DNA of 64,000 nucleotides, from assembly GCF_013366925.1 (NCBI RefSeq), contig NZ_JAALDK010000001.1, positions 4,953,165 through 5,017,164 of the forward strand, written 5' to 3'. The notes beneath the pieces are model-generated. The model was not told the origin of the DNA and ran no database searches. It was given only the letters and a program-made list of their open reading frames with translations. A program made the translations under genes and the position numbers. Shown here piece by piece: positions 1 to 64,000 of this stretch. The DNA is from Paraburkholderia youngii (lineage in GTDB: Bacteria; Pseudomonadota; Gammaproteobacteria; Burkholderiales; Burkholderiaceae). Positions within the stretch are counted from its first letter, which is position 1, and the number at the start of each line of letters is the position of its first letter.

Positions 1-240
1 GAACACGTTCGCGATATCGCCGAACCGGGCGTGCTGGAACATCATCCGGAAGCCCGCCCAGATGATGGAGATCGAGCAGATCACGCCCCCCACGCCCAGC
101 AACGTCGTCTGGATCGTGCTCAGCAGCGTATTGACCTGGGAGAGCTGCGCCCATGCCGGCACCGCGAACGTCAGGGACGAAGTGGCGATCGCGATTCCGC
201 GCTCCGCCGTTCGGCCGGACAGCCACCGCCTCGTCCACAT
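1..240 (-). CDS. virB2: VirB2/TrbC-type conjugative pilin, truncated by the window edge
   Basis: The reverse strand from ATG at 240 encodes 80 residues and runs off the left edge. There is a signal peptide ending in a PAWAQ-like cleavage site near residue 32, then a hydrophobic stretch with GVGGV and a WAGFRMMF motif. That is the usual layout of the VirB2/TrbC major pilin of type IV secretion systems, which is processed in the inner membrane and assembled into the conjugative pilus. The frame is open in the reverse strand although the forward strand also shows short chance frames. It follows virB1 after 88 bp on the same strand, so a mating-pair-formation operon continues to the left. The family assignment is from motif recognition. 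Confidence 0.8.
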   Translation of the reverse strand, partial: MWTRRWLSGRTAERGIAIATSSLTFAVPAWAQLSQVNTLLSTIQTTLLGVGGVICSISIIWAGFRMMFQHARFGDIANVF

Positions 241-328
241 ACCGAACTTTTGTGATTTACAAAGTATTCCTAAGCACATGGCCGGCTCCAGTTCGATCGA
301 TCAATATCTGATTCTTAAAAATGACGGG

Positions 329-1003
329 CTAGAACACCACCGCACTGCCATCCGGTTCTCGCCGCTGATCCTTAACCGGTGATGTGGCAGTCTCTCCATT
401 GCGGTCCTGCCGCGATAGCTGTCGAATGACAGCTGGGGAAAGGGGGGGGCGAACCGGCGTCGCAGAATCGACCGGCACGACCGGGATAGGGATGATCGCC
501 GGCACGCCAGGCGGCAATGGCAACTGACCCGCCGCGTTGTCCATGACGCGCTGTACATACCCCGTCCGGTAGCCGGTCGAAAAATTGCCGCTCGCGTAGC
601 AGGACAGGCTCGCGCGCAACGCCCCCTGTACATCGGACTGAGAATCGGAATCTGCATGGACCCGCCGGCTCCGCGCCGTCGCGAAGCAGTCTTGAAGGAT
701 CGCGGCGGCCGCCGCCAGGTTGCGGCACGGCTCGAAAGCGTTCTCGGCAGTCAGCCCGTAGTCTGGCCAGTTCGCGCGATTCACCTGGGCGAGTCCGACG
801 CTGAAGTTCCAACCCGTCGTCTCCAGCGCGCGTGCCGCTGCCACCGCTTCGGCGGCATTCGATGGTTGCCGCAGCAACCGGCCATGCACCACGCCGATCG
901 CATAGGGATTGAATCCGGATTCAGTGCGCACGATCGCGGCCATCGTGACCGGCGCGATCTGCGGCGCGCACTGCTGCGCGAGTGCCATGAAGTCAAGGGA
1001 CAT
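329..1003 (-). CDS. virB1: VirB1-type lytic transglycosylase
   Basis: The 224-residue product has the lytic transglycosylase core: a catalytic Glu in the VRTESGFNPYAIGV segment near residue 25, followed by SVGLAQVNRANW near residue 75. Proteins of this kind open the peptidoglycan so the type IV secretion apparatus can be assembled. I chose the ATG at 1003 rather than the upstream in-frame alternative at 1033, because it starts with the normal family N-terminus (MSLDFMALAQQ) and lies 2 bp after the stop of trbM, which suggests translational coupling. No clear signal peptide is present, as is common for some VirB1 proteins. The C-terminal third is low-complexity and proline-rich. Confidence 0.85.
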   Translation of the reverse strand: MSLDFMALAQQCAPQIAPVTMAAIVRTESGFNPYAIGVVHGRLLRQPSNAAEAVAAARALETTGWNFSVGLAQVNRANWPDYGLTAENAFEPCRNLAAAAAILQDCFATARSRRVHADSDSQSDVQGALRASLSCYASGNFSTGYRTGYVQRVMDNAAGQLPLPPGVPAIIPIPVVPVDSATPVRPPLSPAVIRQLSRQDRNGETATSPVKDQRREPDGSAVVF

Positions 1004-1005
1004 GA

Positions 1006-1581
1006 TCAGTTTCCCCCGCCGAAGCGATCCCACTGCTGGTCGATGCGCTGCTGGAAGAGCGCTGCGGACTGCGTCGGGTCATAAGGCGCTTGCGTACTGC
1101 CTGCCCCATAGAATTCAGTGATCGTGGGCCCCTGTCCACCAACGTCCCACCAGACACGTGTATAGAGCTGGTTGTCGAAAGTGACGTTGATGGCGCCCGT
1201 TGCCCGACACAGCAGTTCGCTCTGTTCCGGACCACCCCAAAGCAGCAGGTCTTCGCGACAATAACCGCCGCTCGCGAACGTATTGGTGGCGGACGTACCG
1301 TGCGCCCCGCCTGCACCGAACTCGCACGTCGGAAATGGGTCGCCGTGCCGCAGCGCGCGCCATAGCTTCTCGATCGGCGGCACGCATTCGCCATACTGCT
1401 CGGGACCGCCGGGATTCGATAGGCAGAGCACTACCTGGCAACCCCAGTCGTCCGCATGCGCCACGCCCGGCGTGAAAACCGAGGTGCCGGCGAGCAGTGC
1501 CAGCGCGAGCGACCAGCGCCGCGCAATACCGCGCATCGCGCGCGGTTCACGACACCAGAGAACGAAACGATCCATCTTCAT
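1006..1581 (-). CDS. trbM: TrbM/KikA/MpfK family conjugal transfer protein
   Basis: This 191-residue protein has a signal peptide (hydrophobic segment about residues 23-40, ending VAHADD). It is followed by the family hallmark DDWGCQVVLCLSNPGGPEQY and the CVPPIEKLW segment, which match the TrbM/KikA/MpfK family of IncP-type conjugation systems. It carries several cysteines, as expected for a periplasmic disulfide protein. The ATG at 1581 has an AAGGTGG ribosome binding site. It heads a leftward operon trbM-virB1-virB2. The precise function of TrbM is not settled even in model plasmids; the call is a family call. Confidence 0.8.
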   Translation of the reverse strand: MKMDRFVLWCREPRAMRGIARRWSLALALLAGTSVFTPGVAHADDWGCQVVLCLSNPGGPEQYGECVPPIEKLWRALRHGDPFPTCEFGAGGAHGTSATNTFASGGYCREDLLLWGGPEQSELLCRATGAINVTFDNQLYTRVWWDVGGQGPTITEFYGAGSTQAPYDPTQSAALFQQRIDQQWDRFGGGN

Positions 1582-1946
1582 GATCCACCTTCCATCGATT
1601 CAATCCGTCGCGCACCGACGTACCGACACGGATGTGCGCGGGAAAAGAAACCCGCGGGGCCGGGGAGGCACGCCGCGGGTTCAAGGGGGATCAGCAGAAA
1701 ACAGAAAGGCCTGAGACCGCAGGGTTCACAGGCTTGACTCGCATCGCGACCACTACGCCCACACACATACATCGGGACATCGGAGCCGCTGGCGCGTACT
1801 CGGTCGTGCGTTTGCGCGTCGACCGGAACAGGTTGTTGACTGCACTCTAGGTGCGATTTTGCAGAGAGGCAAGCGTCGAAATCGCCGGCATTTCCGCACT
1901 GTCGTCCGTCAGGTTCCGGGGGTATCCGGCGAATTCCGGAAAAATT
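1582..1946. other. Intergenic region upstream of trbM
   Basis: About 365 bp without a credible gene; several short frames are present on both strands but none has a family-like sequence. It contains the leftward hairpin terminator at 1641-1682 and, to its left, presumably the promoter of the trbM-virB1-virB2 operon. I could not assign -35 and -10 boxes with confidence. Confidence 0.5.
1641..1682 (-). terminator. Hairpin terminator for leftward transcription
   Basis: A 9-bp perfect stem AACCCGCGG (1649-1657) pairs with CCGCGGGTT (1673-1681). Read on the minus strand it is followed by TTTCTTTT, as expected of an intrinsic terminator. It lies between the small regulatory genes (1947-3127) and trbM, so the two groups are probably separate transcription units. 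Confidence 0.5.
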
Positions 1947-2237
1947 TTACGGCCGTTTCTTCTCCAGCAGACGGGCAAGCGCGTGCTCGGCTGCGGCGAG
2001 CTCCAGTTCGTAAAGACTGCGCGGATAACGAGGAATTTTGAGGCGGCGACAGACCACTTCGCGACCCGCGTGCCACAAGAACACCATACGAAGCAATTCC
2101 TTGTGACGAGGCCCAAGACATCGCCAAGCCGCCTCGATCCTAGCTGCGTCGATCGGATTGTAGGCGCCACGTGACGCATTGGCCCAGTTGTCGAGACGGG
2201 ATTGCAGCGACGCACGGGATGGATCAATCATCATCAT
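1947..2237 (-). CDS. Small helix-turn-helix protein, sigma-70 region 4-like or antiterminator-like
   Basis: About 96 residues starting at one of three consecutive in-frame ATGs (2237, 2234, 2231). The upstream extension of the frame overlaps the AlpA gene and is not protein-like. The core has a helical layout (IEAAWRCLGPRHKELLRMVFLWH followed by CRRLKIPRY) resembling the DNA-binding helices of sigma-70 region 4 or phage Q-type antiterminators. It overlaps the end of the AlpA gene by 8-14 bp, so the two are probably translationally coupled. This is likely a regulatory gene of the mobile element. I do not recognise a named family with certainty. Confidence 0.6.
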   Translation of the reverse strand: MMMIDPSRASLQSRLDNWANASRGAYNPIDAARIEAAWRCLGPRHKELLRMVFLWHAGREVVCRRLKIPRYPRSLYELELAAAEHALARLLEKKRP

Positions 2238-2463
2238 GCGCCCTGTCGAACGGACTGGCCGCCACGCGGTATCCGGCTGGATTGACCAAAAACGTCTCGA
2301 TGTCCGACGCTCGCCAGCCGACCATTCGCCCGCCCAGCGATACTGGCCTCGGGAACGTTCCATCCTTGATGCGCTGATAGATGGTGGAACGCGACAGGCC
2401 GACGACCTGCTCAACCTGTTTGCGACGCAGGACCGCGCCTGCCACACGTATCGAATCCGACAT
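2224..2463 (-). CDS. AlpA family phage/ICE transcriptional regulator (excisionase-like)
   Basis: A 79-residue winged helix-turn-helix protein. The segments RRKQVEQVVGLSRSTIYQRI and FPRPVSLGGRMVGW, followed by a DIETFL motif, are diagnostic of AlpA/Xis-type proteins. These activate or direct excision of prophages and integrative elements. The start at 2463 is preceded by a strong AGGAGG site about 9 bp upstream; the longer in-frame alternative at 2520 lacks this support. It sits between a coiled-coil hypothetical gene and a small HTH gene, all leftward, giving an element-control operon. No integrase is visible in the window. Confidence 0.85.
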   Translation of the reverse strand: MSDSIRVAGAVLRRKQVEQVVGLSRSTIYQRIKDGTFPRPVSLGGRMVGWRASDIETFLVNPAGYRVAASPFDRAHDDD

Positions 2464-2566
2464 GACTTCCGTCCTCCTGGCTTTGTGCGGATCTGTCCGG
2501 CACAGATCCGATTCAAGCAACAGGGAGCACAGACGGGGAAGTCCGTCTTACCGTCAGGACACCCCG

Positions 2567-3127
2567 TCAGGACCGCGACCGCGAGTATCGGCTGCCAGCA
2601 GTCTCCTTCAGCCAATCAGGTCGGATTGCGGACGCATACGTCTGCGCGCTTCGAGACGCCTCGCCGTCGGGTTGAGCTTTCAGATTCAACCGTTCGTCGA
2701 TCGCCCGCGCTACGACGGACGACTTGGGCGGGTTGTTCTCGTCATAGTCGGACCAGAAAATTTGCATGACATCAAACATTCCGGAAAGAATCTCGGTAAT
2801 AAACGGCAGCCGAACGGTGATCCCGCAAGAATGCTCCGCCTGCTCCTCGCAGGCGCATTGCAACGTCCTCCATGATGGGGCCATCGCACGCAACGACTCG
2901 AGCTCCTGCTCCTGTCGCTCTTCTATCGCATGATGCACGGCCACCGTACGAAGCAACGCCTTTCCCATATCGCTCAGTTGTCGCTCCTTCCCTCTCAATT
3001 GCTCCGTTAGCCGGCGAACGTCAGCCTCGGCCTGCTCGACGCGCCTCTGCAGTGAATTTGGAGCAAGCGCTACGGTGCTATCGTCGCGCGCTCCTGCTGG
3101 CTGACATGGGTTCTCTGAGTGATCCAT
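2567..3127 (-). CDS. Hypothetical protein with N-terminal coiled coil
   Basis: An approximately 186-residue protein from ATG 3127, which has a GAGGA site 6-7 bp upstream; the in-frame ATG at 3139 is less well supported. Residues about 25-85 are strongly charged and heptad-like (coiled coil). The middle has a short Cys cluster (LQCACEEQAEHSC), and the C-terminal part is hydrophilic. I do not recognise a family. It is the first gene of a leftward set with the AlpA gene and the small HTH gene, consistent with an accessory-element cargo or control function. Confidence 0.6.
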   Translation of the reverse strand: MDHSENPCQPAGARDDSTVALAPNSLQRRVEQAEADVRRLTEQLRGKERQLSDMGKALLRTVAVHHAIEERQEQELESLRAMAPSWRTLQCACEEQAEHSCGITVRLPFITEILSGMFDVMQIFWSDYDENNPPKSSVVARAIDERLNLKAQPDGEASRSAQTYASAIRPDWLKETAGSRYSRSRS

Positions 3128-3491
3128 GATCGTCCTCATCGCCTGCAGCGTTCTGCCGCATCAGTTCCCCGTTACTTGCCACAAATCAAACCGGACGGCG
3201 AAATCGATCGTCCAGCCGATCCAAATGTGCAGCACGGTCCCTTAGCGTTGACCTGCAACTCCCGCAATTCCCTCATTCGATACTACAGCGCCCCGTTGGG
3301 GCGGCGTATCCTGAAGTCAGACATGACACTCTGACGGCCGGTCAGTAGTAGAACGATCGTACGAGCTGGCCTGGCAGCACCTGTTGTCGGACGCAGCGCG
3401 GCAAGAAAAAGTCTAGTTCGCTGGCTGAGGGATCGGCACCATACCAAACTACATTGACTTTTAACCGTCAATGTGATACCTGAGGCAAAAC
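3128..3491. other. Divergent intergenic region between the element-control genes and mnmH
   Basis: About 360 bp with no convincing gene. It carries the promoters of two divergent units and, at 3451-3474, a perfect inverted repeat just before mnmH, listed separately. Confidence 0.5.
3451..3474. promoter_or_regulatory. Perfect inverted repeat upstream of mnmH (candidate operator)
   Basis: ACATTGAC (3451-3458) and GTCAATGT (3467-3474) form a perfect 8-bp dyad separated by 8 bp, ending 17 bp before the mnmH start codon. The geometry fits a dimeric repressor site or a hairpin in the 5' leader. No regulator can be assigned from the sequence. Confidence 0.55.
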
Positions 3492-4550
3492 ATGTACGAC
3501 GTGGATGCTTTGAAGAAGTTTGACCTGGTGATTGATGCGAGGAGCCCGCGTGAGTTCGCCGAAGACCATTTGCCAGGCGCGATAAATCTGCCCGTTGTAT
3601 TCGATGATGAGTACGCCGAAGTCGGTACTACGCATCGAACCGATCCTATGCGCGCGTATCAGATCGGCGTCGCCTATTCTTTAAAAAACATTGCGCGGCA
3701 CCTCGAGCTTCCGTATTTTCGGCCAAGTCGAAAAATGTCAATTCTGGTTTATTGCTTCCGGGGTGGGAAACGAAGCAAGCTTTGGGCAGACACCTTAGAA
3801 ACAATTGGCTACAAGGTCGAACGGCTCCCGAAGGGTTGGAAAGGATATCGGAGCTGGGTTCGTGAAACTCTTGGAGAGATCCCTTCCCGCTTGCAGTTCA
3901 ATGTGCTTTCCGGTCCCACAGGATGCGGGAAGACGCGTTTGTTGATTGCTTTGAGAGAGTCTGGTGCACAGATCATCGACCTCGAAGCCCTCGCCTCGCA
4001 CCGAGGATCGATCATTGGGGCAATTCCCGGACGACAACAACCCACTCAGAAGCTATTCGACAGCATGTTGCTTGCCGAGCTTTATCGGCTGGACTCTTCG
4101 AAACGCGTCTGGATTGAAGGCGAGAGCAAACGTATTGGGCAAGTCCAATTGCCTACTGCGCTGTTCGATCGAATGCATGAGGGACGTTTGTTTTCGGTCA
4201 AAACGCCAATGCACGAGCGAATCGAAATGTGGCGTCGCGAGTATCCCCACTTCGAAAAAGACCCTGAGGGTCTAGTCGCCCGCCTAAGCTATCTAAAAGC
4301 CCTCATAAGCGGCGCAACCCTACAAAAATGGGTGTCGCTAGCTGAGCGACATGAAATCGTCGCCTTGTTCGAGAGCATCATGCTCGATTATTATGATCCT
4401 GCATACGCGCGCTCCACGAAAAAAAACTACTCGCGTAGCGGCTGTCCTATAGAAGTCGAACTTGAGACATTAGATTCATCATATCTTGCTACGGTCGCAA
4501 AGCGTTTGATTTCTGAGAGCGAGACGCCGACGTCATTGATGCGTGAGTAA
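3492..4550 (+). CDS. mnmH: tRNA 2-selenouridine synthase (rhodanese plus P-loop)
   Basis: A 352-residue protein, close to the usual family length. An N-terminal rhodanese domain (about 1-125) carries VIDARSPREF and the catalytic-loop Cys88 in YCFRGGKRS. A P-loop domain follows with Walker A GPTGCGKT at about 141-148. MnmH (SelU/YbbB) replaces sulfur by selenium at the wobble 2-thiouridine of certain tRNAs, using selenophosphate made by SelD. No selD lies in the window, so selenophosphate must come from elsewhere, or the enzyme stops at the geranylated intermediate. Base composition is visibly lower in GC than in the core regions, suggesting transfer. Its 3' end overlaps the convergent AlkB-like gene by 18 bp. 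Confidence 0.9.
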   Translation: MYDVDALKKFDLVIDARSPREFAEDHLPGAINLPVVFDDEYAEVGTTHRTDPMRAYQIGVAYSLKNIARHLELPYFRPSRKMSILVYCFRGGKRSKLWADTLETIGYKVERLPKGWKGYRSWVRETLGEIPSRLQFNVLSGPTGCGKTRLLIALRESGAQIIDLEALASHRGSIIGAIPGRQQPTQKLFDSMLLAELYRLDSSKRVWIEGESKRIGQVQLPTALFDRMHEGRLFSVKTPMHERIEMWRREYPHFEKDPEGLVARLSYLKALISGATLQKWVSLAERHEIVALFESIMLDYYDPAYARSTKKNYSRSGCPIEVELETLDSSYLATVAKRLISESETPTSLMRE

Positions 4551-5508
4551 GATCTTTGCGCGTCGATCCATTAGGTAGTACCAAGCCGGCGGAAACAGCG
4601 CTAACCAAAGCATCTGAAAGTAGCCTGCGGGCATAGCGACGCCTTGCGAACTGAGATTCAAATATCTCACCTCACTTTCGCGATGGTGAGCGTTGTGAAA
4701 TCCGTTATTGACAAGCAGACAGTTCGACAGCCAGAAGTCGACGTCCCAAGCTGTTATCGTGGGATGGGAGGAATCCGTGGCGATACCGTAATGCTGGATT
4801 ATACCCCACTGTTTCGACAACAAAGATGCTAACAATGGAATAGCCAATATAGAAGATTGCAACTCGACCTTGCAGAACCGCTGCTATGACCAGTAGAGAG
4901 GAGGAGAAAACTAGATTTCTAAACAAACTCAACGGTACCTTCCCGTCACGATATGACTGCGGAGAGAGTGAAGAGGTAAAGGCAGCCGTGTAGGATCTAC
5001 CGGCATGGCGCCACGCCGACGTTCCCAACGGCGCCGCCGAACCGAACTTCGGATTTCCCACGTGTTGATGATGTAGTTGATGTGCGAATCGATAGTGAGG
5101 ATAGCCGGCGACGGCGAATGCGATGTCACTTGTCTCCCTCCAGAATCTATTCGGTCGATGCGCAAGTTCATGAAGGTGCGCCATCGCGGTCGCGCTGAGT
5201 AATCCGCAAGCTGTCGCAAGTCCGATCAACTCTATCCAAGACGACATGCTTGCGCGCCATGCGCCGACTCCCATCGCGACCATCCACGCGACCGCGAACC
5301 AACACGGCACCTGATCCTCAGTTGTTTTATCGAAGACTTTCCCCGCTCCCGGAGCACCACGACCTATCGCCGCGTCCAGCATAGGAACAAGAAGAAGGAC
5401 GATCATCGCGAACACCCACGGTTGTCCGATAAGGAACAGACCAGCCGCGGCTATCGGCAAAGTTAGTGATAACCAAAATGCGCTATACGAGTTACGCCAG
5501 AAGGTCAT
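4533..5508 (-). pseudogene. AlkB-like membrane di-iron monooxygenase / fatty acid desaturase, frameshifted
   Basis: Two overlapping frames together make one protein of about 325 residues. The upstream part (5508 to about 4803) has several membrane helices and the His boxes HELAH and HQLHHQH. The downstream part (about 4797-4533) has QHYG and HNAHH. In AlkB-family alkane or fatty-acid hydroxylases these boxes bind the di-iron centre. Near 4797-4803 the reverse strand reads TATAATC; removing one A would restore the family motif GYIQHYG. So a single extra base breaks the gene, either a genuine mutation or a sequencing error. The ATG at 5508 overlaps the end of the luxR-type gene by 17 bp, implying coupling. 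Substrate unknown. Confidence 0.75.
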
Positions 5509-6232
5509 TTACCTGAGCGAACTTAACCGCTTCCGAAATATGAGAAACCCCAATCTTGTCTTTTATCTTTTTAAAATTTCCGTAGACCGTCTGAATAGAA
5601 ACATCTAATTCGCGAGCAATATCTTCAGCAGTAAATCCCATCTTCAAGTAGCCCATTACACGAAGATCCATTTCGGTAATTCCATGCGCCTCAACCAGCT
5701 CGCGCTTTGAGACTCGATTGAACCAATCCAGTAGCTCCGAGGCGAGCGCCCTGAAGTACAACCGATGTGCAGCGAGCTTTTTTTCCCCGATTTCCTGGCT
5801 ATCGTCGGAACCGATGTACAGAACGCCCAGACGGTCTGAAACGCTCGTGTGGACGGGAACGACGATTCCACTTCTGAAGCCATGTTCACTCGCGGCTGCA
5901 AGCATTTCACACTGGCCTTGCGTCTCGAGCGCAATCTCCGAACCTGTGATTGGTGCAGTGTTGCTTCGCGCGTACTCCAAAAATGGATCGGTCATATACC
6001 ACTTATTGGTGTTGTACATCTGGCACCATTCGGGGCTGCAGCCGATCAAAAAACGATGCGTAGGACGGGCCGCCGTCGACACTCCGGGGTAAATGGCAAC
6101 GAAGACGTACGACTCTCCGCCCAGTGCGCTGACTATGGCCTTCACGTAATCGGCCAATTCGCAATCGCCGCTGGCGGTGATGAGCCTTTCAAAAAGGACG
6201 CTTAGGTCTGGGGGCGTCAGTTGGGTGGCCAT
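5492..6232 (-). CDS. LuxR-family regulator with autoinducer-binding-like domain (solo)
   Basis: A 246-residue protein. The N-terminal part matches the autoinducer-binding fold, with Trp69, Tyr73, Asp82-Pro83 and Gly122 at positions equivalent to conserved LuxR pocket residues. The second pocket Trp (TraR/LuxR W85 position) appears replaced in the APITGSEI segment. The C-terminal LuxR helix-turn-helix is clear (about 185-240; GFTAEDIARELDVSIQTVYG). There is no luxI homolog in the window, so it is a LuxR solo that may sense a foreign or non-AHL ligand. It overlaps the AlkB-like gene downstream by 17 bp, making that gene the likely target or at least operon partner. Confidence 0.85.
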   Translation of the reverse strand: MATQLTPPDLSVLFERLITASGDCELADYVKAIVSALGGESYVFVAIYPGVSTAARPTHRFLIGCSPEWCQMYNTNKWYMTDPFLEYARSNTAPITGSEIALETQGQCEMLAAASEHGFRSGIVVPVHTSVSDRLGVLYIGSDDSQEIGEKKLAAHRLYFRALASELLDWFNRVSKRELVEAHGITEMDLRVMGYLKMGFTAEDIARELDVSIQTVYGNFKKIKDKIGVSHISEAVKFAQVNDLLA

Positions 6233-6266
6233 CTCTTCCGCCTCTATCCCTTCCCGATCTCTCCAG

Positions 6267-6524
6267 CTATCCGAGCGTGCGACTTTCTAGAAGTTGACGC
6301 CGAACCTCGTAATACAACGGGGCGAGTTCTTTCGAATAGTTATCTGCAACGGCGAATCGTTGGACATCGTACGGAACCGTTATGGGAAGCACCTGGACGA
6401 ATGTCGATTGATCTCTTTCAATCAGTCGTCGCTCCAGAACGAACCCCCGGGGAGCCCTAAAAAGACTGAGCACAACCCGCTCTCCGCCGATAAGGAGCCC
6501 GCGCTCAAAAATAAGGCTCTTCAT
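6267..6524 (-). CDS. Hypothetical small protein overlapping the zinc-ribbon gene
   Basis: About 85 residues from ATG 6524, which is preceded by a GGAG site at 7 bp; a second in-frame ATG is at 6527. The sequence is basic and amphipathic (RAPRGFVLERRLIERDQSTFVQ is typical) with no recognised domain. It overlaps the 3' end of the zinc-ribbon gene by 20 bp in another frame and precedes luxR by 34 bp, so all four leftward genes probably form an operon. The longer in-frame extension (to 6632) would overlap the upstream gene deeply and is less likely. Confidence 0.5.
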   Translation of the reverse strand: MKSLIFERGLLIGGERVVLSLFRAPRGFVLERRLIERDQSTFVQVLPITVPYDVQRFAVADNYSKELAPLYYEVRRQLLESRTLG

Positions 6525-6780
6525 CATCGACTCCGTCACGGAGATTGCGATGACCACAGGAGGAGCAGGCAATCCCTTCAGCATCGATTTCTGACGTACT
6601 AGAGATAAAGTCCTCGGACCCACACGCATCACACTCCATGATCAAACCGTTAAACACGGCGCCGCAGCACTGACAAGTGAGGCGGTGAACCTCACCTGCG
6701 GCGAGGATTTCCCAGCAGTCTTCCATCGGAACACTGCATTTGGGACAGAGAAAACCCAGTTCGCATGTAGCGCTCGCCAT
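6505..6780 (-). CDS. Multi-cysteine zinc-ribbon protein
   Basis: A 91-residue protein with four CxxC-type knuckles at about residues 12-15, 36-39, 50-53 and 72-75 (CPKC, CQCC, CDAC, CSSCGH), enough for two zinc ribbons. It ends in an acidic tail. I chose the ATG at 6780; a TTG start at 6819 is possible. Zinc ribbons of this kind bind nucleic acid or protein partners, but no named family is recognised. It is the first gene of the leftward cluster zinc ribbon - small protein - LuxR solo - AlkB-like enzyme. Confidence 0.6.
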   Translation of the reverse strand: MASATCELGFLCPKCSVPMEDCWEILAAGEVHRLTCQCCGAVFNGLIMECDACGSEDFISSTSEIDAEGIACSSCGHRNLRDGVDDEEPYF

Positions 6781-7213
6781 GACTGAAAGCCACCCGAAAG
6801 GACAAGCCGCATCAAACAATACTTCAGCTTAGTTTGCTCGGTTTCATCTGCCCAATAGCGGGAGCCAATAGTGTATCGACTCCTCATAATGCGAATTTCT
6901 TGAACGATGGCGTGGTCTGGCTTAATGGTTGCTTGAGCGGGTGCGGACGACTCAGCAAAACCTGATTGTCATCAATTGGGGACGACTGCAGTTTGTACGA
7001 GGCGCAATGTCCCAGAGCGAGCCGCCAAAAGGCCGTCTTAGGTCACTGGTTTCGCTCTTCGGAGAATCTAGGGTAGCGTCGTCCCGAGCGAATATTGGTC
7101 CCACGAGAGCCCCAACGCGCCGCTAACGTCCAAGTTTTTTGCGTATACAGGTACGTATACCGCCGTTCTTTTAACCATGTTTCTTGTTATTTTTCAATCG
7201 GTTATGTGTTTAA

Positions 7214-7235
7214 TTCGAGTCCTCTCCTGGCACCA
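7214..7235 (+). other. tRNA 3'-end-like segment, probable att site of the element
   Basis: TTCGAGT (T-loop-like) followed by CCTCTCCTGGCACCA resembles the T arm, acceptor strand and CCA end of a tRNA gene. Nothing upstream folds as the rest of a tRNA, and the spacing from T-loop to CCA is one base short. It is therefore a fragment, as left by site-specific integration into a tRNA gene. The terminator directly downstream would be the original terminator of that tRNA gene. The call is an inference from the pattern and the position between accessory and core genes. Confidence 0.5.
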
Positions 7236-7269
7236 CAAGTTGTTCCGGCGTAAGCCGAAGTAGTTCGAG

Positions 7270-7305
7270 AAACCCCGTAAGATCAAAGTCTTACGGGGTT
7301 TTTTG
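7270..7305 (+). terminator. Strong rho-independent terminator
   Basis: AACCCCGTAAGA (7271-7282) and TCTTACGGGGTT (7289-7300) form a perfect 12-bp stem with a six-base loop, followed by a T-run (TTTT). It lies 35 bp after the tRNA-like fragment. It cannot serve the left-running genes, so it probably terminated the original tRNA transcript. Confidence 0.85.
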
Positions 7306-7401
7306 TTATTCACAGCTGGGCTTCCGGAGCGCCAGGCCACGCTCTCAGCCCCACCTGCATTGCGGCACATGCGCCGATCTCGCCACGAAAGCCCGTCAAC
7401 A

Positions 7402-8259
7402 TCAATCCCTCCGCATGCGAACAACCAACGCGAGCAAGCGGGCGCGCATTTCATCGGCCGGCAAGTGCGTGGGCCAGCCGTGACCAGGAAGCAACCAGTC
7501 GAAGCGATACGCGGCTAGCTTGCCAAGCGATTCGGTGAGCTCAGACCATGAATACCAGCACGCGTCCCTGAACGCGACGAGGTCCCCCACGCGCGGGCTC
7601 CACGCGAGCGAATCACCCGAGAACAACACGCTGTCGTCGAGCAGGTACACGACGCTGCCGCGCGTGTGCCCGGGGACAGGGATCGCGCTTACGCCGACCG
7701 CAATGTCCGTTGCCGATCCATCGTCGAGCAGGTCCGTTGCATAAGGCGCGGCCGACATGTCTTCCCGGTGAATCCAGACGCGCGCGCCGAAATGACGAGC
7801 GTATTTATCTGCGTCCGCGACGTCGTCACGATGCGATAGAAGGATGTGCGCGATGCCACCGTTCTCATCAAACCATTTCACGAGTTCCGCCGCGTAGCGC
7901 GGTGAGTCGATCATCAGATTGCCGTCCGGACGCCTCGCAAAGTAAGAGTGCGCGCCAAACGACGACCGCGCGTTAAATCCGCAGCGCCATACAGCCGACG
8001 TGATCGGCTGTGGAAAGATCGCGGCACCCGGACGAGGCTGCGTCGTTTCACTCCGTACCGACGCCGTAGGACACACGAGCACCGCACGCCATGCGTCGAC
8101 GTGCTCTTCGGGCGTAACGGGCTGCCGCAAGAAGACACTCTTGTCGTTTCGTTCGACAATCAGCCCCGGCGCGACGTGACGCGATGCACCGCAATTGATG
8201 CACGCTGTGTCGATGTACCACTCGCCTGGGACGGAATCGGCGTTGCGTGTCGGCTTCAT
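7402..8259 (-). CDS. MBL-fold metallo-hydrolase with N-terminal ferredoxin-like domain
   Basis: A 285-residue protein from ATG 8259, with AGGAG upstream; the longer in-frame start at 8376 overlaps the neighbouring gene and is not needed. Residues 15-70 form a ferredoxin-like domain, WYIDTACINCGASRHVAPG and later VCPTAS. The rest is a metallo-beta-lactamase fold with LLSHRDDVADAD, PVPGHTRGS and LLPGHG metal-site motifs. The usual four Fe-S cysteines are reduced to three: the third position is Ser26 in INCGASR. The substrate is unknown. It lies 28 bp downstream of the TIR-STAND gene, same strand. Confidence 0.85.
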   Translation of the reverse strand: MKPTRNADSVPGEWYIDTACINCGASRHVAPGLIVERNDKSVFLRQPVTPEEHVDAWRAVLVCPTASVRSETTQPRPGAAIFPQPITSAVWRCGFNARSSFGAHSYFARRPDGNLMIDSPRYAAELVKWFDENGGIAHILLSHRDDVADADKYARHFGARVWIHREDMSAAPYATDLLDDGSATDIAVGVSAIPVPGHTRGSVVYLLDDSVLFSGDSLAWSPRVGDLVAFRDACWYSWSELTESLGKLAAYRFDWLLPGHGWPTHLPADEMRARLLALVVRMRRD

Positions 8260-8287
8260 TCGATGCTCCTGTCGTCCGGTCGGCAAA

Positions 8288-11200
8288 TCAGGATCCACAT
8301 ACGTTTTCGTCCCGGCGCCCGCGTACGAGAGAAAGGGCGGCTCCATCACCGGTTGTGAGCAAGTTTGCTCCCACAAGCCTTTCCTTGCACACCGCCATCG
8401 CCAGGCTCCGCCCTCGATTCTGCATAAGCCATCGGATAGGCCACACCCGCGCGGTCTGATCCGCGGACGCGGTCACCACCCGCTGGCCGTCCGGGCTGAA
8501 GGCAGCGGAGCTCACGGCTCCCAGGTGCCCGGTGAGTTGCGCGATCACCAGGCCAGTCGCCGCGTCCCATACTCGCGCGTTCTGATCCGCGGACGCGGTC
8601 ACTACCCGCTGGCCGTCCGGGCTGAAGGCGGCGGAACCCACTGCCCCCTGATGCCCGCTGAACTGGCCGATCTGTTTGCCCGTCGCCGCGTCCCACACCC
8701 GCGCGGTCCCATCCGCGGACGCGGTCACCACGCGCCGTCCGTCCGGGCTGAAGGCGGCGGAAAAAACGGTGCCGCGATGGCCGCTGAGCACCACGATCTG
8801 TTTGCCGGTGGCCGCGTCCCACACCCGCGCGGTCCCATCCCAGGACGCAGTCACCACCCGCTGGCCGTCCGGACTATAGGCGACGGAATCAACCGGCTCC
8901 TGATGCCCGCTGAGCAGCAAGATCTGTTTGCCCGTGGCCGCGTCCCACACTCGCGCGGTCCCATCCGCGGACGCCGTCGCCACCCGCTGGCCGTCCGGGC
9001 TGAAGGCGGCGGAAAAAACTGCCCCGTGATGCCCGCTAAGCTGGGCGATCTGTTTGCCCGCGGCCGCATCCCACAGCCACGCGGTCTGATCCGCGGACGC
9101 GGTCACTATCCGCCGGCCGTCAGGGCTGAACGCAGCGGAGTCAACCCACCCCTGATGCCCGCTGAGCAGCGCAATCTGCTTGCCCGTGGCGACGTCCCAC
9201 ACCCGCGCAGTCCTGTCACGGGACGCCGTCACCACCCGCTGACCGTCCGGGCTGAAGGCGGCGAAAACGACTGGCTCCTGATGTCCGCTGAGCAGCAAGA
9301 TCCCCTTCCCCGCGTCCCACGCGCGCGCTGTCCTGTCACGGGATGCAGTCAACACCCGCTGACCGTCCAGGCTGAAGACGGCGACGTTCACCGGCCCCTG
9401 ATGTCCGATGAGCTGCACGATCGTCTGTCCGGTCGCCGCATCCCACACCCGCGCAGTCTTGTCATCGGAGGCGGTCACCACACGCAGGCCGTCCGGGCTA
9501 AAGGCGGCGGAGCTGACCGGTCCCTGATGTCCGGTGAGCTGCGTGATCACGTGGCCGGTCGCCGCATCCCACACCCGCGCGGTTTTGTCATCGGACGCGG
9601 TCACCACGCGCCGGCCGTCCGGGCTGAAGGCCGCGGAGAAAACCGGTCCCTGATGCCCGGCGAGCTGCGCGATCACGTGGCCGGTCGCCGCATCCCAAAC
9701 CCGCGCGGTTTTGTCATCGGACGCGGTCACCACGCGCCGGCCATCCGCGCTGAAGGCCGCGGAGCTCACCAGTTCCCGATGCCCGCTGAGCTGCGCGATC
9801 ACCTGGCCGGTCGCCGCATCCCAAACCCGCGCAGTCCTGTCCGCGGACGCGGTCACCACGCGCCGGCCGTCCGGGCTGAAGGCCGCGGAGAAAACCGGCC
9901 CCTGATGCCCGTTGAGCTGCACGATCTGTTTGCCCGCAGCAGCGTCCCACACCCGCGCGGTCCTGTCCGCCGAGGCGGTCACCACGCGCCGGCCGTCCGG
10001 GCCGAAGGCGGCGGAATAAACCAGATCCCGATGCCCGCTGAACTGCACGATCTGTTTGCCCGTAGCCGCGTCCCACACTCGCGCGGTTCTGTCCGCCGAG
10101 GCGGTCACCACGCGCCGGCCGTCCGGGCCGAAGGCGGCGGAATAAATCAGCCCCTGATGTCCGCTGAGCTGCACGATCTGTTTGCCGGTAGCCGCGTCCC
10201 ATACCCGCGCGGTCCCATCCCAGGACGCGGTCACCACCCGCTTACCGTCGGGGCTGAATACGGCGGAATCGACCGCATCCTGATGCCCGCCGAGCAACGC
10301 AATTTGCATTGATGCCTGCGCGCCGCGCATGAGCTCCAGCTCTGCGTCAACCGATCCCGGCGAGAGCCAACTCTTGCGCACCGCCAGTATCGCGAAGCGC
10401 ATTGCGCGATCGTAGATTCCCGCGTCGTTCGCCAGCGTCGCGGCCGACGCCAACACAACGGAAGTCTGGCGTGCGACCGTCCGGGTCTGATGAATGATCC
10501 ACCCCCCTGTCGCAATCAGAATGAACGCGATTACGCCCATCAGTACCTGGATGAGTCGCTGCGTGGACGCTGTCCGTGTGTGAGCGATTCGCTGCAACTG
10601 CGACTCGCGCTCCTCGCGCCCGCGGCAAGCCCGCAAATAGGAGAGGTCATCCGTGCCCAGCATTCGTTCGAAGTCCGAACGCTGCAGGATCGCTTCCGCG
10701 CTGGTCAGCCGCTCGCCGGCGTGGGCCAGCCAGGCCGTCCCCTGCCCGTGCTTTTGCCACTCCTGCGCCGCTCGCTGCACGGTTGCGACTGTCTTGAGCG
10801 CATCCGCGTCCGCGTCGAGCCAGGCGGCAAGGACAGGCCACTGCCGTAACAACGCCTCGTGCGCGATTTCAATGATGGTGGTTTCCTCATTGCTAGCTTC
10901 GGCCTTGCGCCGGTCTTGCAATAGCAGTCGATACCGGATGAGACGCTTCAGGACGGCATGGGCGGATTCGGGAAGCTCATCCCAGCGTGCCCCGCGGCGC
11001 TTGCGCTGTTGCGTCAGCGGTTCGACGTGCGCGAGCCATGGGATCAAGCCCTCGCGCAGCAGGCGCTCGCGCGCGGCCTTATCTGCTGGAACGGCGGGCT
11101 CCCGTCCGGGATCGGCAAATGCCGATTCGACCGCGGCCTCGATGGAACCGCGCATACCCCCGATCGCCTGATAGTCGGCTACGCTGAAGTTTCCGGTGGC

Positions 11201-12622
11201 GCCATAGTCGGTAAATAGCCGCTCGAGCGTAAAGGCCAGCAAGGGCAATGCGTCTGCCCCTTCAGTATCCCGAAGAAGCCGCTCGGTCAGCGCTGGCTCG
11301 ATCGTCAGCTTCCGCCCGGCGGCGGTAGCCCGCGCGGCAGGACCCTCGATCACCGCCTTGAATTCCGCGCGCTCCAATGGAGGGAGACTGAAGACACGCG
11401 GTGGTACGCCGCGCAGCGTTGGCGCGCTCTGCAATTGCTCGTAAGCGTCTGTGCGGATCGCCACGACCGCAAGCGCACGCTGCCGTTTGCCGATCGTCTG
11501 CATTCCCGCGTGTTCCGCCGTGGCGAGCGTCCTCGCAAGCAGGGACAGGAAGTGCGAAGACTCCTCTTCGCCTTCCGCGCTGAATAATTCCTCGCCCTGG
11601 TCGACGCAGACAAGAACGGTCGGCACAACGGCATCTGACGCGAGCCGCGAGCAGTGCAGCGTTTGAAGCTGGCCAAGCAATTGCTCAAATCCATCAGGAG
11701 TCTGAACTGCCTGGCGGATCTCGGCGCGCGTCCTGAGTACCGCGAGTTCCAGAAAGGCCAGCTCGATACTGACGACGAGTCCGGTGGCGCCAGTAACAAC
11801 AGCCCGCTCCGGACGGATCACTGGAAGCGGCAAAAAGTTTCGGTCATCGCGCTTCAGGCGCGGCCACAGGCCGGCCCGCACAAAGGACGACTTGCCCGCT
11901 CCGGATGCGCCGAGGATGACCAACATCCGCTCGATCCCCTGCTTGCGGACGCTGCGTAGCGTATCGAGCCCGCGCAATACCGCCGTGTCCCGGCCAAAGA
12001 ACACGGCCGCATCCTCGGCCTCCAGCGCTCTCAGTCCCGGATAAGGGGGGCGCTCGGCATCGTTAGCCGGCGGCCACGGAAAGCCCGACGGAGCGGAGCC
12101 GGCTCGCCGCAGCCCAAGCTCGAGCCGGGCAAGCCCCGCTTTGGCGAAAGAGACTTCAGTTGCCGAAACGAGCGGGTCATGCGAGACCCGGAAGCTCTGG
12201 CGTTGGGTCCCGGCGGTGAGGTCACAGACCTGCCATTGCGCCGTCAATTCTTTCGGCAAGGCGTCGATCGGCGTCGCCTCGACGAGCACACCGAAGATTG
12301 TCTTGCCCAGGAATCTGGCAAAGGTTAACTGAGCCAGGCACGAGCGAGAGTCGCACCATGCGGGCGAAATCAGAAACAGCACGGCCTCGCAGCGGTCGGC
12401 CGCAGACTTGAGCGCTTCCTGCCAGCGTTCCCCAGCAGCCAACCCCTCGACCGGCTCGAGGTCCAGGAAGTAATCATCCCAGCCGTTATCGGCAAGCCAG
12501 TGTCCGATCGCGAGCGCGAGAGCGTTATTCGCGCTGGCGTGGCTGATGAAAATCGTGGGCACCGCGCTGCGAACTTCAGTCCCGCAGTTGACTGCACTCG
12601 CAAAGGACACCATCCACCTCAT
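8288..12622 (-). CDS. TIR-STAND ATPase-WD40 repeat protein (candidate NLR-like immune protein)
   Basis: A 1444-residue protein. A TIR-like domain occupies about 20-135 (PTIFISHAS start, ISPAWCDSRSC). A STAND-type NTPase follows at about 195-600, with Walker A GASGAGKSS at 238-246 and Walker B VLVCVDQGEE at 335-344. A single hydrophobic segment (about 690-709) could span the membrane. Then come 15 WD40 repeats of 42 residues (about 773-1400) and a conserved-looking tail. In the TIR, the position usually held by catalytic Glu (CxxE) reads CLAQ (Gln98), so NADase activity is doubtful. Proteins with this architecture are known or suspected in antiphage immunity and signalling. The start is uncertain (12622 or 12613). 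Confidence 0.9.
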   Translation of the reverse strand: MRWMVSFASAVNCGTEVRSAVPTIFISHASANNALALAIGHWLADNGWDDYFLDLEPVEGLAAGERWQEALKSAADRCEAVLFLISPAWCDSRSCLAQLTFARFLGKTIFGVLVEATPIDALPKELTAQWQVCDLTAGTQRQSFRVSHDPLVSATEVSFAKAGLARLELGLRRAGSAPSGFPWPPANDAERPPYPGLRALEAEDAAVFFGRDTAVLRGLDTLRSVRKQGIERMLVILGASGAGKSSFVRAGLWPRLKRDDRNFLPLPVIRPERAVVTGATGLVVSIELAFLELAVLRTRAEIRQAVQTPDGFEQLLGQLQTLHCSRLASDAVVPTVLVCVDQGEELFSAEGEEESSHFLSLLARTLATAEHAGMQTIGKRQRALAVVAIRTDAYEQLQSAPTLRGVPPRVFSLPPLERAEFKAVIEGPAARATAAGRKLTIEPALTERLLRDTEGADALPLLAFTLERLFTDYGATGNFSVADYQAIGGMRGSIEAAVESAFADPGREPAVPADKAARERLLREGLIPWLAHVEPLTQQRKRRGARWDELPESAHAVLKRLIRYRLLLQDRRKAEASNEETTIIEIAHEALLRQWPVLAAWLDADADALKTVATVQRAAQEWQKHGQGTAWLAHAGERLTSAEAILQRSDFERMLGTDDLSYLRACRGREERESQLQRIAHTRTASTQRLIQVLMGVIAFILIATGGWIIHQTRTVARQTSVVLASAATLANDAGIYDRAMRFAILAVRKSWLSPGSVDAELELMRGAQASMQIALLGGHQDAVDSAVFSPDGKRVVTASWDGTARVWDAATGKQIVQLSGHQGLIYSAAFGPDGRRVVTASADRTARVWDAATGKQIVQFSGHRDLVYSAAFGPDGRRVVTASADRTARVWDAAAGKQIVQLNGHQGPVFSAAFSPDGRRVVTASADRTARVWDAATGQVIAQLSGHRELVSSAAFSADGRRVVTASDDKTARVWDAATGHVIAQLAGHQGPVFSAAFSPDGRRVVTASDDKTARVWDAATGHVITQLTGHQGPVSSAAFSPDGLRVVTASDDKTARVWDAATGQTIVQLIGHQGPVNVAVFSLDGQRVLTASRDRTARAWDAGKGILLLSGHQEPVVFAAFSPDGQRVVTASRDRTARVWDVATGKQIALLSGHQGWVDSAAFSPDGRRIVTASADQTAWLWDAAAGKQIAQLSGHHGAVFSAAFSPDGQRVATASADGTARVWDAATGKQILLLSGHQEPVDSVAYSPDGQRVVTASWDGTARVWDAATGKQIVVLSGHRGTVFSAAFSPDGRRVVTASADGTARVWDAATGKQIGQFSGHQGAVGSAAFSPDGQRVVTASADQNARVWDAATGLVIAQLTGHLGAVSSAAFSPDGQRVVTASADQTARVWPIRWLMQNRGRSLAMAVCKERLVGANLLTTGDGAALSLVRGRRDENVCGS
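8430..10306 (-). repeat. Fifteen tandem WD40-coding repeats (126-bp unit)
   Basis: The DNA coding for the WD40 array is a run of near-identical 126-bp units with a GHQGxVxSAAFSPDGxRVVTAS core; one unit (ILLLSGHQ preceded by a short AGKG linker) is two codons shorter. The high nucleotide identity between units also produces a long chance open frame on the opposite strand. Such arrays are prone to unequal recombination, so the repeat number may differ between strains or be misassembled. Confidence 0.9.
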
Positions 12623-12669
12623 GTGTTTGAGTCTGGCATCCCGCGCGCTGAATTGATTGCCTCAATGCT

Positions 12670-13536
12670 TTATAGCTCGCGCCTGGCGGACACGATGAGA
12701 GCGTCCAGCTTGTCCGCGGTCCTGCATTCGTCAAGCGGTGTGTAGACGGTGAGCTTGCGATCGGAGCCGTCCAGCAGCGCGAAACTGGTGTATTCGAAGA
12801 CCATCAGGCCTTTTCGCGGATGCCTGATGCGCTTGATATTCGATAACGGATTGAGCACCTCGTGCCTGCGCCACCACGCATTGAATTCGTCGCTCCTGTG
12901 TCGCAGCGTCGATATCAGCCGTTCAAAATCAGGATCGCCCACATAGCGCGCACTGTCGTTACGGAACATCGCAAGGGACGCACGCGCCACTTCCTCCCAG
13001 TCAACGAGCAAACGGCGGTGCCGCGCATTCGCGAAAACCATGAACATCAGATTGCGCTCATCCACCGAAAGCTGCCCGTAGTCACCGAATACCAAAGTGG
13101 CGGCCCGATTCCAGCCCAGGATATCCCAGCGACGGCCAGTGACGTAAGCGGGCTGGCCCGACAGGCTGGCAAGCATCCGTTGCACCGGCTCCTCGAGCTT
13201 TTCCGGATTCGTCGACTGGAGTTCCGGCGACGGACGATCGCTCAATACGAACAGATGCCGCCGCTCAACGGCGTCCAGTCGCAACGCATCCGCGATTGCG
13301 ATCAGCACCTCTTCGGACGCGCGGACGTCGCGCCCCTGTTCGAGCCAGGTGTACCACGTGATACCGACGTCCGCGAGCATCGCGACTTCCTCGCGGCGCA
13401 GCCCCGGCGTGCGTCGTCGAAAACCGTCCGGCAATCCGACCGCGGCCGGACTCAGGTGCTCGCGCCGCGACCTCAGGAATGCGCCTAGCTCACCACGGCG
13501 TCGTTCGGCGGCGAGGGTTCTGACGTTCATCGTCAT
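12670..13536 (-). CDS. XRE-family regulator with MmyB-like ligand-binding domain
   Basis: A 288-residue protein. The N-terminal helix-turn-helix (about 15-80) has the LGAFLRSRREHLSP and PGLRREEVAMLADVGITWYTWLEQGR segments typical of this family. The C-terminal half (about 115-285) fits the MmyB-like fold, with WNRAATLVFGDY and ERNLMFMVF. Members regulate adjacent short-chain dehydrogenases in many actinobacteria and Burkholderiales. It is transcribed divergently from the SDR gene at 13633, with 96 bp between the starts, so autoregulation and control of the SDR pair are likely. Either of two nearby ATGs (13536, 13530) could be the start. Confidence 0.9.
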   Translation of the reverse strand: MTMNVRTLAAERRRGELGAFLRSRREHLSPAAVGLPDGFRRRTPGLRREEVAMLADVGITWYTWLEQGRDVRASEEVLIAIADALRLDAVERRHLFVLSDRPSPELQSTNPEKLEEPVQRMLASLSGQPAYVTGRRWDILGWNRAATLVFGDYGQLSVDERNLMFMVFANARHRRLLVDWEEVARASLAMFRNDSARYVGDPDFERLISTLRHRSDEFNAWWRRHEVLNPLSNIKRIRHPRKGLMVFEYTSFALLDGSDRKLTVYTPLDECRTADKLDALIVSARREL

Positions 13537-13632
13537 CGTGGTAGCTCCCTATACCAGTATCGATCCAGCACTGTTTGTCGCGCGGCAAAGCGCACAGCAT
13601 GAAGACGAAACCAACTTCCAGTCTATTCAATC

Positions 13633-14460
13633 ATGAACATGACGAACAAGCTTGTGCTGGTTACCGGCTCCACCGACGGACTCGGACGCTGCGTCGCGAA
13701 TCGGCTGGCAGCCCAGGGCGCGCACGTGCTCGTTCACGGGCGAAACATGGAACGGGGCGAATCCGTCGTTCGCGAGATAGCGGGTGCGGGAGGCAAAGCG
13801 ACTTTTTATCCGGCTGATCTGTCTACGTTCGCGGAAGTTCAATCGCTGGCAAGCGCGATCGGGCGCGCGCACGATCGACTCGACCTGCTTATCAACAACG
13901 CCGGCATCGGGACCGGTCCGCGTGGCTCGACCAGGCAAGTCACGGCGGATGGAATCGAATTGCGGTTCGCGGTGAACTACCTCGCGGGCTTCGCCCTGAC
14001 GAGGCTTCTGCTGCCTCTTTTGCTGACGGGCTCGAGATCGCGGATTGTCAATGTTGCTTCCGTGGGACAACGCCCGATCGATTTCGACGACGTGATGTTG
14101 AGCCACGGCTATAGCGGTACCGCGGCCTATTGCCAGAGCAAGCTCGCGCAAATCATGTTCACGTTCGATCTGGCCGACGAACTGGCGCAGACCGGCGTGA
14201 CGGCGAACTGTCTGCATCCGGCCACATACATGGACACAACCATGGTGAGGAATGGGGGAATCACGCCTCTGAGCACGGTCGAGGAAGGTGCTGACGCAGT
14301 TCTTCATCTTGCGGCCAGCACCGCAATGGAAGGCCGTACCGGCCTCTATTTCGACGGCACAGGGCTCGCCAGAGCTCATCCCGACGCCTACAACCCTGCG
14401 CTTCGCAAGCGACTGCGTCAGCTCAGCTTTCAGTTGACGGACCCGTCGCTGGCACATTGA
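13633..14460 (+). CDS. Short-chain dehydrogenase/reductase
   Basis: A 275-residue Rossmann-fold oxidoreductase. The nucleotide-binding motif is VLVTGSTDGLGRCV (about 8-21) and NNAG is at about 89. The active site has Ser in VNVASVGQ and YCQSK (YxxxK) near 167-171. The size and the Cterm extension match the retinol-dehydrogenase-like or light-dependent-protochlorophyllide-reductase-like group of SDRs; the substrate is unknown. It is divergent from the XRE regulator and followed 74 bp later by a second SDR on the same strand. Confidence 0.9.
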   Translation: MNMTNKLVLVTGSTDGLGRCVANRLAAQGAHVLVHGRNMERGESVVREIAGAGGKATFYPADLSTFAEVQSLASAIGRAHDRLDLLINNAGIGTGPRGSTRQVTADGIELRFAVNYLAGFALTRLLLPLLLTGSRSRIVNVASVGQRPIDFDDVMLSHGYSGTAAYCQSKLAQIMFTFDLADELAQTGVTANCLHPATYMDTTMVRNGGITPLSTVEEGADAVLHLAASTAMEGRTGLYFDGTGLARAHPDAYNPALRKRLRQLSFQLTDPSLAH

Positions 14461-14534
14461 CACATCGAACTTCGATGTCGGTCCGGCCCGGGTTCCGGAA
14501 ACCCGGCATTTTTCAAAGAGCGGAAACTTCAACC

Positions 14535-15281
14535 ATGTCAGATCATGTCTTCATTGTCGGCGGTTCTTCCGGGATTGGCTTCGCTACAGCGAGCCGGCTA
14601 CTGGAGCGGAGATACGCGGTTACGATTGCCGGGCGAGATTCGGCGAAACTGGCCAAAGCGAAGGCCGCGTTGCGCGGCGCTGCAAATACGGTGAGATTCG
14701 ATGCATCCGATGCATCGACCATCGCCGGCACGTTTGCCGAGATTGGCGCAATCGATCACCTGGTTCTCGCGCTCGGCAGTGGCAAGGGGGGAGGCCCGTT
14801 TTCAGCCGTCAGTCTCGATGCGGTGCGTAGGGGATTCGATGAGAAAGTGTTTCCTCATTTCGCGTGTGCCCAGGCGGCCCTTGCGTCGATTGCGAAAACC
14901 GGAAGCATCACTTTTCTCTCTGCCGTATCGGCACACTCGGCCATGCCCGGAACAGCGGGCCTCGGCGCAGCGAACGCGGCGATTGCGGCGATCGTGCCGA
15001 TCCTGGCGGCAGAGCTACGCCCGTTGCGGATTAACGCAGTTTCCCCTGGCGTCATTGATACGCCGTGGTGGGACTTTCTCTCTGAGCAAGATAAGGAGTC
15101 CGCTTTTGCCGGTTATGCGGCGAGAACGCCGGTAGGACGAATTGGCCAGCCTGACGACATCGCCATGGCGATTGAATTTCTGATTTCGAACTCCTTCATG
15201 TCTGGGCAAACCATCATATGCGACGGTGGAATTGGTCTGGATTCGGCTGGCCAGACCGTCCCGCTGACCGAGCCTCGCTGA
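14535..15281 (+). CDS. SDR-fold protein lacking the usual catalytic Tyr/Lys
   Basis: A 248-residue SDR from ATG 14535; the frame extends upstream to 14457, but MSDHVFIVGGSSGIG is the natural start. The glycine-rich motif GGSSGIG and the C-terminal SPGVIDTPWW and DGG segments are normal. Where YxxxK should follow the Ser of FLSAVSAHS there is GTAGLGAANAAI, so the catalytic Tyr and Lys are missing. A subgroup of SDRs with AANAAI or AVNAAI at this place exists, so the loss is probably old rather than recent. It is paired with the SDR upstream. Function unknown; likely an altered chemistry or a binding role. Confidence 0.8.
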   Translation: MSDHVFIVGGSSGIGFATASRLLERRYAVTIAGRDSAKLAKAKAALRGAANTVRFDASDASTIAGTFAEIGAIDHLVLALGSGKGGGPFSAVSLDAVRRGFDEKVFPHFACAQAALASIAKTGSITFLSAVSAHSAMPGTAGLGAANAAIAAIVPILAAELRPLRINAVSPGVIDTPWWDFLSEQDKESAFAGYAARTPVGRIGQPDDIAMAIEFLISNSFMSGQTIICDGGIGLDSAGQTVPLTEPR

Positions 15282-15290
15282 CGATCTGCA

Positions 15291-15680
15291 TCAGGTGTCA
15301 CCGGTGGGAACGATTCCCGCCGCCTCGACCATCAGGATCACCGTTTTCACAGGCGCTCGAGGGCGATGCAGCAGGCCTTTATGCACGACAAACGCTTGTC
15401 CCGGGCCCAGATCGACGACCTGGTCCTCGAGGTCGATCAGGAAGCGTCCGCTAACCACATAAAAGAATTCGTCCTGCGCGTCATGTTTGTGCCAATGATA
15501 TTCGCCCTGCACGACACCCAGCCGAACTACCGACTGGTCCACCTGACACAGCGTCTGGTTGTACCAGGGATGGCCGTTTGCCGCCACGAGGGCGGGCACA
15601 TCGATGACTTCGCCGAAGGAGTAGAGGACGTTAAGGTGGGTCGAGTACGGAAAGGAATCGGTGCTCACATCAGTCTCCAT
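15291..15680 (-). CDS. Cupin-domain protein
   Basis: A 129-residue single cupin. The metal-binding motif 1 is YHWHKHDAQDEFFYVVSG (about 62-79) and motif 2 is GPGQAFVVHKGLLHRPRA (about 93-110). The His-x-His and Glu ligands are present, suggesting one metal site. Small cupins of this kind are often sugar- or aromatic-acid-related isomerases or dioxygenase-like proteins, but no specific activity is indicated. Convergent with the SDR gene: the two stop codons are 10 bp apart. Confidence 0.85.
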   Translation of the reverse strand: METDVSTDSFPYSTHLNVLYSFGEVIDVPALVAANGHPWYNQTLCQVDQSVVRLGVVQGEYHWHKHDAQDEFFYVVSGRFLIDLEDQVVDLGPGQAFVVHKGLLHRPRAPVKTVILMVEAAGIVPTGDT

Positions 15681-15751
15681 GAACGTCAGTTCGTGTCGAA
15701 TATGCGAGCCACTGTAGGCCTAGGCAGTTCTGTTGGTCTTGTACCGGACCG

Positions 15752-16594
15752 TCAATCTTTGGTACGGGAGCGATCTTCGAGCAACTGCGCGCGGTACGCG
15801 CCCGGTGTCAGCCCCATCCTGCGCCGAAACACGCGTGTAAAGTGGCTTTGGTCGGCGAAACCGGCGGCCTGAGCAATCGCTTTGAGCGAATGGCGTCCAC
15901 CGGTCAATTGAGCGCATGCAAAATCGAGCCGAAGCTGGCGCACGTAATCTCCGACAGTACAGCCATAGTGCTTGCGGAATTCCCGCGCGAGGTGGTCGGC
16001 GCAAACATGGCTGTCCGAAGCGATTTCGTCCAACGTCAACGTCTCACGAAAACGATCGTGCAGTAATGCTTCCACGCGAGCGAGCCATCGACGTGAACCG
16101 TCAACCGTTGCCGCGCGCGGGACGGCCCGCTCGCACGCCGCAAGAAGCTCGAGTACCAGCCCTTCGACTGCTAGCGATGTAGCCGAATCCTGCTCACGGC
16201 ACTCGCGGACGAGACGGCGCATGAACGACAACGGAGCTCCACTGGCGAAGTCATCCGGGCGATCGAGGACTTGGGTCCGACCGCCCAGCCGCTCTAGCCA
16301 CGAAGACGAAAATTCGACATGGAGCGCCTTGCCGCCGGCCCCGTACCAGCAATTTGCGTGCGGTACGGCTGCGGGGAAAAGCGTCAGTGACATCGGCCCA
16401 TCTTCGCCACCGCGTGACGGCCAGGTTCGTGTACCGCGGCCGTCCAGCACGAAACAGAAAAACGGATTCACATGTTCGTGCTGCGGAATGATGAGATCCG
16501 TTGCGAATTGGGTCTCCACGACCGAGATGCCATCACCCCTGTATTGCAGGGTGGTAGCGCCGAAGTAGTCGCCCGGCTCAAGTACCCGTAGCAT
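15752..16594 (-). CDS. AraC-family transcriptional regulator
   Basis: A 280-residue protein with an N-terminal cupin-like arabinose-binding domain (about 1-90; PQHEHVNPFFCFVLDGRG). The C-terminal double helix-turn-helix spans about 180-270: LTLDEIASDSHVCADHLAREFRKHYGCTVGDYVRQLRL, then LKAIAQAAGFADQSHFTRVFRRRMG, with the usual ending PGAYR. It sits between the cupin gene and the pqqD gene, all leftward. The regulon cannot be told from the sequence; the adjacent cupin gene is the nearest candidate. Confidence 0.9.
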   Translation of the reverse strand: MLRVLEPGDYFGATTLQYRGDGISVVETQFATDLIIPQHEHVNPFFCFVLDGRGTRTWPSRGGEDGPMSLTLFPAAVPHANCWYGAGGKALHVEFSSSWLERLGGRTQVLDRPDDFASGAPLSFMRRLVRECREQDSATSLAVEGLVLELLAACERAVPRAATVDGSRRWLARVEALLHDRFRETLTLDEIASDSHVCADHLAREFRKHYGCTVGDYVRQLRLDFACAQLTGGRHSLKAIAQAAGFADQSHFTRVFRRRMGLTPGAYRAQLLEDRSRTKD

Positions 16595-16717
16595 GGGATT
16601 GCTCCCAAAGAGACGTTGCAGTCGATATTACACACTTGTCGGCCCTGCGAGTCAGCTCCTGCCACGATGTCAACGGCATCGGATCAGCGGGCAACGAGCA
16701 CAAAGTCCTGGGGCTGG

Positions 16718-16999
16718 TCAATCCAGCCAGCCGCGCAGTCGCGCGTGATCGAGAATACGGTAGACGTCGGGCGCAAGTTCGGACGTGCCGAAAAGCCGTT
16801 CGAGTTCGCCGATGATGTCGTCTAGCTCGTGTTCTCCGTCGCAACGCGCGAGGATCGCGCCGGCGCTAGCGTTGAGCTTCACCATCCCTTCGGCATAGAG
16901 CAGCACGTAGGCGTCCTGCGCCGCTTCCCACTGCAGGCGGAAGACGCTTCGCAGGCGGGGGCGCAGCGGCACGCCGCTATCCGAGTCACGCGTGTTCAT
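16718..16999 (-). CDS. pqqD: PQQ biosynthesis peptide chaperone PqqD
   Basis: A 93-residue protein matching PqqD end to end: PRLRSVFRLQWEAAQDAYVLLY at about 14-35, EGMVKLN and GWLD at the end. PqqD binds the precursor peptide PqqA and presents it to the radical SAM enzyme PqqE. Normally pqqD sits in a pqqABCDE cluster; here the neighbours are pqqA upstream and an AraC gene downstream, with no pqqB, pqqC or pqqE in the window. It is therefore an isolated copy, presumably working with PqqBCE encoded elsewhere. It starts 82 bp after the pqqA stop. Confidence 0.9.
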   Translation of the reverse strand: MNTRDSDSGVPLRPRLRSVFRLQWEAAQDAYVLLYAEGMVKLNASAGAILARCDGEHELDDIIGELERLFGTSELAPDVYRILDHARLRGWLD

Positions 17000-17032
17000 T
17001 GCGATCCCAGTGTGTTCATGGTCGTTCGTTGC

Positions 17033-17067
17033 GCCGCCCGCGGCGCCCTACGTGCAGCGCGGGCGGC
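17033..17067 (-). promoter_or_regulatory. Stem-loop between pqqA and pqqD
   Basis: GCCGCCCGCG (17033-17042) and CGCGGGCGGC (17058-17067) form a perfect 10-bp stem with a 15-base loop. Hairpins directly downstream of pqqA are typical of pqq clusters, where they limit readthrough or stabilise the pqqA message so that much more precursor peptide is made than enzyme. The same role is inferred here. There is no T-run. Confidence 0.6.
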
Positions 17068-17081
17068 ACGCCGCAGCCCGC

Positions 17082-17156
17082 TCAGCGATTGGCGATATAC
17101 ATCGTGATTTCAAAGCCGAAACGCACTTCGGCATACGACGGGGTAATCCATTGCAT
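17082..17156 (-). CDS. pqqA: PQQ precursor peptide PqqA
   Basis: A 24-residue peptide starting MQWITPSYAEVRFGFEI and ending TMYIANR, a near-consensus PqqA. The conserved Glu (FGFEITMY, third residue of FEI) and Tyr, separated by three residues, are cross-linked by PqqE and become pyrroloquinoline quinone. The start at 17156 has an AGGAGA site 7 bp upstream. The gene is far below normal ORF-calling length. It is followed by pqqD, separated by a hairpin, and lies 1.8 kb from the divergently oriented sigma-54-controlled PQQ alcohol dehydrogenase. Confidence 0.93.
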   Translation of the reverse strand: MQWITPSYAEVRFGFEITMYIANR

Positions 17157-17367
17157 GGCATGTCTCCTTGTTTGCGATTGGATGAAAAACCGCACTCGAT
17201 GCGCGGCCGCTCCCTTCAAAGCAAAGGATATGCCGATGTCGTAATGCGAGGCGCGGGCATTCGGGAGATGGACGGTGTTGATTTTTGGAGCACCGCTGCT
17301 GCGCGATGCAACAGCGGCGTGACAACACATTGGCGAAACCGAAGTGCCGATGAAAGCGGTGATGGGC

Positions 17368-19353
<1,986 letters not shown>

Positions 19354-19790
19354 TGTCTCCCTCCAGCAGAGCCTGGTACCTTGCCAGACTTTTCTGCGTT
19401 CTCTTAAGCAAGCTCCGGGCCATTCATCGACGGTGGCGAAGCGAAGAGGCTGTATTACCGCAAATCGATGCGCGTTGCGATATGCGGAGTCACCCCGAGT
19501 GGCGCTCGACCCGCGCTGCTGACGTCGCCCTCGCCCCGAGCGATGTGCGCGAGCGCCGCAATTGTGCTATTTCTCAACACTCCATCGCCCGGCGTTGTAC
19601 CGGGACGCAACAGATGGAACGCCACGCAAGCGATATATGCCGCGGCACGTTTCAGGCGCGCCGCCCTTTCGGACTCGCTCACAAAAATGGCATGCGACTT
19701 GCAGTAACGGCATCGCATCCGGATCGACGATACGGAACGAGGGGCGACGCCTCTCCCGGCACTGCATCGACAAACACTCAGGAGACGACC
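19354..19790. other. Divergent regulatory region of the PQQ dehydrogenase locus
   Basis: Contains the sigma-54 promoter at 19688-19703 close to the dehydrogenase, and 330 bp upstream of it that should hold the enhancer sites for the AcoR-type activator. I could not define the enhancer sequence; TGT-N11-ACA at 19563-19579 is a weak candidate. No gene is supported. Confidence 0.5.
19688..19703 (+). promoter_or_regulatory. Sigma-54 (-24/-12) promoter of the PQQ alcohol dehydrogenase
   Basis: TGGCAT-GCGAC-TTGCA matches the consensus TGGCAC-N5-TTGCW with exact GG/GC spacing. It lies 87 bp upstream of the dehydrogenase start and downstream of a gene for a sigma-54 activator, which together make the call strong. 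Confidence 0.85.
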
Positions 19791-21517
19791 ATGAAGAACC
19801 GTTCGCCCGCCGCTGGCCGGCTGGCTGTCCTTGGAGCGAGCATCGCGATCGCGATGGCACTGAACGTGGCTCCGGTGGCCGCCGCCCCGGACTATCCCGC
19901 CGTGACCTACGAGCGCCTCGCTCAAGCGCAAAGCGACCCGGGCTGGCTCACCTATTACCGCAGCTATAGCGGCCAGTCGCATTCCCCTCTGAAGCAGATC
20001 GATGCATCGAACGTCGCCGGTCTCAAGCAGGCCTGGAGCTATCGTTTCCCCGCGGAACTCAAGCAGGGATTCGAAGCAACTCCGATCGTCAACGGCGGGT
20101 ACCTTTTCGTCAGTACACCCAAGGACAACGTCTATGCGTTCGATGTCAAAACCGGCACGCAGCTGTGGAAATACGAGCCGAAGCTCGGCGCGGAGTCGTT
20201 CAAGACCGCCTGTTGCGATGTCGTGAATCGCGGCGTCGCGCTGTATGGCAAGAATGTCTACGTGGCGATGCTGAGCGGCGAGGTGGCCGCGATCGACGCG
20301 CAGAGCGGCAACCTCGTGTGGAAGAAGCAGATGTTCGAGCCGGGTCTCGGCTACGCGTTCTCGCTTGCACCGCTCGCGCTCGATGGCGCGATCGTCGTCG
20401 GTACGTCGGGCGGCGAGTATGGGATTCGCGGCTATATCGCCGCGCTCAATCCCGACGACGGCTCGATCATCTGGAAGCGCTATACGATCCCGAGTGCCGG
20501 TGAGAAAGGCAGCGACACATGGCCCGACGGCATGCAGGAACATGGCGGCGGCGCGGCGTGGCTGACCGGCACTTACGACGCGGCCACGCAGACGCTGTAC
20601 TGGGGCGTCGGCAATCCGGGGCCGTGGCTCGCGCGCTGCGTCCGGGCGACAACCTGTACTCCGATTCACTGCTCGCGCTCAACCCGAAAAACGGCGAGCT
20701 GAAGTGGCACTACCAGTACACGAACAACGACACGTGGGACTATGACGGCGTCAACACGCCGGTGCTTGCCAACATCAGCTACAAGGGCAAGCAGTATGAC
20801 GCGATCATCCATGCCGACCGCAACGGCTTCTTCCACGCGATCGATCGCAAGACCGGCAAGCTGATCTACGCGGAGCCGTTCGTCAAGGCGCTATCGGTGA
20901 CCGGCTACACCGCCGACGGCAAACCGGTTCAGGACGCCAGCCGGTTTCCGAAGGCCGGCACGACGATCAACACCTGCCCGAGCTTTCTCGGCGGCAAGAA
21001 CTGGTGGTCGACCTCCTACGATCCGGAGCGGCACATCGCGGTGGTGCCGTCGCTGCATGCGTGCATGAGCCTGTCCGGCAAGTCGGTCAGCTACATGGAG
21101 GGCCTGCCCTACCTCGGCGAAGGCTTCGAGATTCAGCCCGAACCGGGCAGCCAGGGTTATGGCGAGCTTCAGGCCATCGACGTCAATACCGGCAAGAAGC
21201 TGTGGGGTCACTGGACCAAAATGCCGTGGAACGGCGGCGTCGCCACGACCGCGAGCGGGCTCGCCTTCAGCGGCTCGCTCGACGGCCATCTGTACGCGTT
21301 CGACGTGACGACGGGCAAGGTGTTGTGGGAGAGCCCGCAACTCGCGAGCGGCATCGTCGCGCAACCTTCCGTGTTCGAAGTCGACGGCAAGGAATACGTG
21401 GCCGTGCTCGCGGGCTACGGCGGTGCGAATCCGATCTGGGGCGGCCCGATGGCCGACGTCGCGAAGGACGTCCCGCGCGGCGGCACGCTGTATGTGTTCG
21501 CGCTCGATCGCAGCTAG
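19791..21517 (+). pseudogene. PQQ-dependent alcohol dehydrogenase of lanthanide type, one frameshift
   Basis: Starts at ATG 19791 with a signal peptide (about 1-31) and AGGAGA upstream. The propeller repeats continue in frame to about 20635. There the frame breaks, and the rest, from ALRPGDNLYSDS to the stop at 21517, lies in another frame. Adding one base in CTCGCGCGCTG would restore GNPGPWLAALRPGDN. The product would be about 575 residues. Adjacent cysteines (20211-20216) form the usual disulfide ring. The catalytic Asp is in WDYDG (20738-20746); Asp at +2 marks lanthanide-dependent enzymes. The mature enzyme would be periplasmic and oxidise alcohols. It may be inactive, or the shift may be a sequencing error. 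Confidence 0.85.
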
Positions 21518-21576
21518 GCACAGCAACCATTGCACCCGGATCGTTCTGCGCCTCTGACTCTCGCAGTTGCATCTCT

Positions 21577-21607
21577 CCGCGCCCGCACGCAGTTCATGCG
21601 GGCGCGG
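21577..21607 (+). promoter_or_regulatory. Hairpin between the dehydrogenase and the cytochrome fusion gene
   Basis: CCGCGCCCGCA (21577-21587) and TGCGGGCGCGG (21597-21607) form a perfect 11-bp stem with a nine-base loop. No T-run follows. It may adjust expression of the dehydrogenase against downstream genes. Confidence 0.5.
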
Positions 21608-21636
21608 TGTTCCCGCCATCACAGGAACGCACCATC

Positions 21637-22911
21637 ATGAACATTCGACTCACTCAGATTGCTCTGGCCAGCGCGCTCGTCGCCAGCGCCGCGCATGTTG
21701 CCGCCCAGCCGGCGGCGCAGACGCCATCCAGCGTCCGCGTATGCACGATGCCCGGCAGCCCTTCGGCCGAGCTGGACAAGTCCGTTGCACGCGCGGTGTT
21801 GAGCACCGCGGGCATCGCCGCGACCTTCGCGTCGCGCGGCATCGACGACAACGGCGACGACGACGGCATCTCCGCTCGCGAGCTGTCGAAATCGCTGCAG
21901 CGCGACTGCGATGTGATCGCGGGCTTTCCGCGTTCGAGCGTGGCCGACGGCTCCGACTCCCAGCTACTCTTTTCCCAGGGCTATCTTCACTCCGGCTATG
22001 TCAGCATTGCGCTGCGCGGCGACCATGCGGCTAGCACCAGCGTCGCGGCACCGGACGGCAAGATCACGATTGCTGCCACCTGGTCGAGCCCGTCGCAACT
22101 GATCGCGGTCGAGCAGAAGAACGCGCGCTTCGATCTGGAAACCACCTCCAAACTGACCGTCGACGCCGTCGCGAAAGGACGCGCGCAGCGCGCGATCGTC
22201 TGGTACCCGGCCGTGGTGGCATATCGGCGTGCGCACCCGCAGCAGCACTTCGACGTCGCCGTCACCGAATCGCCCTATGCCGACTGGAATCTCGTGTTCG
22301 CGTCGGGACCCGGCACGCAGCAGTTGCAAAAGCGCATCGACGGCGCGCTCGCGCGCTTGCGCAGCGATGGCCGGCTCGCGGCGCTGACGCGCAACTGGGC
22401 GTTACCAGCCACGATCGCGACCGGTTCGGCGACCACTCGCGCGAGCCTCGTGCGCAGTCCCGCACGCTATCTCGACGGCCCGACGCAGCCGTCGCCGCGC
22501 GCGAATGTATGGCGCGTGAGCGGCATGCCGGCCGCCGGCGGCTTCATCAAGGTTGCGGCGACGACCGAGGCACCATCGTTCGATCACGATCAGGTCGCCC
22601 ACGGCGAACATCTGTATGCCGATTCGTGCGCGAAATGCCACGGCGAAAAGCTCGAAGGCAACACGGCGCCCTCGTTGATCGGACCGGCTTTCGCGCCAGC
22701 GGCGAACTCGCATCTGACGATCGGCGGCATCTATCAGTACATGTCGACCAACATGCCCGCGGACCATCCCGGCAAGATGAGCGACGAGGAGTACGCCGAT
22801 CTGATGGCCTTCCTGCTCTATACGAATGGCTACGACACCGGCAACGTGAAGCTGACCGCGCAGGCCGCGCAATCCTCTACCACGCCGCTGAACGCCGGAC
22901 CGCGCCACTGA
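21637..22911 (+). CDS. XoxJ/MoxJ-like binding protein fused to a c-type cytochrome
   Basis: A 424-residue secreted protein with signal peptide (about 1-23). Residues about 30-270 resemble the quinoprotein-associated substrate-binding proteins (SVRVCTMPG, RDCDVIAGFP, LFSQGYLHSGYV, ending ALTRNWALP). Residues about 315-410 are a cytochrome c domain with haem site CAKCH and an axial Met in a NMPADHPG segment. XoxJ-like proteins activate lanthanide methanol dehydrogenases, and XoxG-like cytochromes receive their electrons; the fusion would do both. A DDNGDDDGISARE loop (about 70-82) resembles an EF-hand. It is downstream of the dehydrogenase and probably co-transcribed. Confidence 0.8.
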   Translation: MNIRLTQIALASALVASAAHVAAQPAAQTPSSVRVCTMPGSPSAELDKSVARAVLSTAGIAATFASRGIDDNGDDDGISARELSKSLQRDCDVIAGFPRSSVADGSDSQLLFSQGYLHSGYVSIALRGDHAASTSVAAPDGKITIAATWSSPSQLIAVEQKNARFDLETTSKLTVDAVAKGRAQRAIVWYPAVVAYRRAHPQQHFDVAVTESPYADWNLVFASGPGTQQLQKRIDGALARLRSDGRLAALTRNWALPATIATGSATTRASLVRSPARYLDGPTQPSPRANVWRVSGMPAAGGFIKVAATTEAPSFDHDQVAHGEHLYADSCAKCHGEKLEGNTAPSLIGPAFAPAANSHLTIGGIYQYMSTNMPADHPGKMSDEEYADLMAFLLYTNGYDTGNVKLTAQAAQSSTTPLNAGPRH

Positions 22912-23002
22912 CACGTTGCATCGCACTGCATTGCAATGCCACGCCGCTTCGATCGAATGGAATGCGGCATGGCCGACCCATTTCTTTTCTCCGGACACCA
23001 TC

Positions 23003-23317
23003 ATGGTCTCTCACAATCGCAGACACTTCATTCTCCAGGCCGCGGGCCTGTGCGCCGCACTCGCCAGCGCCGACCTCGCGCTCGCCGCGCCGCCGCCCGT
23101 CGATGAAAACGACGCCACGGCCGGCTCGCTCGGCTATCGTGCGAAAGCGAGCAGCGTCGACGCCGCGAAGTTCCCCAAGTACCACGCGGGCCAGACCTGC
23201 GCGAACTGTCGTTTCTATACCGGCGCAGCGGGTGAGGCCGCCGGACCGTGCCCGATGTTCCCCGGCAAATCCGTTGCCGCTGAAGGCTGGTGCAACGTCT
23301 ATGCGCCACGAGCTTGA
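23003..23317 (+). CDS. High-potential iron-sulfur protein (HiPIP)
   Basis: A 104-residue protein with a twin-arginine signal (NRRHFILQAAG, about 4-15) and an export-site ALAA. The mature part has the four-cysteine pattern C-x2-C ... GPC ... C of HiPIPs: CANCRFY, GPCPMFPG and WCNVYA. HiPIPs carry a [4Fe-4S] cluster at high potential and shuttle electrons in the periplasm. It follows the cytochrome fusion gene by 91 bp, so it may be the electron acceptor that links the alcohol dehydrogenase to the terminal oxidase. The ATG at 23003 has weak ribosome-binding complementarity. Confidence 0.9.
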   Translation: MVSHNRRHFILQAAGLCAALASADLALAAPPPVDENDATAGSLGYRAKASSVDAAKFPKYHAGQTCANCRFYTGAAGEAAGPCPMFPGKSVAAEGWCNVYAPRA

Positions 23318-23331
23318 GCGCTGGTCCGTGG

Positions 23332-23352
23332 GTGCGCCGCGAAACGGCGCAC
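23332..23352 (+). terminator. Hairpin after the HiPIP gene (possible terminator)
   Basis: GTGCGCCG (23332-23339) and CGGCGCAC (23345-23352) form a perfect 8-bp stem with a CGAAA loop, 15 bp after the HiPIP stop. No clear T-run follows, so it may be a 3'-end stabiliser or a weak terminator. Confidence 0.5.
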
Positions 23353-23389
23353 GCGCGACGGGTCTGCCGACGCTTCGCTCGCTGATTCG

Positions 23390-23578
23390 ATGCGATTGCT
23401 GAACGACGTTGGAGCTCTGCTAAGCCCGCATCACGCGCCGGACATCGTGACGCTCTACGCCGGCACGCTCGATGATCCTTCCAGATTCAACCCCCAGTTC
23501 GCTCAGTTCACATCGGAACGCCATCGACTGGACGCCCACCTGCCGGACATGCCCCACCATCCGCGAAGAGCCCCCTGA
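23390..23578 (+). pseudogene. Possible C-terminal remnant of a GFA-family gene
   Basis: A 62-residue frame contains VTLYAGTLDDPSRFNPQFAQ and FTSERHRLDAHLPDMPHHPR. These resemble the C-terminal segment of glutathione-dependent formaldehyde-activating (GFA) family proteins (GTLDDPxxFxP followed by an Asp/Pro-rich tail). The cysteine-bearing N-terminal part is not upstream. The match is by eye and short, so this may also be an unrelated small gene. If real, it fits an alcohol-oxidation neighbourhood, since some GFA proteins act on formaldehyde. Confidence 0.35.
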
Positions 23579-24038
23579 CCGGCGCAATTGCAGGGAAACC
23601 GGATTGGCTTGATTCGACTAGTTGGACTCGAAAGATCTTCGTAAAACTACGAGCGCTGTCACCCGGTCGCAGCATTGGCATTGATAACGCCCATGCATCA
23701 ATGCTTCCAAAAATCGCACTTCTACTCCTGGTCTTCTTGCGCAACTATGTGTCACAGAAGCCCGAGAAAACGGTTCAAAAGAACAGCGCATTAGAAGAAG
23801 AACCTACAAGCGCGTGACGCCGTTCCTATCAGCGCATCCGACTGCGAGCTCGAGTCACGTTCGCGGCGCTGCGCACCGACGCATCTTTTGCACGACACAC
23901 GTCGCCGTTGATTCCCGCTGCCACAAGCACGCGCTCGACGACGCGGGTTTCGCTCGCACCTGCTGCGAGCGAAGCAGCACTGGTCGCATGCAAAGCCGCT
24001 TTCCGTTCATATCGCAAGAAAATTCAGGAGACTTCTAT

Positions 24039-25343
24039 ATGCAAATCACTGGAATGCTGCACGGCGCGCGCCTGCTGCAATTTGTCGGATTTCCGGCCAG
24101 CGAAGTGCTGGGGCCCGGGGCGAGCGAGGAAGAGATCAAGTCGCTGATCGACCGTCACAAGCAGATCTTCATCAAGCCGGTATTCAAGGGCGGCGTGGGC
24201 AAAAAGGGCAAGGCCGGATTGCTCGGCCGCGCGACCGATCTCAAGACCGCGCTTGCGGAGAAAGAGCGCCTCTACTTCGCCGAGCATATCGTGGGGCACG
24301 TAAGGGCCAAGGCGAACGGCGTGACGTTCGAAGCCGGAGTACCAGCCAAACACGAAGTCTACTTTTCGATTACCGATTCCACCCGCTTTCGCGCTCCGAC
24401 CATGACGCTCTCGCATAGGGGCGGCATGGATATCGAGGAGGTCGATCCCAGGCACGTCGCAATGGTGCCCTTCGATGCGTTGACCGGCCTGAAAGCGTTC
24501 GTCGTCGCCAATGCGCTGAGCGAGATCGGTGCGCCGCGCGAGATCATTTCTCCGCTCGTGCAGCAGTTGCCCAAGCTCTGGGAGCTCTTTCACGACTTCG
24601 GCATGACCACGCTCGAACTGAATCCGATCCGCATGCGCGAGGACAGGAAGGGGCGCCTCATTCCGGTGGCCTGCGACTTCAAATGTGGATTCGATCGCGA
24701 CGACCCGCGCTTCTCCCGTCTCGGCCTGCCCGCTCACCTGTTCGCCGCGGACTACTCGGACTTTGAGCAGGAGATCAATCAGCTTCGCACTCACCAGGGT
24801 CAAAGCGATGTCTACGTGATCAACGACAAGGGAACGATCCTCGCGCCCACGTTCGGCGGCGGAGCCAATTCGCTCGTCACGGAGATGTTGGGCGACGCGG
24901 CCATCATCTCGTCGGATTTTGGCGGCAATCCGCCCTACGAAAAGATGAAGGAAGTGGCGCGCATCTGCTTCCGACATTGGCTGAAGCAGTCCAACGTACT
25001 GTTCATCATTGGCGGCAAGTCCAACAACACCGACATATACGAAACGCTGCGCGCGATGGCCGATGCACTGCGCGAGCACTTCAGCGAGCACGGTCCGACG
25101 CCGCTCTATGTCGTCCTCGGACGCGGCGGCCCGAACCTCGTGCGTGGCATGTCCGCACTGCGCGACACCTGTGATGCGCTCGGCCTGCCCTATCGCCTCT
25201 TCGGGTTCGATTCCGACATCAGCGAAGTGATCCAGTACGCACGCAAGGCCGATGCGTGGATGCAATCGGGCGGACGCGCGCAGGTCGCGGCGCGTATCGG
25301 CGCGCGCGAGGCGCACCCGCAAGCAGAAACGCACGTGGCATAA
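24039..25343 (+). CDS. ATP-citrate lyase-like beta subunit (ATP-grasp, citrate-binding)
   Basis: A 434-residue protein starting at ATG 24039, with AGGAG about 9 bp upstream; the frame extends further left but that part is not protein-like. It has ATP-grasp features (IFIKPVFKGGVGKKGKAGLL near 45-60; ELNPIRM about 200) and a C-terminal citrate-binding/CoA-ligase domain with NDKGTILAPTFGGGANSLV. In ATP-citrate lyase this subunit phosphorylates citrate to citryl phosphate. It sits 10 bp before the alpha-like subunit on the same strand. The acid actually used is not proven: related enzymes handle other hydroxy-acids. Confidence 0.85.
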   Translation: MQITGMLHGARLLQFVGFPASEVLGPGASEEEIKSLIDRHKQIFIKPVFKGGVGKKGKAGLLGRATDLKTALAEKERLYFAEHIVGHVRAKANGVTFEAGVPAKHEVYFSITDSTRFRAPTMTLSHRGGMDIEEVDPRHVAMVPFDALTGLKAFVVANALSEIGAPREIISPLVQQLPKLWELFHDFGMTTLELNPIRMREDRKGRLIPVACDFKCGFDRDDPRFSRLGLPAHLFAADYSDFEQEINQLRTHQGQSDVYVINDKGTILAPTFGGGANSLVTEMLGDAAIISSDFGGNPPYEKMKEVARICFRHWLKQSNVLFIIGGKSNNTDIYETLRAMADALREHFSEHGPTPLYVVLGRGGPNLVRGMSALRDTCDALGLPYRLFGFDSDISEVIQYARKADAWMQSGGRAQVAARIGAREAHPQAETHVA

Positions 25344-25353
25344 GGAGATAGAC

Positions 25354-28053
25354 GTGGTCAAGCGAGGAAACAATCATTTCAGGTATTTCGTAGGCATCCA
25401 GTCGCTCGCACACATCGCCACGCGCGAAGACCGGGTATGCGTGCTCAACATACTGGGCGGCGAGTCGTCGGAGGTGACGCCGGTGAGCCATGCGTTTTCG
25501 GGCGCGAACGTCGTGTTCGGCACGGCGCCTGGCAAAGGCGGACAGGTGCTCGCGACTCCCGCGGGCGATATCCCCGTCTACAACAACGTGCGCGAAGGCC
25601 TCGAAGCCGGGCACCGGTTCAATTGCGGCGTCGTGTACCTGCCGCCTTCGGCCGCGCGCGACGGCGTAGCCGAATTGATCCGCGTGAATCCCGATCTGCG
25701 CAAGATCTTCATCATCACGGAGAAGATCTCGGTGCACGACGCACGGGAAATTCGAGCGATGGGCCAGCAGGCCGGCATCGACATCTTTGGTGCAAACGGA
25801 CTGGGCGTCGCGGATTCGTGGCAGCGCGTGCGCATCGGCGGCGCGCTCGGCGGCGATGATCCCGGCGCGACCTTGCGGCAGGGCTCGATCGCGATCTTTT
25901 CCAACTCGGGCGGATTCAGCACCACCATCGCGCAATATCTGCGCATGAGCGGCTGGGGCACGTCGACCGTGGTCTCCAGCGGCAAGGACGTCTACATCCA
26001 CTATGCCGCGCCGGAATTCGCCTTCGCCCTCGCCAACGACGCGCGCAGCAAGGCCGCCGTGCTGTACTGCGAGCCGGGCGGCTACTACGAGGCCGACGCC
26101 GCATTCACGAAACCGGTCGTCGCGTGCGTGGTGGGACGCTGGAAGAGCCGTCTCACGCGTGCGGTGGGCCACGCGGGCGCAATGGCGGGCGGCGCCGACG
26201 ATGCGCGCGCGAAAGAGCGCTGGTTCATGGAGAAGTTTGGCGTCGAGCGGCTCTTCACGCCGGACGATCCGTGCTGCTCGGCAAAGGGCGCGGTGGTGAC
26301 GAACATCGCGCACATTCCGGCGGCACTCACGGCGGTGATGCGCGAGAACGCGACGATGCCCGACTTCGAGCCCGAAGGCAGCCTTGCGCTCAAACCGTGG
26401 TTTGGCTCGGATCAGGGTCTCGCACTGCCCGATGAACTCGCCCTGCCTGTGGTGGAAGCCATCGCGCCGTACAACGAGCAGGTGGCGCGGGTGAACAGCC
26501 ATATAGGCGCGGTCCCGCCGCGCCAGCCGATGAAGGATGCCTCGGGCGCCTCTCAGATGGACGCGAGATCGCAGGTGAGCAGCCTGCACGGCGTGTCGAT
26601 GCTCGAAGCGGCGACCCACTCGCTCGAAGCGAATGTCTGTCTCGCGCTACTGCACGAATTGGGCGGAGCGAACGACGCGAAGCTCATCGACGTGGCGGTT
26701 GGCGCGGCGGTGAACCTGCACGGCACGCCGGAACTGGCGGCCGCGCAGGCTTCGCGCGAGGCGGGCAACGCGCCCAACGCCGTGCTCGCGGCCGCGGCGG
26801 CGATCGTCGGGCCGATTCGTCAGCGCGCCGCGCGCGAGGCGGCAGCACTCATGATCGACCGCTTCGCGGCAGCCAGGCTCACGGACGCATTCGATGAGAC
26901 TTTCGATACCGGTGCCGTCGATACCACCGGCAGCGCGGCGCTCTTCTCCGATGAACCCGACCCGAAAGCGCAAGCGATGCTCGCGGCGCTCGCCGCGCGC
27001 GGCGTGAGTTCCGCAATCATCCGGTGGCTGGCGTGCGGCCCGGGACATCCGCGTTCGGAAGCCGTGCTCGCGGCCATCACGACGACGCTCGCCTGGGGTC
27101 CGCTCATGCGCAAGCGCATCTCGCGCCTGACGGCGGAAAGTCTGCCGTGGTGGACGAAACTCTTCGGCACGATGATCGGCGCTTCGGCGGATGCTTCGCG
27201 CCACAGCTCCGAGGGCTTTTGCGGCTTCGCCACCGAAGAACTGCTTGGCGAGCGCACCCTGACCGAAATCGCTTTCGCGGCGCTCCTCAACCTGAAACCC
27301 ACCGCCGACGATTTGTTCGCCTTCAGGACGCTCGCCGGCTTGTTGCTGACAAACGGACCAGGCGCGATTTCGGCACAGGGCGCAAAGGGCGCGGTATCCG
27401 CAGATGGCCCCGAGAGCCCCGAGCGCGTGCAGTTGAACAAGGCGCTCGCGGGGTTCCTCACACACACCGGCTATACGCATGGCGGCAACGGCTATGAAGG
27501 CATTGCGTTCCTCAACGAGGCGTTCCGCGACAGCGGCCTCGATGATCCTTCCGATGCGCACCATGCCGTCGACCTGGAAGCGCTCGCGCGCCGCTCTGTC
27601 GATCGTTACGCGCAGTACAAGGCACGCCAGAAGCATGCGGGCAGTCTCGACATCGCGAAACTTCCGGGTGTGAATCATCCGGTCTTCAAAGACAAGCCGG
27701 TGAATCACGACCCGCGCGAGGTCTTCATAGCGAACCTCTATGAAGCTCGCGGAGAGTACAACGTGTTCCATGCGTATTACCGCGCGCTCGTTCAGGCGCT
27801 TTTCGATGCCGGCGTGTCGCGTAACGTCTATTGCGTCAATGTCGACGCAGTGATCGCCGCGCTGCTGCTCAAGATGCTGTGGAAGCCGCTCAGGCGCGGA
27901 GCGTTCAGCGAGGCGGATCTCGAAACGGCCGCGTTCACGATCTTTCTCTATCCGCGTATGCTCGGCTGCGCTGCTGAAATTGACGATCACCTGAACCGCG
28001 GACGCAATATGGATACGCGCACGGCCGCTTCCCAATGCCACTTCGTTGCGTGA
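25354..28053 (+). CDS. ATP-citrate lyase-like alpha subunit with citrate-synthase-type lyase domain
   Basis: Start GTG 25354 with AAGGAG 6 bp upstream; 899 residues. The N-terminal CoA-binding and ligase part (about 1-430) has GHAGAMAGG, the phosphohistidine loop of succinyl-CoA-synthetase alpha. The C-terminal citrate-synthase-like part (about 440-899) has GPGHPRSEAV, HTGYTHGGNGYEG, KLPGVNHPVFKDK and DPREVFI segments and would cleave citryl-CoA to acetyl-CoA and oxaloacetate. It is longer than the usual bacterial AclA (about 600 residues). Together with the beta subunit it can make acetyl-CoA from citrate; without a full reductive cycle in the window, catabolism of an imported tricarboxylate is more likely. 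Confidence 0.85.
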   Translation: MVKRGNNHFRYFVGIQSLAHIATREDRVCVLNILGGESSEVTPVSHAFSGANVVFGTAPGKGGQVLATPAGDIPVYNNVREGLEAGHRFNCGVVYLPPSAARDGVAELIRVNPDLRKIFIITEKISVHDAREIRAMGQQAGIDIFGANGLGVADSWQRVRIGGALGGDDPGATLRQGSIAIFSNSGGFSTTIAQYLRMSGWGTSTVVSSGKDVYIHYAAPEFAFALANDARSKAAVLYCEPGGYYEADAAFTKPVVACVVGRWKSRLTRAVGHAGAMAGGADDARAKERWFMEKFGVERLFTPDDPCCSAKGAVVTNIAHIPAALTAVMRENATMPDFEPEGSLALKPWFGSDQGLALPDELALPVVEAIAPYNEQVARVNSHIGAVPPRQPMKDASGASQMDARSQVSSLHGVSMLEAATHSLEANVCLALLHELGGANDAKLIDVAVGAAVNLHGTPELAAAQASREAGNAPNAVLAAAAAIVGPIRQRAAREAAALMIDRFAAARLTDAFDETFDTGAVDTTGSAALFSDEPDPKAQAMLAALAARGVSSAIIRWLACGPGHPRSEAVLAAITTTLAWGPLMRKRISRLTAESLPWWTKLFGTMIGASADASRHSSEGFCGFATEELLGERTLTEIAFAALLNLKPTADDLFAFRTLAGLLLTNGPGAISAQGAKGAVSADGPESPERVQLNKALAGFLTHTGYTHGGNGYEGIAFLNEAFRDSGLDDPSDAHHAVDLEALARRSVDRYAQYKARQKHAGSLDIAKLPGVNHPVFKDKPVNHDPREVFIANLYEARGEYNVFHAYYRALVQALFDAGVSRNVYCVNVDAVIAALLLKMLWKPLRRGAFSEADLETAAFTIFLYPRMLGCAAEIDDHLNRGRNMDTRTAASQCHFVA

Positions 28054-28249
28054 CAAAAAAGACCTTTGACGGCCGCCGCCGTGCTCGCGTTGCGCGGCGC
28101 GGTGGCGACGGCAGAGCCCCGATTGATAACGGCAGAACATCAATCGTTCCGAAAGTTGCACTTATCGTTTTGCCGCCTCCAGGCCAATATTTCCAAAACC
28201 ACAATCGGCCGGACCACCGCGTCCTTTCAAGATCTCAGGAGACACCTCG

Positions 28250-29545
28250 ATGCACCCCTCGTCTAACCTTTCCACCGGACGTTCGAAGGCCGCCACGGTT
28301 TTCCGTGTAACGGCCGGGAATTTCCTGGAGCAGTTCGACTTCTTCCTGTTCGGCTTCTACGCCACGCAGATCGCCAACGTTTTCTTTCCCGCCCACAGCG
28401 AGTTCGCCTCGTTGATGATGACGTTCGCCGTCTTCGGCGCCGGCTTCCTGATGCGCCCGCTGGGCGCGATCGTGCTCGGCGCCTACATCGACGACGTCGG
28501 CCGCCGCAAGGGCCTCATCGTCACGCTTTCCATCATGGCGAGCGGCACGATCCTGATCGCGTTCGTACCGGGCTACGCGACGATCGGACTTCTGGCGCCC
28601 GCGCTCGTGCTGCTCGGACGGCTGCTGCAGGGCTTCTCGGCGGGCGCGGAGCTGGGCGGCGTGTCGGTGTATCTTGCCGAGATGGCCACGCCCGGCCGCA
28701 AAGGGTTTTTCACGAGCTGGCAGTCCGCGAGCCAACAGGTGGCGATCGTCGTCGCCGCGGGCCTCGGCTTCGGGCTCAATCAGTGGCTGAACGCATCGGC
28801 CATAGCAGCGTGGGGTTGGCGCGTGCCGTTCTTCGTGGGCTGCATGATCGTGCCGTTCATCTTCATGCTGCGTCGCAATCTGGAGGAAACGCAGGAGTTC
28901 AAGGCGCGCCAGCATCGTCCGACCATGAAGGAAGTATTCGGCACGCTGGTCCAGAACTGGGCCGTCGTCGTCGCAGGCATGATGCTGGTGGCGATGACTT
29001 CCACGAGCTTTTACCTCATCACGGTCTACGCGCCGACCTTCGGCAAGACGGTCCTGCACCTGAGCACCGCCGACAGCCTGCTCGTGACGCTGTGTGTCGG
29101 CGTATCGAACTTCGTGTGGCTGCCGATCGGCGGGGCGCTCTCCGACAAGCTCGGCCGCCGGCCGCTCCTCGTCGCCATGACGGTGCTCGCCATCGCGACC
29201 GCCTACCCGGCACTGTCGCTGCTCGCTCACGCGCCGAGCTTCGTCAACATGCTGCTCGTCCTCCTTTGGCTCTCGTTCATGTACGGCATCTATAACGGCG
29301 CGATGGTCGTCGCGCTCACGGAAGTGATGCCGGTGCAGGTGCGCGTTGCCGGGTTCTCGCTCGCCTACAGCCTCGCGACGGCCGTGTTCGGAGGCTTCAC
29401 GCCCGCGATCTCGACGGCGCTCATTCATATGACTGGCGACAAGGCCGCGCCCGGATACTGGATGAGCCTCGCCGCAGCGTGCGCGCTTTTGGCGACGTTC
29501 GCGCTCTATCGCCGCCGCGCAGTAACGCTGACACCGGCGCACTGA
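28250..29545 (+). CDS. MFS citrate/tricarboxylate-proton symporter
   Basis: A 431-residue 12-helix MFS transporter of the metabolite:H+ symporter family. The signature [20 protein letters not shown] loop between helices 2 and 3 and the [15 protein letters not shown] segment match citrate (CitA/TcuC) proton symporters. The ATG at 28250 has AGGAG about 10 bp upstream. It follows the ACL-like genes on the same strand (196-bp gap), so it probably brings in the acid they cleave. The true substrate (citrate, tricarballylate or another tricarboxylate) cannot be decided from the sequence. Confidence 0.88.
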
Positions 29546-29588
29546 TGCGCTTGCCCCGCATCCATCGCAACCGCACACGACCATCACC

Positions 29589-30371
29589 ATGAAAAATCTG
29601 CTTCTGAAACTTTGCGCCGCGGCGCTCGTCGCAAGCTCGGCCGCTGCGGCGAACGTGCAGGCCGCCGACCTGCACGTGATGAGCTCCGGCGGCTTCACCG
29701 CCGCGTACAAGGTGCTCGGCCCGAAGTTCGCGTCCCAGACTGGCAACACGCTCGACACCTCGCTCGGGCCCTCGATGGGCAAATCGCCCGAAGCGATCCC
29801 CAACAGGCTCGAGCGCGGCGAGCCCGCGGACGCCGTCATCATGGTCGGCTACGCACTCGACGAGCTGATCAAGCAAGGCAAGGTCATCCCCGGATCGCGG
29901 GTAGAGCTGGCCGATTCGCGCATCGGCATGGTCGTGCGCGAAGGGGCGGTGAAGCCCGACATCGGCTCCCCCGAGGGCCTCAGGCAGACCCTGTTGCAGG
30001 CGAAGTCGATCGCCTACTCGGACAGCGCGAGCGGCGTCTATATCGAGCGAGAGCTGTTCAAGAAGCTGGGCATCGAGGATCAGGTCAGGTCGAAGGCGAA
30101 GATGATCCCGCGGATTCCGGTGGCGTCGGTGGTGGCAAACGGGGACTACGAAATCGGCTTCCAGCAGGTGAGCGAATTGCTGCCCGTCCAGGGTGCCACG
30201 TTCGTCGGCAAGATTCCCGAGTCTCTGCAGTCCGTCACGCGTTTCGCCGCCGGCATTCCCGTCGGTGCGCGGCATCCGAAGGAAGCGAAAGCGCTTCTCG
30301 ACTATCTTGCTTCACCCGATGTACAAGCGGAAGTGAAATCGACCGGGCTCGATTCCGTCCTGGCGCATTGA
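29589..30371 (+). CDS. Orphan ModA-like periplasmic binding protein
   Basis: A 260-residue protein with signal peptide (about 1-25, NVQAADL). The fold is that of the molybdate/sulfate-type substrate-binding proteins: LHVMSSGGFTAAYKVLGPKF, a VIMVGYALDELI segment, and the last-third PVGARHPKEAKALLDYL. No permease or ATPase gene accompanies it, so it is not a full ABC importer here. Its position directly after the symporter (43 bp) suggests it binds a carboxylate or related solute and acts as a sensor or scavenger. Convergent with the DctA gene, with a hairpin between them. Confidence 0.85.
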   Translation: MKNLLLKLCAAALVASSAAAANVQAADLHVMSSGGFTAAYKVLGPKFASQTGNTLDTSLGPSMGKSPEAIPNRLERGEPADAVIMVGYALDELIKQGKVIPGSRVELADSRIGMVVREGAVKPDIGSPEGLRQTLLQAKSIAYSDSASGVYIERELFKKLGIEDQVRSKAKMIPRIPVASVVANGDYEIGFQQVSELLPVQGATFVGKIPESLQSVTRFAAGIPVGARHPKEAKALLDYLASPDVQAEVKSTGLDSVLAH

Positions 30372-30398
30372 GGCAGAACCACGGGAAGGCTTGCCTCA
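30369..30398. terminator. Hairpin between convergent genes
   Basis: TGAGGCA (30369-30375, containing the ModA-like stop) pairs with TGCCTCA (30392-30398) in a 7-bp stem with a 16-base loop. It lies between converging genes and may act as a bidirectional terminator, though T-runs are not obvious. Confidence 0.4.
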
Positions 30399-30411
30399 GC
30401 CAGCATTCCCG

Positions 30412-31719
30412 TCACCGCAAGGCGTCTGTCGCGGGATCATTCGCGACGTCCGGGCGGGCTGGCTTGGGCGCCCTGAGCATCTGTGCGAGACGCGCTCGAT
30501 CGCACGTGCCTTCCCACATCGAAACGAAGATCACTGCGCACGCGTTGCTGATGACGCTCGTCAGCGCCCGCGCCTCGGACATGAAGCGGTCGATGCCCAC
30601 CAGCAGCGCCGCCCCGGCAACCGGCAAGTCCGGAATCACCGTGAGCGTAGCGACGAGCGCGACCAGCCCGCTGCCGGACACGCCGGCCGCGCCCTTGGAA
30701 GTGAGCAGCATGACGGCGAGCATCGTCGCGGTCTGAGACGCGGATAGCGGCACATCGCACGCCTGAGCGATGAACATCGAGGCGAGCGTCAGATAGATCG
30801 CGGTGCCGTCCAGATTGAACGAATAGCCCGCGGGCAGCACGAGCCCGACGACGCCCTTGTCGCAACCGAGCGCCTCCAGCTTCCCGATCAAACGCGGCAG
30901 CACCGGCTCCGTCGACGATGTCGCGAGAACGATGAGCAATTCCTCGCGCATGTAGCGCAGGAGTCGCCAAAGCGCGAAACCGTGCAGCCGCGCGAGCGGC
31001 GCGAGCACCAGCGCAACGAACATCACGCATGCGACGTAGAACGACACCATCAGCATGCCGAGCGAGCCGACCGAGCGGATGCCGAAGCGGCCCACCGTGA
31101 ACGCCATCGCGCTGAACGCTCCGAGCGGAGCGAGCCGCATGATCATCGCGAGGACGCGAAACAGGATCTGGGCGACGCCGTCGATGAGCGCGAGCACGGG
31201 CCGGCCGGCCTGCGGATATGAATTCAGAGAGAAGCCGAACAGCAGCGAGAGCAGCAGCACCGGCAGCACCTCGCCCTTCTCGAAGGCCCCGAGCATCGTC
31301 TCCGGGATCACGCTCAACCCGAACGCCACGAGTCCGCCCGCCTGCGCGTGCTTCGTATATTGCGCGAGGATGCTCGAATCGAGATGATGTACGTCGATGT
31401 GCATGCCCGCGCCAGGTCGCAGCACGAACGCGATGCCGAGTCCGAACACGAGCGCGACGGCCGTCAGGCAATAAAAAAGCGCCAGCGCCCGGATGATCGT
31501 GCGTCCGATGGCCTTCCCGCTGGCGAGCGACGTAATGCCCGAGACGATCGTGCAGAAGACGATCGGCGCGACCATCATCCGCACGAGCCCGAGAAACGCG
31601 TCGCTGAGCGGCTTGAGCAGCGCGCCCGTTGCCGGCCAGAAATGGCCGAGGATCATGCCGATCACCATGGCCAGCAGGACTTGCACATAGAGCGGACGAA
31701 GCGGTCTTGCCAACGTCAC
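30412..31719 (-). CDS. dctA: DctA-type dicarboxylate/proton or sodium symporter
   Basis: A 435-residue glutamate/C4-dicarboxylate family carrier with multiple helices and the signature LIVLATSSTEPVLPRLIGKLE loop, GYSFNLDGTAIYLTLASMFIAQA and NACAVIFV regions typical of this family. The start is GTG 31719, sharing GTGA with the stop of the LysR gene (4-bp overlap), so the two are translationally coupled. It probably takes up succinate, malate or fumarate or another carboxylate related to the nearby ACL-like pathway. The name dctA is by family; the real specificity is not known. Confidence 0.9.
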   Translation of the reverse strand: MTLARPLRPLYVQVLLAMVIGMILGHFWPATGALLKPLSDAFLGLVRMMVAPIVFCTIVSGITSLASGKAIGRTIIRALALFYCLTAVALVFGLGIAFVLRPGAGMHIDVHHLDSSILAQYTKHAQAGGLVAFGLSVIPETMLGAFEKGEVLPVLLLSLLFGFSLNSYPQAGRPVLALIDGVAQILFRVLAMIMRLAPLGAFSAMAFTVGRFGIRSVGSLGMLMVSFYVACVMFVALVLAPLARLHGFALWRLLRYMREELLIVLATSSTEPVLPRLIGKLEALGCDKGVVGLVLPAGYSFNLDGTAIYLTLASMFIAQACDVPLSASQTATMLAVMLLTSKGAAGVSGSGLVALVATLTVIPDLPVAGAALLVGIDRFMSEARALTSVISNACAVIFVSMWEGTCDRARLAQMLRAPKPARPDVANDPATDALR

Positions 31720-32699
31720 GATGCGGTCTTCCTTCCTGTCTTGACTGTCGCCGTTACGTTATTGCCCACGGCATCACCGCTTGCGGCTCCGGCGCGCTTC
31801 ATCTCGATGATCGTCCGATGAAACTCCTGGGCGGCCGGTGTGAGCGGCCGTCCGCGCCGTCTTACGATTCCCACGCGTCGTCTCACCACCGGTTCGACGA
31901 GCGGCACGCTCGTGAGGATCGGGTGGTCATGTCCGGGCATGGCCATCGACGGCACGGCGGCGACGCCGAGCCCCGCTTCGATCAACCCGAGCATGGTCGT
32001 CACGTGTCGCGTCTCGCAGACGCTCGGCGCTCGTGGCGCGACGCTCGAGAGCGCCTGGTCGAGCAACAGACGGTTGCCGGAAGTCTTGTCGACCGAGACG
32101 TAATCGTGCTCGTAAAGCTCGGTCCAGGTCACGCGCTTCTTGCGTGCGAGGGGATGATCGCGGCGGCAAGCAGCAACGAACCGCTCTTGCAGCAGGACTT
32201 TGAACTCGATCTCGGACTCTTGACTGCCCATGAAGCTCACGCCGAAATCAGCCTCGCCGCTGATGACGGCGCCAAGCACCTCGTTGGCGCTCGCATCCAG
32301 AACCTTGACCCGGATGCGTGGAAAGCGGTGATGGTAGCTCGCGATGACGCTCGGCAGAAAGTAGTACGCCACCGATGGCACGCACGCGATAGTCACATGA
32401 CCCAGGCGGCTCGATGAAACATCGCGAATGCCGAGCAGTGCGATGTCGAGGTCATCCAGCAGTTGTTCCGCGCTCGGGGCGAACACGCGGCCGACAGTTG
32501 TGAGTGTGACGCTACGCGTGGTTCGCTCGAAGAGACGCACGCCGAGCGCTTCCTCGAGCTTGTCGATCCGACGACTCAAGGCCGGTTGGGAAATGCTCAC
32601 CGCCTCGGCGGCCTTGCGGAAGCTGCCCAGCTCCACCACCGCGCGAAACGCCTGCAAGTCGTTCAAGTCGAAGTTGACGCCCACGACCGGTCTCCGCAT
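31716..32699 (-). CDS. LysR-family transcriptional regulator
   Basis: A 327-residue protein. The N-terminal winged helix (about 8-70; FDLNDLQAFRAVVELGSFRKAAEAVSISQPALSRRI) is typical LysR, followed by a PBP2-like effector domain (about 95-300). It is translationally coupled to the DctA gene downstream, so it probably controls that gene and may control the ACL-like operon on the other side. Ligand unknown; a carboxylate is the natural guess. The GFA gene starts 42 bp beyond it on the same strand but is not evidently related. Confidence 0.93.
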   Translation of the reverse strand: MRRPVVGVNFDLNDLQAFRAVVELGSFRKAAEAVSISQPALSRRIDKLEEALGVRLFERTTRSVTLTTVGRVFAPSAEQLLDDLDIALLGIRDVSSSRLGHVTIACVPSVAYYFLPSVIASYHHRFPRIRVKVLDASANEVLGAVISGEADFGVSFMGSQESEIEFKVLLQERFVAACRRDHPLARKKRVTWTELYEHDYVSVDKTSGNRLLLDQALSSVAPRAPSVCETRHVTTMLGLIEAGLGVAAVPSMAMPGHDHPILTSVPLVEPVVRRRVGIVRRRGRPLTPAAQEFHRTIIEMKRAGAASGDAVGNNVTATVKTGRKTAS

Positions 32700-32741
32700 C
32701 TTGGAATCCGGCTATTTTGCATTATTCAGGAGACGCAGCGA

Positions 32742-33149
32742 TCAAAGATGCCGCGTTTGCTCGGGCGGATTGCCCCAGTCGTTGTGCAACCCATCCCGAT
32801 AGATCACGGGCGCACTCAACGCCGCATCGAGATCGAGTTCATCGATGCACATGATGTTGACGTTGATATACGGATACCCCGTGCCGTTCGGCATATCGAT
32901 CCGATCGAATACATGGACCCCGCAGCGCCGGCAGAACGGATGATGCGCGACCGCATTTTTCCCCTGATATTCGCTGAGCGCGGCTTCGTCCGAAAGCAGA
33001 CGAAAGTCCTCCCGGCGAACCTGCACGTGCCAGAATCGCAGCCTGCTGCAATAACTGCAATTGCATTTCGACGTGCCCTTGTCGAAATCGATGCGAGCCT
33101 CGAACTTCACGAATTGGCAATGGCAGCTTCCGAGGTACGTGCGCAGCAT
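32742..33149 (-). CDS. GFA-family glutathione-dependent formaldehyde-activating-like protein
   Basis: A 135-residue protein from ATG 33149 with a GGAGAA site; the frame extends to 33179 without support. The family cysteines are present: GSCHCQFVKF near 7-16, CNCSYCSRL near 28-36 and FCRRCGVHVF near 70. They bind two zinc ions. The name comes from a formaldehyde-glutathione activation activity in one member, but most GFA proteins have unknown function. It follows the cysteine-rich small protein gene on the same strand. Confidence 0.85.
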   Translation of the reverse strand: MLRTYLGSCHCQFVKFEARIDFDKGTSKCNCSYCSRLRFWHVQVRREDFRLLSDEAALSEYQGKNAVAHHPFCRRCGVHVFDRIDMPNGTGYPYINVNIMCIDELDLDAALSAPVIYRDGLHNDWGNPPEQTRHL

Positions 33150-33179
33150 GGGGTTCTCCGAGGTTGAGGGCCGCTGCAA

Positions 33180-33464
33180 TTATGGACGGCACGACTTCGC
33201 GCTGCCAACGCACGAGCCGTCGCAACCCTCGCAGTAGTGGCGGTCACGCACCGCGCGATCCACGCGCCAGACGTTCGCCTCGGCCGGCCGCGCCGTTCCC
33301 ACCGAGCGGCCGTTTTCCCGCGCATGAAAGCTCGGCTCGCCCGCCTTGCCGCGGCGAATCGCTTCATCGATGCCCGGCTCGCCGAACGCCGCTTTCAGTT
33401 CGGCCACGAACGCCGCGATCTCGGGCATCGGATGCCCGGCCGGCTTGCGCACTCGCATGTCCAT
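33180..33464 (-). CDS. Conserved small cysteine-containing hypothetical protein
   Basis: A 94-residue protein with a basic N-terminus, a helical region AAFVAELKAAFGEPGIDEAIRRGKAG and a C-terminal CEGCDGSCVGSAKSC cluster of four cysteines. The pattern (FVAELKxAFGExxIDEAIRRGKAGEPxF) is one I recognise as a conserved Burkholderiales hypothetical. The stop is 31 bp before the GFA start on the same strand, so they are probably co-transcribed. Its start is 57 bp from the LexA box of imuA, so the divergent promoter may also be SOS-affected. Confidence 0.75.
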   Translation of the reverse strand: MDMRVRKPAGHPMPEIAAFVAELKAAFGEPGIDEAIRRGKAGEPSFHARENGRSVGTARPAEANVWRVDRAVRDRHYCEGCDGSCVGSAKSCRP

Positions 33465-33520
33465 TCATCCGCTCCCGAAAAAAGTGCCTATTCGCCATAT
33501 CTTGAAAACGATGTAGGATA

Positions 33521-33536
33521 CTGTATATCCATACAG
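33521..33536 (+). promoter_or_regulatory. LexA box (SOS operator) of the imuAB-dnaE2 operon
   Basis: CTGTATATCCATACAG matches the E. coli-type LexA consensus CTG-TN8A-CAG exactly at both half-sites, ending 12 bp before the imuA start codon. It is the expected place for repression of a mutasome operon. Confidence 0.9.
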
Positions 33537-33548
33537 GTATTTTCGCAA

Positions 33549-34256
33549 ATGACAACCGCCCTGCCAGCACCGGAAGCCATACACCCGTCCTTGTGGCGGG
33601 CGTCCCAGCTTGGCGCTGGCCGCGGCCGCAGCGTCGATACCGGCTATCCGGCCCTGTCGGCGGAATTGCCCGGCGGCGGCTGGCCGCTCGGCGCGCTGGT
33701 CGATCTGCTGGTGCAGCAGGCCGGCGTCGGCGAACTGCGGCTGTTGCAGCCGGCGCTCAGCGCCGTCGGCGAGCGTCCGGTCGCCTTCGTGCAGCCGCCG
33801 CACACGCCGGACGGCCTCGGGCTCAACTACATCGGCCTGTCGCTGCAGCAGGTGCTGCGCATCAACGCGCCGAAAACCGCCGACGCGCTGTGGTCCGCCG
33901 AGCAGATCCTGCGCGCCGGCAGTTGCGGCGCGCTGATCTTCTGGGCGCAATACGCGCAGGCGTCGTCGCTGCGCCGCCTGCATCTGGCCGCGCAGTCGTC
34001 GGAGACGCTTTTCATCATGGTGCGGCCGCTCGCCACCGCGCAGGACGCGTCGCCCGCGCTGCTGCGGCTCGCGCTCAGGCCATCGGCCGAAGGTCTGACC
34101 ATCGACATCGTGAAACGACGAGGGCCCGCTCGCGCAGAGCCCCTGTCGATTCCCCTTCAACCCACACCCGTTCTGCTTTCCCGACATGCGCGTCTTTCTC
34201 GCCGTTCATCTGCCAAAGTTGCCGCTCGAGGTCTTCAGACCGAAGTGGTCGCCTGA
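33549..34256 (+). CDS. imuA: Translesion synthesis protein ImuA (RecA-like)
   Basis: A 235-residue protein from ATG 33549, directly after the LexA box; the frame is open further left but that part lies upstream of the operator. Residues about 15-200 match ImuA: LWRASQLG, GYPALSAELPGGGWPLGALVDLLV and GLGLNYIGLSLQQVL. ImuA is RecA/SulA-like and helps recruit ImuB and DnaE2 to damaged templates. Its C-terminal 24 codons overlap the start of imuB by 71 bp, in a different frame. It heads an SOS operon. Confidence 0.93.
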   Translation: MTTALPAPEAIHPSLWRASQLGAGRGRSVDTGYPALSAELPGGGWPLGALVDLLVQQAGVGELRLLQPALSAVGERPVAFVQPPHTPDGLGLNYIGLSLQQVLRINAPKTADALWSAEQILRAGSCGALIFWAQYAQASSLRRLHLAAQSSETLFIMVRPLATAQDASPALLRLALRPSAEGLTIDIVKRRGPARAEPLSIPLQPTPVLLSRHARLSRRSSAKVAARGLQTEVVA

Positions 34257-35655
34257 GCCCGCGCATGGCTGCGCGGTGCTGGAGAAAGACAAGGTGGTCA
34301 TGGCCGATCCCGCCGCGCGCTCGGCAGGCGTGCGTCCGGGCATGAAGCGCGGCGGCGTGCTGACGCTGTCGCCGGAAACCGAGATGGTTGAGCGCGACAG
34401 CGGCCGCGAAGCGGCGGCTCATCGCGAGGTTGGGATCGCACTGATGCGCTTCTCGCCCGAAGTCGCGCTGCTCGATGAGGCGACGGTGGTCGTCGAGATC
34501 GGCGCGAGTCTGCGGCTCTTCGGCGGCCTGCTCGCGCTGTGTCGCGACGCCAAGGCCATCCTCGATGCGCTCGGCTTCACCGCGCGCATCAGCGCCGCGC
34601 CGACCGGCCAGGGCGCGTGGCTGCTCGCGAAGTTCGGCAACCGCCGCGTGCTGAAGCTCGCGTCGCTCGAACACCGCCTCTCAGCGCTGCCGATGCTCGC
34701 CGTGCCCGAAGTCCGCCCGTTCGCCGACTGGTTCACGGGCCTTGGTTGCGAGCGCATCGCCGATCTGCGCCGCCTGCCCCGCGCCGGCTTGCAGCGCCGC
34801 TGCGGCGAACATCTGCTCGACTCGCTCGACCGCGCGTTCGGGACCGCGCCCGAACTGTTCGACTGGCTCGAACTGCCGCCCACGTTCTCGGCGCGCATCG
34901 AGATGCCGGACCGGCTCGAACACGCGGATGGCGCGGTGTTCGGCGCGCAGCGGCTCGTCGTGCAACTGTGCGGATGGCTGTGCGCGAAGCAGCTCGCGGT
35001 CAGCGGCATTCGCCTGTCGCTCGAACACGAGCGCGGCCGCAATGCGATCGAGCCGACCACGATCGACATCGCGCTCGGCGAGCCGACCTGGCGCGAAGAA
35101 CATCTGATGCGGCTGCTGAAAGAGCGGCTGCATCGCATCGAGCTCGCCGCGCCCGTGATTGCGTTGCGGCTCGATGCGTCGAACGTCGAGTCGGCCGCGC
35201 CCGCGTCGGACACGCTGTTTCCCGAACCGGGCGGCTCGCAGGAAGACCATGAGCGCCTGCTCGAACTGCTGGTCGCGCGGCTCGGCGAAGAGAACGTGCT
35301 GAAACCCGCGCCAACCGCCGATCATCGCCCGGAGATCGCAAACCGCTGGCTGCCGGTGTCGCAGCCGGTCAAGCCCGAGCCGCTGCCGCAGAATCTGCCG
35401 CGCCCGACGTGGATGCTCGATACGCCGGTGCGTCTGTTGATGCGCCAGCACCGCCCGTTCTATGGCTCGCCGTTGCGCATGGTGTCGCCGGGCGAGCGTA
35501 TCGAGAGCGGCTGGTTCGACGGCGAGCTCGTCACGCGCGATTACTTCGTCGCGCAGGCGGACGACCAGAGCTGCTACTGGATCTACCGCGAACGCGTGAG
35601 CAGCCGCGACGCGGAAGAAGAGCAACGCTGGTTCCTTCATGGCCTGTTCGGCTGA
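34186..35655 (+). CDS. imuB: ImuB, Y-family polymerase-like mutasome adaptor
   Basis: A 489-residue protein of the ImuB family: an N-terminal Y-family fold (FLAVHLPKLPLEV, start of the polymerase-like part), MKRGGVLTLSPET and LASLEHRLSALPMLAVPEVRPFADWFTGLG. ImuB lacks the catalytic acids of real Y-family polymerases and instead connects DnaE2 to the beta clamp. It overlaps imuA by 71 bp and precedes dnaE2 by 32 bp, forming an operon. The ATG at 34186 starts with MRVFLAVHLPKLPLEV, the typical N-terminus. Confidence 0.93.
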   Translation: MRVFLAVHLPKLPLEVFRPKWSPEPAHGCAVLEKDKVVMADPAARSAGVRPGMKRGGVLTLSPETEMVERDSGREAAAHREVGIALMRFSPEVALLDEATVVVEIGASLRLFGGLLALCRDAKAILDALGFTARISAAPTGQGAWLLAKFGNRRVLKLASLEHRLSALPMLAVPEVRPFADWFTGLGCERIADLRRLPRAGLQRRCGEHLLDSLDRAFGTAPELFDWLELPPTFSARIEMPDRLEHADGAVFGAQRLVVQLCGWLCAKQLAVSGIRLSLEHERGRNAIEPTTIDIALGEPTWREEHLMRLLKERLHRIELAAPVIALRLDASNVESAAPASDTLFPEPGGSQEDHERLLELLVARLGEENVLKPAPTADHRPEIANRWLPVSQPVKPEPLPQNLPRPTWMLDTPVRLLMRQHRPFYGSPLRMVSPGERIESGWFDGELVTRDYFVAQADDQSCYWIYRERVSSRDAEEEQRWFLHGLFG

Positions 35656-35687
35656 CAGGCGCGGCTGATATGCGCGGATGAACGGCC

Positions 35688-38600
35688 ATGGACACCACCT
35701 TCACGATGCTGCCGGCGTATGCCGAGCTGTTCTGCTTTTCCAACTTCACGTTTCTGCACGGCGCGTCGCACGCTGAGGAACTGGCCGAGCGTGCCGCGCA
35801 ACTCGGCTACTCCGCGCTCGCGATCACCGACGAATGCTCCCTCGCGGGAGTCGTGCGCGCGCATGTCGCGGCGAAGGAAGCGAAGCTGCCGTTCATCGTC
35901 GGTTCGTATTTCCGGCTCGTCAATGCCGATGGTTCGCCGGCCTTCGGCCTGATCCTGCTCGCCCGCAACCGCAACGGCTACGGCAATCTGTCCGAGCTGA
36001 TCACGCTCGCGCGCATGCGCGCGCCCAAGGGCGAATACCGGCTCACGCCGCAGGATCTGTCGCGGCCGGAGAAGGAATATCGCCACCTGCTCGGCATGCC
36101 CGACTGCCTCGCGATTCTGGTGCCGGATTTCCCGGCCAGCGAAGACGCGCTCGACGCGCAGGTCGAATGGCTCGACGAAACCTTCACCGGCCGCGCATGG
36201 GTCGGTCTCGTGCTGCATCAACGCGCGATGGACGACATGCATCGCGGCGCGGTCGAATTCGTCGCGAAGAGCCGCGACGTGCCCGTCGTCGCGCTTGGCG
36301 AAGTCGTGATGCACGTGCGCTCGCGCAAGCCGCTGCAGGACACGATGACCGCGATCCGGGTCGGCAAACCGGTCCATGAGTGCGGCTATGATCTCGCGCC
36401 GAACGCCGAGCAGCATCTGCGCTCGCGGTTGCGCCTGGCCAACCTGTACCCGGAAGACGCGCTGGCCGCGACGGTCGACATCATGAGCCGCTGCACGTTT
36501 TCGCTCGATGAGCTGCGCTACGAGTATCCCGACGAGCTGGTGCCGGCCGGCCATACGCCGGCCTCGTACTTGCGCCAGGAGACCTATATCGGCGCGCAGC
36601 GGCGTTTTCCGGCGGGGATCCCGCATCACGTGCAGCAGCAGATCGAGCACGAACTCGAACTGATCGCGGACCTGCAGTACGAGCCGTATTTCCTGACCGT
36701 CTATGACATCGTCCGCTTCGCGCGCAGCCAGCACATTCTGTGTCAGGGTCGCGGCTCGGCCGCGAACTCGGCGGTCTGCTACTGCCTCGGCGTGACCGAG
36801 GTGGACCCCGCGCGCGGCAACATGCTGTTCGAGCGCTTCATCAGCAAGGAGCGCGGCGAGCCGCCCGATATCGACGTCGACTTCGAGCACCAGCGGCGCG
36901 AAGAAGTGATCCAGTACATCTATCGCAAGTACGGCCGCGACCGGGCCGCGATCGCGGCGGCGGTGTCCACCTATCGTCCGCGTGGCGCGCTGCGGGAAAC
37001 CGGCAAGGCGCTCGGCGTCGATCCGCAGATCGTCGATGCGGTCGCGAAGTCGCATCACTGGTTCGATAGCCGCCAGGATCTGCTCGCGCGCTTCGCGGAA
37101 TCCGGCCTCGATCCGGACAAGCCGCTGATTCAGGCCTGGGCGAAGCTCGCCGCGCAACTGCTGAATTTTCCGCGCCATCTGTCGCAGCATTCGGGCGGCT
37201 TCGTGATCAGCCGCGGCAAGCTCACGCGGCTCGTGCCGGTGGAAAACGCGGCGATGGCCGACCGCTCGGTGATCGAGTGGGACAAGGACGATCTCGAATC
37301 ATTGGGCTTGCTGAAGGTGGACGTGCTCGCGCTCGGCATGCTGTCGGCGATCCGGCGCACACTCGACCTCGTGTCGGAACAGCGCGGCGAACGTTTCGAA
37401 ATGCAGGACATTCCGTCTGAAGATCCCGCGACCTACGCGATGATTTCAGCCGCCGATACGGTCGGCGTGTTCCAGATCGAATCGCGCGCACAGATGAGCA
37501 TGCTGCCGCGCATGCGGCCACAGACGTTCTACGACCTCGTGATCGAAGTCGCGATCGTGCGGCCGGGTCCGATTCAGGGCGGCGCCGTGCATCCGTACCT
37601 GCAGCGCCGCCAGGGCTTCGAGCCCGTCACCTATCCGAGCGACGCGTTAAAGACCGCGCTGGGCCGCACGCTCGGCGTGCCGATCTTCCAGGAGCAGGTG
37701 ATGCAGGTGGCGATTCTCGCGGCCGGCTTCACGGCCGGCGAAGCCGACCAGCTGCGGCGCGCGATGGCCGCGTGGAAACGCAAGGGCGGGCTCGAAAAAT
37801 ACTATGACCGCATCGTGCTCGGCATGCAGGAGCGCGGCTACAACCAGGCCTTCGCCGAGGCGATCTTCGAGCAGATCAAGGGCTTCGGTGAATATGGCTT
37901 CCCCGAAAGTCACGCGGCCAGTTTCGCGCTGCTCGTCTATGCGAGCAGCTGGCTCAAGTGTCACGAACCAGAGGCATTTCTCGCCGCGATGCTGAACAGC
38001 CAGCCGATGGGCTTCTATTCGCCGTCGCAACTGGTTCAGGATGCGCAGCGGCACGGCGTCACGGTGTTGCCGGTCGATGTGACGGTGAGCGGCTGGGACT
38101 CCTCGCTCGAACCGCGTGCGGGGGCGATGCGCCCCGCCGTGCGGCTCGGTCTTTCGCTGCTGCGCGGCATGAAGGACGGCGCCGCCGAACGGATCGAGAA
38201 CGCGCGCGCGGTTCGTCCGTTCGCGAGCGTCAACGATCTCGCGCGCCGCGCGCAGCTCGACCGCAAAGACCTGCATGCGCTCGCGGATGCGAATGCGTTG
38301 GCAGCGCTCGCGGGAAACCGCCGCGAAGCGCTGTGGCAGTCGGTCGCCGCGGTGCCGGACAAGGATATGCTCGCGGCCGCGGCGACTCAGGACGAAACGC
38401 CCGAACTGGGCGCACCGAGCGAAGCGCACGACATCGTCGCCGACTACCGCTCGCTCGGCCTGACGCTGAACCGCCATCCGCTGGAACTGCTCAGGCCGCA
38501 ATTGCTCGCGAACCGGCTGATGCCGGCCGCGACGCTGCGGACCTATCGCGACGGCCGCCTCGCGCGCGCCTGCGGACTGGTGACGGTGCGTCAGCGACCT

Positions 38601-38837
38601 GGCACGGCCAAGGGCGTCGTATTCGTCACGCTCGAAGACGAGACGGGCAACGTCAACGTGATCATCTGGCCGGGCCTGCTCGAAAAACAGCGCAAGGAAG
38701 CGTTGGGCGCCACGCTGCTCGCCGTGTACGGCACGTGGCAGTGTCAGGGAGAAGTACGGCACCTCGTCGCGCAGCGGCTCGTCGATATGTCCCATCTGCT
38801 GGGCAAGTTGCAAACGACGAGCAGAAACTTCTGCTGA
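35688..38837 (+). CDS. dnaE2: Error-prone DNA polymerase DnaE2
   Basis: A 1049-residue C-family polymerase. The PHP domain starts the protein (FTFLHGASHAEEL, AITDECSLAGVVRAH). The catalytic core includes PPDIDVDFEHQRREEV (about 395-410), and the C-terminal helix-hairpin/OB part includes VFVTLEDETGNVNVI (about 980). DnaE2 carries out mutagenic translesion synthesis with ImuA and ImuB, causing damage-induced mutation. The length is normal for DnaE2 (shorter than replicative DnaE1). The ATG at 35688 is in the usual operon position, 32 bp after imuB. Confidence 0.95.
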   Translation: MDTTFTMLPAYAELFCFSNFTFLHGASHAEELAERAAQLGYSALAITDECSLAGVVRAHVAAKEAKLPFIVGSYFRLVNADGSPAFGLILLARNRNGYGNLSELITLARMRAPKGEYRLTPQDLSRPEKEYRHLLGMPDCLAILVPDFPASEDALDAQVEWLDETFTGRAWVGLVLHQRAMDDMHRGAVEFVAKSRDVPVVALGEVVMHVRSRKPLQDTMTAIRVGKPVHECGYDLAPNAEQHLRSRLRLANLYPEDALAATVDIMSRCTFSLDELRYEYPDELVPAGHTPASYLRQETYIGAQRRFPAGIPHHVQQQIEHELELIADLQYEPYFLTVYDIVRFARSQHILCQGRGSAANSAVCYCLGVTEVDPARGNMLFERFISKERGEPPDIDVDFEHQRREEVIQYIYRKYGRDRAAIAAAVSTYRPRGALRETGKALGVDPQIVDAVAKSHHWFDSRQDLLARFAESGLDPDKPLIQAWAKLAAQLLNFPRHLSQHSGGFVISRGKLTRLVPVENAAMADRSVIEWDKDDLESLGLLKVDVLALGMLSAIRRTLDLVSEQRGERFEMQDIPSEDPATYAMISAADTVGVFQIESRAQMSMLPRMRPQTFYDLVIEVAIVRPGPIQGGAVHPYLQRRQGFEPVTYPSDALKTALGRTLGVPIFQEQVMQVAILAAGFTAGEADQLRRAMAAWKRKGGLEKYYDRIVLGMQERGYNQAFAEAIFEQIKGFGEYGFPESHAASFALLVYASSWLKCHEPEAFLAAMLNSQPMGFYSPSQLVQDAQRHGVTVLPVDVTVSGWDSSLEPRAGAMRPAVRLGLSLLRGMKDGAAERIENARAVRPFASVNDLARRAQLDRKDLHALADANALAALAGNRREALWQSVAAVPDKDMLAAAATQDETPELGAPSEAHDIVADYRSLGLTLNRHPLELLRPQLLANRLMPAATLRTYRDGRLARACGLVTVRQRPGTAKGVVFVTLEDETGNVNVIIWPGLLEKQRKEALGATLLAVYGTWQCQGEVRHLVAQRLVDMSHLLGKLQTTSRNFC

Positions 38838-38885
38838 CACGAGCGCGCGAATGCGTATCATCGGGACAGCAAACGGAGGGCATCC

Positions 38886-39845
38886 ATGTGCTATTCGGCT
38901 CAGATCGTGGCGGACTACCGGCGCTACGTTCGCATGTTCGGCGCGCAGATGAGCATCGAGGAATTCGCGCGGCTTTTCTTCGAACGCGCGCAAGACAATC
39001 AGGCGAAGATTCCCAAAGCGATGGAAGACGCGTTCTCGGAACCGCAGTCCGACGCGCAACGGGAAGTCTGGGCGCTGATCGAACGCTTCCGGTCGCAGCA
39101 GACCGTGAAGCTCGAACAGGAACTGTTCAAACAGCGCACCCGCTTCGCCGATGCCGAGCGCTCTTTGCAGACCAAAGTCACCAAGGCGGCGACCGAGAGC
39201 CAACGGATCGCCAAAGACAAGATCGACCGCACGCTCGAACGGCTCGACGACCTCCGCCGGGTCGATCCCAAAGCAGCCGACTCGCGCATCTTTCCAGGCT
39301 ACTACGCGCCGGTACTGGTGATGGAAAACGGCCAGCGCGTGGTCAAGCCGATGCGCTATCAGTGCCGCCTCGCCGGCAAGCCCGCATCATACGACACCCG
39401 CTATCCGGGCACGTACAACGCCCGTCGGGACAGTCTCGAAGGTTTCTGGAAAACGCTATTCGGCTGCTCGCATGGACTCGTGCTGGCCAGTTCATTCTAT
39501 GAGAACGTATCGCGCGCGCGGATGGAAGGCCGTGAACTGGCGCCCGGCGACAAAGATGAAAATGTCCGGCTGGAGTTCAGCCCCAACCCGCCCCATGACA
39601 TGCTGGTCGCATGCTTATGGTCCCGCTGGAGCGGCAAAGGCGAGCCCGATCTATTGTCCTTCGCGGCCATCACCGATGATCCGCCACCCGAGGTTGCCGC
39701 CGCCGGCCACGATCGCTGCATCATTCCGATCAAGCCCGAGCATATCGACGCGTGGTTGAATCCCGATCCGCACGATCTGGCAGCGCTGTACGCGATTCTC
39801 GACGATCGGGACCGGCCGTTCTACGAACATCGGATCGCGGCCTGA
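38886..39845 (+). CDS. SRAP (HMCES/YedK-like) abasic-site shield protein with coiled-coil insert
   Basis: A 319-residue SOS-response-associated protein. The catalytic Cys2 (MCYSAQ) is at the start. The family Asn (GTYNARRDS), Glu (SSFYEN) and His (GHDRCIIPI) are at about 178, 201 and 278. SRAP proteins form a thiazolidine link with abasic sites in single-stranded DNA. Compared with YedK (about 220 residues) there is an extra charged helical stretch of about 80 residues (about 65-135, coiled coil). It is 48 bp after dnaE2 on the same strand and is probably part of the SOS operon. Confidence 0.9.
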   Translation: MCYSAQIVADYRRYVRMFGAQMSIEEFARLFFERAQDNQAKIPKAMEDAFSEPQSDAQREVWALIERFRSQQTVKLEQELFKQRTRFADAERSLQTKVTKAATESQRIAKDKIDRTLERLDDLRRVDPKAADSRIFPGYYAPVLVMENGQRVVKPMRYQCRLAGKPASYDTRYPGTYNARRDSLEGFWKTLFGCSHGLVLASSFYENVSRARMEGRELAPGDKDENVRLEFSPNPPHDMLVACLWSRWSGKGEPDLLSFAAITDDPPPEVAAAGHDRCIIPIKPEHIDAWLNPDPHDLAALYAILDDRDRPFYEHRIAA

Positions 39846-40132
39846 ATACAACTTGCGGTTTTCCAGGCCGCGCAATACGGTGCCGGATCATCCTTGCAAT
39901 CTTCGCGCAGTAACATATTCTGCGTTATGAATCTTCGTCGGCTGGCAAAAAATACCCGGTCGCAGAGGTTCGCGAACAGGTGCGATCCGGACCCCGTCAA
40001 TCATCGAAGCGCCTGCGCAACGCGCCCACCACCTGCACCATGCGCATACGCACGCCACGGACCGCGCCGAGGTCGCCGACTGGGTCTGGCCCTTCTGAAC
40101 CTCACGCGCAGCACGCACCGGGGGAAAGCTCC

Positions 40133-42617
<2,485 letters not shown>

Positions 42618-42628
<11 letters not shown>

Positions 42629-44714
42629 CCCTGAAACGGCATTGCTGCGTGCTCACGCGGTTCGCCCCGGCTCGCGGTTTCCGACGGGCGTCAGCGCGGT
42701 GCCCGGGGGCATCAATTTCTGCATCTTCTGCCGCCACGCGACGCGCGTCGAGCTATTGCTGTACGAGGCCGCGGACAGCCCCGAGCCGGTTCAGATCATC
42801 CCTCTCTGTACCGATGAGAATCGAACCTTCTTCTTCTGGCATGTGATGGTGGAAGGACTGCCGTTCGGCACGCACTACACGTGGCGAGTGGATGGTCCGC
42901 GCGATACGCAGTCCGGCGGCTTCGCGTTCGATCCCGAACGCGAACTGCTCGATCCGTATGCCCGCGCGGTCAGCGACGTTCTGTGGACACGGCGTGGGGC
43001 CGGCAACCCGAACCCCGCCGCGCACGCCACGCACCGCGCGATCGTGACGGAACCGCTGCGCGCGCCCCCCAACCGTATCTCGCGCGGCCTCGACAACGCG
43101 ATCATCTACGAGTTGCACGTGGGCGGCTTCACGCGTCATCCGTCGAGCGGCGTCCAGCATCCCGGCACCTTCGCCGGCCTGATCGAGAAGATTCCGTATC
43201 TCACGCAACTCGGCGTGACCCACGTCGAGCTGCTGCCGGTGATGGCCTTCGACGAGCAGGACGTTCCGCCCGGGACGGCAGCTCTCGGCCTGATCAACTA
43301 CTGGGGCTACAGCACGCATAGCTTCTACAGCCCGCATCCTCGCTACTGCCTGGACCCCGCGCGCGCGCCGCAGGAGTTTCGCGCGCTCACCGACGCGATG
43401 CACGCCGCGGGCATCGCGGTGCTGCTCGACGTCGTGTTCAACCATACGGCGGAAGCCGGCGAGACGGGGCCCGTCATCAACTTCAAGGGCCTCGTCAACG
43501 ATATTTTCTACCACCTCGACGAGACCGACCGGCGTCGCTATCGGGACTACACCGGCTGCGGCAACACGGTCAATTGCAACCATCCGCTGGTGACGGCGTT
43601 CATCGTTCATTGCCTCGAATACTGGGTGGAGGAGCTGGGCGTCGACGGGTTCCGCTTCGATCTGGCGAGTGTGTTCGCGCGCGACCAGCACGGCGAGCTG
43701 ATGGCCGATCCACCGCTGCCCTGGGCGATGGAGTCTTCGCGTGTGCTTGCGCACGTGCCGTTGATCGCGGAAGCGTGGGACGCCGCCGGCATGTACCAGG
43801 TCGGCGCCTTTCCCGGCATGGCGTGGGCCGAGTGGAACGGCCGCTATCGGGACGTGATTCGCCGTTTCGTGCGCGGCGACCCGGGCCTGATCGGCGAGGT
43901 CGCCACCTGCATCGCGGGCAGTTCGGACCTGTATGCGGACGGCGGCAGGCTGCCCGACAACAGCATCAACTTCGTCACGTGCCACGACGGTTTCACGCTG
44001 ATCGATCTGGTGAGCTACGAGACGAAACTCAACGAGGTCAATGGCGACGGGAATCGCGACGGCAGCTCCAATAACCTGTCGTGGAACTGCGGGACCGAGG
44101 GCGAGACCTCCGACCCGACGATTCTCGCGCTGCGGCTGCGCCAGGCGCGCAACCTGATGGCCATTCTGTTCCTGAGCCAGGGCGTGCCGATGATGCTCGC
44201 CGGTGACGAGGTGCTGCGCAGCCAGCGCGGCAACAACAACGCCTATTGTCAGGACAACGCGCTCAGCTGGTTCGACTGGACACCCACTGAAACCGGCTCG
44301 GCGATGTCGCGCTTCGTGCGTGAATTGATTGCGCTGCACATGCGCCACGCAAGTTTGCGCCGGCAAAATTTCCTGACCGGCCGGCCAGCGCCCGGGCAAA
44401 CGCGGCCGGATGTGGCATGGCATGGCGAGCGCCTGAACGAGCCCGGCTGGCACGATGCCGGCGCGCGGCTTCTCGCCGTCACGCTGGGGGGCGAAAAGCC
44501 GGGCGAGGCGGCACTGCACATGGTGTTCAACATGAGCGATTGCGCGCGCACGGTCGAATTGCCCGCGCCAGACGCGCGGCACTGGCGGCGTATCGTCGAT
44601 ACCGCGCGCAACAGTCCGCATGACATCGTGCAAGTTGCGCAGCAGGGCGTCATCGAAAGCGAGCAATGCCGCGTGGAAGCGCGCAGTGTCGTGGTCCTGG
44701 AAGAAGCGAGCTGA
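42618..44714 (+). CDS. glgX: Glycogen debranching enzyme GlgX
   Basis: A 698-residue GH13 enzyme. The start is TTG 42618 with AAGGATC upstream, since no in-frame ATG is near; the gene begins within glgP. A CBM48-like N-terminus (GTHYTWRVDG) precedes the barrel. The catalytic Asp is in GFRFDLAS (about 342), the general acid Glu in IAEAWDAAG and the third acid in VTCHDGF. GlgX removes the limit-dextrin branches left by phosphorylase. Together the pair degrades glycogen; synthesis genes are not in the window. Confidence 0.93.
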
Positions 44715-44768
44715 AGTTACCCAAATCACCCGGTCTGTCGTCCTCTAATGTCGATCGCGGAGGGCATC

Positions 44769-45236
44769 ATGAGAATCAGCGTATATGGGCCGTCCGTCGT
44801 CCTCGCGATGGTTGCGCTCGTGGTGCATGGCAGCGCATTCGCGAGGTCCGAAACGTGCCATCCGGCCTCGGAGAAGCAGATTTCCGCACTGTTCGATCGC
44901 TGGAACGACTCGCTGAAAACCGGCGACCCGCAGAAGGTCGTGGCGAACTACGCACCGAACTCGATCCTGCTGCCGACCGTCTCGAACAAGCCGCGTTTGA
45001 CCGCCGACGAAAAGCTCGACTATTTCAAACGCTTCCTCGAAAACAAACCGGTCGGCACGATCGACTTCCGCGACATCATGATCGAATGCAATACGGCGAT
45101 CGACTCGGGGCTCTATACGTTCAAGTTCGCGGACGGCTCGGTCGTCAAGGCGCGCTATACGTTCACCTACGCGTGGAACGGACACAAGTGGCTGATTACC
45201 AGCCATCATTCGTCGAAAATGCCGGAAGGCAATTAG
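44769..45236 (+). CDS. Secreted SgcJ/EcaC-type (SnoaL-like) protein
   Basis: A 155-residue protein from ATG 44769, with GGAGG upstream; the in-frame GTG/ATG further left (44748) is less well placed. A signal peptide (about 1-25) precedes a nuclear-transport-factor-2-like fold with LFDRWNDSLKTGDPQKVVANYAPNS, typical of the SgcJ/EcaC and CaMKII-association families. Such small alpha+beta barrels often bind ligands, with unknown function. It is monocistronic after glgX and converges with the DUF2252 gene. Confidence 0.75.
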   Translation: MRISVYGPSVVLAMVALVVHGSAFARSETCHPASEKQISALFDRWNDSLKTGDPQKVVANYAPNSILLPTVSNKPRLTADEKLDYFKRFLENKPVGTIDFRDIMIECNTAIDSGLYTFKFADGSVVKARYTFTYAWNGHKWLITSHHSSKMPEGN

Positions 45237-45275
45237 GCGATGCGATTGAGAAGAAATCAGGCTGGGACTTGAACC

Positions 45276-46730
45276 TCATTCACGAATGGCCTGAATACGT
45301 CCCGCCTTGACTGCCGCTTTCAAAACCGTCCAGTCCGCCTCATTCTGCTCCGCATAAGCGAGCGCGAATTGCACGACGGCTTCGTCGAATGCCTCCGACT
45401 TGCCGACATATCCGCTGAGCAATGCGGGGTCGCCTGCTTTCGCCATCGAATGCGCCAGCGCGTGAGCGCAGGACACCGCATATTCGCCCAGATCTTCGAC
45501 GTCGAACGTGGTGAAGTCGAACGCCCCCTTCATGTCGCGCAATTGCCGCACATAGAAGTCGTTGCCGGTGTGATGCATCTTCGACCAGCCGAGGAAAATG
45601 TCGCTGGCCGACTGCAGCAGACGCTGCCCGTTCACCACGCGCTGGCCGTGATTGGCATAGCGGCTCGGCGGCAGATACTCCTCCAGCACGGAAGCCCGCG
45701 CCTCCTTGAGTTGCAGGAACAGCGGGCACTCTCCGTCGGCCATGAAGAGCGTCTCGTAGCAACGTGTTCCCACCGAGCCGATGCCCACCACGCGAATGGC
45801 GATATCCACCAGCTCATAGCGATCGAACAGTGCGCGCCTGTCATCGGGAAGCGTCAGTCGATAGTCGGCGAAAAAGCGCCGTACCAGCGTTTGGTACTGT
45901 TTCTGGTCGTGCTTGCTCTCGAGCGGGACGTGGTACACGAGCGGGGGCGAGTCCTTGATGCGCAGCTTGCCGTTGACCATCTCGGTTGCGCGAGTCAGCA
46001 CGGAACGTGATGATTGCTGCCTCGCCTTTTCGATGACGGCCAGTTCTTTCCGTCTTTCCTCCACCGAATCGGCAATCGCCAGCATGCTCGCTGCCTTGAA
46101 CTGGCAATACCAGACGTCGAGCGTGTCCATGCTGCTCAATCCGGCGAGCCGTTGCCGGAAGGTCTCGCAGAGCCGGCGTACCACGGCGCGCTGGTCGCGA
46201 ATCGTAAAGCCTCGTTCGCGCGCGGCAATCACGAACGAAGCGGCGAGCCTGCGCACGTCCCAGTCGAACGGACCCGGCAGGGTTTCGTCGAAGTCGTTGG
46301 GGCCGAAAAGAATGCGCCGTTCCGGACTCGCGAACAGCCCGAAATTAGCGAGATGCGCATCGCCGCCCAATTGCACGCTCACGTTGGAACGAGGCAGTTT
46401 CGACAGGTCGTGCGCCATCAGCGGCGCGGCACCCCGATAGAACGCGAACGGACTCGCGACCATCCGACCGTAGCGGATCGGGATCAGCTCCGGCACGCGG
46501 CCCACGTTGGACGCATCGAGCAGAGCGATGGGATCGCGATCGACGATCTTGCAGATTCCCAGCTCCGCGCGCGGCGCCTTCTTGCGCGCCGCCTTGCCCT
46601 GCTCCATGCGCGCGGCCAGCGAGCCACGCCCGGCGAACAGCATGGACGGATCTTCCTGTGCCGCCAGCGTCTTCGGATCGGCGCGATCCGTGGCGGGTTG
46701 GATGGACTTCTCAGCAGCGGAATCAGACAC
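45276..46730 (-). CDS. DUF2252 family protein
   Basis: A 484-residue protein of the DUF2252 family, with PFAFYRGAAPLMAHDL, GGDAHLANFGLFASPERRI and NDFDETLPGPFDWDVRRLAAS segments in the first half. The start is GTG 46730 with AAGGAG at 7 bp. The fold of DUF2252 resembles protein kinases (NDFDET and DWD as catalytic-type loops), so it may be a phosphotransferase. It is first gene downstream of SulP with 78 bp between. Function unknown. Confidence 0.88.
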   Translation of the reverse strand: MSDSAAEKSIQPATDRADPKTLAAQEDPSMLFAGRGSLAARMEQGKAARKKAPRAELGICKIVDRDPIALLDASNVGRVPELIPIRYGRMVASPFAFYRGAAPLMAHDLSKLPRSNVSVQLGGDAHLANFGLFASPERRILFGPNDFDETLPGPFDWDVRRLAASFVIAARERGFTIRDQRAVVRRLCETFRQRLAGLSSMDTLDVWYCQFKAASMLAIADSVEERRKELAVIEKARQQSSRSVLTRATEMVNGKLRIKDSPPLVYHVPLESKHDQKQYQTLVRRFFADYRLTLPDDRRALFDRYELVDIAIRVVGIGSVGTRCYETLFMADGECPLFLQLKEARASVLEEYLPPSRYANHGQRVVNGQRLLQSASDIFLGWSKMHHTGNDFYVRQLRDMKGAFDFTTFDVEDLGEYAVSCAHALAHSMAKAGDPALLSGYVGKSEAFDEAVVQFALAYAEQNEADWTVLKAAVKAGRIQAIRE

Positions 46731-46808
46731 GCGTCACTCCTTGTTCGAATCGGGATCAAGCGGCCTTGTCATGTCACTTCCCTTCCCGTCACTTCACTTT
46801 GTCTTGCT

Positions 46809-48545
46809 TTATCCCGGCTTGTCGGCGTCCGGGGCTGCCGCCCACGCGGGTGGCGACAGATCGCGCAGTGCGTCGATCGCCGCATCGACCGTCTCGAAGA
46901 TCTCGCGATGCGCGCCGCTCATCCGCAGTGCCCTGTACCGCTCGAGTTCGTGCCGCACGCCAGCCGGCACCGCGACCACCGCGATACCCAGGCCGCGCTG
47001 GTCGAGTTCCGCACCCAGCTGGAGCAAGGTCTTGCCGGCCGTGTAGTCGATATTGCTGATCTCGGTTGCGTCGATCACGACCCAGCGCAACGGAACGTCC
47101 GCTTCGTTGACGATTTTCAGCACTTCCTCTGTGAAGCGCCCCGTGTTCGCATAGAACAGATCCGCCTCGAACCGGTAGATGACGATGCCGGGCGCCGCGA
47201 GCAGATTCGGCTCGACGTGATGGGGAATCCAGTGGCCGGTGGGGCCGCGCGTCAACACGCGCGTGCGCAGCCGATAGCTATGCCGCGCATGCGCGATCAG
47301 CGACAGCACGACGGCGGCGAGAATGCCGTGCATCACATCGACGAACACGACCACGCCCGCCGCGAGCAACGCAACGACGAATTCGTCCTTCTGCATGCGA
47401 AACAGTTCGGCCATCCCCTTCACGTCGATCAGCTTCACACCGATCATGAAGACGATTGCCGACAGCACGGCGGCAGGCATCAGGCTGAGCGGCCTCGTGA
47501 GGAACAGCAGCACCAGCAGCACGATCACGGCGGTGCTCAAATGGGCGACCTGGGTGCGTCCTCCCGCATCGTCGATGATCTCGGTCTTGGTCGGACTGCC
47601 GTTCACGACGAAGGTGCCGGTAAACGCCGCGGCCGCGTTCGCCGCCGCGAGTCCGATGATGTCGGCGTTATCGTCGCCCTTCTCGTTGTTGCGGGCCGCG
47701 TAGGCACGCGCCGTCGCCGCGCTCTGCGCGATGATGACGATGAAGCACGAGGCCGCCGTCGCCAGTACCTGGTTGATCTCGCTCATGTGCAGCGGCGGCA
47801 CGAACAGCGACGGCAGTCCGCCGGGCACTTCGCCCGTCACCGCGATGCCGTGTGCGGCGAAATTGAACACCCCGCTCGCCACGATGGAGCCGACCACGGC
47901 GATCAGCGCGCCTGGCGCGTGCGGCGCGAGACGCTTGCAGCCGATGATCACCGCGAGTACGGCAAGCGAAAGGAGCGTGGTCGGATAGTTCGCTTCGGCC
48001 ACACGTTGAACCACGCTCACCAGTTGCATGACGGGGCCATGCCCCTGCTTCGCGAGCCCGAGCAGCCCAGCGAGTTCCCCCGCCGCGACCTGCACGCCTA
48101 CCCCCGTCAGAAAGCCGATCAACGCGCTTCGTGAAAGAAAGTCGGCCAGAAAGCCGAGCCGAAAGATACGCGCGATCACCAGCATCACGGCGACCGTCAG
48201 GGCCACCGTGCTCGTCAGCCCGATGTATTCCTTGCTGCCCAATGCAGCCACGGTCGTCAAGGTACCGGCGAGGATCGCGGCCGTCGCGGAGTCCGCCGCG
48301 ACTACCAGTTGACGCGAAGCACCCAGAACCGCGAACGCCACCAGCGGCAACAGGATCGTATAAAGACCCGTGACGGTGGGCGTGCCGGATATCTTCGTGT
48401 ACCCCATCACCTCGGGTATGCCGAGGGCCGCCAGCGTGAGCCCGGCGATGATGTCGCGCGGCAGTTGAGAGGAATTGAAGGGCAAAAGCCCTTGCAGAAA
48501 CGGCGAGTGATGCAGATGAGCGCGCGTGGAAGCCGCTGGTTTCAT
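46809..48545 (-). CDS. SulP-family anion transporter with STAS domain
   Basis: A 578-residue membrane protein. The transmembrane part (about 20-430) has the SulP features GLYTILLPLVAFAVLGASRQLVVAADSATAAIL and GSPTKTEIIDDAGGRTQ. The C-terminal STAS domain (about 455-560) ends in a typical HREIFETVDAAIDAL. Members carry sulfate, bicarbonate or dicarboxylates. The ATG at 48545 has a GAGG site. It lies between the K+ channel-like gene and DUF2252 on the same strand; which anion is moved is not clear. Confidence 0.92.
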   Translation of the reverse strand: MKPAASTRAHLHHSPFLQGLLPFNSSQLPRDIIAGLTLAALGIPEVMGYTKISGTPTVTGLYTILLPLVAFAVLGASRQLVVAADSATAAILAGTLTTVAALGSKEYIGLTSTVALTVAVMLVIARIFRLGFLADFLSRSALIGFLTGVGVQVAAGELAGLLGLAKQGHGPVMQLVSVVQRVAEANYPTTLLSLAVLAVIIGCKRLAPHAPGALIAVVGSIVASGVFNFAAHGIAVTGEVPGGLPSLFVPPLHMSEINQVLATAASCFIVIIAQSAATARAYAARNNEKGDDNADIIGLAAANAAAAFTGTFVVNGSPTKTEIIDDAGGRTQVAHLSTAVIVLLVLLFLTRPLSLMPAAVLSAIVFMIGVKLIDVKGMAELFRMQKDEFVVALLAAGVVVFVDVMHGILAAVVLSLIAHARHSYRLRTRVLTRGPTGHWIPHHVEPNLLAAPGIVIYRFEADLFYANTGRFTEEVLKIVNEADVPLRWVVIDATEISNIDYTAGKTLLQLGAELDQRGLGIAVVAVPAGVRHELERYRALRMSGAHREIFETVDAAIDALRDLSPPAWAAAPDADKPG

Positions 48546-48559
48546 GTGTCCACCTCCAC

Positions 48560-49342
48560 TCAGGTCGTGAGCTTGCCGACCAGCGCGTTCGCGATGATCT
48601 CGTTCGCGATCACCACGTTGGATGCCCCCGCGCTCTCGAACAACATCTTTCTCAAGGGGTTTTCGCCGGGCACTGCAATCGCGAGCGACGCATTCAGCGT
48701 ATGCGCCGCCAGCGTGATCGCCAGATTGTTGTTGCTGTCGGGGGTCGTCACGACCAGCGCTTTGGCACGGTCCAGCCGCGCGTGCTTAAGCACGTCGTCG
48801 AATTCCCCGGGCGGACCTAGCATGACCTGAAAGTCGTGATCCGCCGCCCGTTCGGCCTGCCCCTGATCGCCCACGAGCACGAGCACCGTATGTCCGGCGT
48901 CGCGCAGCCGCCCGGCGACCAGTTCACCGAGCGAATGAAATCCCACTACCACGACATGATCGGCAAGTTGGTCGAGCTTGCGCTCCATGATCCTGTTCTC
49001 CCGATAAGCCATCACGTCGTCGCCGGATAGCATGCCAGTGAGCCTCGAAACCGCGAATCCGCCGATCAGCATGGTCGCGATCATGGCTACCAGCATGAAG
49101 ATCTTTTGAGGCCGATTGAATTCGCCAAAGGCGCCGAGTGTCGTGACGAGGTTGAGCCCATTCCACACCGATGTAAGTACTTTGTTTGGGAACGAGGTAT
49201 TGGACTGATCCAGGATGAACAGCCCGGTGGCGGCACTGCAGAGCAGCAGAACGAGAAGGCCGACCGTGTGGCGTGCGTGCCGGCGCCATTCGCGAATACG
49301 GATGGCTCCAAGACGAGGCTCATTTACACGGAAGATCCACAT
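48560..49342 (-). CDS. Two-helix K+ channel-like protein with RCK/TrkA-N domain
   Basis: A 260-residue protein from ATG 49342 with AGGTG upstream; the frame extends further to 49387. Two transmembrane helices (about 25-45 and 80-100) flank a pore loop, followed by a Rossmann RCK domain (VVVVGFHSLGELVAGRLRDAGH). The selectivity filter region is TTLGAFGE (about 67-74) rather than the canonical TVGYGD. The RCK domain would gate by nucleotide. It is 14 bp upstream of the SulP start in the same direction, so they may be an operon. Ion selectivity is uncertain. Confidence 0.85.
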   Translation of the reverse strand: MWIFRVNEPRLGAIRIREWRRHARHTVGLLVLLLCSAATGLFILDQSNTSFPNKVLTSVWNGLNLVTTLGAFGEFNRPQKIFMLVAMIATMLIGGFAVSRLTGMLSGDDVMAYRENRIMERKLDQLADHVVVVGFHSLGELVAGRLRDAGHTVLVLVGDQGQAERAADHDFQVMLGPPGEFDDVLKHARLDRAKALVVTTPDSNNNLAITLAAHTLNASLAIAVPGENPLRKMLFESAGASNVVIANEIIANALVGKLTT

Positions 49343-49476
49343 GGTCACCTCGGATAGTCGAAACGATCGAGACAACAGCGAACCCAACCCAAGCAGACAA
49401 GCTCCCCCTTTTTGCGCCGGTAGTCAATAGTCAAGAGCCCCCATGAAAGAGGCTCTGTAAGCGCCTTGATCGCCTT

Positions 49477-52167
49477 CTACGGCAATGCTCCCCCTGCTTC
49501 GGAGACGGGCTCGAACACCACCCGCTGCTCCTGCGAGTCGTAGCGGCAAACCACTCGCATCCCTTCACCGATTTCGCCATTGATCAGCGCTTTCGCCAAC
49601 GGATTTTCGACGCGCTGCTGAATCTGCCGGCGCAGTTCGCGCGCGCCGAACTCGGGCCGATAGCCCTCGGTCGCGAGATGGTCGATGAGCGAGTCGTCGA
49701 AGCTCAGCTCGATGTCCTGACTGCTGGCAATGCGTCGCACCTGCTCCAGCAGAATCCGCACGATATGACGCGTCTCGTCGCGGCCCAGCGACTTGAACAC
49801 GATGATGTCGTCGATCCGGTTGAGGAACTCCGGCCTGAAATGCTGCCGCAGCACGTTCATTACGCCGCTTTCCACGCTGACGGAGCCCGCCTGGCTGAAA
49901 AATCCCGGCCCCGTGCGGTTCTGTCCGGTGATCACGTCGGACGCGAGATTGCTCGTCGCGATGATCAGCGTATTGCTGAAATCGACGACGCGCCCTTTGC
50001 CGTCCGTCAGGCGTCCATCGTCGAAAACCTGCAGCAGCACGTTGTACACGTCGGGATGCGCCTTTTCGATTTCGTCGAGCAGGATCACGCTGTACGGTCT
50101 GCGCCGCACCCGTTCGGTCAGCTGCCCGCCCTCTTCGTAGCCAACGTATCCGGGCGGCGAACCGATCAAACGCGCGACGGTATGGCGCTCCATGTATTCG
50201 CTCATGTCGAAGCGCAGCATCGCATCCTCGTCGCCGAACACGACTTCGGCGAGCGCTTTCGCCAGCTCGGTTTTGCCGACACCGGTCGGCCCCAGGAACA
50301 GAAACACGGCGGTGGGCCGGTGCCGCGCCTGCAAGCCGGCACGCGCGCGCCGCACGGCATCGCTGACGGCCACGACGGCTTCATCCTGGCCGATCACGCG
50401 CTGATGCAAGCGCTGCTCCATATTCAGAAGCCGCTCCTTTTCCTCGGCCGTCAACTGCGCGACGGGAATGCCCGTGAGCCGCGCGACGATTTCGGCGACC
50501 TGCCCGATACTCACATGCGATGTGTGGGTGCCGACACTCTTCTTCCACGCGTCGGTTGACTCGCGCAGCTGCTCTTCCTTCGCGGTGATCTCGCCGCCGA
50601 GCGCATGCGCGCGATCGAATTGCTTGCGCGATGCCGCATAGTCCTGCTCGCGGCGCAATTGACCGATTTCCGCTTCGAGTTCGAGCACGGCGGCAGGCCG
50701 CGATGTCGACGACAGATTGACACGCGCCGCGGCCTGATCGATCAGGTCGATCGCCTTGTCGGGCAGAAAGCGCCCGGAGATATAGCGATCCGACAACTCC
50801 GCCGCGCCGACGATCGCATCGTCCTGGATCGTCACCTTGTGATGCGCCTCCAGCCTGTCGCGCAGTCCGCGCAGAATGTTGATGGTCTGCACGACCGACG
50901 GCTCGGCGATCAGCACCGGCTGAAAGCGCCGCTCGAGCGCCGCATCCTTTTCGATGTACTTCTGATATTCGGCGAGCGTCGTTGCACCGATCAGATTGAG
51001 TTCGCCGCGCGCCATCGGCGGCTTGAACACGTTGGCGATGTCGAGACCGCCTTCGCCACCGCCCTGCCCCGCGCCGACGATCGTATGCACTTCATCGACG
51101 AACAGCACCAGCGAGTCCTGGTTTTCCAGCACTTCGTCGATCACCTGCTTCACGCGCTCTTCGAATTCGCCCCGGTACTTCGCGCCCGCGACCATCGAAT
51201 TCACGTTGAGCTCGACGAGCCGCTTGTTGCGCAGCGACTCCGGCACGTCACCGTTGAACATCCGCTGTGCCAGCCCTTCGACGACCGCCGTTTTGCCGAC
51301 GCCGGGCTCGCCGATCAGCACCGGGTTGTTCTTGCGCCGGCGCGCGAGCACTTCGACCATCGTTTCGATTTCGCTTGACCGTCCGATCACGGGGTCGAGC
51401 CGGCCTTCGCGCGCCAGGACCGTGAGGTCGCGGCTGTGCTTGTCGAGCTGCGGCGTGCGCGACGGCTGGCGCGGCGCCGCTGGCTTCTGCACGCCGGCCG
51501 CGCGCAGCGTCTGCTGGCGCAGCGCCGGCGCTTGAACGCCGAGCCGGCCTAGCAGTTGCCCCGCAAAGCTCTCCGGCACTTCGGCCAGACCGATCAGCAG
51601 ATGTTCGGCGCCGACCGAGCTGTGACCCAGTTGGCGGGAAGCCAGGAACGCGCGATCGAGCGCGCTCTTCAGCCGCGGCGAGACGCCCATCGGCTCGTGC
51701 GGGCTCGGTGCGGCGGGTTCGCGCTTCTCTGCGTTCGCGTCGATATAGGCGCGCAAATCGCTCCCCTTCACACCGAGCGAAGCGAGGATCGCTTCGACGG
51801 CCGCATGGTCGGCCAGCACGTATAGCAGGTGTTCGGTATCGACCTCGCGACGGCCGAACTGCGCCGCGGTTTCAGCGGCGCGCTGCAGCATCTCCATCGC
51901 GACGTCGCTGAAATGCCGCTCGATGCTGAACGATTCGCCGCCTTCGACGGGCTGCTGCGCGGCATGCGGATCGGCAGCGGACGGCTCCTGGGCCGATGCC
52001 TGCGCGCGAAACAGCGCTTCGAGCGGCGAGATAGAGCGTTGATGGCGGGTCAGTTGCGCGTAGTGAAAATCACAGACGTCGAGCACCTGACGCTGGTTGT
52101 TCTGAAGTACCGCAAGCCGCACCGTCGCCGGCCGGACACCGCAGATATCGCAAAGCAAGCGTGCCAT
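49477..52167 (-). CDS. ClpG/ClpK-type disaggregase (AAA+, N-terminal zinc motif)
   Basis: An 896-residue protein from ATG 52167; the frame reaches 52335 but that part is not ClpG-like. The N-terminal part has C6xxC9 ... C32xxH35 (CDICG, CDFHY), the extra zinc domain of ClpK/ClpG, then Clp-N repeats (about 100-250). Two AAA+ modules follow, with Walker A GEPGVGKT and GPTGVGKT. It resembles the stand-alone disaggregases that give heat tolerance in Gram-negative stress islands. In those islands it often accompanies small heat-shock proteins, absent here. No ClpP-binding tripeptide was seen by eye. Confidence 0.9.
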   Translation of the reverse strand: MARLLCDICGVRPATVRLAVLQNNQRQVLDVCDFHYAQLTRHQRSISPLEALFRAQASAQEPSAADPHAAQQPVEGGESFSIERHFSDVAMEMLQRAAETAAQFGRREVDTEHLLYVLADHAAVEAILASLGVKGSDLRAYIDANAEKREPAAPSPHEPMGVSPRLKSALDRAFLASRQLGHSSVGAEHLLIGLAEVPESFAGQLLGRLGVQAPALRQQTLRAAGVQKPAAPRQPSRTPQLDKHSRDLTVLAREGRLDPVIGRSSEIETMVEVLARRRKNNPVLIGEPGVGKTAVVEGLAQRMFNGDVPESLRNKRLVELNVNSMVAGAKYRGEFEERVKQVIDEVLENQDSLVLFVDEVHTIVGAGQGGGEGGLDIANVFKPPMARGELNLIGATTLAEYQKYIEKDAALERRFQPVLIAEPSVVQTINILRGLRDRLEAHHKVTIQDDAIVGAAELSDRYISGRFLPDKAIDLIDQAAARVNLSSTSRPAAVLELEAEIGQLRREQDYAASRKQFDRAHALGGEITAKEEQLRESTDAWKKSVGTHTSHVSIGQVAEIVARLTGIPVAQLTAEEKERLLNMEQRLHQRVIGQDEAVVAVSDAVRRARAGLQARHRPTAVFLFLGPTGVGKTELAKALAEVVFGDEDAMLRFDMSEYMERHTVARLIGSPPGYVGYEEGGQLTERVRRRPYSVILLDEIEKAHPDVYNVLLQVFDDGRLTDGKGRVVDFSNTLIIATSNLASDVITGQNRTGPGFFSQAGSVSVESGVMNVLRQHFRPEFLNRIDDIIVFKSLGRDETRHIVRILLEQVRRIASSQDIELSFDDSLIDHLATEGYRPEFGARELRRQIQQRVENPLAKALINGEIGEGMRVVCRYDSQEQRVVFEPVSEAGGALP

Positions 52168-52411
52168 TGTGTGTCGTCTCCATTGCGTCAAGACTTCGAG
52201 GAAAGCATACCGCGCGCCAGCCCGCCTTCCCGGCGACGGCGACGTCGACATCGCACGGCCGGACTTTGCCCGCACGCGATACCTTACCTCGCTATCCGAT
52301 CCTTTGCGCCCGATGCGCGGCTTCCTGCACACCACGTACAGCGGCGGCCACGATCAAGCCGATGAAGACCACGCCGATCACCGGGTCGGCTTTGCGGCAT
52401 GACGCACCACC

Positions 52412-53443
52412 TCACTCCACCCGGCGGTGTTGCTCGAAAAGCAGAAGCATCAAACATGCGTAGACCGTGACGGCCAGAAAGAGCCCCATTCGCACGGCAA
52501 ACGCGGTGTAGACGTCCTTGCCCGCCACGCTGTCCTGCACCGATTGCCCGAGCAGAATGATCATCGTCACGAGACTGTTCAGCCAGAAGCCCGGCGAACA
52601 ACGCGTCGGTTGCAGGCCGTACAGTTTGCGTCCCACCAGCAGGCCGAACAGCAGCATCCACAGAAAGAACATCCACAGATGCACGAACAGCCTCAGCGCA
52701 AACCAGAAGGCGATCGCGAGCAGACCGCCGAGCAGCGTCGAGCCGATCAGATCGCGCGCGGCGCCGCGAGCCGAGGTCGTGCAGGTTTGTCTGCCGAGGC
52801 TCACGGACTTCATGATGATCGGCATGTAATTCGCCGGATCGGTCATCGCGAGCAGATAAGCCGGCATCACGACGAGCGCGGCTCGCAGCGCGATATAGGC
52901 CGCCTTGTCTTGCGCCATCGCTGCCGCGCCGGGCTGTTCTCGTGCGTCCGTCCGCTCGGGAAACAGGCTGTGCGCAAGCGTCGACACCAGCACGGCCAGC
53001 AGCAGCCCCTTCGCCAGTGCGCCGACTACTGTCAAGGCCAGCTCGAAGTCGGCCGTGCCCGCGGCGGAAATCATCGTCAGTCCCGCGACCAGAAAAGTGG
53101 CGACGAGATTGTTGCCGCCGCGCAGCCCATAACGAAACGCGAAGAACAACATCAGGCCGACGATCATCACGCCGGCCAGCGCGTAATGACGCAGCAACGG
53201 AACCAGCAGCAAGCCGCTGCCGGTGGTCGATGCGACGACCAGCGACAGAATCACGCCGGCCTTCAACGACAGCGGACGATTCTGCGTGGCCAGCAAAAAA
53301 ACCGTAAATACCGGCGCGACGACCGGGATCGGAAAATCGAGTCCGAAGCTGACCGCAACAGCGGTGGCCGTTCCGAGAGCAACACGTATCGCGCGATAAC
53401 CGAGGCGCTGGATCACGAGCTGCATGGGCTTCTCAATAGACAT
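52412..53443 (-). CDS. DUF2955/FUSC-like inner-membrane efflux component
   Basis: A 343-residue protein with two clusters of transmembrane helices (about 15-150 and 190-335), separated by a short hydrophilic loop. It lacks the cytoplasmic domains of the large FUSC transporters. It overlaps the HlyD gene by 11 bp (53433-53443). The set HlyD, NodT and this protein is the usual layout of a DUF2955 tripartite exporter, possibly for aromatic or amphiphilic compounds. Substrate unknown. Confidence 0.85.
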   Translation of the reverse strand: MSIEKPMQLVIQRLGYRAIRVALGTATAVAVSFGLDFPIPVVAPVFTVFLLATQNRPLSLKAGVILSLVVASTTGSGLLLVPLLRHYALAGVMIVGLMLFFAFRYGLRGGNNLVATFLVAGLTMISAAGTADFELALTVVGALAKGLLLAVLVSTLAHSLFPERTDAREQPGAAAMAQDKAAYIALRAALVVMPAYLLAMTDPANYMPIIMKSVSLGRQTCTTSARGAARDLIGSTLLGGLLAIAFWFALRLFVHLWMFFLWMLLFGLLVGRKLYGLQPTRCSPGFWLNSLVTMIILLGQSVQDSVAGKDVYTAFAVRMGLFLAVTVYACLMLLLFEQHRRVE

Positions 53444-54569
53444 AGGAAAGCCAGCTCATCAGCCGGATGAACGCGTGTCCCAGCGGATTGAGCGGATTGC
53501 CCTGGGTCGGAAACGCCATCACTTCGGCCTGCCCGCCCACCCGCAGATCACGCAGACGGGCGCGCTCGCTGTCGTCGAATTCGACGATCACCGGAAAACG
53601 TTGCGCGGGACGCAGCCAGTCGCGGCTATTCTGCACGGTGGGCAGGCTGCCGGCCGGCGTGGGCTGTCCCACGCTCACGCCATAGCCGACACTGCGGACC
53701 CGCCCGTCGAATACTTCACCGGGCAGCACGTCCAATGCGATCTCGACGCGCGTGCCGGGTTTCAGATGGCCCAGATTGTTCTCCGTCATGTCGGCGCTAA
53801 CCCACACGTCGCGGATCGCGATCAGCGTCATCACCGGATTGCCCGCCGCCGCGAACTGACCGACTTCCGTGCGCAGATCGGTTACGACGCCGCTCGAACG
53901 CGCCCTGATCCGCGCGTTGGCGAGATCGAGTTCGGCCTTCTCCAATGCGCTGGCGGCGCTGCGCAACTGCGCGTTTTCCGCCTCGTGTCCGCCCTGTTGC
54001 TCCCGCGCGCGCTCGACTTCGGCACGCGCTCCGTCGACCTGGCTTAGCGCCTGTGCATGCGTCGCCCGCGCGACCTCGAGACGTCGCAGCGACACGGTGC
54101 CCTCGTCTTCGCGATAGAGCCGCTCGAGTCGGTCGCTGTCCTGGCGCGCCTTGACCTCGTTCGCGACGGCGGCCCGCAACGCCGCGAGAGCCGACTCGAT
54201 GCCGGCCGTGCCGGCACCGACCTGACGGCGCGTGGACTCCAGATCGGCGCGCGCGCGGTCAGCGGCAATGCGGTATGGCTCGCTGTCGACTTCGAACAGC
54301 ACGTCCCCGGCGTTGACATCCTGGTTGTTGTGGACGAACACCCGGGTCACGCGTCCCGACACCTCGGCGGCAACGGGCACGACATAGGCCTGAATGCGCG
54401 CCTGCTGCGTATACGGCGTGAAACGGTCGGCGAGCAGATACCAGATCAGGCTCAGTACGATCAGGCAGACCACCACTTTGACCGCCCTGCCCGAAGGGTC
54501 GGCGGCGGGCGTCGACGACTTCGGCGCGGCGGCGGTTGGAGGCTCGCGGGTATCCTGGGTATCGCTCAT
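53433..54569 (-). CDS. HlyD-family membrane fusion protein
   Basis: A 378-residue adaptor from ATG 54569; the ATG shares ATGA with the stop of the outer-membrane factor gene. One N-terminal transmembrane helix (about 31-48) precedes a long coiled coil (about 110-230, heavily charged heptads), flanked by lipoyl halves (AYVVPVAAEVSGRV and RSSGVVTDLRTEV). It bridges the inner-membrane component and outer-membrane factor of a tripartite pump. The upstream in-frame extension is not used. Confidence 0.92.
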   Translation of the reverse strand: MSDTQDTREPPTAAAPKSSTPAADPSGRAVKVVVCLIVLSLIWYLLADRFTPYTQQARIQAYVVPVAAEVSGRVTRVFVHNNQDVNAGDVLFEVDSEPYRIAADRARADLESTRRQVGAGTAGIESALAALRAAVANEVKARQDSDRLERLYREDEGTVSLRRLEVARATHAQALSQVDGARAEVERAREQQGGHEAENAQLRSAASALEKAELDLANARIRARSSGVVTDLRTEVGQFAAAGNPVMTLIAIRDVWVSADMTENNLGHLKPGTRVEIALDVLPGEVFDGRVRSVGYGVSVGQPTPAGSLPTVQNSRDWLRPAQRFPVIVEFDDSERARLRDLRVGGQAEVMAFPTQGNPLNPLGHAFIRLMSWLSYVY

Positions 54570-56116
54570 CGTGACGCCCCTTCGGCCTGCCCCGGCGTAC
54601 CGGAAGCCGGCGCCGTTTCGTCGAGCAGGTCGCCCCAATCCGTGCGTTGCCGCATCTGCGCGCGCGTCGCCGCATCGACGAGCGGCTGTTCGGTCTCCCA
54701 ACCGCCTCCGAGCGCCTTGTAAAGCGCGATCACACTGCCGAGCGCATTGCTGCGATTGACCACGTACGCGTCCTGCTGCGCAAACAGCGCGCGCTGCGCA
54801 TCGAGCACCCGCTGGAAGTCCGAATACCCTTCCCGATAGATCGTATTGGCGAGCGTCAGCGAGCGCCGCGCCGCGCCTTGCGCGTCATTCAGAATGGTGT
54901 CGCGCTGCAACGCGGCGATCAGCGCGGTCGCGGCATCGTCGGCCTCGCGCGCCGCCTCGCGCACCGTGTTCTGATAAGCGACCGTCAACTCTTGCAGCCG
55001 CGCGTCCTGGACGCGCACGTTGTTCGTGATCCTGCCGTAATCGAACACGTTCCACGTGACGCTCGGGCCCGCGGCAAAGAGCAGTGTGCTCGGTGCGCCC
55101 GCGAGCGAACTGGCGCTCCACGTCAGCGTGCCGAGCAACGATACGGACGGGTACAGATCCGCTTTGGCGACGCCGATCAGCGCCGACTGCGAAGCCATCT
55201 GATACTCGGCCGCGCGAACGTCGGGGCGGCGCAACAGCAGATCGGCCGGCACGTCTTGCAGCACCGCATGATCGACTAGCGGCACCACGCCTTCCTTGCC
55301 CGCCTGCACGTCGAGTTCCGGCAGCGGCCCAGGCGCTCGCCCGATCAGCACCGACAGCGCATGACGCGCCAGCACGATCTGGCTTTCGAGGTCGGGAATG
55401 CTGCTCAGTGTCCCCAGGTACTGCGTCTTCGCCTGCTGGAAGTCGAGCTCATCGGATTCGCCGGCCTTGAAGAGCTTTTGCGCGATGTCATAGCTGCGTT
55501 TCTGCAATTGGGCGTTCTCGCGCGCGATCCGTAGCCGCGCCTGTGCGACCCGCAGCGTGAAATAGGTATCCGCGACCTGAGCGTGCAACAGAACCAGCGC
55601 ATCGTCGCGGTTCGCTTGCGCGGCGAAGAACGCGGCGTCGGCCGATTCGATCGCGCGGCTGAAACGCCCCCAGAAATCCAGCTCCCAGCCGATGGCGAAA
55701 CCCGCGCCGTACTGCACGAACGCACCCGAGCGCGGATTGGAGCCCCCGGAGCGCTTGCGCGCCGACGCGAGTACCTCGGCACTTGCCTGCTGCACCTGCG
55801 GATAGCGTCCCGCGAGCGCGATGCCGAGCTGTGCGCGCGCCTCGAGAACGCGCAGTCCGGCGATCTTCAGGTCGCCGTTGTTCGCGTCGGCTTCCGCGAT
55901 CAGACGTTCGAGATTCTGGTCGCCGAAAATCAGCCACCATTGGCGCACGTCCGGCTGTGCGCTTTGCTGCGTGACCTGCGTGATCGACGCACTGCTCCAG
56001 TGCTCGCTCCACGCTTCGTGCTGCGGCCTGAAGTCCGGACCCACCCGCATGCATCCGCTCAGGCCGAGCGCCCCAAAGAGCGCTGCGATCCCGTACGGAC
56101 GCGTGAACGGTGACAC
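54566..56116 (-). CDS. NodT-family outer-membrane efflux lipoprotein
   Basis: A 516-residue outer-membrane factor starting at GTG 56116, with GAGGA 8 bp upstream. The N-terminus has the lipobox LSGC (about 19-22), then MRVGPDFRPQHEAW and the two OEP repeats with long helices (about 60-260 and 270-470). It forms the trimeric tunnel of RND- or HlyD-type tripartite systems. The GTG start follows the AI-2E family gene by 17 bp. Confidence 0.92.
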   Translation of the reverse strand: MSPFTRPYGIAALFGALGLSGCMRVGPDFRPQHEAWSEHWSSASITQVTQQSAQPDVRQWWLIFGDQNLERLIAEADANNGDLKIAGLRVLEARAQLGIALAGRYPQVQQASAEVLASARKRSGGSNPRSGAFVQYGAGFAIGWELDFWGRFSRAIESADAAFFAAQANRDDALVLLHAQVADTYFTLRVAQARLRIARENAQLQKRSYDIAQKLFKAGESDELDFQQAKTQYLGTLSSIPDLESQIVLARHALSVLIGRAPGPLPELDVQAGKEGVVPLVDHAVLQDVPADLLLRRPDVRAAEYQMASQSALIGVAKADLYPSVSLLGTLTWSASSLAGAPSTLLFAAGPSVTWNVFDYGRITNNVRVQDARLQELTVAYQNTVREAAREADDAATALIAALQRDTILNDAQGAARRSLTLANTIYREGYSDFQRVLDAQRALFAQQDAYVVNRSNALGSVIALYKALGGGWETEQPLVDAATRAQMRQRTDWGDLLDETAPASGTPGQAEGASR

Positions 56117-56133
56117 GGAGCCATCCTCGCGCT

Positions 56134-57246
56134 TCAGGTCTGCTTCTGTTCGTGGATCTGCGTGGTTTGCGTGGGTTGCGGCTGGTCACGGACCCAGCGC
56201 CAGAACAGCTGATAGCCGACGGCCAGCATCACGGGCCCGACGAATAGCCCGATCACGCCGCCCGTCACCATGCCGCCGAGCGCTCCGATCAGCACGACGG
56301 GCATCGGCACTGCAACGCCGCGGCCCAGCATCAAGGGTTTGAGCACGTTGTCGGCGAGGCCCGCGACGAACACATACACCGCGAAGATGATGTTTGCGGT
56401 GCTCACGCCGTCCGTGACGATCACGAAGGCGATCACCGGAATGGTGATCAGCGTGGCCGGCAATTGCATGATGCCGAGCAGCAGCACGGCCAGCGCGAGC
56501 AGCCCCGCGCCGGGTATCCCCTTCACGACGAAACCGATGCCGATCAGCAGCATCTGGATGAACGCGATGCCCACCACACCCTGGGCCACCGCGCGAATCG
56601 TCGCCGTGCACAGATCGGCGATCTGAACCCCGTTCTCGGGACCCGAAATGCGCGAGGCGATCTGCACCGCGCTGTGGTAGCCCTTCTCACCGTGGGCCAT
56701 CAGGATTCCCGCGATGATCAGCGCGACAAAAAATATCACCAGTCCTGCGCCGAGGCCCGTCACCGTTGCCAGCACGGCGAGGCCGGCCTCCTTCAACTGC
56801 GGTGCGAACCTTTGTGCAAGGCCGGTCAGATCCGTCGATGCCTGTTGCCAGAAGTCGTACACACGCTGGCCGACCAGCGGCCAATTCTCCACCGACTCGG
56901 CCGGAGGCGGAATCTGGAAGCTACCGCTCTTCGCAATGGCTATCGATTTCTCGATCGAATCGGCGACCGCGAGACCCAACGCATACGTGGGCACCAGAAT
57001 CACGGCAAACGCGACGAGGATGATCAGCGTGGCGATCAGACCATCCTTGCCGCCGAGCGCATGGCGCAGACGGACCTGCAGCGGATACAGCGTGATCGCC
57101 AGAATCACCGACCAGGCCATCAGGTTAAGAAACGGCGCGAAGATCCGAAAGCAGAACACGGCCAGGATCGCAATGAGTCCGGCGCGGATCAGCACATCGA
57201 GCATCTCTCTCGCAGGCGTGCGTTGTGAAAGCGGTGTGAGCAGCAT
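56134..57246 (-). CDS. AI-2E family (PerM/TqsA-like) transporter
   Basis: A 370-residue protein from ATG 57246. It has seven to eight transmembrane helices in the AI-2E family pattern, with LNLMAWSVILAITLYPLQ near 40-57 and MPVVLIGALGGMVTGGVIGLFVGPVMLA near the C-terminus. Despite the name, most members are not AI-2 exporters; some are antiporters or permeases for small solutes. The gene heads a leftward operon with NodT, HlyD and DUF2955 genes, at 17 bp from NodT. AGGAAC precedes the ATG. Confidence 0.9.
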   Translation of the reverse strand: MLLTPLSQRTPAREMLDVLIRAGLIAILAVFCFRIFAPFLNLMAWSVILAITLYPLQVRLRHALGGKDGLIATLIILVAFAVILVPTYALGLAVADSIEKSIAIAKSGSFQIPPPAESVENWPLVGQRVYDFWQQASTDLTGLAQRFAPQLKEAGLAVLATVTGLGAGLVIFFVALIIAGILMAHGEKGYHSAVQIASRISGPENGVQIADLCTATIRAVAQGVVGIAFIQMLLIGIGFVVKGIPGAGLLALAVLLLGIMQLPATLITIPVIAFVIVTDGVSTANIIFAVYVFVAGLADNVLKPLMLGRGVAVPMPVVLIGALGGMVTGGVIGLFVGPVMLAVGYQLFWRWVRDQPQPTQTTQIHEQKQT

Positions 57247-57513
57247 AGGTTCCTCTCGGGCCAGGTCGCGGCGCGGTTGCGCGGCGACACCGTGATATGC
57301 CAGCAACGCGAAAACTCGAACCCACTGGAACGTTTTTGACGCCAATACCAAGGCCTGCCTGCAATTCCGGCATCTTCAGGAAGAGAATCGCGCCGGCCTT
57401 GTCGTCGACAGAACGCGGCGTTTCACTACTATTGAACCCGCACCTCGAATATTCAATTGGACTTTGGTCTCATAGCTTTGAACCGTCCGGCGTTCCGCCC
57501 GCCGACGACGATC

Positions 57514-58509
57514 ATGGAGAGCACCGTGAGATTGATGCTTATCGTCGCCGTTCTGCTGGGCTTGGTTGGCGCGCCAGCCCGCGCCGCCGGGGTCGGCTTT
57601 CAGAAGGTCGACATACCGCACGGGGCCGAGCCGCCGCTCGCTGCCGGAATCTGGTACCCGACCGACGCGCCGGCCACACCGCACGCGTTGGGCGGCGCTA
57701 CCCAGACCGTCGCCGTCGACGCTCCGATCGCGGGCGATCACCTGCCGCTGGTGGTGTTGTCGCACGGCGGCGGCGGCTGGTACGGCGCTCATTACGACAC
57801 GGCTCTCGCGCTGGCTCGCGCGGGCTTCGTCGCGGCGGCGGTCAGTCACGCCGGCGATACCTTCGATGATCAGAGCCACGTGCTGGAACTCTGGCGCCGG
57901 CCCGCGCAGCTTGATCGGCTGGTGGACTACATGCTCGACGACTGGCCGGAGCGCGAGCGGCTCGATGCAGACCGCGTCGGCGCATTCGGCTTTTCCAACG
58001 GCGGCTTCACCGTGCTCGTGGCCGCGGGCGGCATCCCGGATCTGTCGAAAATCGCCCCGTTTTGCGAAGTCCACCCGGATCATGACCTGTGCGACGCTTT
58101 GCGGCATGCGAGCGTCGACGTTCATTTCGGCGCGCATGTTCCGGCCGGTGTCTGGGTCCACGATGCGCGCATCAAAGCCGTTGTTATCGCCGCGCCTTCG
58201 TTCGGCTTCGCGTTTGGCCGCGCGGGCTTGGGCCGCGTGCGCGCTGCGGTCCAACTGTGGAGCGCCGCCGACGATCGTCATCAGCCGCATCCGTGGTACG
58301 ACGAGCCGGTGCGGGACGACCTGCCCCGCGCTGCCGATTACCGTCTGGTGGCTAACGCAGGCCACTATGACTTCCTGCCGCCCTGCGATACGCGTCTTGC
58401 GCGGCTGCGCCCGCAGCTCTGCGACAGCGCGCCGGGCTTCGACCGGGCGGCGTTCCATCAACGATTCAATGCCGAGGTAGTACGGTCTTTCGAGGCGATG
58501 CTGCGATAG
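57514..58509 (+). CDS. Secreted alpha/beta hydrolase (dienelactone-hydrolase-like)
   Basis: A 331-residue protein with signal peptide (about 1-25, ARAAG) and the alpha/beta hydrolase core: GIWYPTDA, LVVLSHGGGGW as oxyanion region and GFSNGGFT as nucleophile elbow (Ser about 167). The last third has HYDFLPPC, offering the catalytic His. Similar to the platelet-activating-factor acetylhydrolase/dienelactone hydrolase groups. The substrate is unknown. It is divergent from the AI-2E gene with 267 bp between, and the GFA gene is convergent downstream. Confidence 0.85.
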   Translation: MESTVRLMLIVAVLLGLVGAPARAAGVGFQKVDIPHGAEPPLAAGIWYPTDAPATPHALGGATQTVAVDAPIAGDHLPLVVLSHGGGGWYGAHYDTALALARAGFVAAAVSHAGDTFDDQSHVLELWRRPAQLDRLVDYMLDDWPERERLDADRVGAFGFSNGGFTVLVAAGGIPDLSKIAPFCEVHPDHDLCDALRHASVDVHFGAHVPAGVWVHDARIKAVVIAAPSFGFAFGRAGLGRVRAAVQLWSAADDRHQPHPWYDEPVRDDLPRAADYRLVANAGHYDFLPPCDTRLARLRPQLCDSAPGFDRAAFHQRFNAEVVRSFEAMLR

Positions 58510-58517
58510 GAAAAGAG

Positions 58518-58919
58518 TTAGCCGAATTCGTCGTGTTGGGGCAGTTGATCAGTGATCGAATACCACGGCGCCTTGGAACCCACGAAAATGTGGGCAGTGG
58601 GAGAGATGCAAGGCGAGTCCGTGAGGGTTCCAAGCGTGACGTGAACGTATTCACCGTTACGAACTACTGAGAACATCAGGCTTCCACATTTTTTGCAGCG
58701 CACATCGTGCGACGCCTGCTCATCACCGAAGATCAACAGGCTGTCTTCGCCCTCCGTGATGCGCAGCTTGTCGCGCTCGATCCCCGCGAAGGGTTTGAAC
58801 GCCGAGCCGGTTGCGCGCCGACAGTTCGAACAGTGGCAGTTCAACGCATAGACGAATTCGTCTCTTACCGAGTAATGGACGGCGCCGCAAAGGCATCGGC
58901 CGGCAAGCAATGGTTTCAT
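58518..58919 (-). CDS. GFA-family protein
   Basis: A 133-residue protein from ATG 58919. The GFA cysteines are GRCLCGAVHYSV at about 7-18, NCHCSNCRR at about 29-37 and VRCKKCGSLMF at about 77-87, giving the two zinc sites of the family. It is related to, but distinct from, the GFA gene at 32742-33149. Role unknown; in the family, binding of glutathione-linked substrates is usually suspected. Converges with the hydrolase gene. Confidence 0.9.
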   Translation of the reverse strand: MKPLLAGRCLCGAVHYSVRDEFVYALNCHCSNCRRATGSAFKPFAGIERDKLRITEGEDSLLIFGDEQASHDVRCKKCGSLMFSVVRNGEYVHVTLGTLTDSPCISPTAHIFVGSKAPWYSITDQLPQHDEFG

Positions 58920-59012
58920 GGCTGCCTTTAGACAGAGGGTACATCGCCAATTGGAAAGTCGCGCAGCCATGATTATTCGCGAGTCGAAGCGCGATGTCGA
59001 ACCGGCAAACCG

Positions 59013-59441
59013 CTAGCGCCGGAAAATGACCTGCGCCGTGCCGGCCTCGATCGGAGAAGAAGTGTGCTGGTGGACGATCTTCCATCCGTCGGCCTGCTGC
59101 CTCAGCGTCATGGTCAGGCGATTGTCCATCGCACGCAGTTCCACGCCGCCGGCGTCGACGGCTTTGTATGTCGCGAAGGCGTGAACGACGGCAAGGTCCG
59201 CGGCAACCATCGTGTGCGCGTCGCTGAAATCCACGATCACCCGTTCCGCACCCAGCGAACCGAACCAGCCGTCCGCCATCGCGCGCCACGATGCGATACC
59301 GTTGTACGACCATGTACCCCACATGTCGAACACCACCGCATCGCGGTCGTAGAGCGCGACGAACGAGTCCACGTCTTTGGCCCATACCGCGGCTTTGTAG
59401 CCTTCCAGGACTTGCAGGATCGGATTGTCGAGTTTGTTCAC
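59013..59441 (-). CDS. SnoaL-like / YybH-type protein
   Basis: A 142-residue NTF2-like protein with the typical start LQVLEGYKAAVWAKDVDSFVALYDRDAVVFD and the helical segment around AVVHAFATYKA. The start is GTG 59441, as the codon reads CAC on the plus strand, with GGAG upstream (CAGGAGCAC). SnoaL-like folds host diverse isomerases or binding proteins. No catalytic residue can be assigned. It is not clearly in an operon with its neighbours. Confidence 0.85.
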   Translation of the reverse strand: MNKLDNPILQVLEGYKAAVWAKDVDSFVALYDRDAVVFDMWGTWSYNGIASWRAMADGWFGSLGAERVIVDFSDAHTMVAADLAVVHAFATYKAVDAGGVELRAMDNRLTMTLRQQADGWKIVHQHTSSPIEAGTAQVIFRR

Positions 59442-59587
59442 AGTGTGTGCTCCTGAGTGGGACTACGAGGGGTTCCTGACCGATTGTCTTGCCAGGTAAC
59501 GACGATCGACGCACCACCGGATCGACATCCAGGCGGAAAAAAATCTTCAACGCGATATGCCGTTGCATTGACCAGATCACGCGCACG

Positions 59588-60520
59588 TCACTGGGCGGTC
59601 TGCTGACGTTGATACTCGTTGTGCTTCATCTGCAGATAGTCGGCGCGGCTGACCTCGTGCAATTGCCGCGGATACTGCTCGGTCGCATCGAACCAGTCGG
59701 TCAGACGTTTGTCGAGACGGGCGTTGGGCGGGCTGGCAAGCGCGCCAAGATAGGCATCGATGGCGAGGAAATAGCGCATCGTATTGCGTTCGACCAGGCC
59801 GCGCACGCCGCCGATGTATTGCGGCTCGCTCGCCGACGAATCGGGCGTCAGGGAAAAGCCGATTTTGTCGCTGCCGATCGTCGCCAGATAGGTTTTCATC
59901 GCAATCCGTCCCGCGGTGCCGTATCCGTATGCGTAGGTCAGGTGAATAAAGGTGCGGTTATCGCCGACCGGGATCGCTTCCAGCACGATACGGTAGTCTT
60001 TCGTGCTCAGTGGACCCGTGGCCGCGGAGAGCTCGACGCGAAAATAATCAGGGGTGCTCGCTACCGGGCGAAAGTTGAATTGCACGCGGTACGACGACGA
60101 AAGAGCTTCCTCGGTCTTCTTGCCGATGTTCACGGTGAGGACCGTACCGCTGTCGCTAGTGGACGCGTGGCAGTATTTGGTGTTCTGATGCAGGATCAGC
60201 ACGTCGCACCAGTTGGCCGGGCCTTGAGTCGGGTCGCTGAGCGCGCCGCTCACTATCGCGAAAGGATGGTTGAGCACGCCGTAGATATCGCCCTTGAGCG
60301 CCGACGGCAACTCCTGCGATTCGAGGTACAGCAGTCGATGAAACTGGTTGTGCGCGAGTTGCTGCGTCAGACCTTGATATTTCTCGCGCAGGCGAGCCGC
60401 GCTGTCGTCCGCTTGCGCGACGACGCTGTGGCACAAGAAGCAGAACACCGTGGCGATCAGGACGATCCACCGCGATCGCATCCGCCGATTCTCTGCCAGC
60501 GATGTAGCAAGCCTGCTCAT
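59588..60520 (-). CDS. Secreted hypothetical protein
   Basis: A 310-residue protein from ATG 60520 with a strong AGGAGAAGG site; the frame extends to 60583 without one. A signal peptide (about 15-38, ending VVAQA) precedes a region with NWCDVLILHQNTKYCH, the paired cysteines of which may form a disulfide, and a beta-rich region with RTFIHLTYAYGYG. It is similar in look to Burkholderiales proteins of unknown function. It lies 63 bp downstream of the tautomerase gene on the same strand. Confidence 0.75.
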   Translation of the reverse strand: MSRLATSLAENRRMRSRWIVLIATVFCFLCHSVVAQADDSAARLREKYQGLTQQLAHNQFHRLLYLESQELPSALKGDIYGVLNHPFAIVSGALSDPTQGPANWCDVLILHQNTKYCHASTSDSGTVLTVNIGKKTEEALSSSYRVQFNFRPVASTPDYFRVELSAATGPLSTKDYRIVLEAIPVGDNRTFIHLTYAYGYGTAGRIAMKTYLATIGSDKIGFSLTPDSSASEPQYIGGVRGLVERNTMRYFLAIDAYLGALASPPNARLDKRLTDWFDATEQYPRQLHEVSRADYLQMKHNEYQRQQTAQ

Positions 60521-60583
60521 GGTCCTTCTCCTACTTCGAATCAGGTTGTCGCGCAACGGGCGTAGATACGATCCTGCGAACAC

Positions 60584-60979
60584 TCATCGCTGGCCCGGCT
60601 CCCACTCCGGACTATAACCTCCGAGCGCCGGGTGATACATCTCATCGCCCGAGTGCTGAGTGAATTCGACGTTGAGCCGGTCTTCGCGCAAGCCCAGAAT
60701 CTCGATGCAGAGCGAGCAAAGTGCTTTGGCCAACTCCATGCGTAACTCCGGCGGCCGCCCTCTTCTGATATCGAGCATCATCAACGCGACAGGCACTGGC
60801 TCCCCGCTCTCCTCCTCAATGCGCCACACGCTGCCCGGACCGAGTTCTCGTATGGCTACGCTGATTCGCCTGACATCGACCGACATCATTCGGGCATACG
60901 TCTCACTCATTTTCGCTGCGAGCAGTCTTTTACTCTCGACAGAGTAGTGATCGTTTACATCAAGTTGCAGATAAGGCAT
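60584..60979 (-). CDS. Tautomerase-family protein (4-oxalocrotonate tautomerase-like)
   Basis: A 131-residue protein starting MPYLQLDVNDHYSVESKRLLA. In this family the N-terminal Pro, exposed after removal of Met1, is the catalytic base. It is about twice the length of the minimal 4-OT subunit (62 residues), which fits the longer MSAD/cis-CaaD-like members. GGAG lies 8 bp before the ATG at 60979. The substrate is not known. It precedes the secreted hypothetical gene. Confidence 0.8.
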   Translation of the reverse strand: MPYLQLDVNDHYSVESKRLLAAKMSETYARMMSVDVRRISVAIRELGPGSVWRIEEESGEPVPVALMMLDIRRGRPPELRMELAKALCSLCIEILGLREDRLNVEFTQHSGDEMYHPALGGYSPEWEPGQR

Positions 60980-61275
60980 CGCGTCGATCTCCGAGGAAAG
61001 TTATTCGCACGCGCCAACTATATGCCGCACCATCAAATCGATCAAAACCATCGCAATCGATATGACGTTTCTGACGTGCCGCGTGGCTGAGGGGGACTCT
61101 GTTTTGGCTATTCACCTTTGCATGATGGTCTTCACTATTTACACGAGTTCGCTCTCATGAACTCGCGCCCGCATTCAACAACAATCAATCGTTTATTTCA
61201 TTTGCTGTCCTACTGTTTGCGCACCTTCTCGCCCGCAGCGTGCCTGCTGTCAAATCGATCGTCAGGAGAATCCTC

Positions 61276-62007
61276 ATGCGTAAGATGCTTACCCTCGCTG
61301 TCGCAGCGTTTTGCATTGCGTCCTTTTCACACGAAAGTCGCGCGTCTGGCGACGATGACGTCCCACAAGCCCGATGCACGCTGCCTCAAGGTACGGTCGC
61401 ATTGGTGGAAAAGCAGTTGCATACGGTCGTGAACCTGCCCGATGGCAACGGCGGGATCTTCAAACCCAACCGGATGTGGGCGGCCATCGTCGATCGCCAG
61501 GGACATCTCTGTTCGGTGATCGTGACCGGAGATGCCTGGCCTGGCAGTCGGGCCATCGCCATCGCGAAGGCTTATACCGCGAACGGCTTTAGCAACGATG
61601 CACTCGCGCTATCCACGGCAAACCTCTACGCGGCCACGCAACCGGGCGGCTCGCTTTATGGACTGAATAATTCGAATCCTTTTGACGCGCGCTTCCTCGA
61701 ACAGGGCAGCGGCATCGGACACACGCTTGGCGGCGTCATTACCTTCGGCGGCGGCGTCGCACTTTATGCGGGAGGGAAAGTCATCGGAGGATTAGGCGTG
61801 AGCGGCGATAGCGCCTGCGCCGATCATGCGATCGCGTATCGCATGCGCAAGCTCGCGGGGCTCGGCAGTGTGCCCGCCGGCCAAGGCCCGAACAACACGG
61901 ATAACATCGTCTACTCGACGAGCGGATCTCCGATGGGCTTCGAGCATCCGCATTGCTTCCCGAGCGACCTGAGCGCCGCCAAAATCGAGCAGATACCTTC
62001 GCATTGA
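61276..62007 (+). CDS. Secreted GlcG/HbpS-like heme-binding family protein
   Basis: A 243-residue protein from ATG 61276, preceded by AGGAGA; the ORF extends to 61240 but the ribosome binding site sits before the later start. A signal peptide (about 1-23) precedes a GlcG-like fold: WAAIVDRQGHLCSVIVTGD, SRAIAIAKAYTAN, and IGGLGVSGDSACADHAIA near the end. Related secreted HbpS-type proteins bind haem or sense oxidative stress. No clear partner gene. A hairpin follows at 62031-62058, and the YCII gene is convergent. Confidence 0.85.
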   Translation: MRKMLTLAVAAFCIASFSHESRASGDDDVPQARCTLPQGTVALVEKQLHTVVNLPDGNGGIFKPNRMWAAIVDRQGHLCSVIVTGDAWPGSRAIAIAKAYTANGFSNDALALSTANLYAATQPGGSLYGLNNSNPFDARFLEQGSGIGHTLGGVITFGGGVALYAGGKVIGGLGVSGDSACADHAIAYRMRKLAGLGSVPAGQGPNNTDNIVYSTSGSPMGFEHPHCFPSDLSAAKIEQIPSH

Positions 62008-62030
62008 CGGCAATCATCACCCATGGAATC

Positions 62031-62058
62031 GGGCTTCCGGACAACGGACCGGAAGCCC
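62031..62058. terminator. Bidirectional hairpin between convergent genes
   Basis: GGGCTTCCGG (62031-62040) pairs with CCGGAAGCCC (62049-62058) in a perfect 10-bp stem with an eight-base loop. It lies between the GlcG-like and YCII genes and is a good candidate terminator, although no T-run is clear on either side. Confidence 0.55.
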
Positions 62059-62081
62059 GCACGCCGATGGGGTGAGAATCG

Positions 62082-62510
62082 TCAGCGCATCTGTCCGTCG
62101 ATTTGCTTGCGCAGACGGTTTTCCTCTTCCTGAAGCTCGGGCGTAAAGGCTTCGCCAAAGTCCGCCGGCTCAAATAACGGGCGAATCTCGATCTCCGAAT
62201 CACTCATCATCGGATTCGGGCAGCGCTTGACCCATTCGATCGCTTCGTCCATCGATTCAACCTGCCACAACCAGTACCCGGCAATCAATTCCTTGGTTTC
62301 CGCAAACGGGCCGTCGATGACGGTGCGGTCCTTCCCTGAGAACCGCACGCGAGCGCCGGCCGAGCTCGGCTTCAGCCCGTCGCCGCCTTGCATGATGCCG
62401 GCCTTGACCAGTTGCTCGTTGTACTGCCCCATCGCCGTGAGGAGTTCCGTACTCGGCATTTGCCCCGCTTCCGATTCGGGGGTTGCCTTGATGATGACCA
62501 TGACGCGCAT
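62082..62510 (-). CDS. YCII-related domain protein
   Basis: A 142-residue protein from ATG 62510; the ORF's earlier start lacks a good site. The sequence MRVMVIIKATPESEAGQMPS and the DGPFAETKELIAGYWLWQVESMDEAIEW segment match the DGPF-domain/YCII family common in proteobacteria. Members adopt a ferredoxin-like fold and often precede sigma-factor genes, but no ECF sigma is present here. Role unknown. Confidence 0.9.
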   Translation of the reverse strand: MRVMVIIKATPESEAGQMPSTELLTAMGQYNEQLVKAGIMQGGDGLKPSSAGARVRFSGKDRTVIDGPFAETKELIAGYWLWQVESMDEAIEWVKRCPNPMMSDSEIEIRPLFEPADFGEAFTPELQEEENRLRKQIDGQMR

Positions 62511-62637
62511 TTGGGTTTTCCCTTTGAAGACGAAAATATCTGAAGGCAACGGCGCCCCCAGTGACTACGACGAATCATCGCGAGAGAAATCGACATGCGC
62601 AAGACACGCCTGCTCCGATTTACAGAACGCTTCTCGA

Positions 62638-63285
62638 TCAGGGTAAAGGCGTATGGCTGCCTTGAGCATTGACATCGATACCCTGAACCCGCATCACGGG
62701 CTCCGCATCGCCAGGCACGAGCTGGGGTTGCGATGAAAACCGCACCTGCAAAACCGCGGCGAACGCGCGCTCGAAGGCGTTGGCATCGTCGGCCGGCATG
62801 ATCGCCTCGAGCGCCTTTGCGAAGCCGGATGCGCCTTCGATGTCCGCACGGCTGAAAGCACTGCTGCCGCGCGAAAAGACGCGTTGCACGTCTTCTTTCA
62901 ACTGCTGAAGGGCCGCGACGACTTTTTCATAGGCGTGAGCAGGCGCTTCCGTGTGGTCCGGAGGTTCGGCTGTGCACAGCGCCGGCATGAAGGCGAGCAC
63001 GTTCCTGTCGATATCGACGCGCGCAGCAAGGGTCTTGATGTGTGACGCCTGCACTGATGGACCGGCGTCGCGATGGCGACACCACGCTTGCGCGCGCGCC
63101 GCACCCAGCATCGCCGCTGCGAAACACCGGAAATCATCGAAGCGCAGATGCCTCGCGGCACAGTCGAGAACGGCGTCGGGCGTCAATTCCAGCTCGTGCG
63201 CCACCGCCAGGCTGGTCTTCATCACGATCAGGACAAGCTCACCCCACTCGTCCTGACGCCCCCCTCTCGTCGAGTTCGCGTACAT
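62638..63285 (-). CDS. Hypothetical protein next to pstS
   Basis: A 215-residue protein from ATG 63285, with AGAGGGA upstream; the longer frame to 63873 lies antisense to nothing useful and overlaps the pstS gene, so it is rejected. Cysteine residues (CAARHLRFDDFRCF) and a helical C-terminal half (YEKVVAALQQLKEDVQRVF, FAKALEAIMPADDANAFERAFAAV) are visible. I do not recognise the family. It is 113 bp downstream of pstS and reads in the same direction, so it may be co-transcribed. Confidence 0.6.
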   Translation of the reverse strand: MYANSTRGGRQDEWGELVLIVMKTSLAVAHELELTPDAVLDCAARHLRFDDFRCFAAAMLGAARAQAWCRHRDAGPSVQASHIKTLAARVDIDRNVLAFMPALCTAEPPDHTEAPAHAYEKVVAALQQLKEDVQRVFSRGSSAFSRADIEGASGFAKALEAIMPADDANAFERAFAAVLQVRFSSQPQLVPGDAEPVMRVQGIDVNAQGSHTPLP

Positions 63286-63398
63286 CGTAGGTCCCTCTAT
63301 GCACGCCCCGGACACGTCGCCAAACCCTCGCCACCGGCGACATGACCGCGCGTCACAGCTCAGGCTAGCCATCGCGGCGACACCAAGCGCAGTTCGGC

Positions 63399-64000
63399 TC
63401 ACGGCACCGCGAGCACTTTGCGCACCGGCTTTTCGCCGGTATCGGCGGGCCATTGTGAGCGGATCTTCGTCACGACCAGGTCCGGCAGCGCTACGTAGTC
63501 CAGTGCGTTGACCGTCGGTCCGCCGTGGCTTAACGCCCATTCGAAAAACTTCAACGTGGCTTTGTCGTGGCCCGGCTGGTTCGGCGTCGCGGGTAGCAAC
63601 ACATAGGTCGCGCCCATGACCGGCCAGGCGTCCTTGCCCGGCTGGTTGGTCAGCACCTGCGACAGGGAACCCGACCAGTCGGCGCTCGCCGCCGCTGCGT
63701 TGAAGGTGGCGGCGCCGGGCTGCACGACATTGCCCGCCGCATTGGTCATGGCCACGTACTTCAAGCGGTTCTGTTTCGTGAAATCCCACGCGACATAGCC
63801 TATCGCGCCGGGCAGATAGCCGACGTACGTGGCAATGCCCTCGTTGCCTTTGCCGCCGATGCCGAGCGGCCATCGCACGCTAGTGCCTTCGCCGACCCTG
63901 CGCTTCCATTCGGGACTGACCTGCGCGAGGTAGTGAGTCCAGATCAGCGTCGTGCCCGAGCCATCCTGGCGACGCACCACGGCGATCGGGTAATTCGGCA
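63399..64000 (-). CDS. pstS: Phosphate ABC transporter substrate-binding protein PstS, truncated at the window end
   Basis: The reverse strand encodes the C-terminal ~200 residues of a PstS protein: VVRRQDGSGTT (part of the phosphate-binding site), WTHYLAQVSPEW, GVRW-like core GEGTSVRWPLGIGGKGNEGIA, GAIGYVAWDF and, near the end, VVTKIRSQWPA. PstS is the periplasmic phosphate receptor of the high-affinity Pst importer. The N-terminus and signal peptide lie beyond position 64000. Only the pstS end is present; pstCAB would be elsewhere. Confidence 0.92.
   Translation of the reverse strand, partial: PNYPIAVVRRQDGSGTTLIWTHYLAQVSPEWKRRVGEGTSVRWPLGIGGKGNEGIATYVGYLPGAIGYVAWDFTKQNRLKYVAMTNAAGNVVQPGAATFNAAAASADWSGSLSQVLTNQPGKDAWPVMGATYVLLPATPNQPGHDKATLKFFEWALSHGGPTVNALDYVALPDLVVTKIRSQWPADTGEKPVRKVLAVP

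Follow-up and report, generated by a model that had tools for sequence, protein, structure and literature searches.

A TIR-nSTAND1-WD40 protein of Paraburkholderia youngii without the catalytic TIR glutamate: a candidate membrane-anchored receptor

One gene of Paraburkholderia youngii encodes, in a single polypeptide, a TIR domain, an nSTAND1 NTPase, a predicted membrane span and fifteen WD40 repeats, and it can be read with moderate confidence as a membrane-anchored STAND receptor whose dead TIR serves as a scaffold, recruiter or regulator rather than as an NAD cutter. Its domains, the loss of the catalytic glutamate in a small clade, the continuing constraint and its accessory status are considered established. 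The gene is located in a 64,000-nucleotide stretch of DNA, called here the window, of a genome of 9.49 Mb in 4 contigs (G000), and the encoded features are listed below.

8288..12622, minus strand: open reading frame TIR-nSTAND1-TM-WD40, 1444 aa, stop-free internally
12209..12553, minus strand: TIR domain (TIR_2, PF13676, by Pfam), residues 24-138
12329..12331, minus strand: codon 98, CAG, encoding Gln where the catalytic Glu is expected, motif SCLAQ
12311..12343, minus strand: alpha-C helix, residues 94-104, a cluster of changed family-conserved columns
10742..12046, minus strand: nSTAND1 NTPase (PF20703, E 4e-73), residues 193-627
11888..11911, minus strand: Walker A motif GASGAGKS, residues 238-245
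11588..11617, minus strand: Walker B region motif VLVCVDQGEE, residues 336-345
10490..10546, minus strand: predicted transmembrane helix, residues 693-711, Kyte-Doolittle 2.15, N-in/C-out by family charge bias
9305..10318, minus strand: first WD40 propeller, 8 blades, residues about 769-1106, from the model, matching 8-bladed Tako8
8426..9304, minus strand: second WD40 propeller, 7 blades, residues about 1107-1399, from the model, matching 7-bladed WRAP-T, also PkwA and WDR5

The gene, its domains and the altered TIR site

The frame of 1444 codons is not a product of chance, since the P. atlantica ortholog (L003) retains the same frame, stop-free, at 88% identity over 1423 codons. The homologs have their first residue at position 21 of this frame; the codon there is GTG in the window and ATG in P. 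atlantica, so 12562 may be the native start rather than 12622. Among named proteins the closest come from Paraburkholderia sp. JPY418, with 96% identity over residues 1-700, and from P. atlantica, with 88%, and a query with residues 1-700 gave 2338 matches. The initial annotation had described one polypeptide with a TIR-like N-terminus, a STAND NTPase with intact Walker motifs, a transmembrane segment at about 690-709 and 15 WD40 repeats, and each element was recovered. The reading frame and Pfam confirm the layout; TIR_2 is returned above its curated cut-off (55.7 bits versus 28; E 8.9e-15 with residues 1-185 scanned alone) and a TIR fold is predicted; PF20703 scores 247.7 bits against a cut-off of 27.1 and both Walker motifs are found; hydropathy puts a TM-like segment at 693-711; 15 WD40 stretches are found by Pfam, as are 15 spaced repeats. 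This architecture is already known, bacterial TIR-nSTAND1-WD40 STAND proteins carrying these three domains in identical order. The nSTAND1 clade was named in a paper whose accessible portion mentions FGS fusions, not WD40 (PMC8195603). Besides FGE and WD40, the TIR-nSTAND1 front was also seen fused to trypsin, patatin, histidine kinase/receiver or CHASE2 (P0016, P0042, P0106, P0153).

The window protein differs from these relatives at the catalytic position. Gln98 (CLAQ) had been proposed to stand in place of the CxxE glutamate, and the codon CAG and the homolog alignment agree with it; the homologs, whose state the initial annotation suggested checking, carry Glu98 in 169 of the 171 listed, these being best-scoring matches and not a random sample. 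Gln98 also occurs in P0002 and P0003, which are clusters of 39 and 20 member sequences. The Gln98 proteins are 88-96% identical to the window protein over residues 1-700, with Glu98 relatives at 80%, and a relative in another Paraburkholderia genome (G101), 81% identical, has GAG, Glu, as codon 98. In alignments with the NADase SpbK, Gln98 falls on the glutamate inferred to be Glu192 and Ser94 on Tyr188, both of which are given among the modelled NAD contacts in the accessible portion of the SpbK paper (PMC12847820). Changed family-conserved columns are concentrated around this site: 6 of 10 in residues 94-104 versus 4 of 57 elsewhere in residues 20-140 (Fisher P 3.5e-4). Ser94 by itself is no marker of a dead site, as Trp94 is absent in 12 of the 171 listed homologs and is replaced, among relatives that all keep Glu98, by Ser (P0004), Arg (P0005) or Tyr (P0006). 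Ala29 is present in 14 of the same 171, and Cys95, Asp54, His28 and Ser27 are retained in the window TIR.

A catalytic TIR NADase is expected to carry the conserved alpha-C glutamate, and Gln98 stands there instead. Given this replacement, the earlier suggestion that the protein may act independently of NAD cleavage is preferred. The TIR might still be an enzyme if another acidic residue or another chemistry substituted for Glu98, and the four retained residues just named speak for it, as do the differences between Gln98 species, which fall on 4 of 66 family-conserved TIR columns versus 9 of 53 others (raw counts); a plant TIR review, however, in its accessible portion makes the glutamate a requirement for both NADase activity and 2',3'-cNMP synthesis (PMC9153377), and a surviving enzyme is judged improbable. 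An active TIR partner in trans was not seen, no second TIR protein being found in the genome by the PF13676 or PF01582 profiles.

Constraint on the gene and its damage in sister species

Between the window gene and its P. atlantica ortholog, both with Gln98, dN/dS by the NG86 method is 0.257 for TIR (bootstrap range 0.10-0.56), 0.298 for nSTAND1, 0.295 for WD40 and 0.309 for the whole gene, and relaxed selection on TIR is not seen in this comparison. If Gln98 had a single origin, these differences and those in the column counts given above followed it, so that the TIR is not drifting freely.

The opposite explanation would be decay, with TIR activity lost by drift and the gene departing as in sister species. 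The gene is damaged or lost in sister Paraburkholderia species too, as the TM-WD40 remnants and the stop found there show. With about 9 kb upstream covered, tblastn of residues 21-720 gives only 688-719 in P. podalyriae (L004) and 676-720 in P. panacisoli (L008); P. tuberum (L005) retains only 655-719 (1.35 kb upstream covered, to a contig end), P. ultramafica (L007) retains 542-720 with one stop, and Trinickia mobilis (L013) is without about 227-635 in a draft with Ns. Against decay of the window gene stand its 1444 open codons, the dN/dS of 0.31 for the gene and 0.26 for TIR between two Gln98 species, and the 39 and 20 sequences represented by P0002 and P0003. Decay is regarded as unlikely.

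In the DNA covered for four of these species a TM-WD40 open frame without TIR and most of nSTAND1 was observed (L004 8779-11286, L005 1200-3824, L007 9163-11454, L008 8983-11316), and a similar new stretch directly before the TM is common to L004, L005 and L007. In Trinickia mobilis (L013 573-1364) the TIR is apparently fused to TM-WD40 with nSTAND1 absent, which in a draft with Ns is possibly an assembly fault.

The membrane segment and the WD40 sensor

One hydrophobic span (Kyte-Doolittle 2.15, a hydropathy prediction) is present between STAND and sensor. With TM-like defined as a hydrophobic 19-mer of Kyte-Doolittle at least 1.6 after the STAND domain, such a segment was found in 132 of 147 scorable proteins (of 172 best-scoring, window protein included) and in 89 of 102 scored members of a smaller homolog set of 121; a second one within 120 aa was found in only 2 of the 132. 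According to the positive-inside rule the positively charged flank of a span is the cytoplasmic side. Lysine plus arginine within 15 residues was higher on the N side than on the C side in 124 proteins, lower in 2 and tied in 6 (n=132). In 87 non-redundant members the counts were 83, 1 and 3, and 74, 5 and 8 with 8-residue flanks; the control, the best hydrophobic windows within residues 200-620 of the same 87, gave 34, 40 and 13. By tail, the bias was 75:0:2 in WD-rich proteins and 49:2:4 in others. The window protein's own bias is weak (3 versus 2 K/R within 20 residues), and a basic linker helix could contribute to the family charge signal. There is no cysteine in WD40 residues 779-1396, and 44 of 77 WD-rich tails have at most three.

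From the family-wide bias, weak as it is in the window protein, the TIR-STAND part is predicted to be cytoplasmic and the WD40 sensor periplasmic. The idea of a membrane effector put forward in the initial annotation is thus not favoured, the TM resembling a receptor anchor with WD40 outside by this charge bias. In Toll-like receptors the sensor, made of LRRs, is outside and the TIR inside, with one membrane span. The predicted arrangement is nearer to these than to a cytosolic NLR, although here the domain order is reversed, a STAND NTPase intervenes and WD40 replaces LRR. Apaf-1 and TEP1 also combine a STAND NTPase with WD40, and TEP1 has in addition a TIR-like domain, which is active, unlike the presumably dead one here (accessible portion of PMC13174449). 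Apaf-1 is cytosolic, and neither of the two is known to have a TM. Planctomycetota kinase-TM-WD40 proteins share a cytoplasmic output, a single TM and WD40 mostly predicted to be periplasmic, but their output is a kinase and they have no STAND (accessible portion of PMC11032199).

A cytosolic NLR-like receptor, with the helix buried or membrane-inserting upon activation only, is rather doubtful. Apart from the example of Apaf-1, it is favoured by prediction of the segment through hydropathy alone and by the fungal HET-D/E proteins, intracellular receptors with WD40 sensors (accessible portion of PMC12222747); it is opposed by the 83:1:3 charge bias, the rarity of second segments, the cysteine-free residues 779-1396 and the kinases of like TM-WD40 layout. 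The membrane-anchored topology is kept as the preferred prediction.

The repeats start at residues 779-1365 with a 42-aa spacing except one of 40, and the structure model (pLDDT 83, pTM 0.59, 9 sequences) has 60 strands in 15 blades, with the 8/7 propeller split coinciding with the sole 40-aa repeat (1073-1112). The 14 stretches of 42 aa, a set that omits the 40-aa repeat and whose last member extends into the tail, have a mean pairwise identity of 0.73 in amino acids (minimum 0.55) and 0.77 in nucleotides. Prokaryotic WD40 proteins of high internal repetition, with hotspot sites that vary, are already known, and the accessible portion of Hu 2017 defines the Highly-Repetitive class by an internal repeat identity of at least 0.7 by the authors' procedure (PMC5587647); the value of 0.73 is our own pairwise calculation. 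By span, the array comprises 15 repeats here, in P0002 and in P0003, and 16 in P0004, P0005, P0006 and P0008.

Variable repeat columns are 3, 4, 5, 7, 23 and 25, and also 16, 36, 37, 39, 40 and 42. The first six are spaced as positions 10, 11, 12, 14, 30 and 32 of the fungal proteins, the register being inferred from spacing; these and position 39 were singled out for high dN/dS in HET-D/E (accessible portion of PMC12222747), so 6 of the 7 are variable here, position 39 (column 32 here) being the exception. The likeness to these Podospora anserina (HNWD) NLRs extends to highly similar WD40 repeats in likely two propellers, whereas they have a HET effector, another NTPase, an intracellular location, a variable position 39 and repeat reshuffling among strains (same source and portion); the comparisons made here are between species. 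In every one of the 15 repeats the model places five of the six columns in loops; column 7 falls in a strand. Between repeats (columns 1-30), dN/dS is 0.6 at the six columns versus 0.11 at others, which is elevated but not above 1. Between species the values for the six columns and the others are 0.43 versus 0.27 (window and P. atlantica), 0.50 versus 0.24 (window and G101) and 1.07 versus 0.31 (P. atlantica and G101). The excess of differences at variable sites rises with ortholog distance: counted at 90 variable and 528 other WD40 sites against the window protein, none is seen in P0002 (JPY418; 2 versus 14), followed by 16 versus 50 in P0003, 25 versus 62 in P0004, 33 versus 61 in P0005 and 66 versus 103 in P0006 (P. 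terrae).

Genomic setting and proposed role

The surroundings of the gene include the following features.

7402..8259, minus strand: MBL neighbour, Fer4_13 plus metallo-beta-lactamase-fold protein (Pfam)
12670..13536, minus strand: HTH_31 plus MLTR_LBD regulator (Pfam)
329..1033, minus strand: lytic transglycosylase (SLT), on the right-hand side of the conjugation genes found left of the window
G000:C1:4937261-4952762 (L139 4062-19563): conjugation gene run, ending at the window's left edge

The gene is accessory in Paraburkholderia as judged by genome searches, in which 7 of up to 29 candidates were scored per genome. A full-length TIR-STAND match (at least 670 of 710 residues) was found in 4 of 144 genomes (G000, G010, G101, G036), and 20 further ones gave partial or weak matches only. 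In PLSDB 6 records match and none covers 80% of the query, so plasmid-borne copies are set aside at that coverage. The MBL hydrolase, placed by the initial annotation 28 bp downstream, lies there only if translation begins with the ATG at 8259; its longest reading frame (TTG, 8376) overlaps the 3' end of the gene. Its suggested partnership is rejected on distribution: among 144 Paraburkholderia genomes, 25 carry orthologs of at least 83%, and only 2 of these 25 have a full-length TIR-STAND match. Matches of at least 87% to the HTH_31/MLTR_LBD regulator occur only in G000, G010 and G112 among the matches listed. An autoinducer-binding LuxR-type regulator gene was also observed at 5492-6232 of the window.

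The conjugation run comprises relaxase, LPD7 protein, PriCT-2/Toprim primase, T4CP, TrbI, CagX, VirB8, TrbL, TrbE and SLT; its homologs of relaxase, primase, T4CP and VirB4, 6, 8, 9 and 10 are situated some 9-24 kb to the left of the gene. P. atlantica aligns colinearly with window positions 1-16637, at 92%, and the alignment breaks off at 16637. A comparison of the break near 16637 with 60 kb leftward gave short matches only as candidate element ends (best 20 bases at 95%), and one has to go about 120 kb left to reach a tyrosine-integrase match that passes the family cut-off. Of 59 genomes searched, 5 others carry TrbI homologs (68-74%), none of the 5 with a full-length TIR-STAND match. The run and the shared stretch are possibly an ICE or integrated element, but we do not claim an ICE. 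The G036 homolog (1726 aa, WC-x-x-E kept) adjoins a patatin phospholipase, a TPR-S protein and a phage integrase (L142 6148-9325, 17313-18032), possibly a defence cluster. Given this neighbourhood and the conjugation genes here, homologs are not confined to housekeeping loci. Such confinement, or an N-terminal domain without a TIR profile match, is what the initial annotation had named as refuting its reading, and neither outcome was obtained, since the profile does find TIR.

No clear match to a known antiphage system model was found in PADLOC-DB 2023, where the window protein has weak partial matches only (mad3 E 7.6e-4, Aga_TIR 1.4e-3, ThsB 4.4e-3). At 1e-10 PADLOC gives no match for any of 10 flanking proteins (4 from the G101 flank and 6 from L139, left of the window), and a defence island is rejected for these flanks; three of the G101 flank proteins are by Pfam two metabolic enzymes and a DUF3300 protein. 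Of the window genes, the window protein and the MBL were run through PADLOC and 27 others through Pfam, belonging to metabolic, regulatory, replication and transport families, with one SLT and several unmatched.

An immune role is held to be likely. Signalling for symbiosis or stress would suit the metabolic, regulatory or unmatched window genes and the four G101-homolog neighbours, none of which matches PADLOC; it fits poorly with the patchy distribution in Paraburkholderia, the nearby conjugation genes, the patatin/TPR-S/integrase genes beside the G036 homolog and the variable sensor face, and is thought improbable.

For the receptor proposed here, the periplasmic double WD40 propeller (8+7 blades) would bind a variable protein ligand via one face, upon which the nSTAND1 NTPase would oligomerise on the cytoplasmic side, as in other STAND proteins, and cluster the TIR domains. 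With the NADase glutamate lost in this Paraburkholderia lineage, the clustered Gln98 TIR should nucleate or recruit another effector, or regulate, instead of cleaving NAD. Domains, NTPase motifs, glutamate loss, constraint and variable face positions come from the sequence, fold and topology are predictions, and we infer ligand binding, oligomerisation, immune role and scaffold output. A scaffold or regulatory TIR would resemble that of the plant sensor TNL RRS1 (RRS1-RPS4), a TIR-NTPase receptor that is likewise intact apart from the missing catalytic Glu; there, however, a catalytic partner exists (accessible portion of PMC11298796), whereas no second PF13676 or PF01582 TIR was seen in G000.

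Tentatively, the protein may belong to a class of one-span bacterial proteins of Toll-like receptor topology, in which a rapidly varying periplasmic WD40 (or FGE) sensor signals through STAND to a cytoplasmic TIR, the TIR of the Gln98 clade having become a conserved pseudoenzyme whose signal comes from assembly only. Two points are new as far as limited searches show: a clade in which the dead TIR is conserved, and a topology signal found throughout the family. Among the matches listed, titles and abstract openings of CC-licensed papers neither present any TIR-nSTAND1-WD40 protein as an antiphage gene that has been tested nor name a bacterial TIR pseudoenzyme, though such reports may exist elsewhere.

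In bacteria, TIR domains are generally taken to be enzymes that act on NAD. A receptor left intact, with a TIR under constraint and without its glutamate, is a natural separation-of-function case, Gln98 proteins standing beside Glu98 relatives, and the lineage offers a natural test of whether a bacterial TIR can function without NAD cutting. The parts of the protein are of the same kinds as those of animal, plant and fungal immune sensors. If the predicted topology is true, a large family would monitor the periplasm and not the cytoplasm, and its candidate ligands would be different ones.
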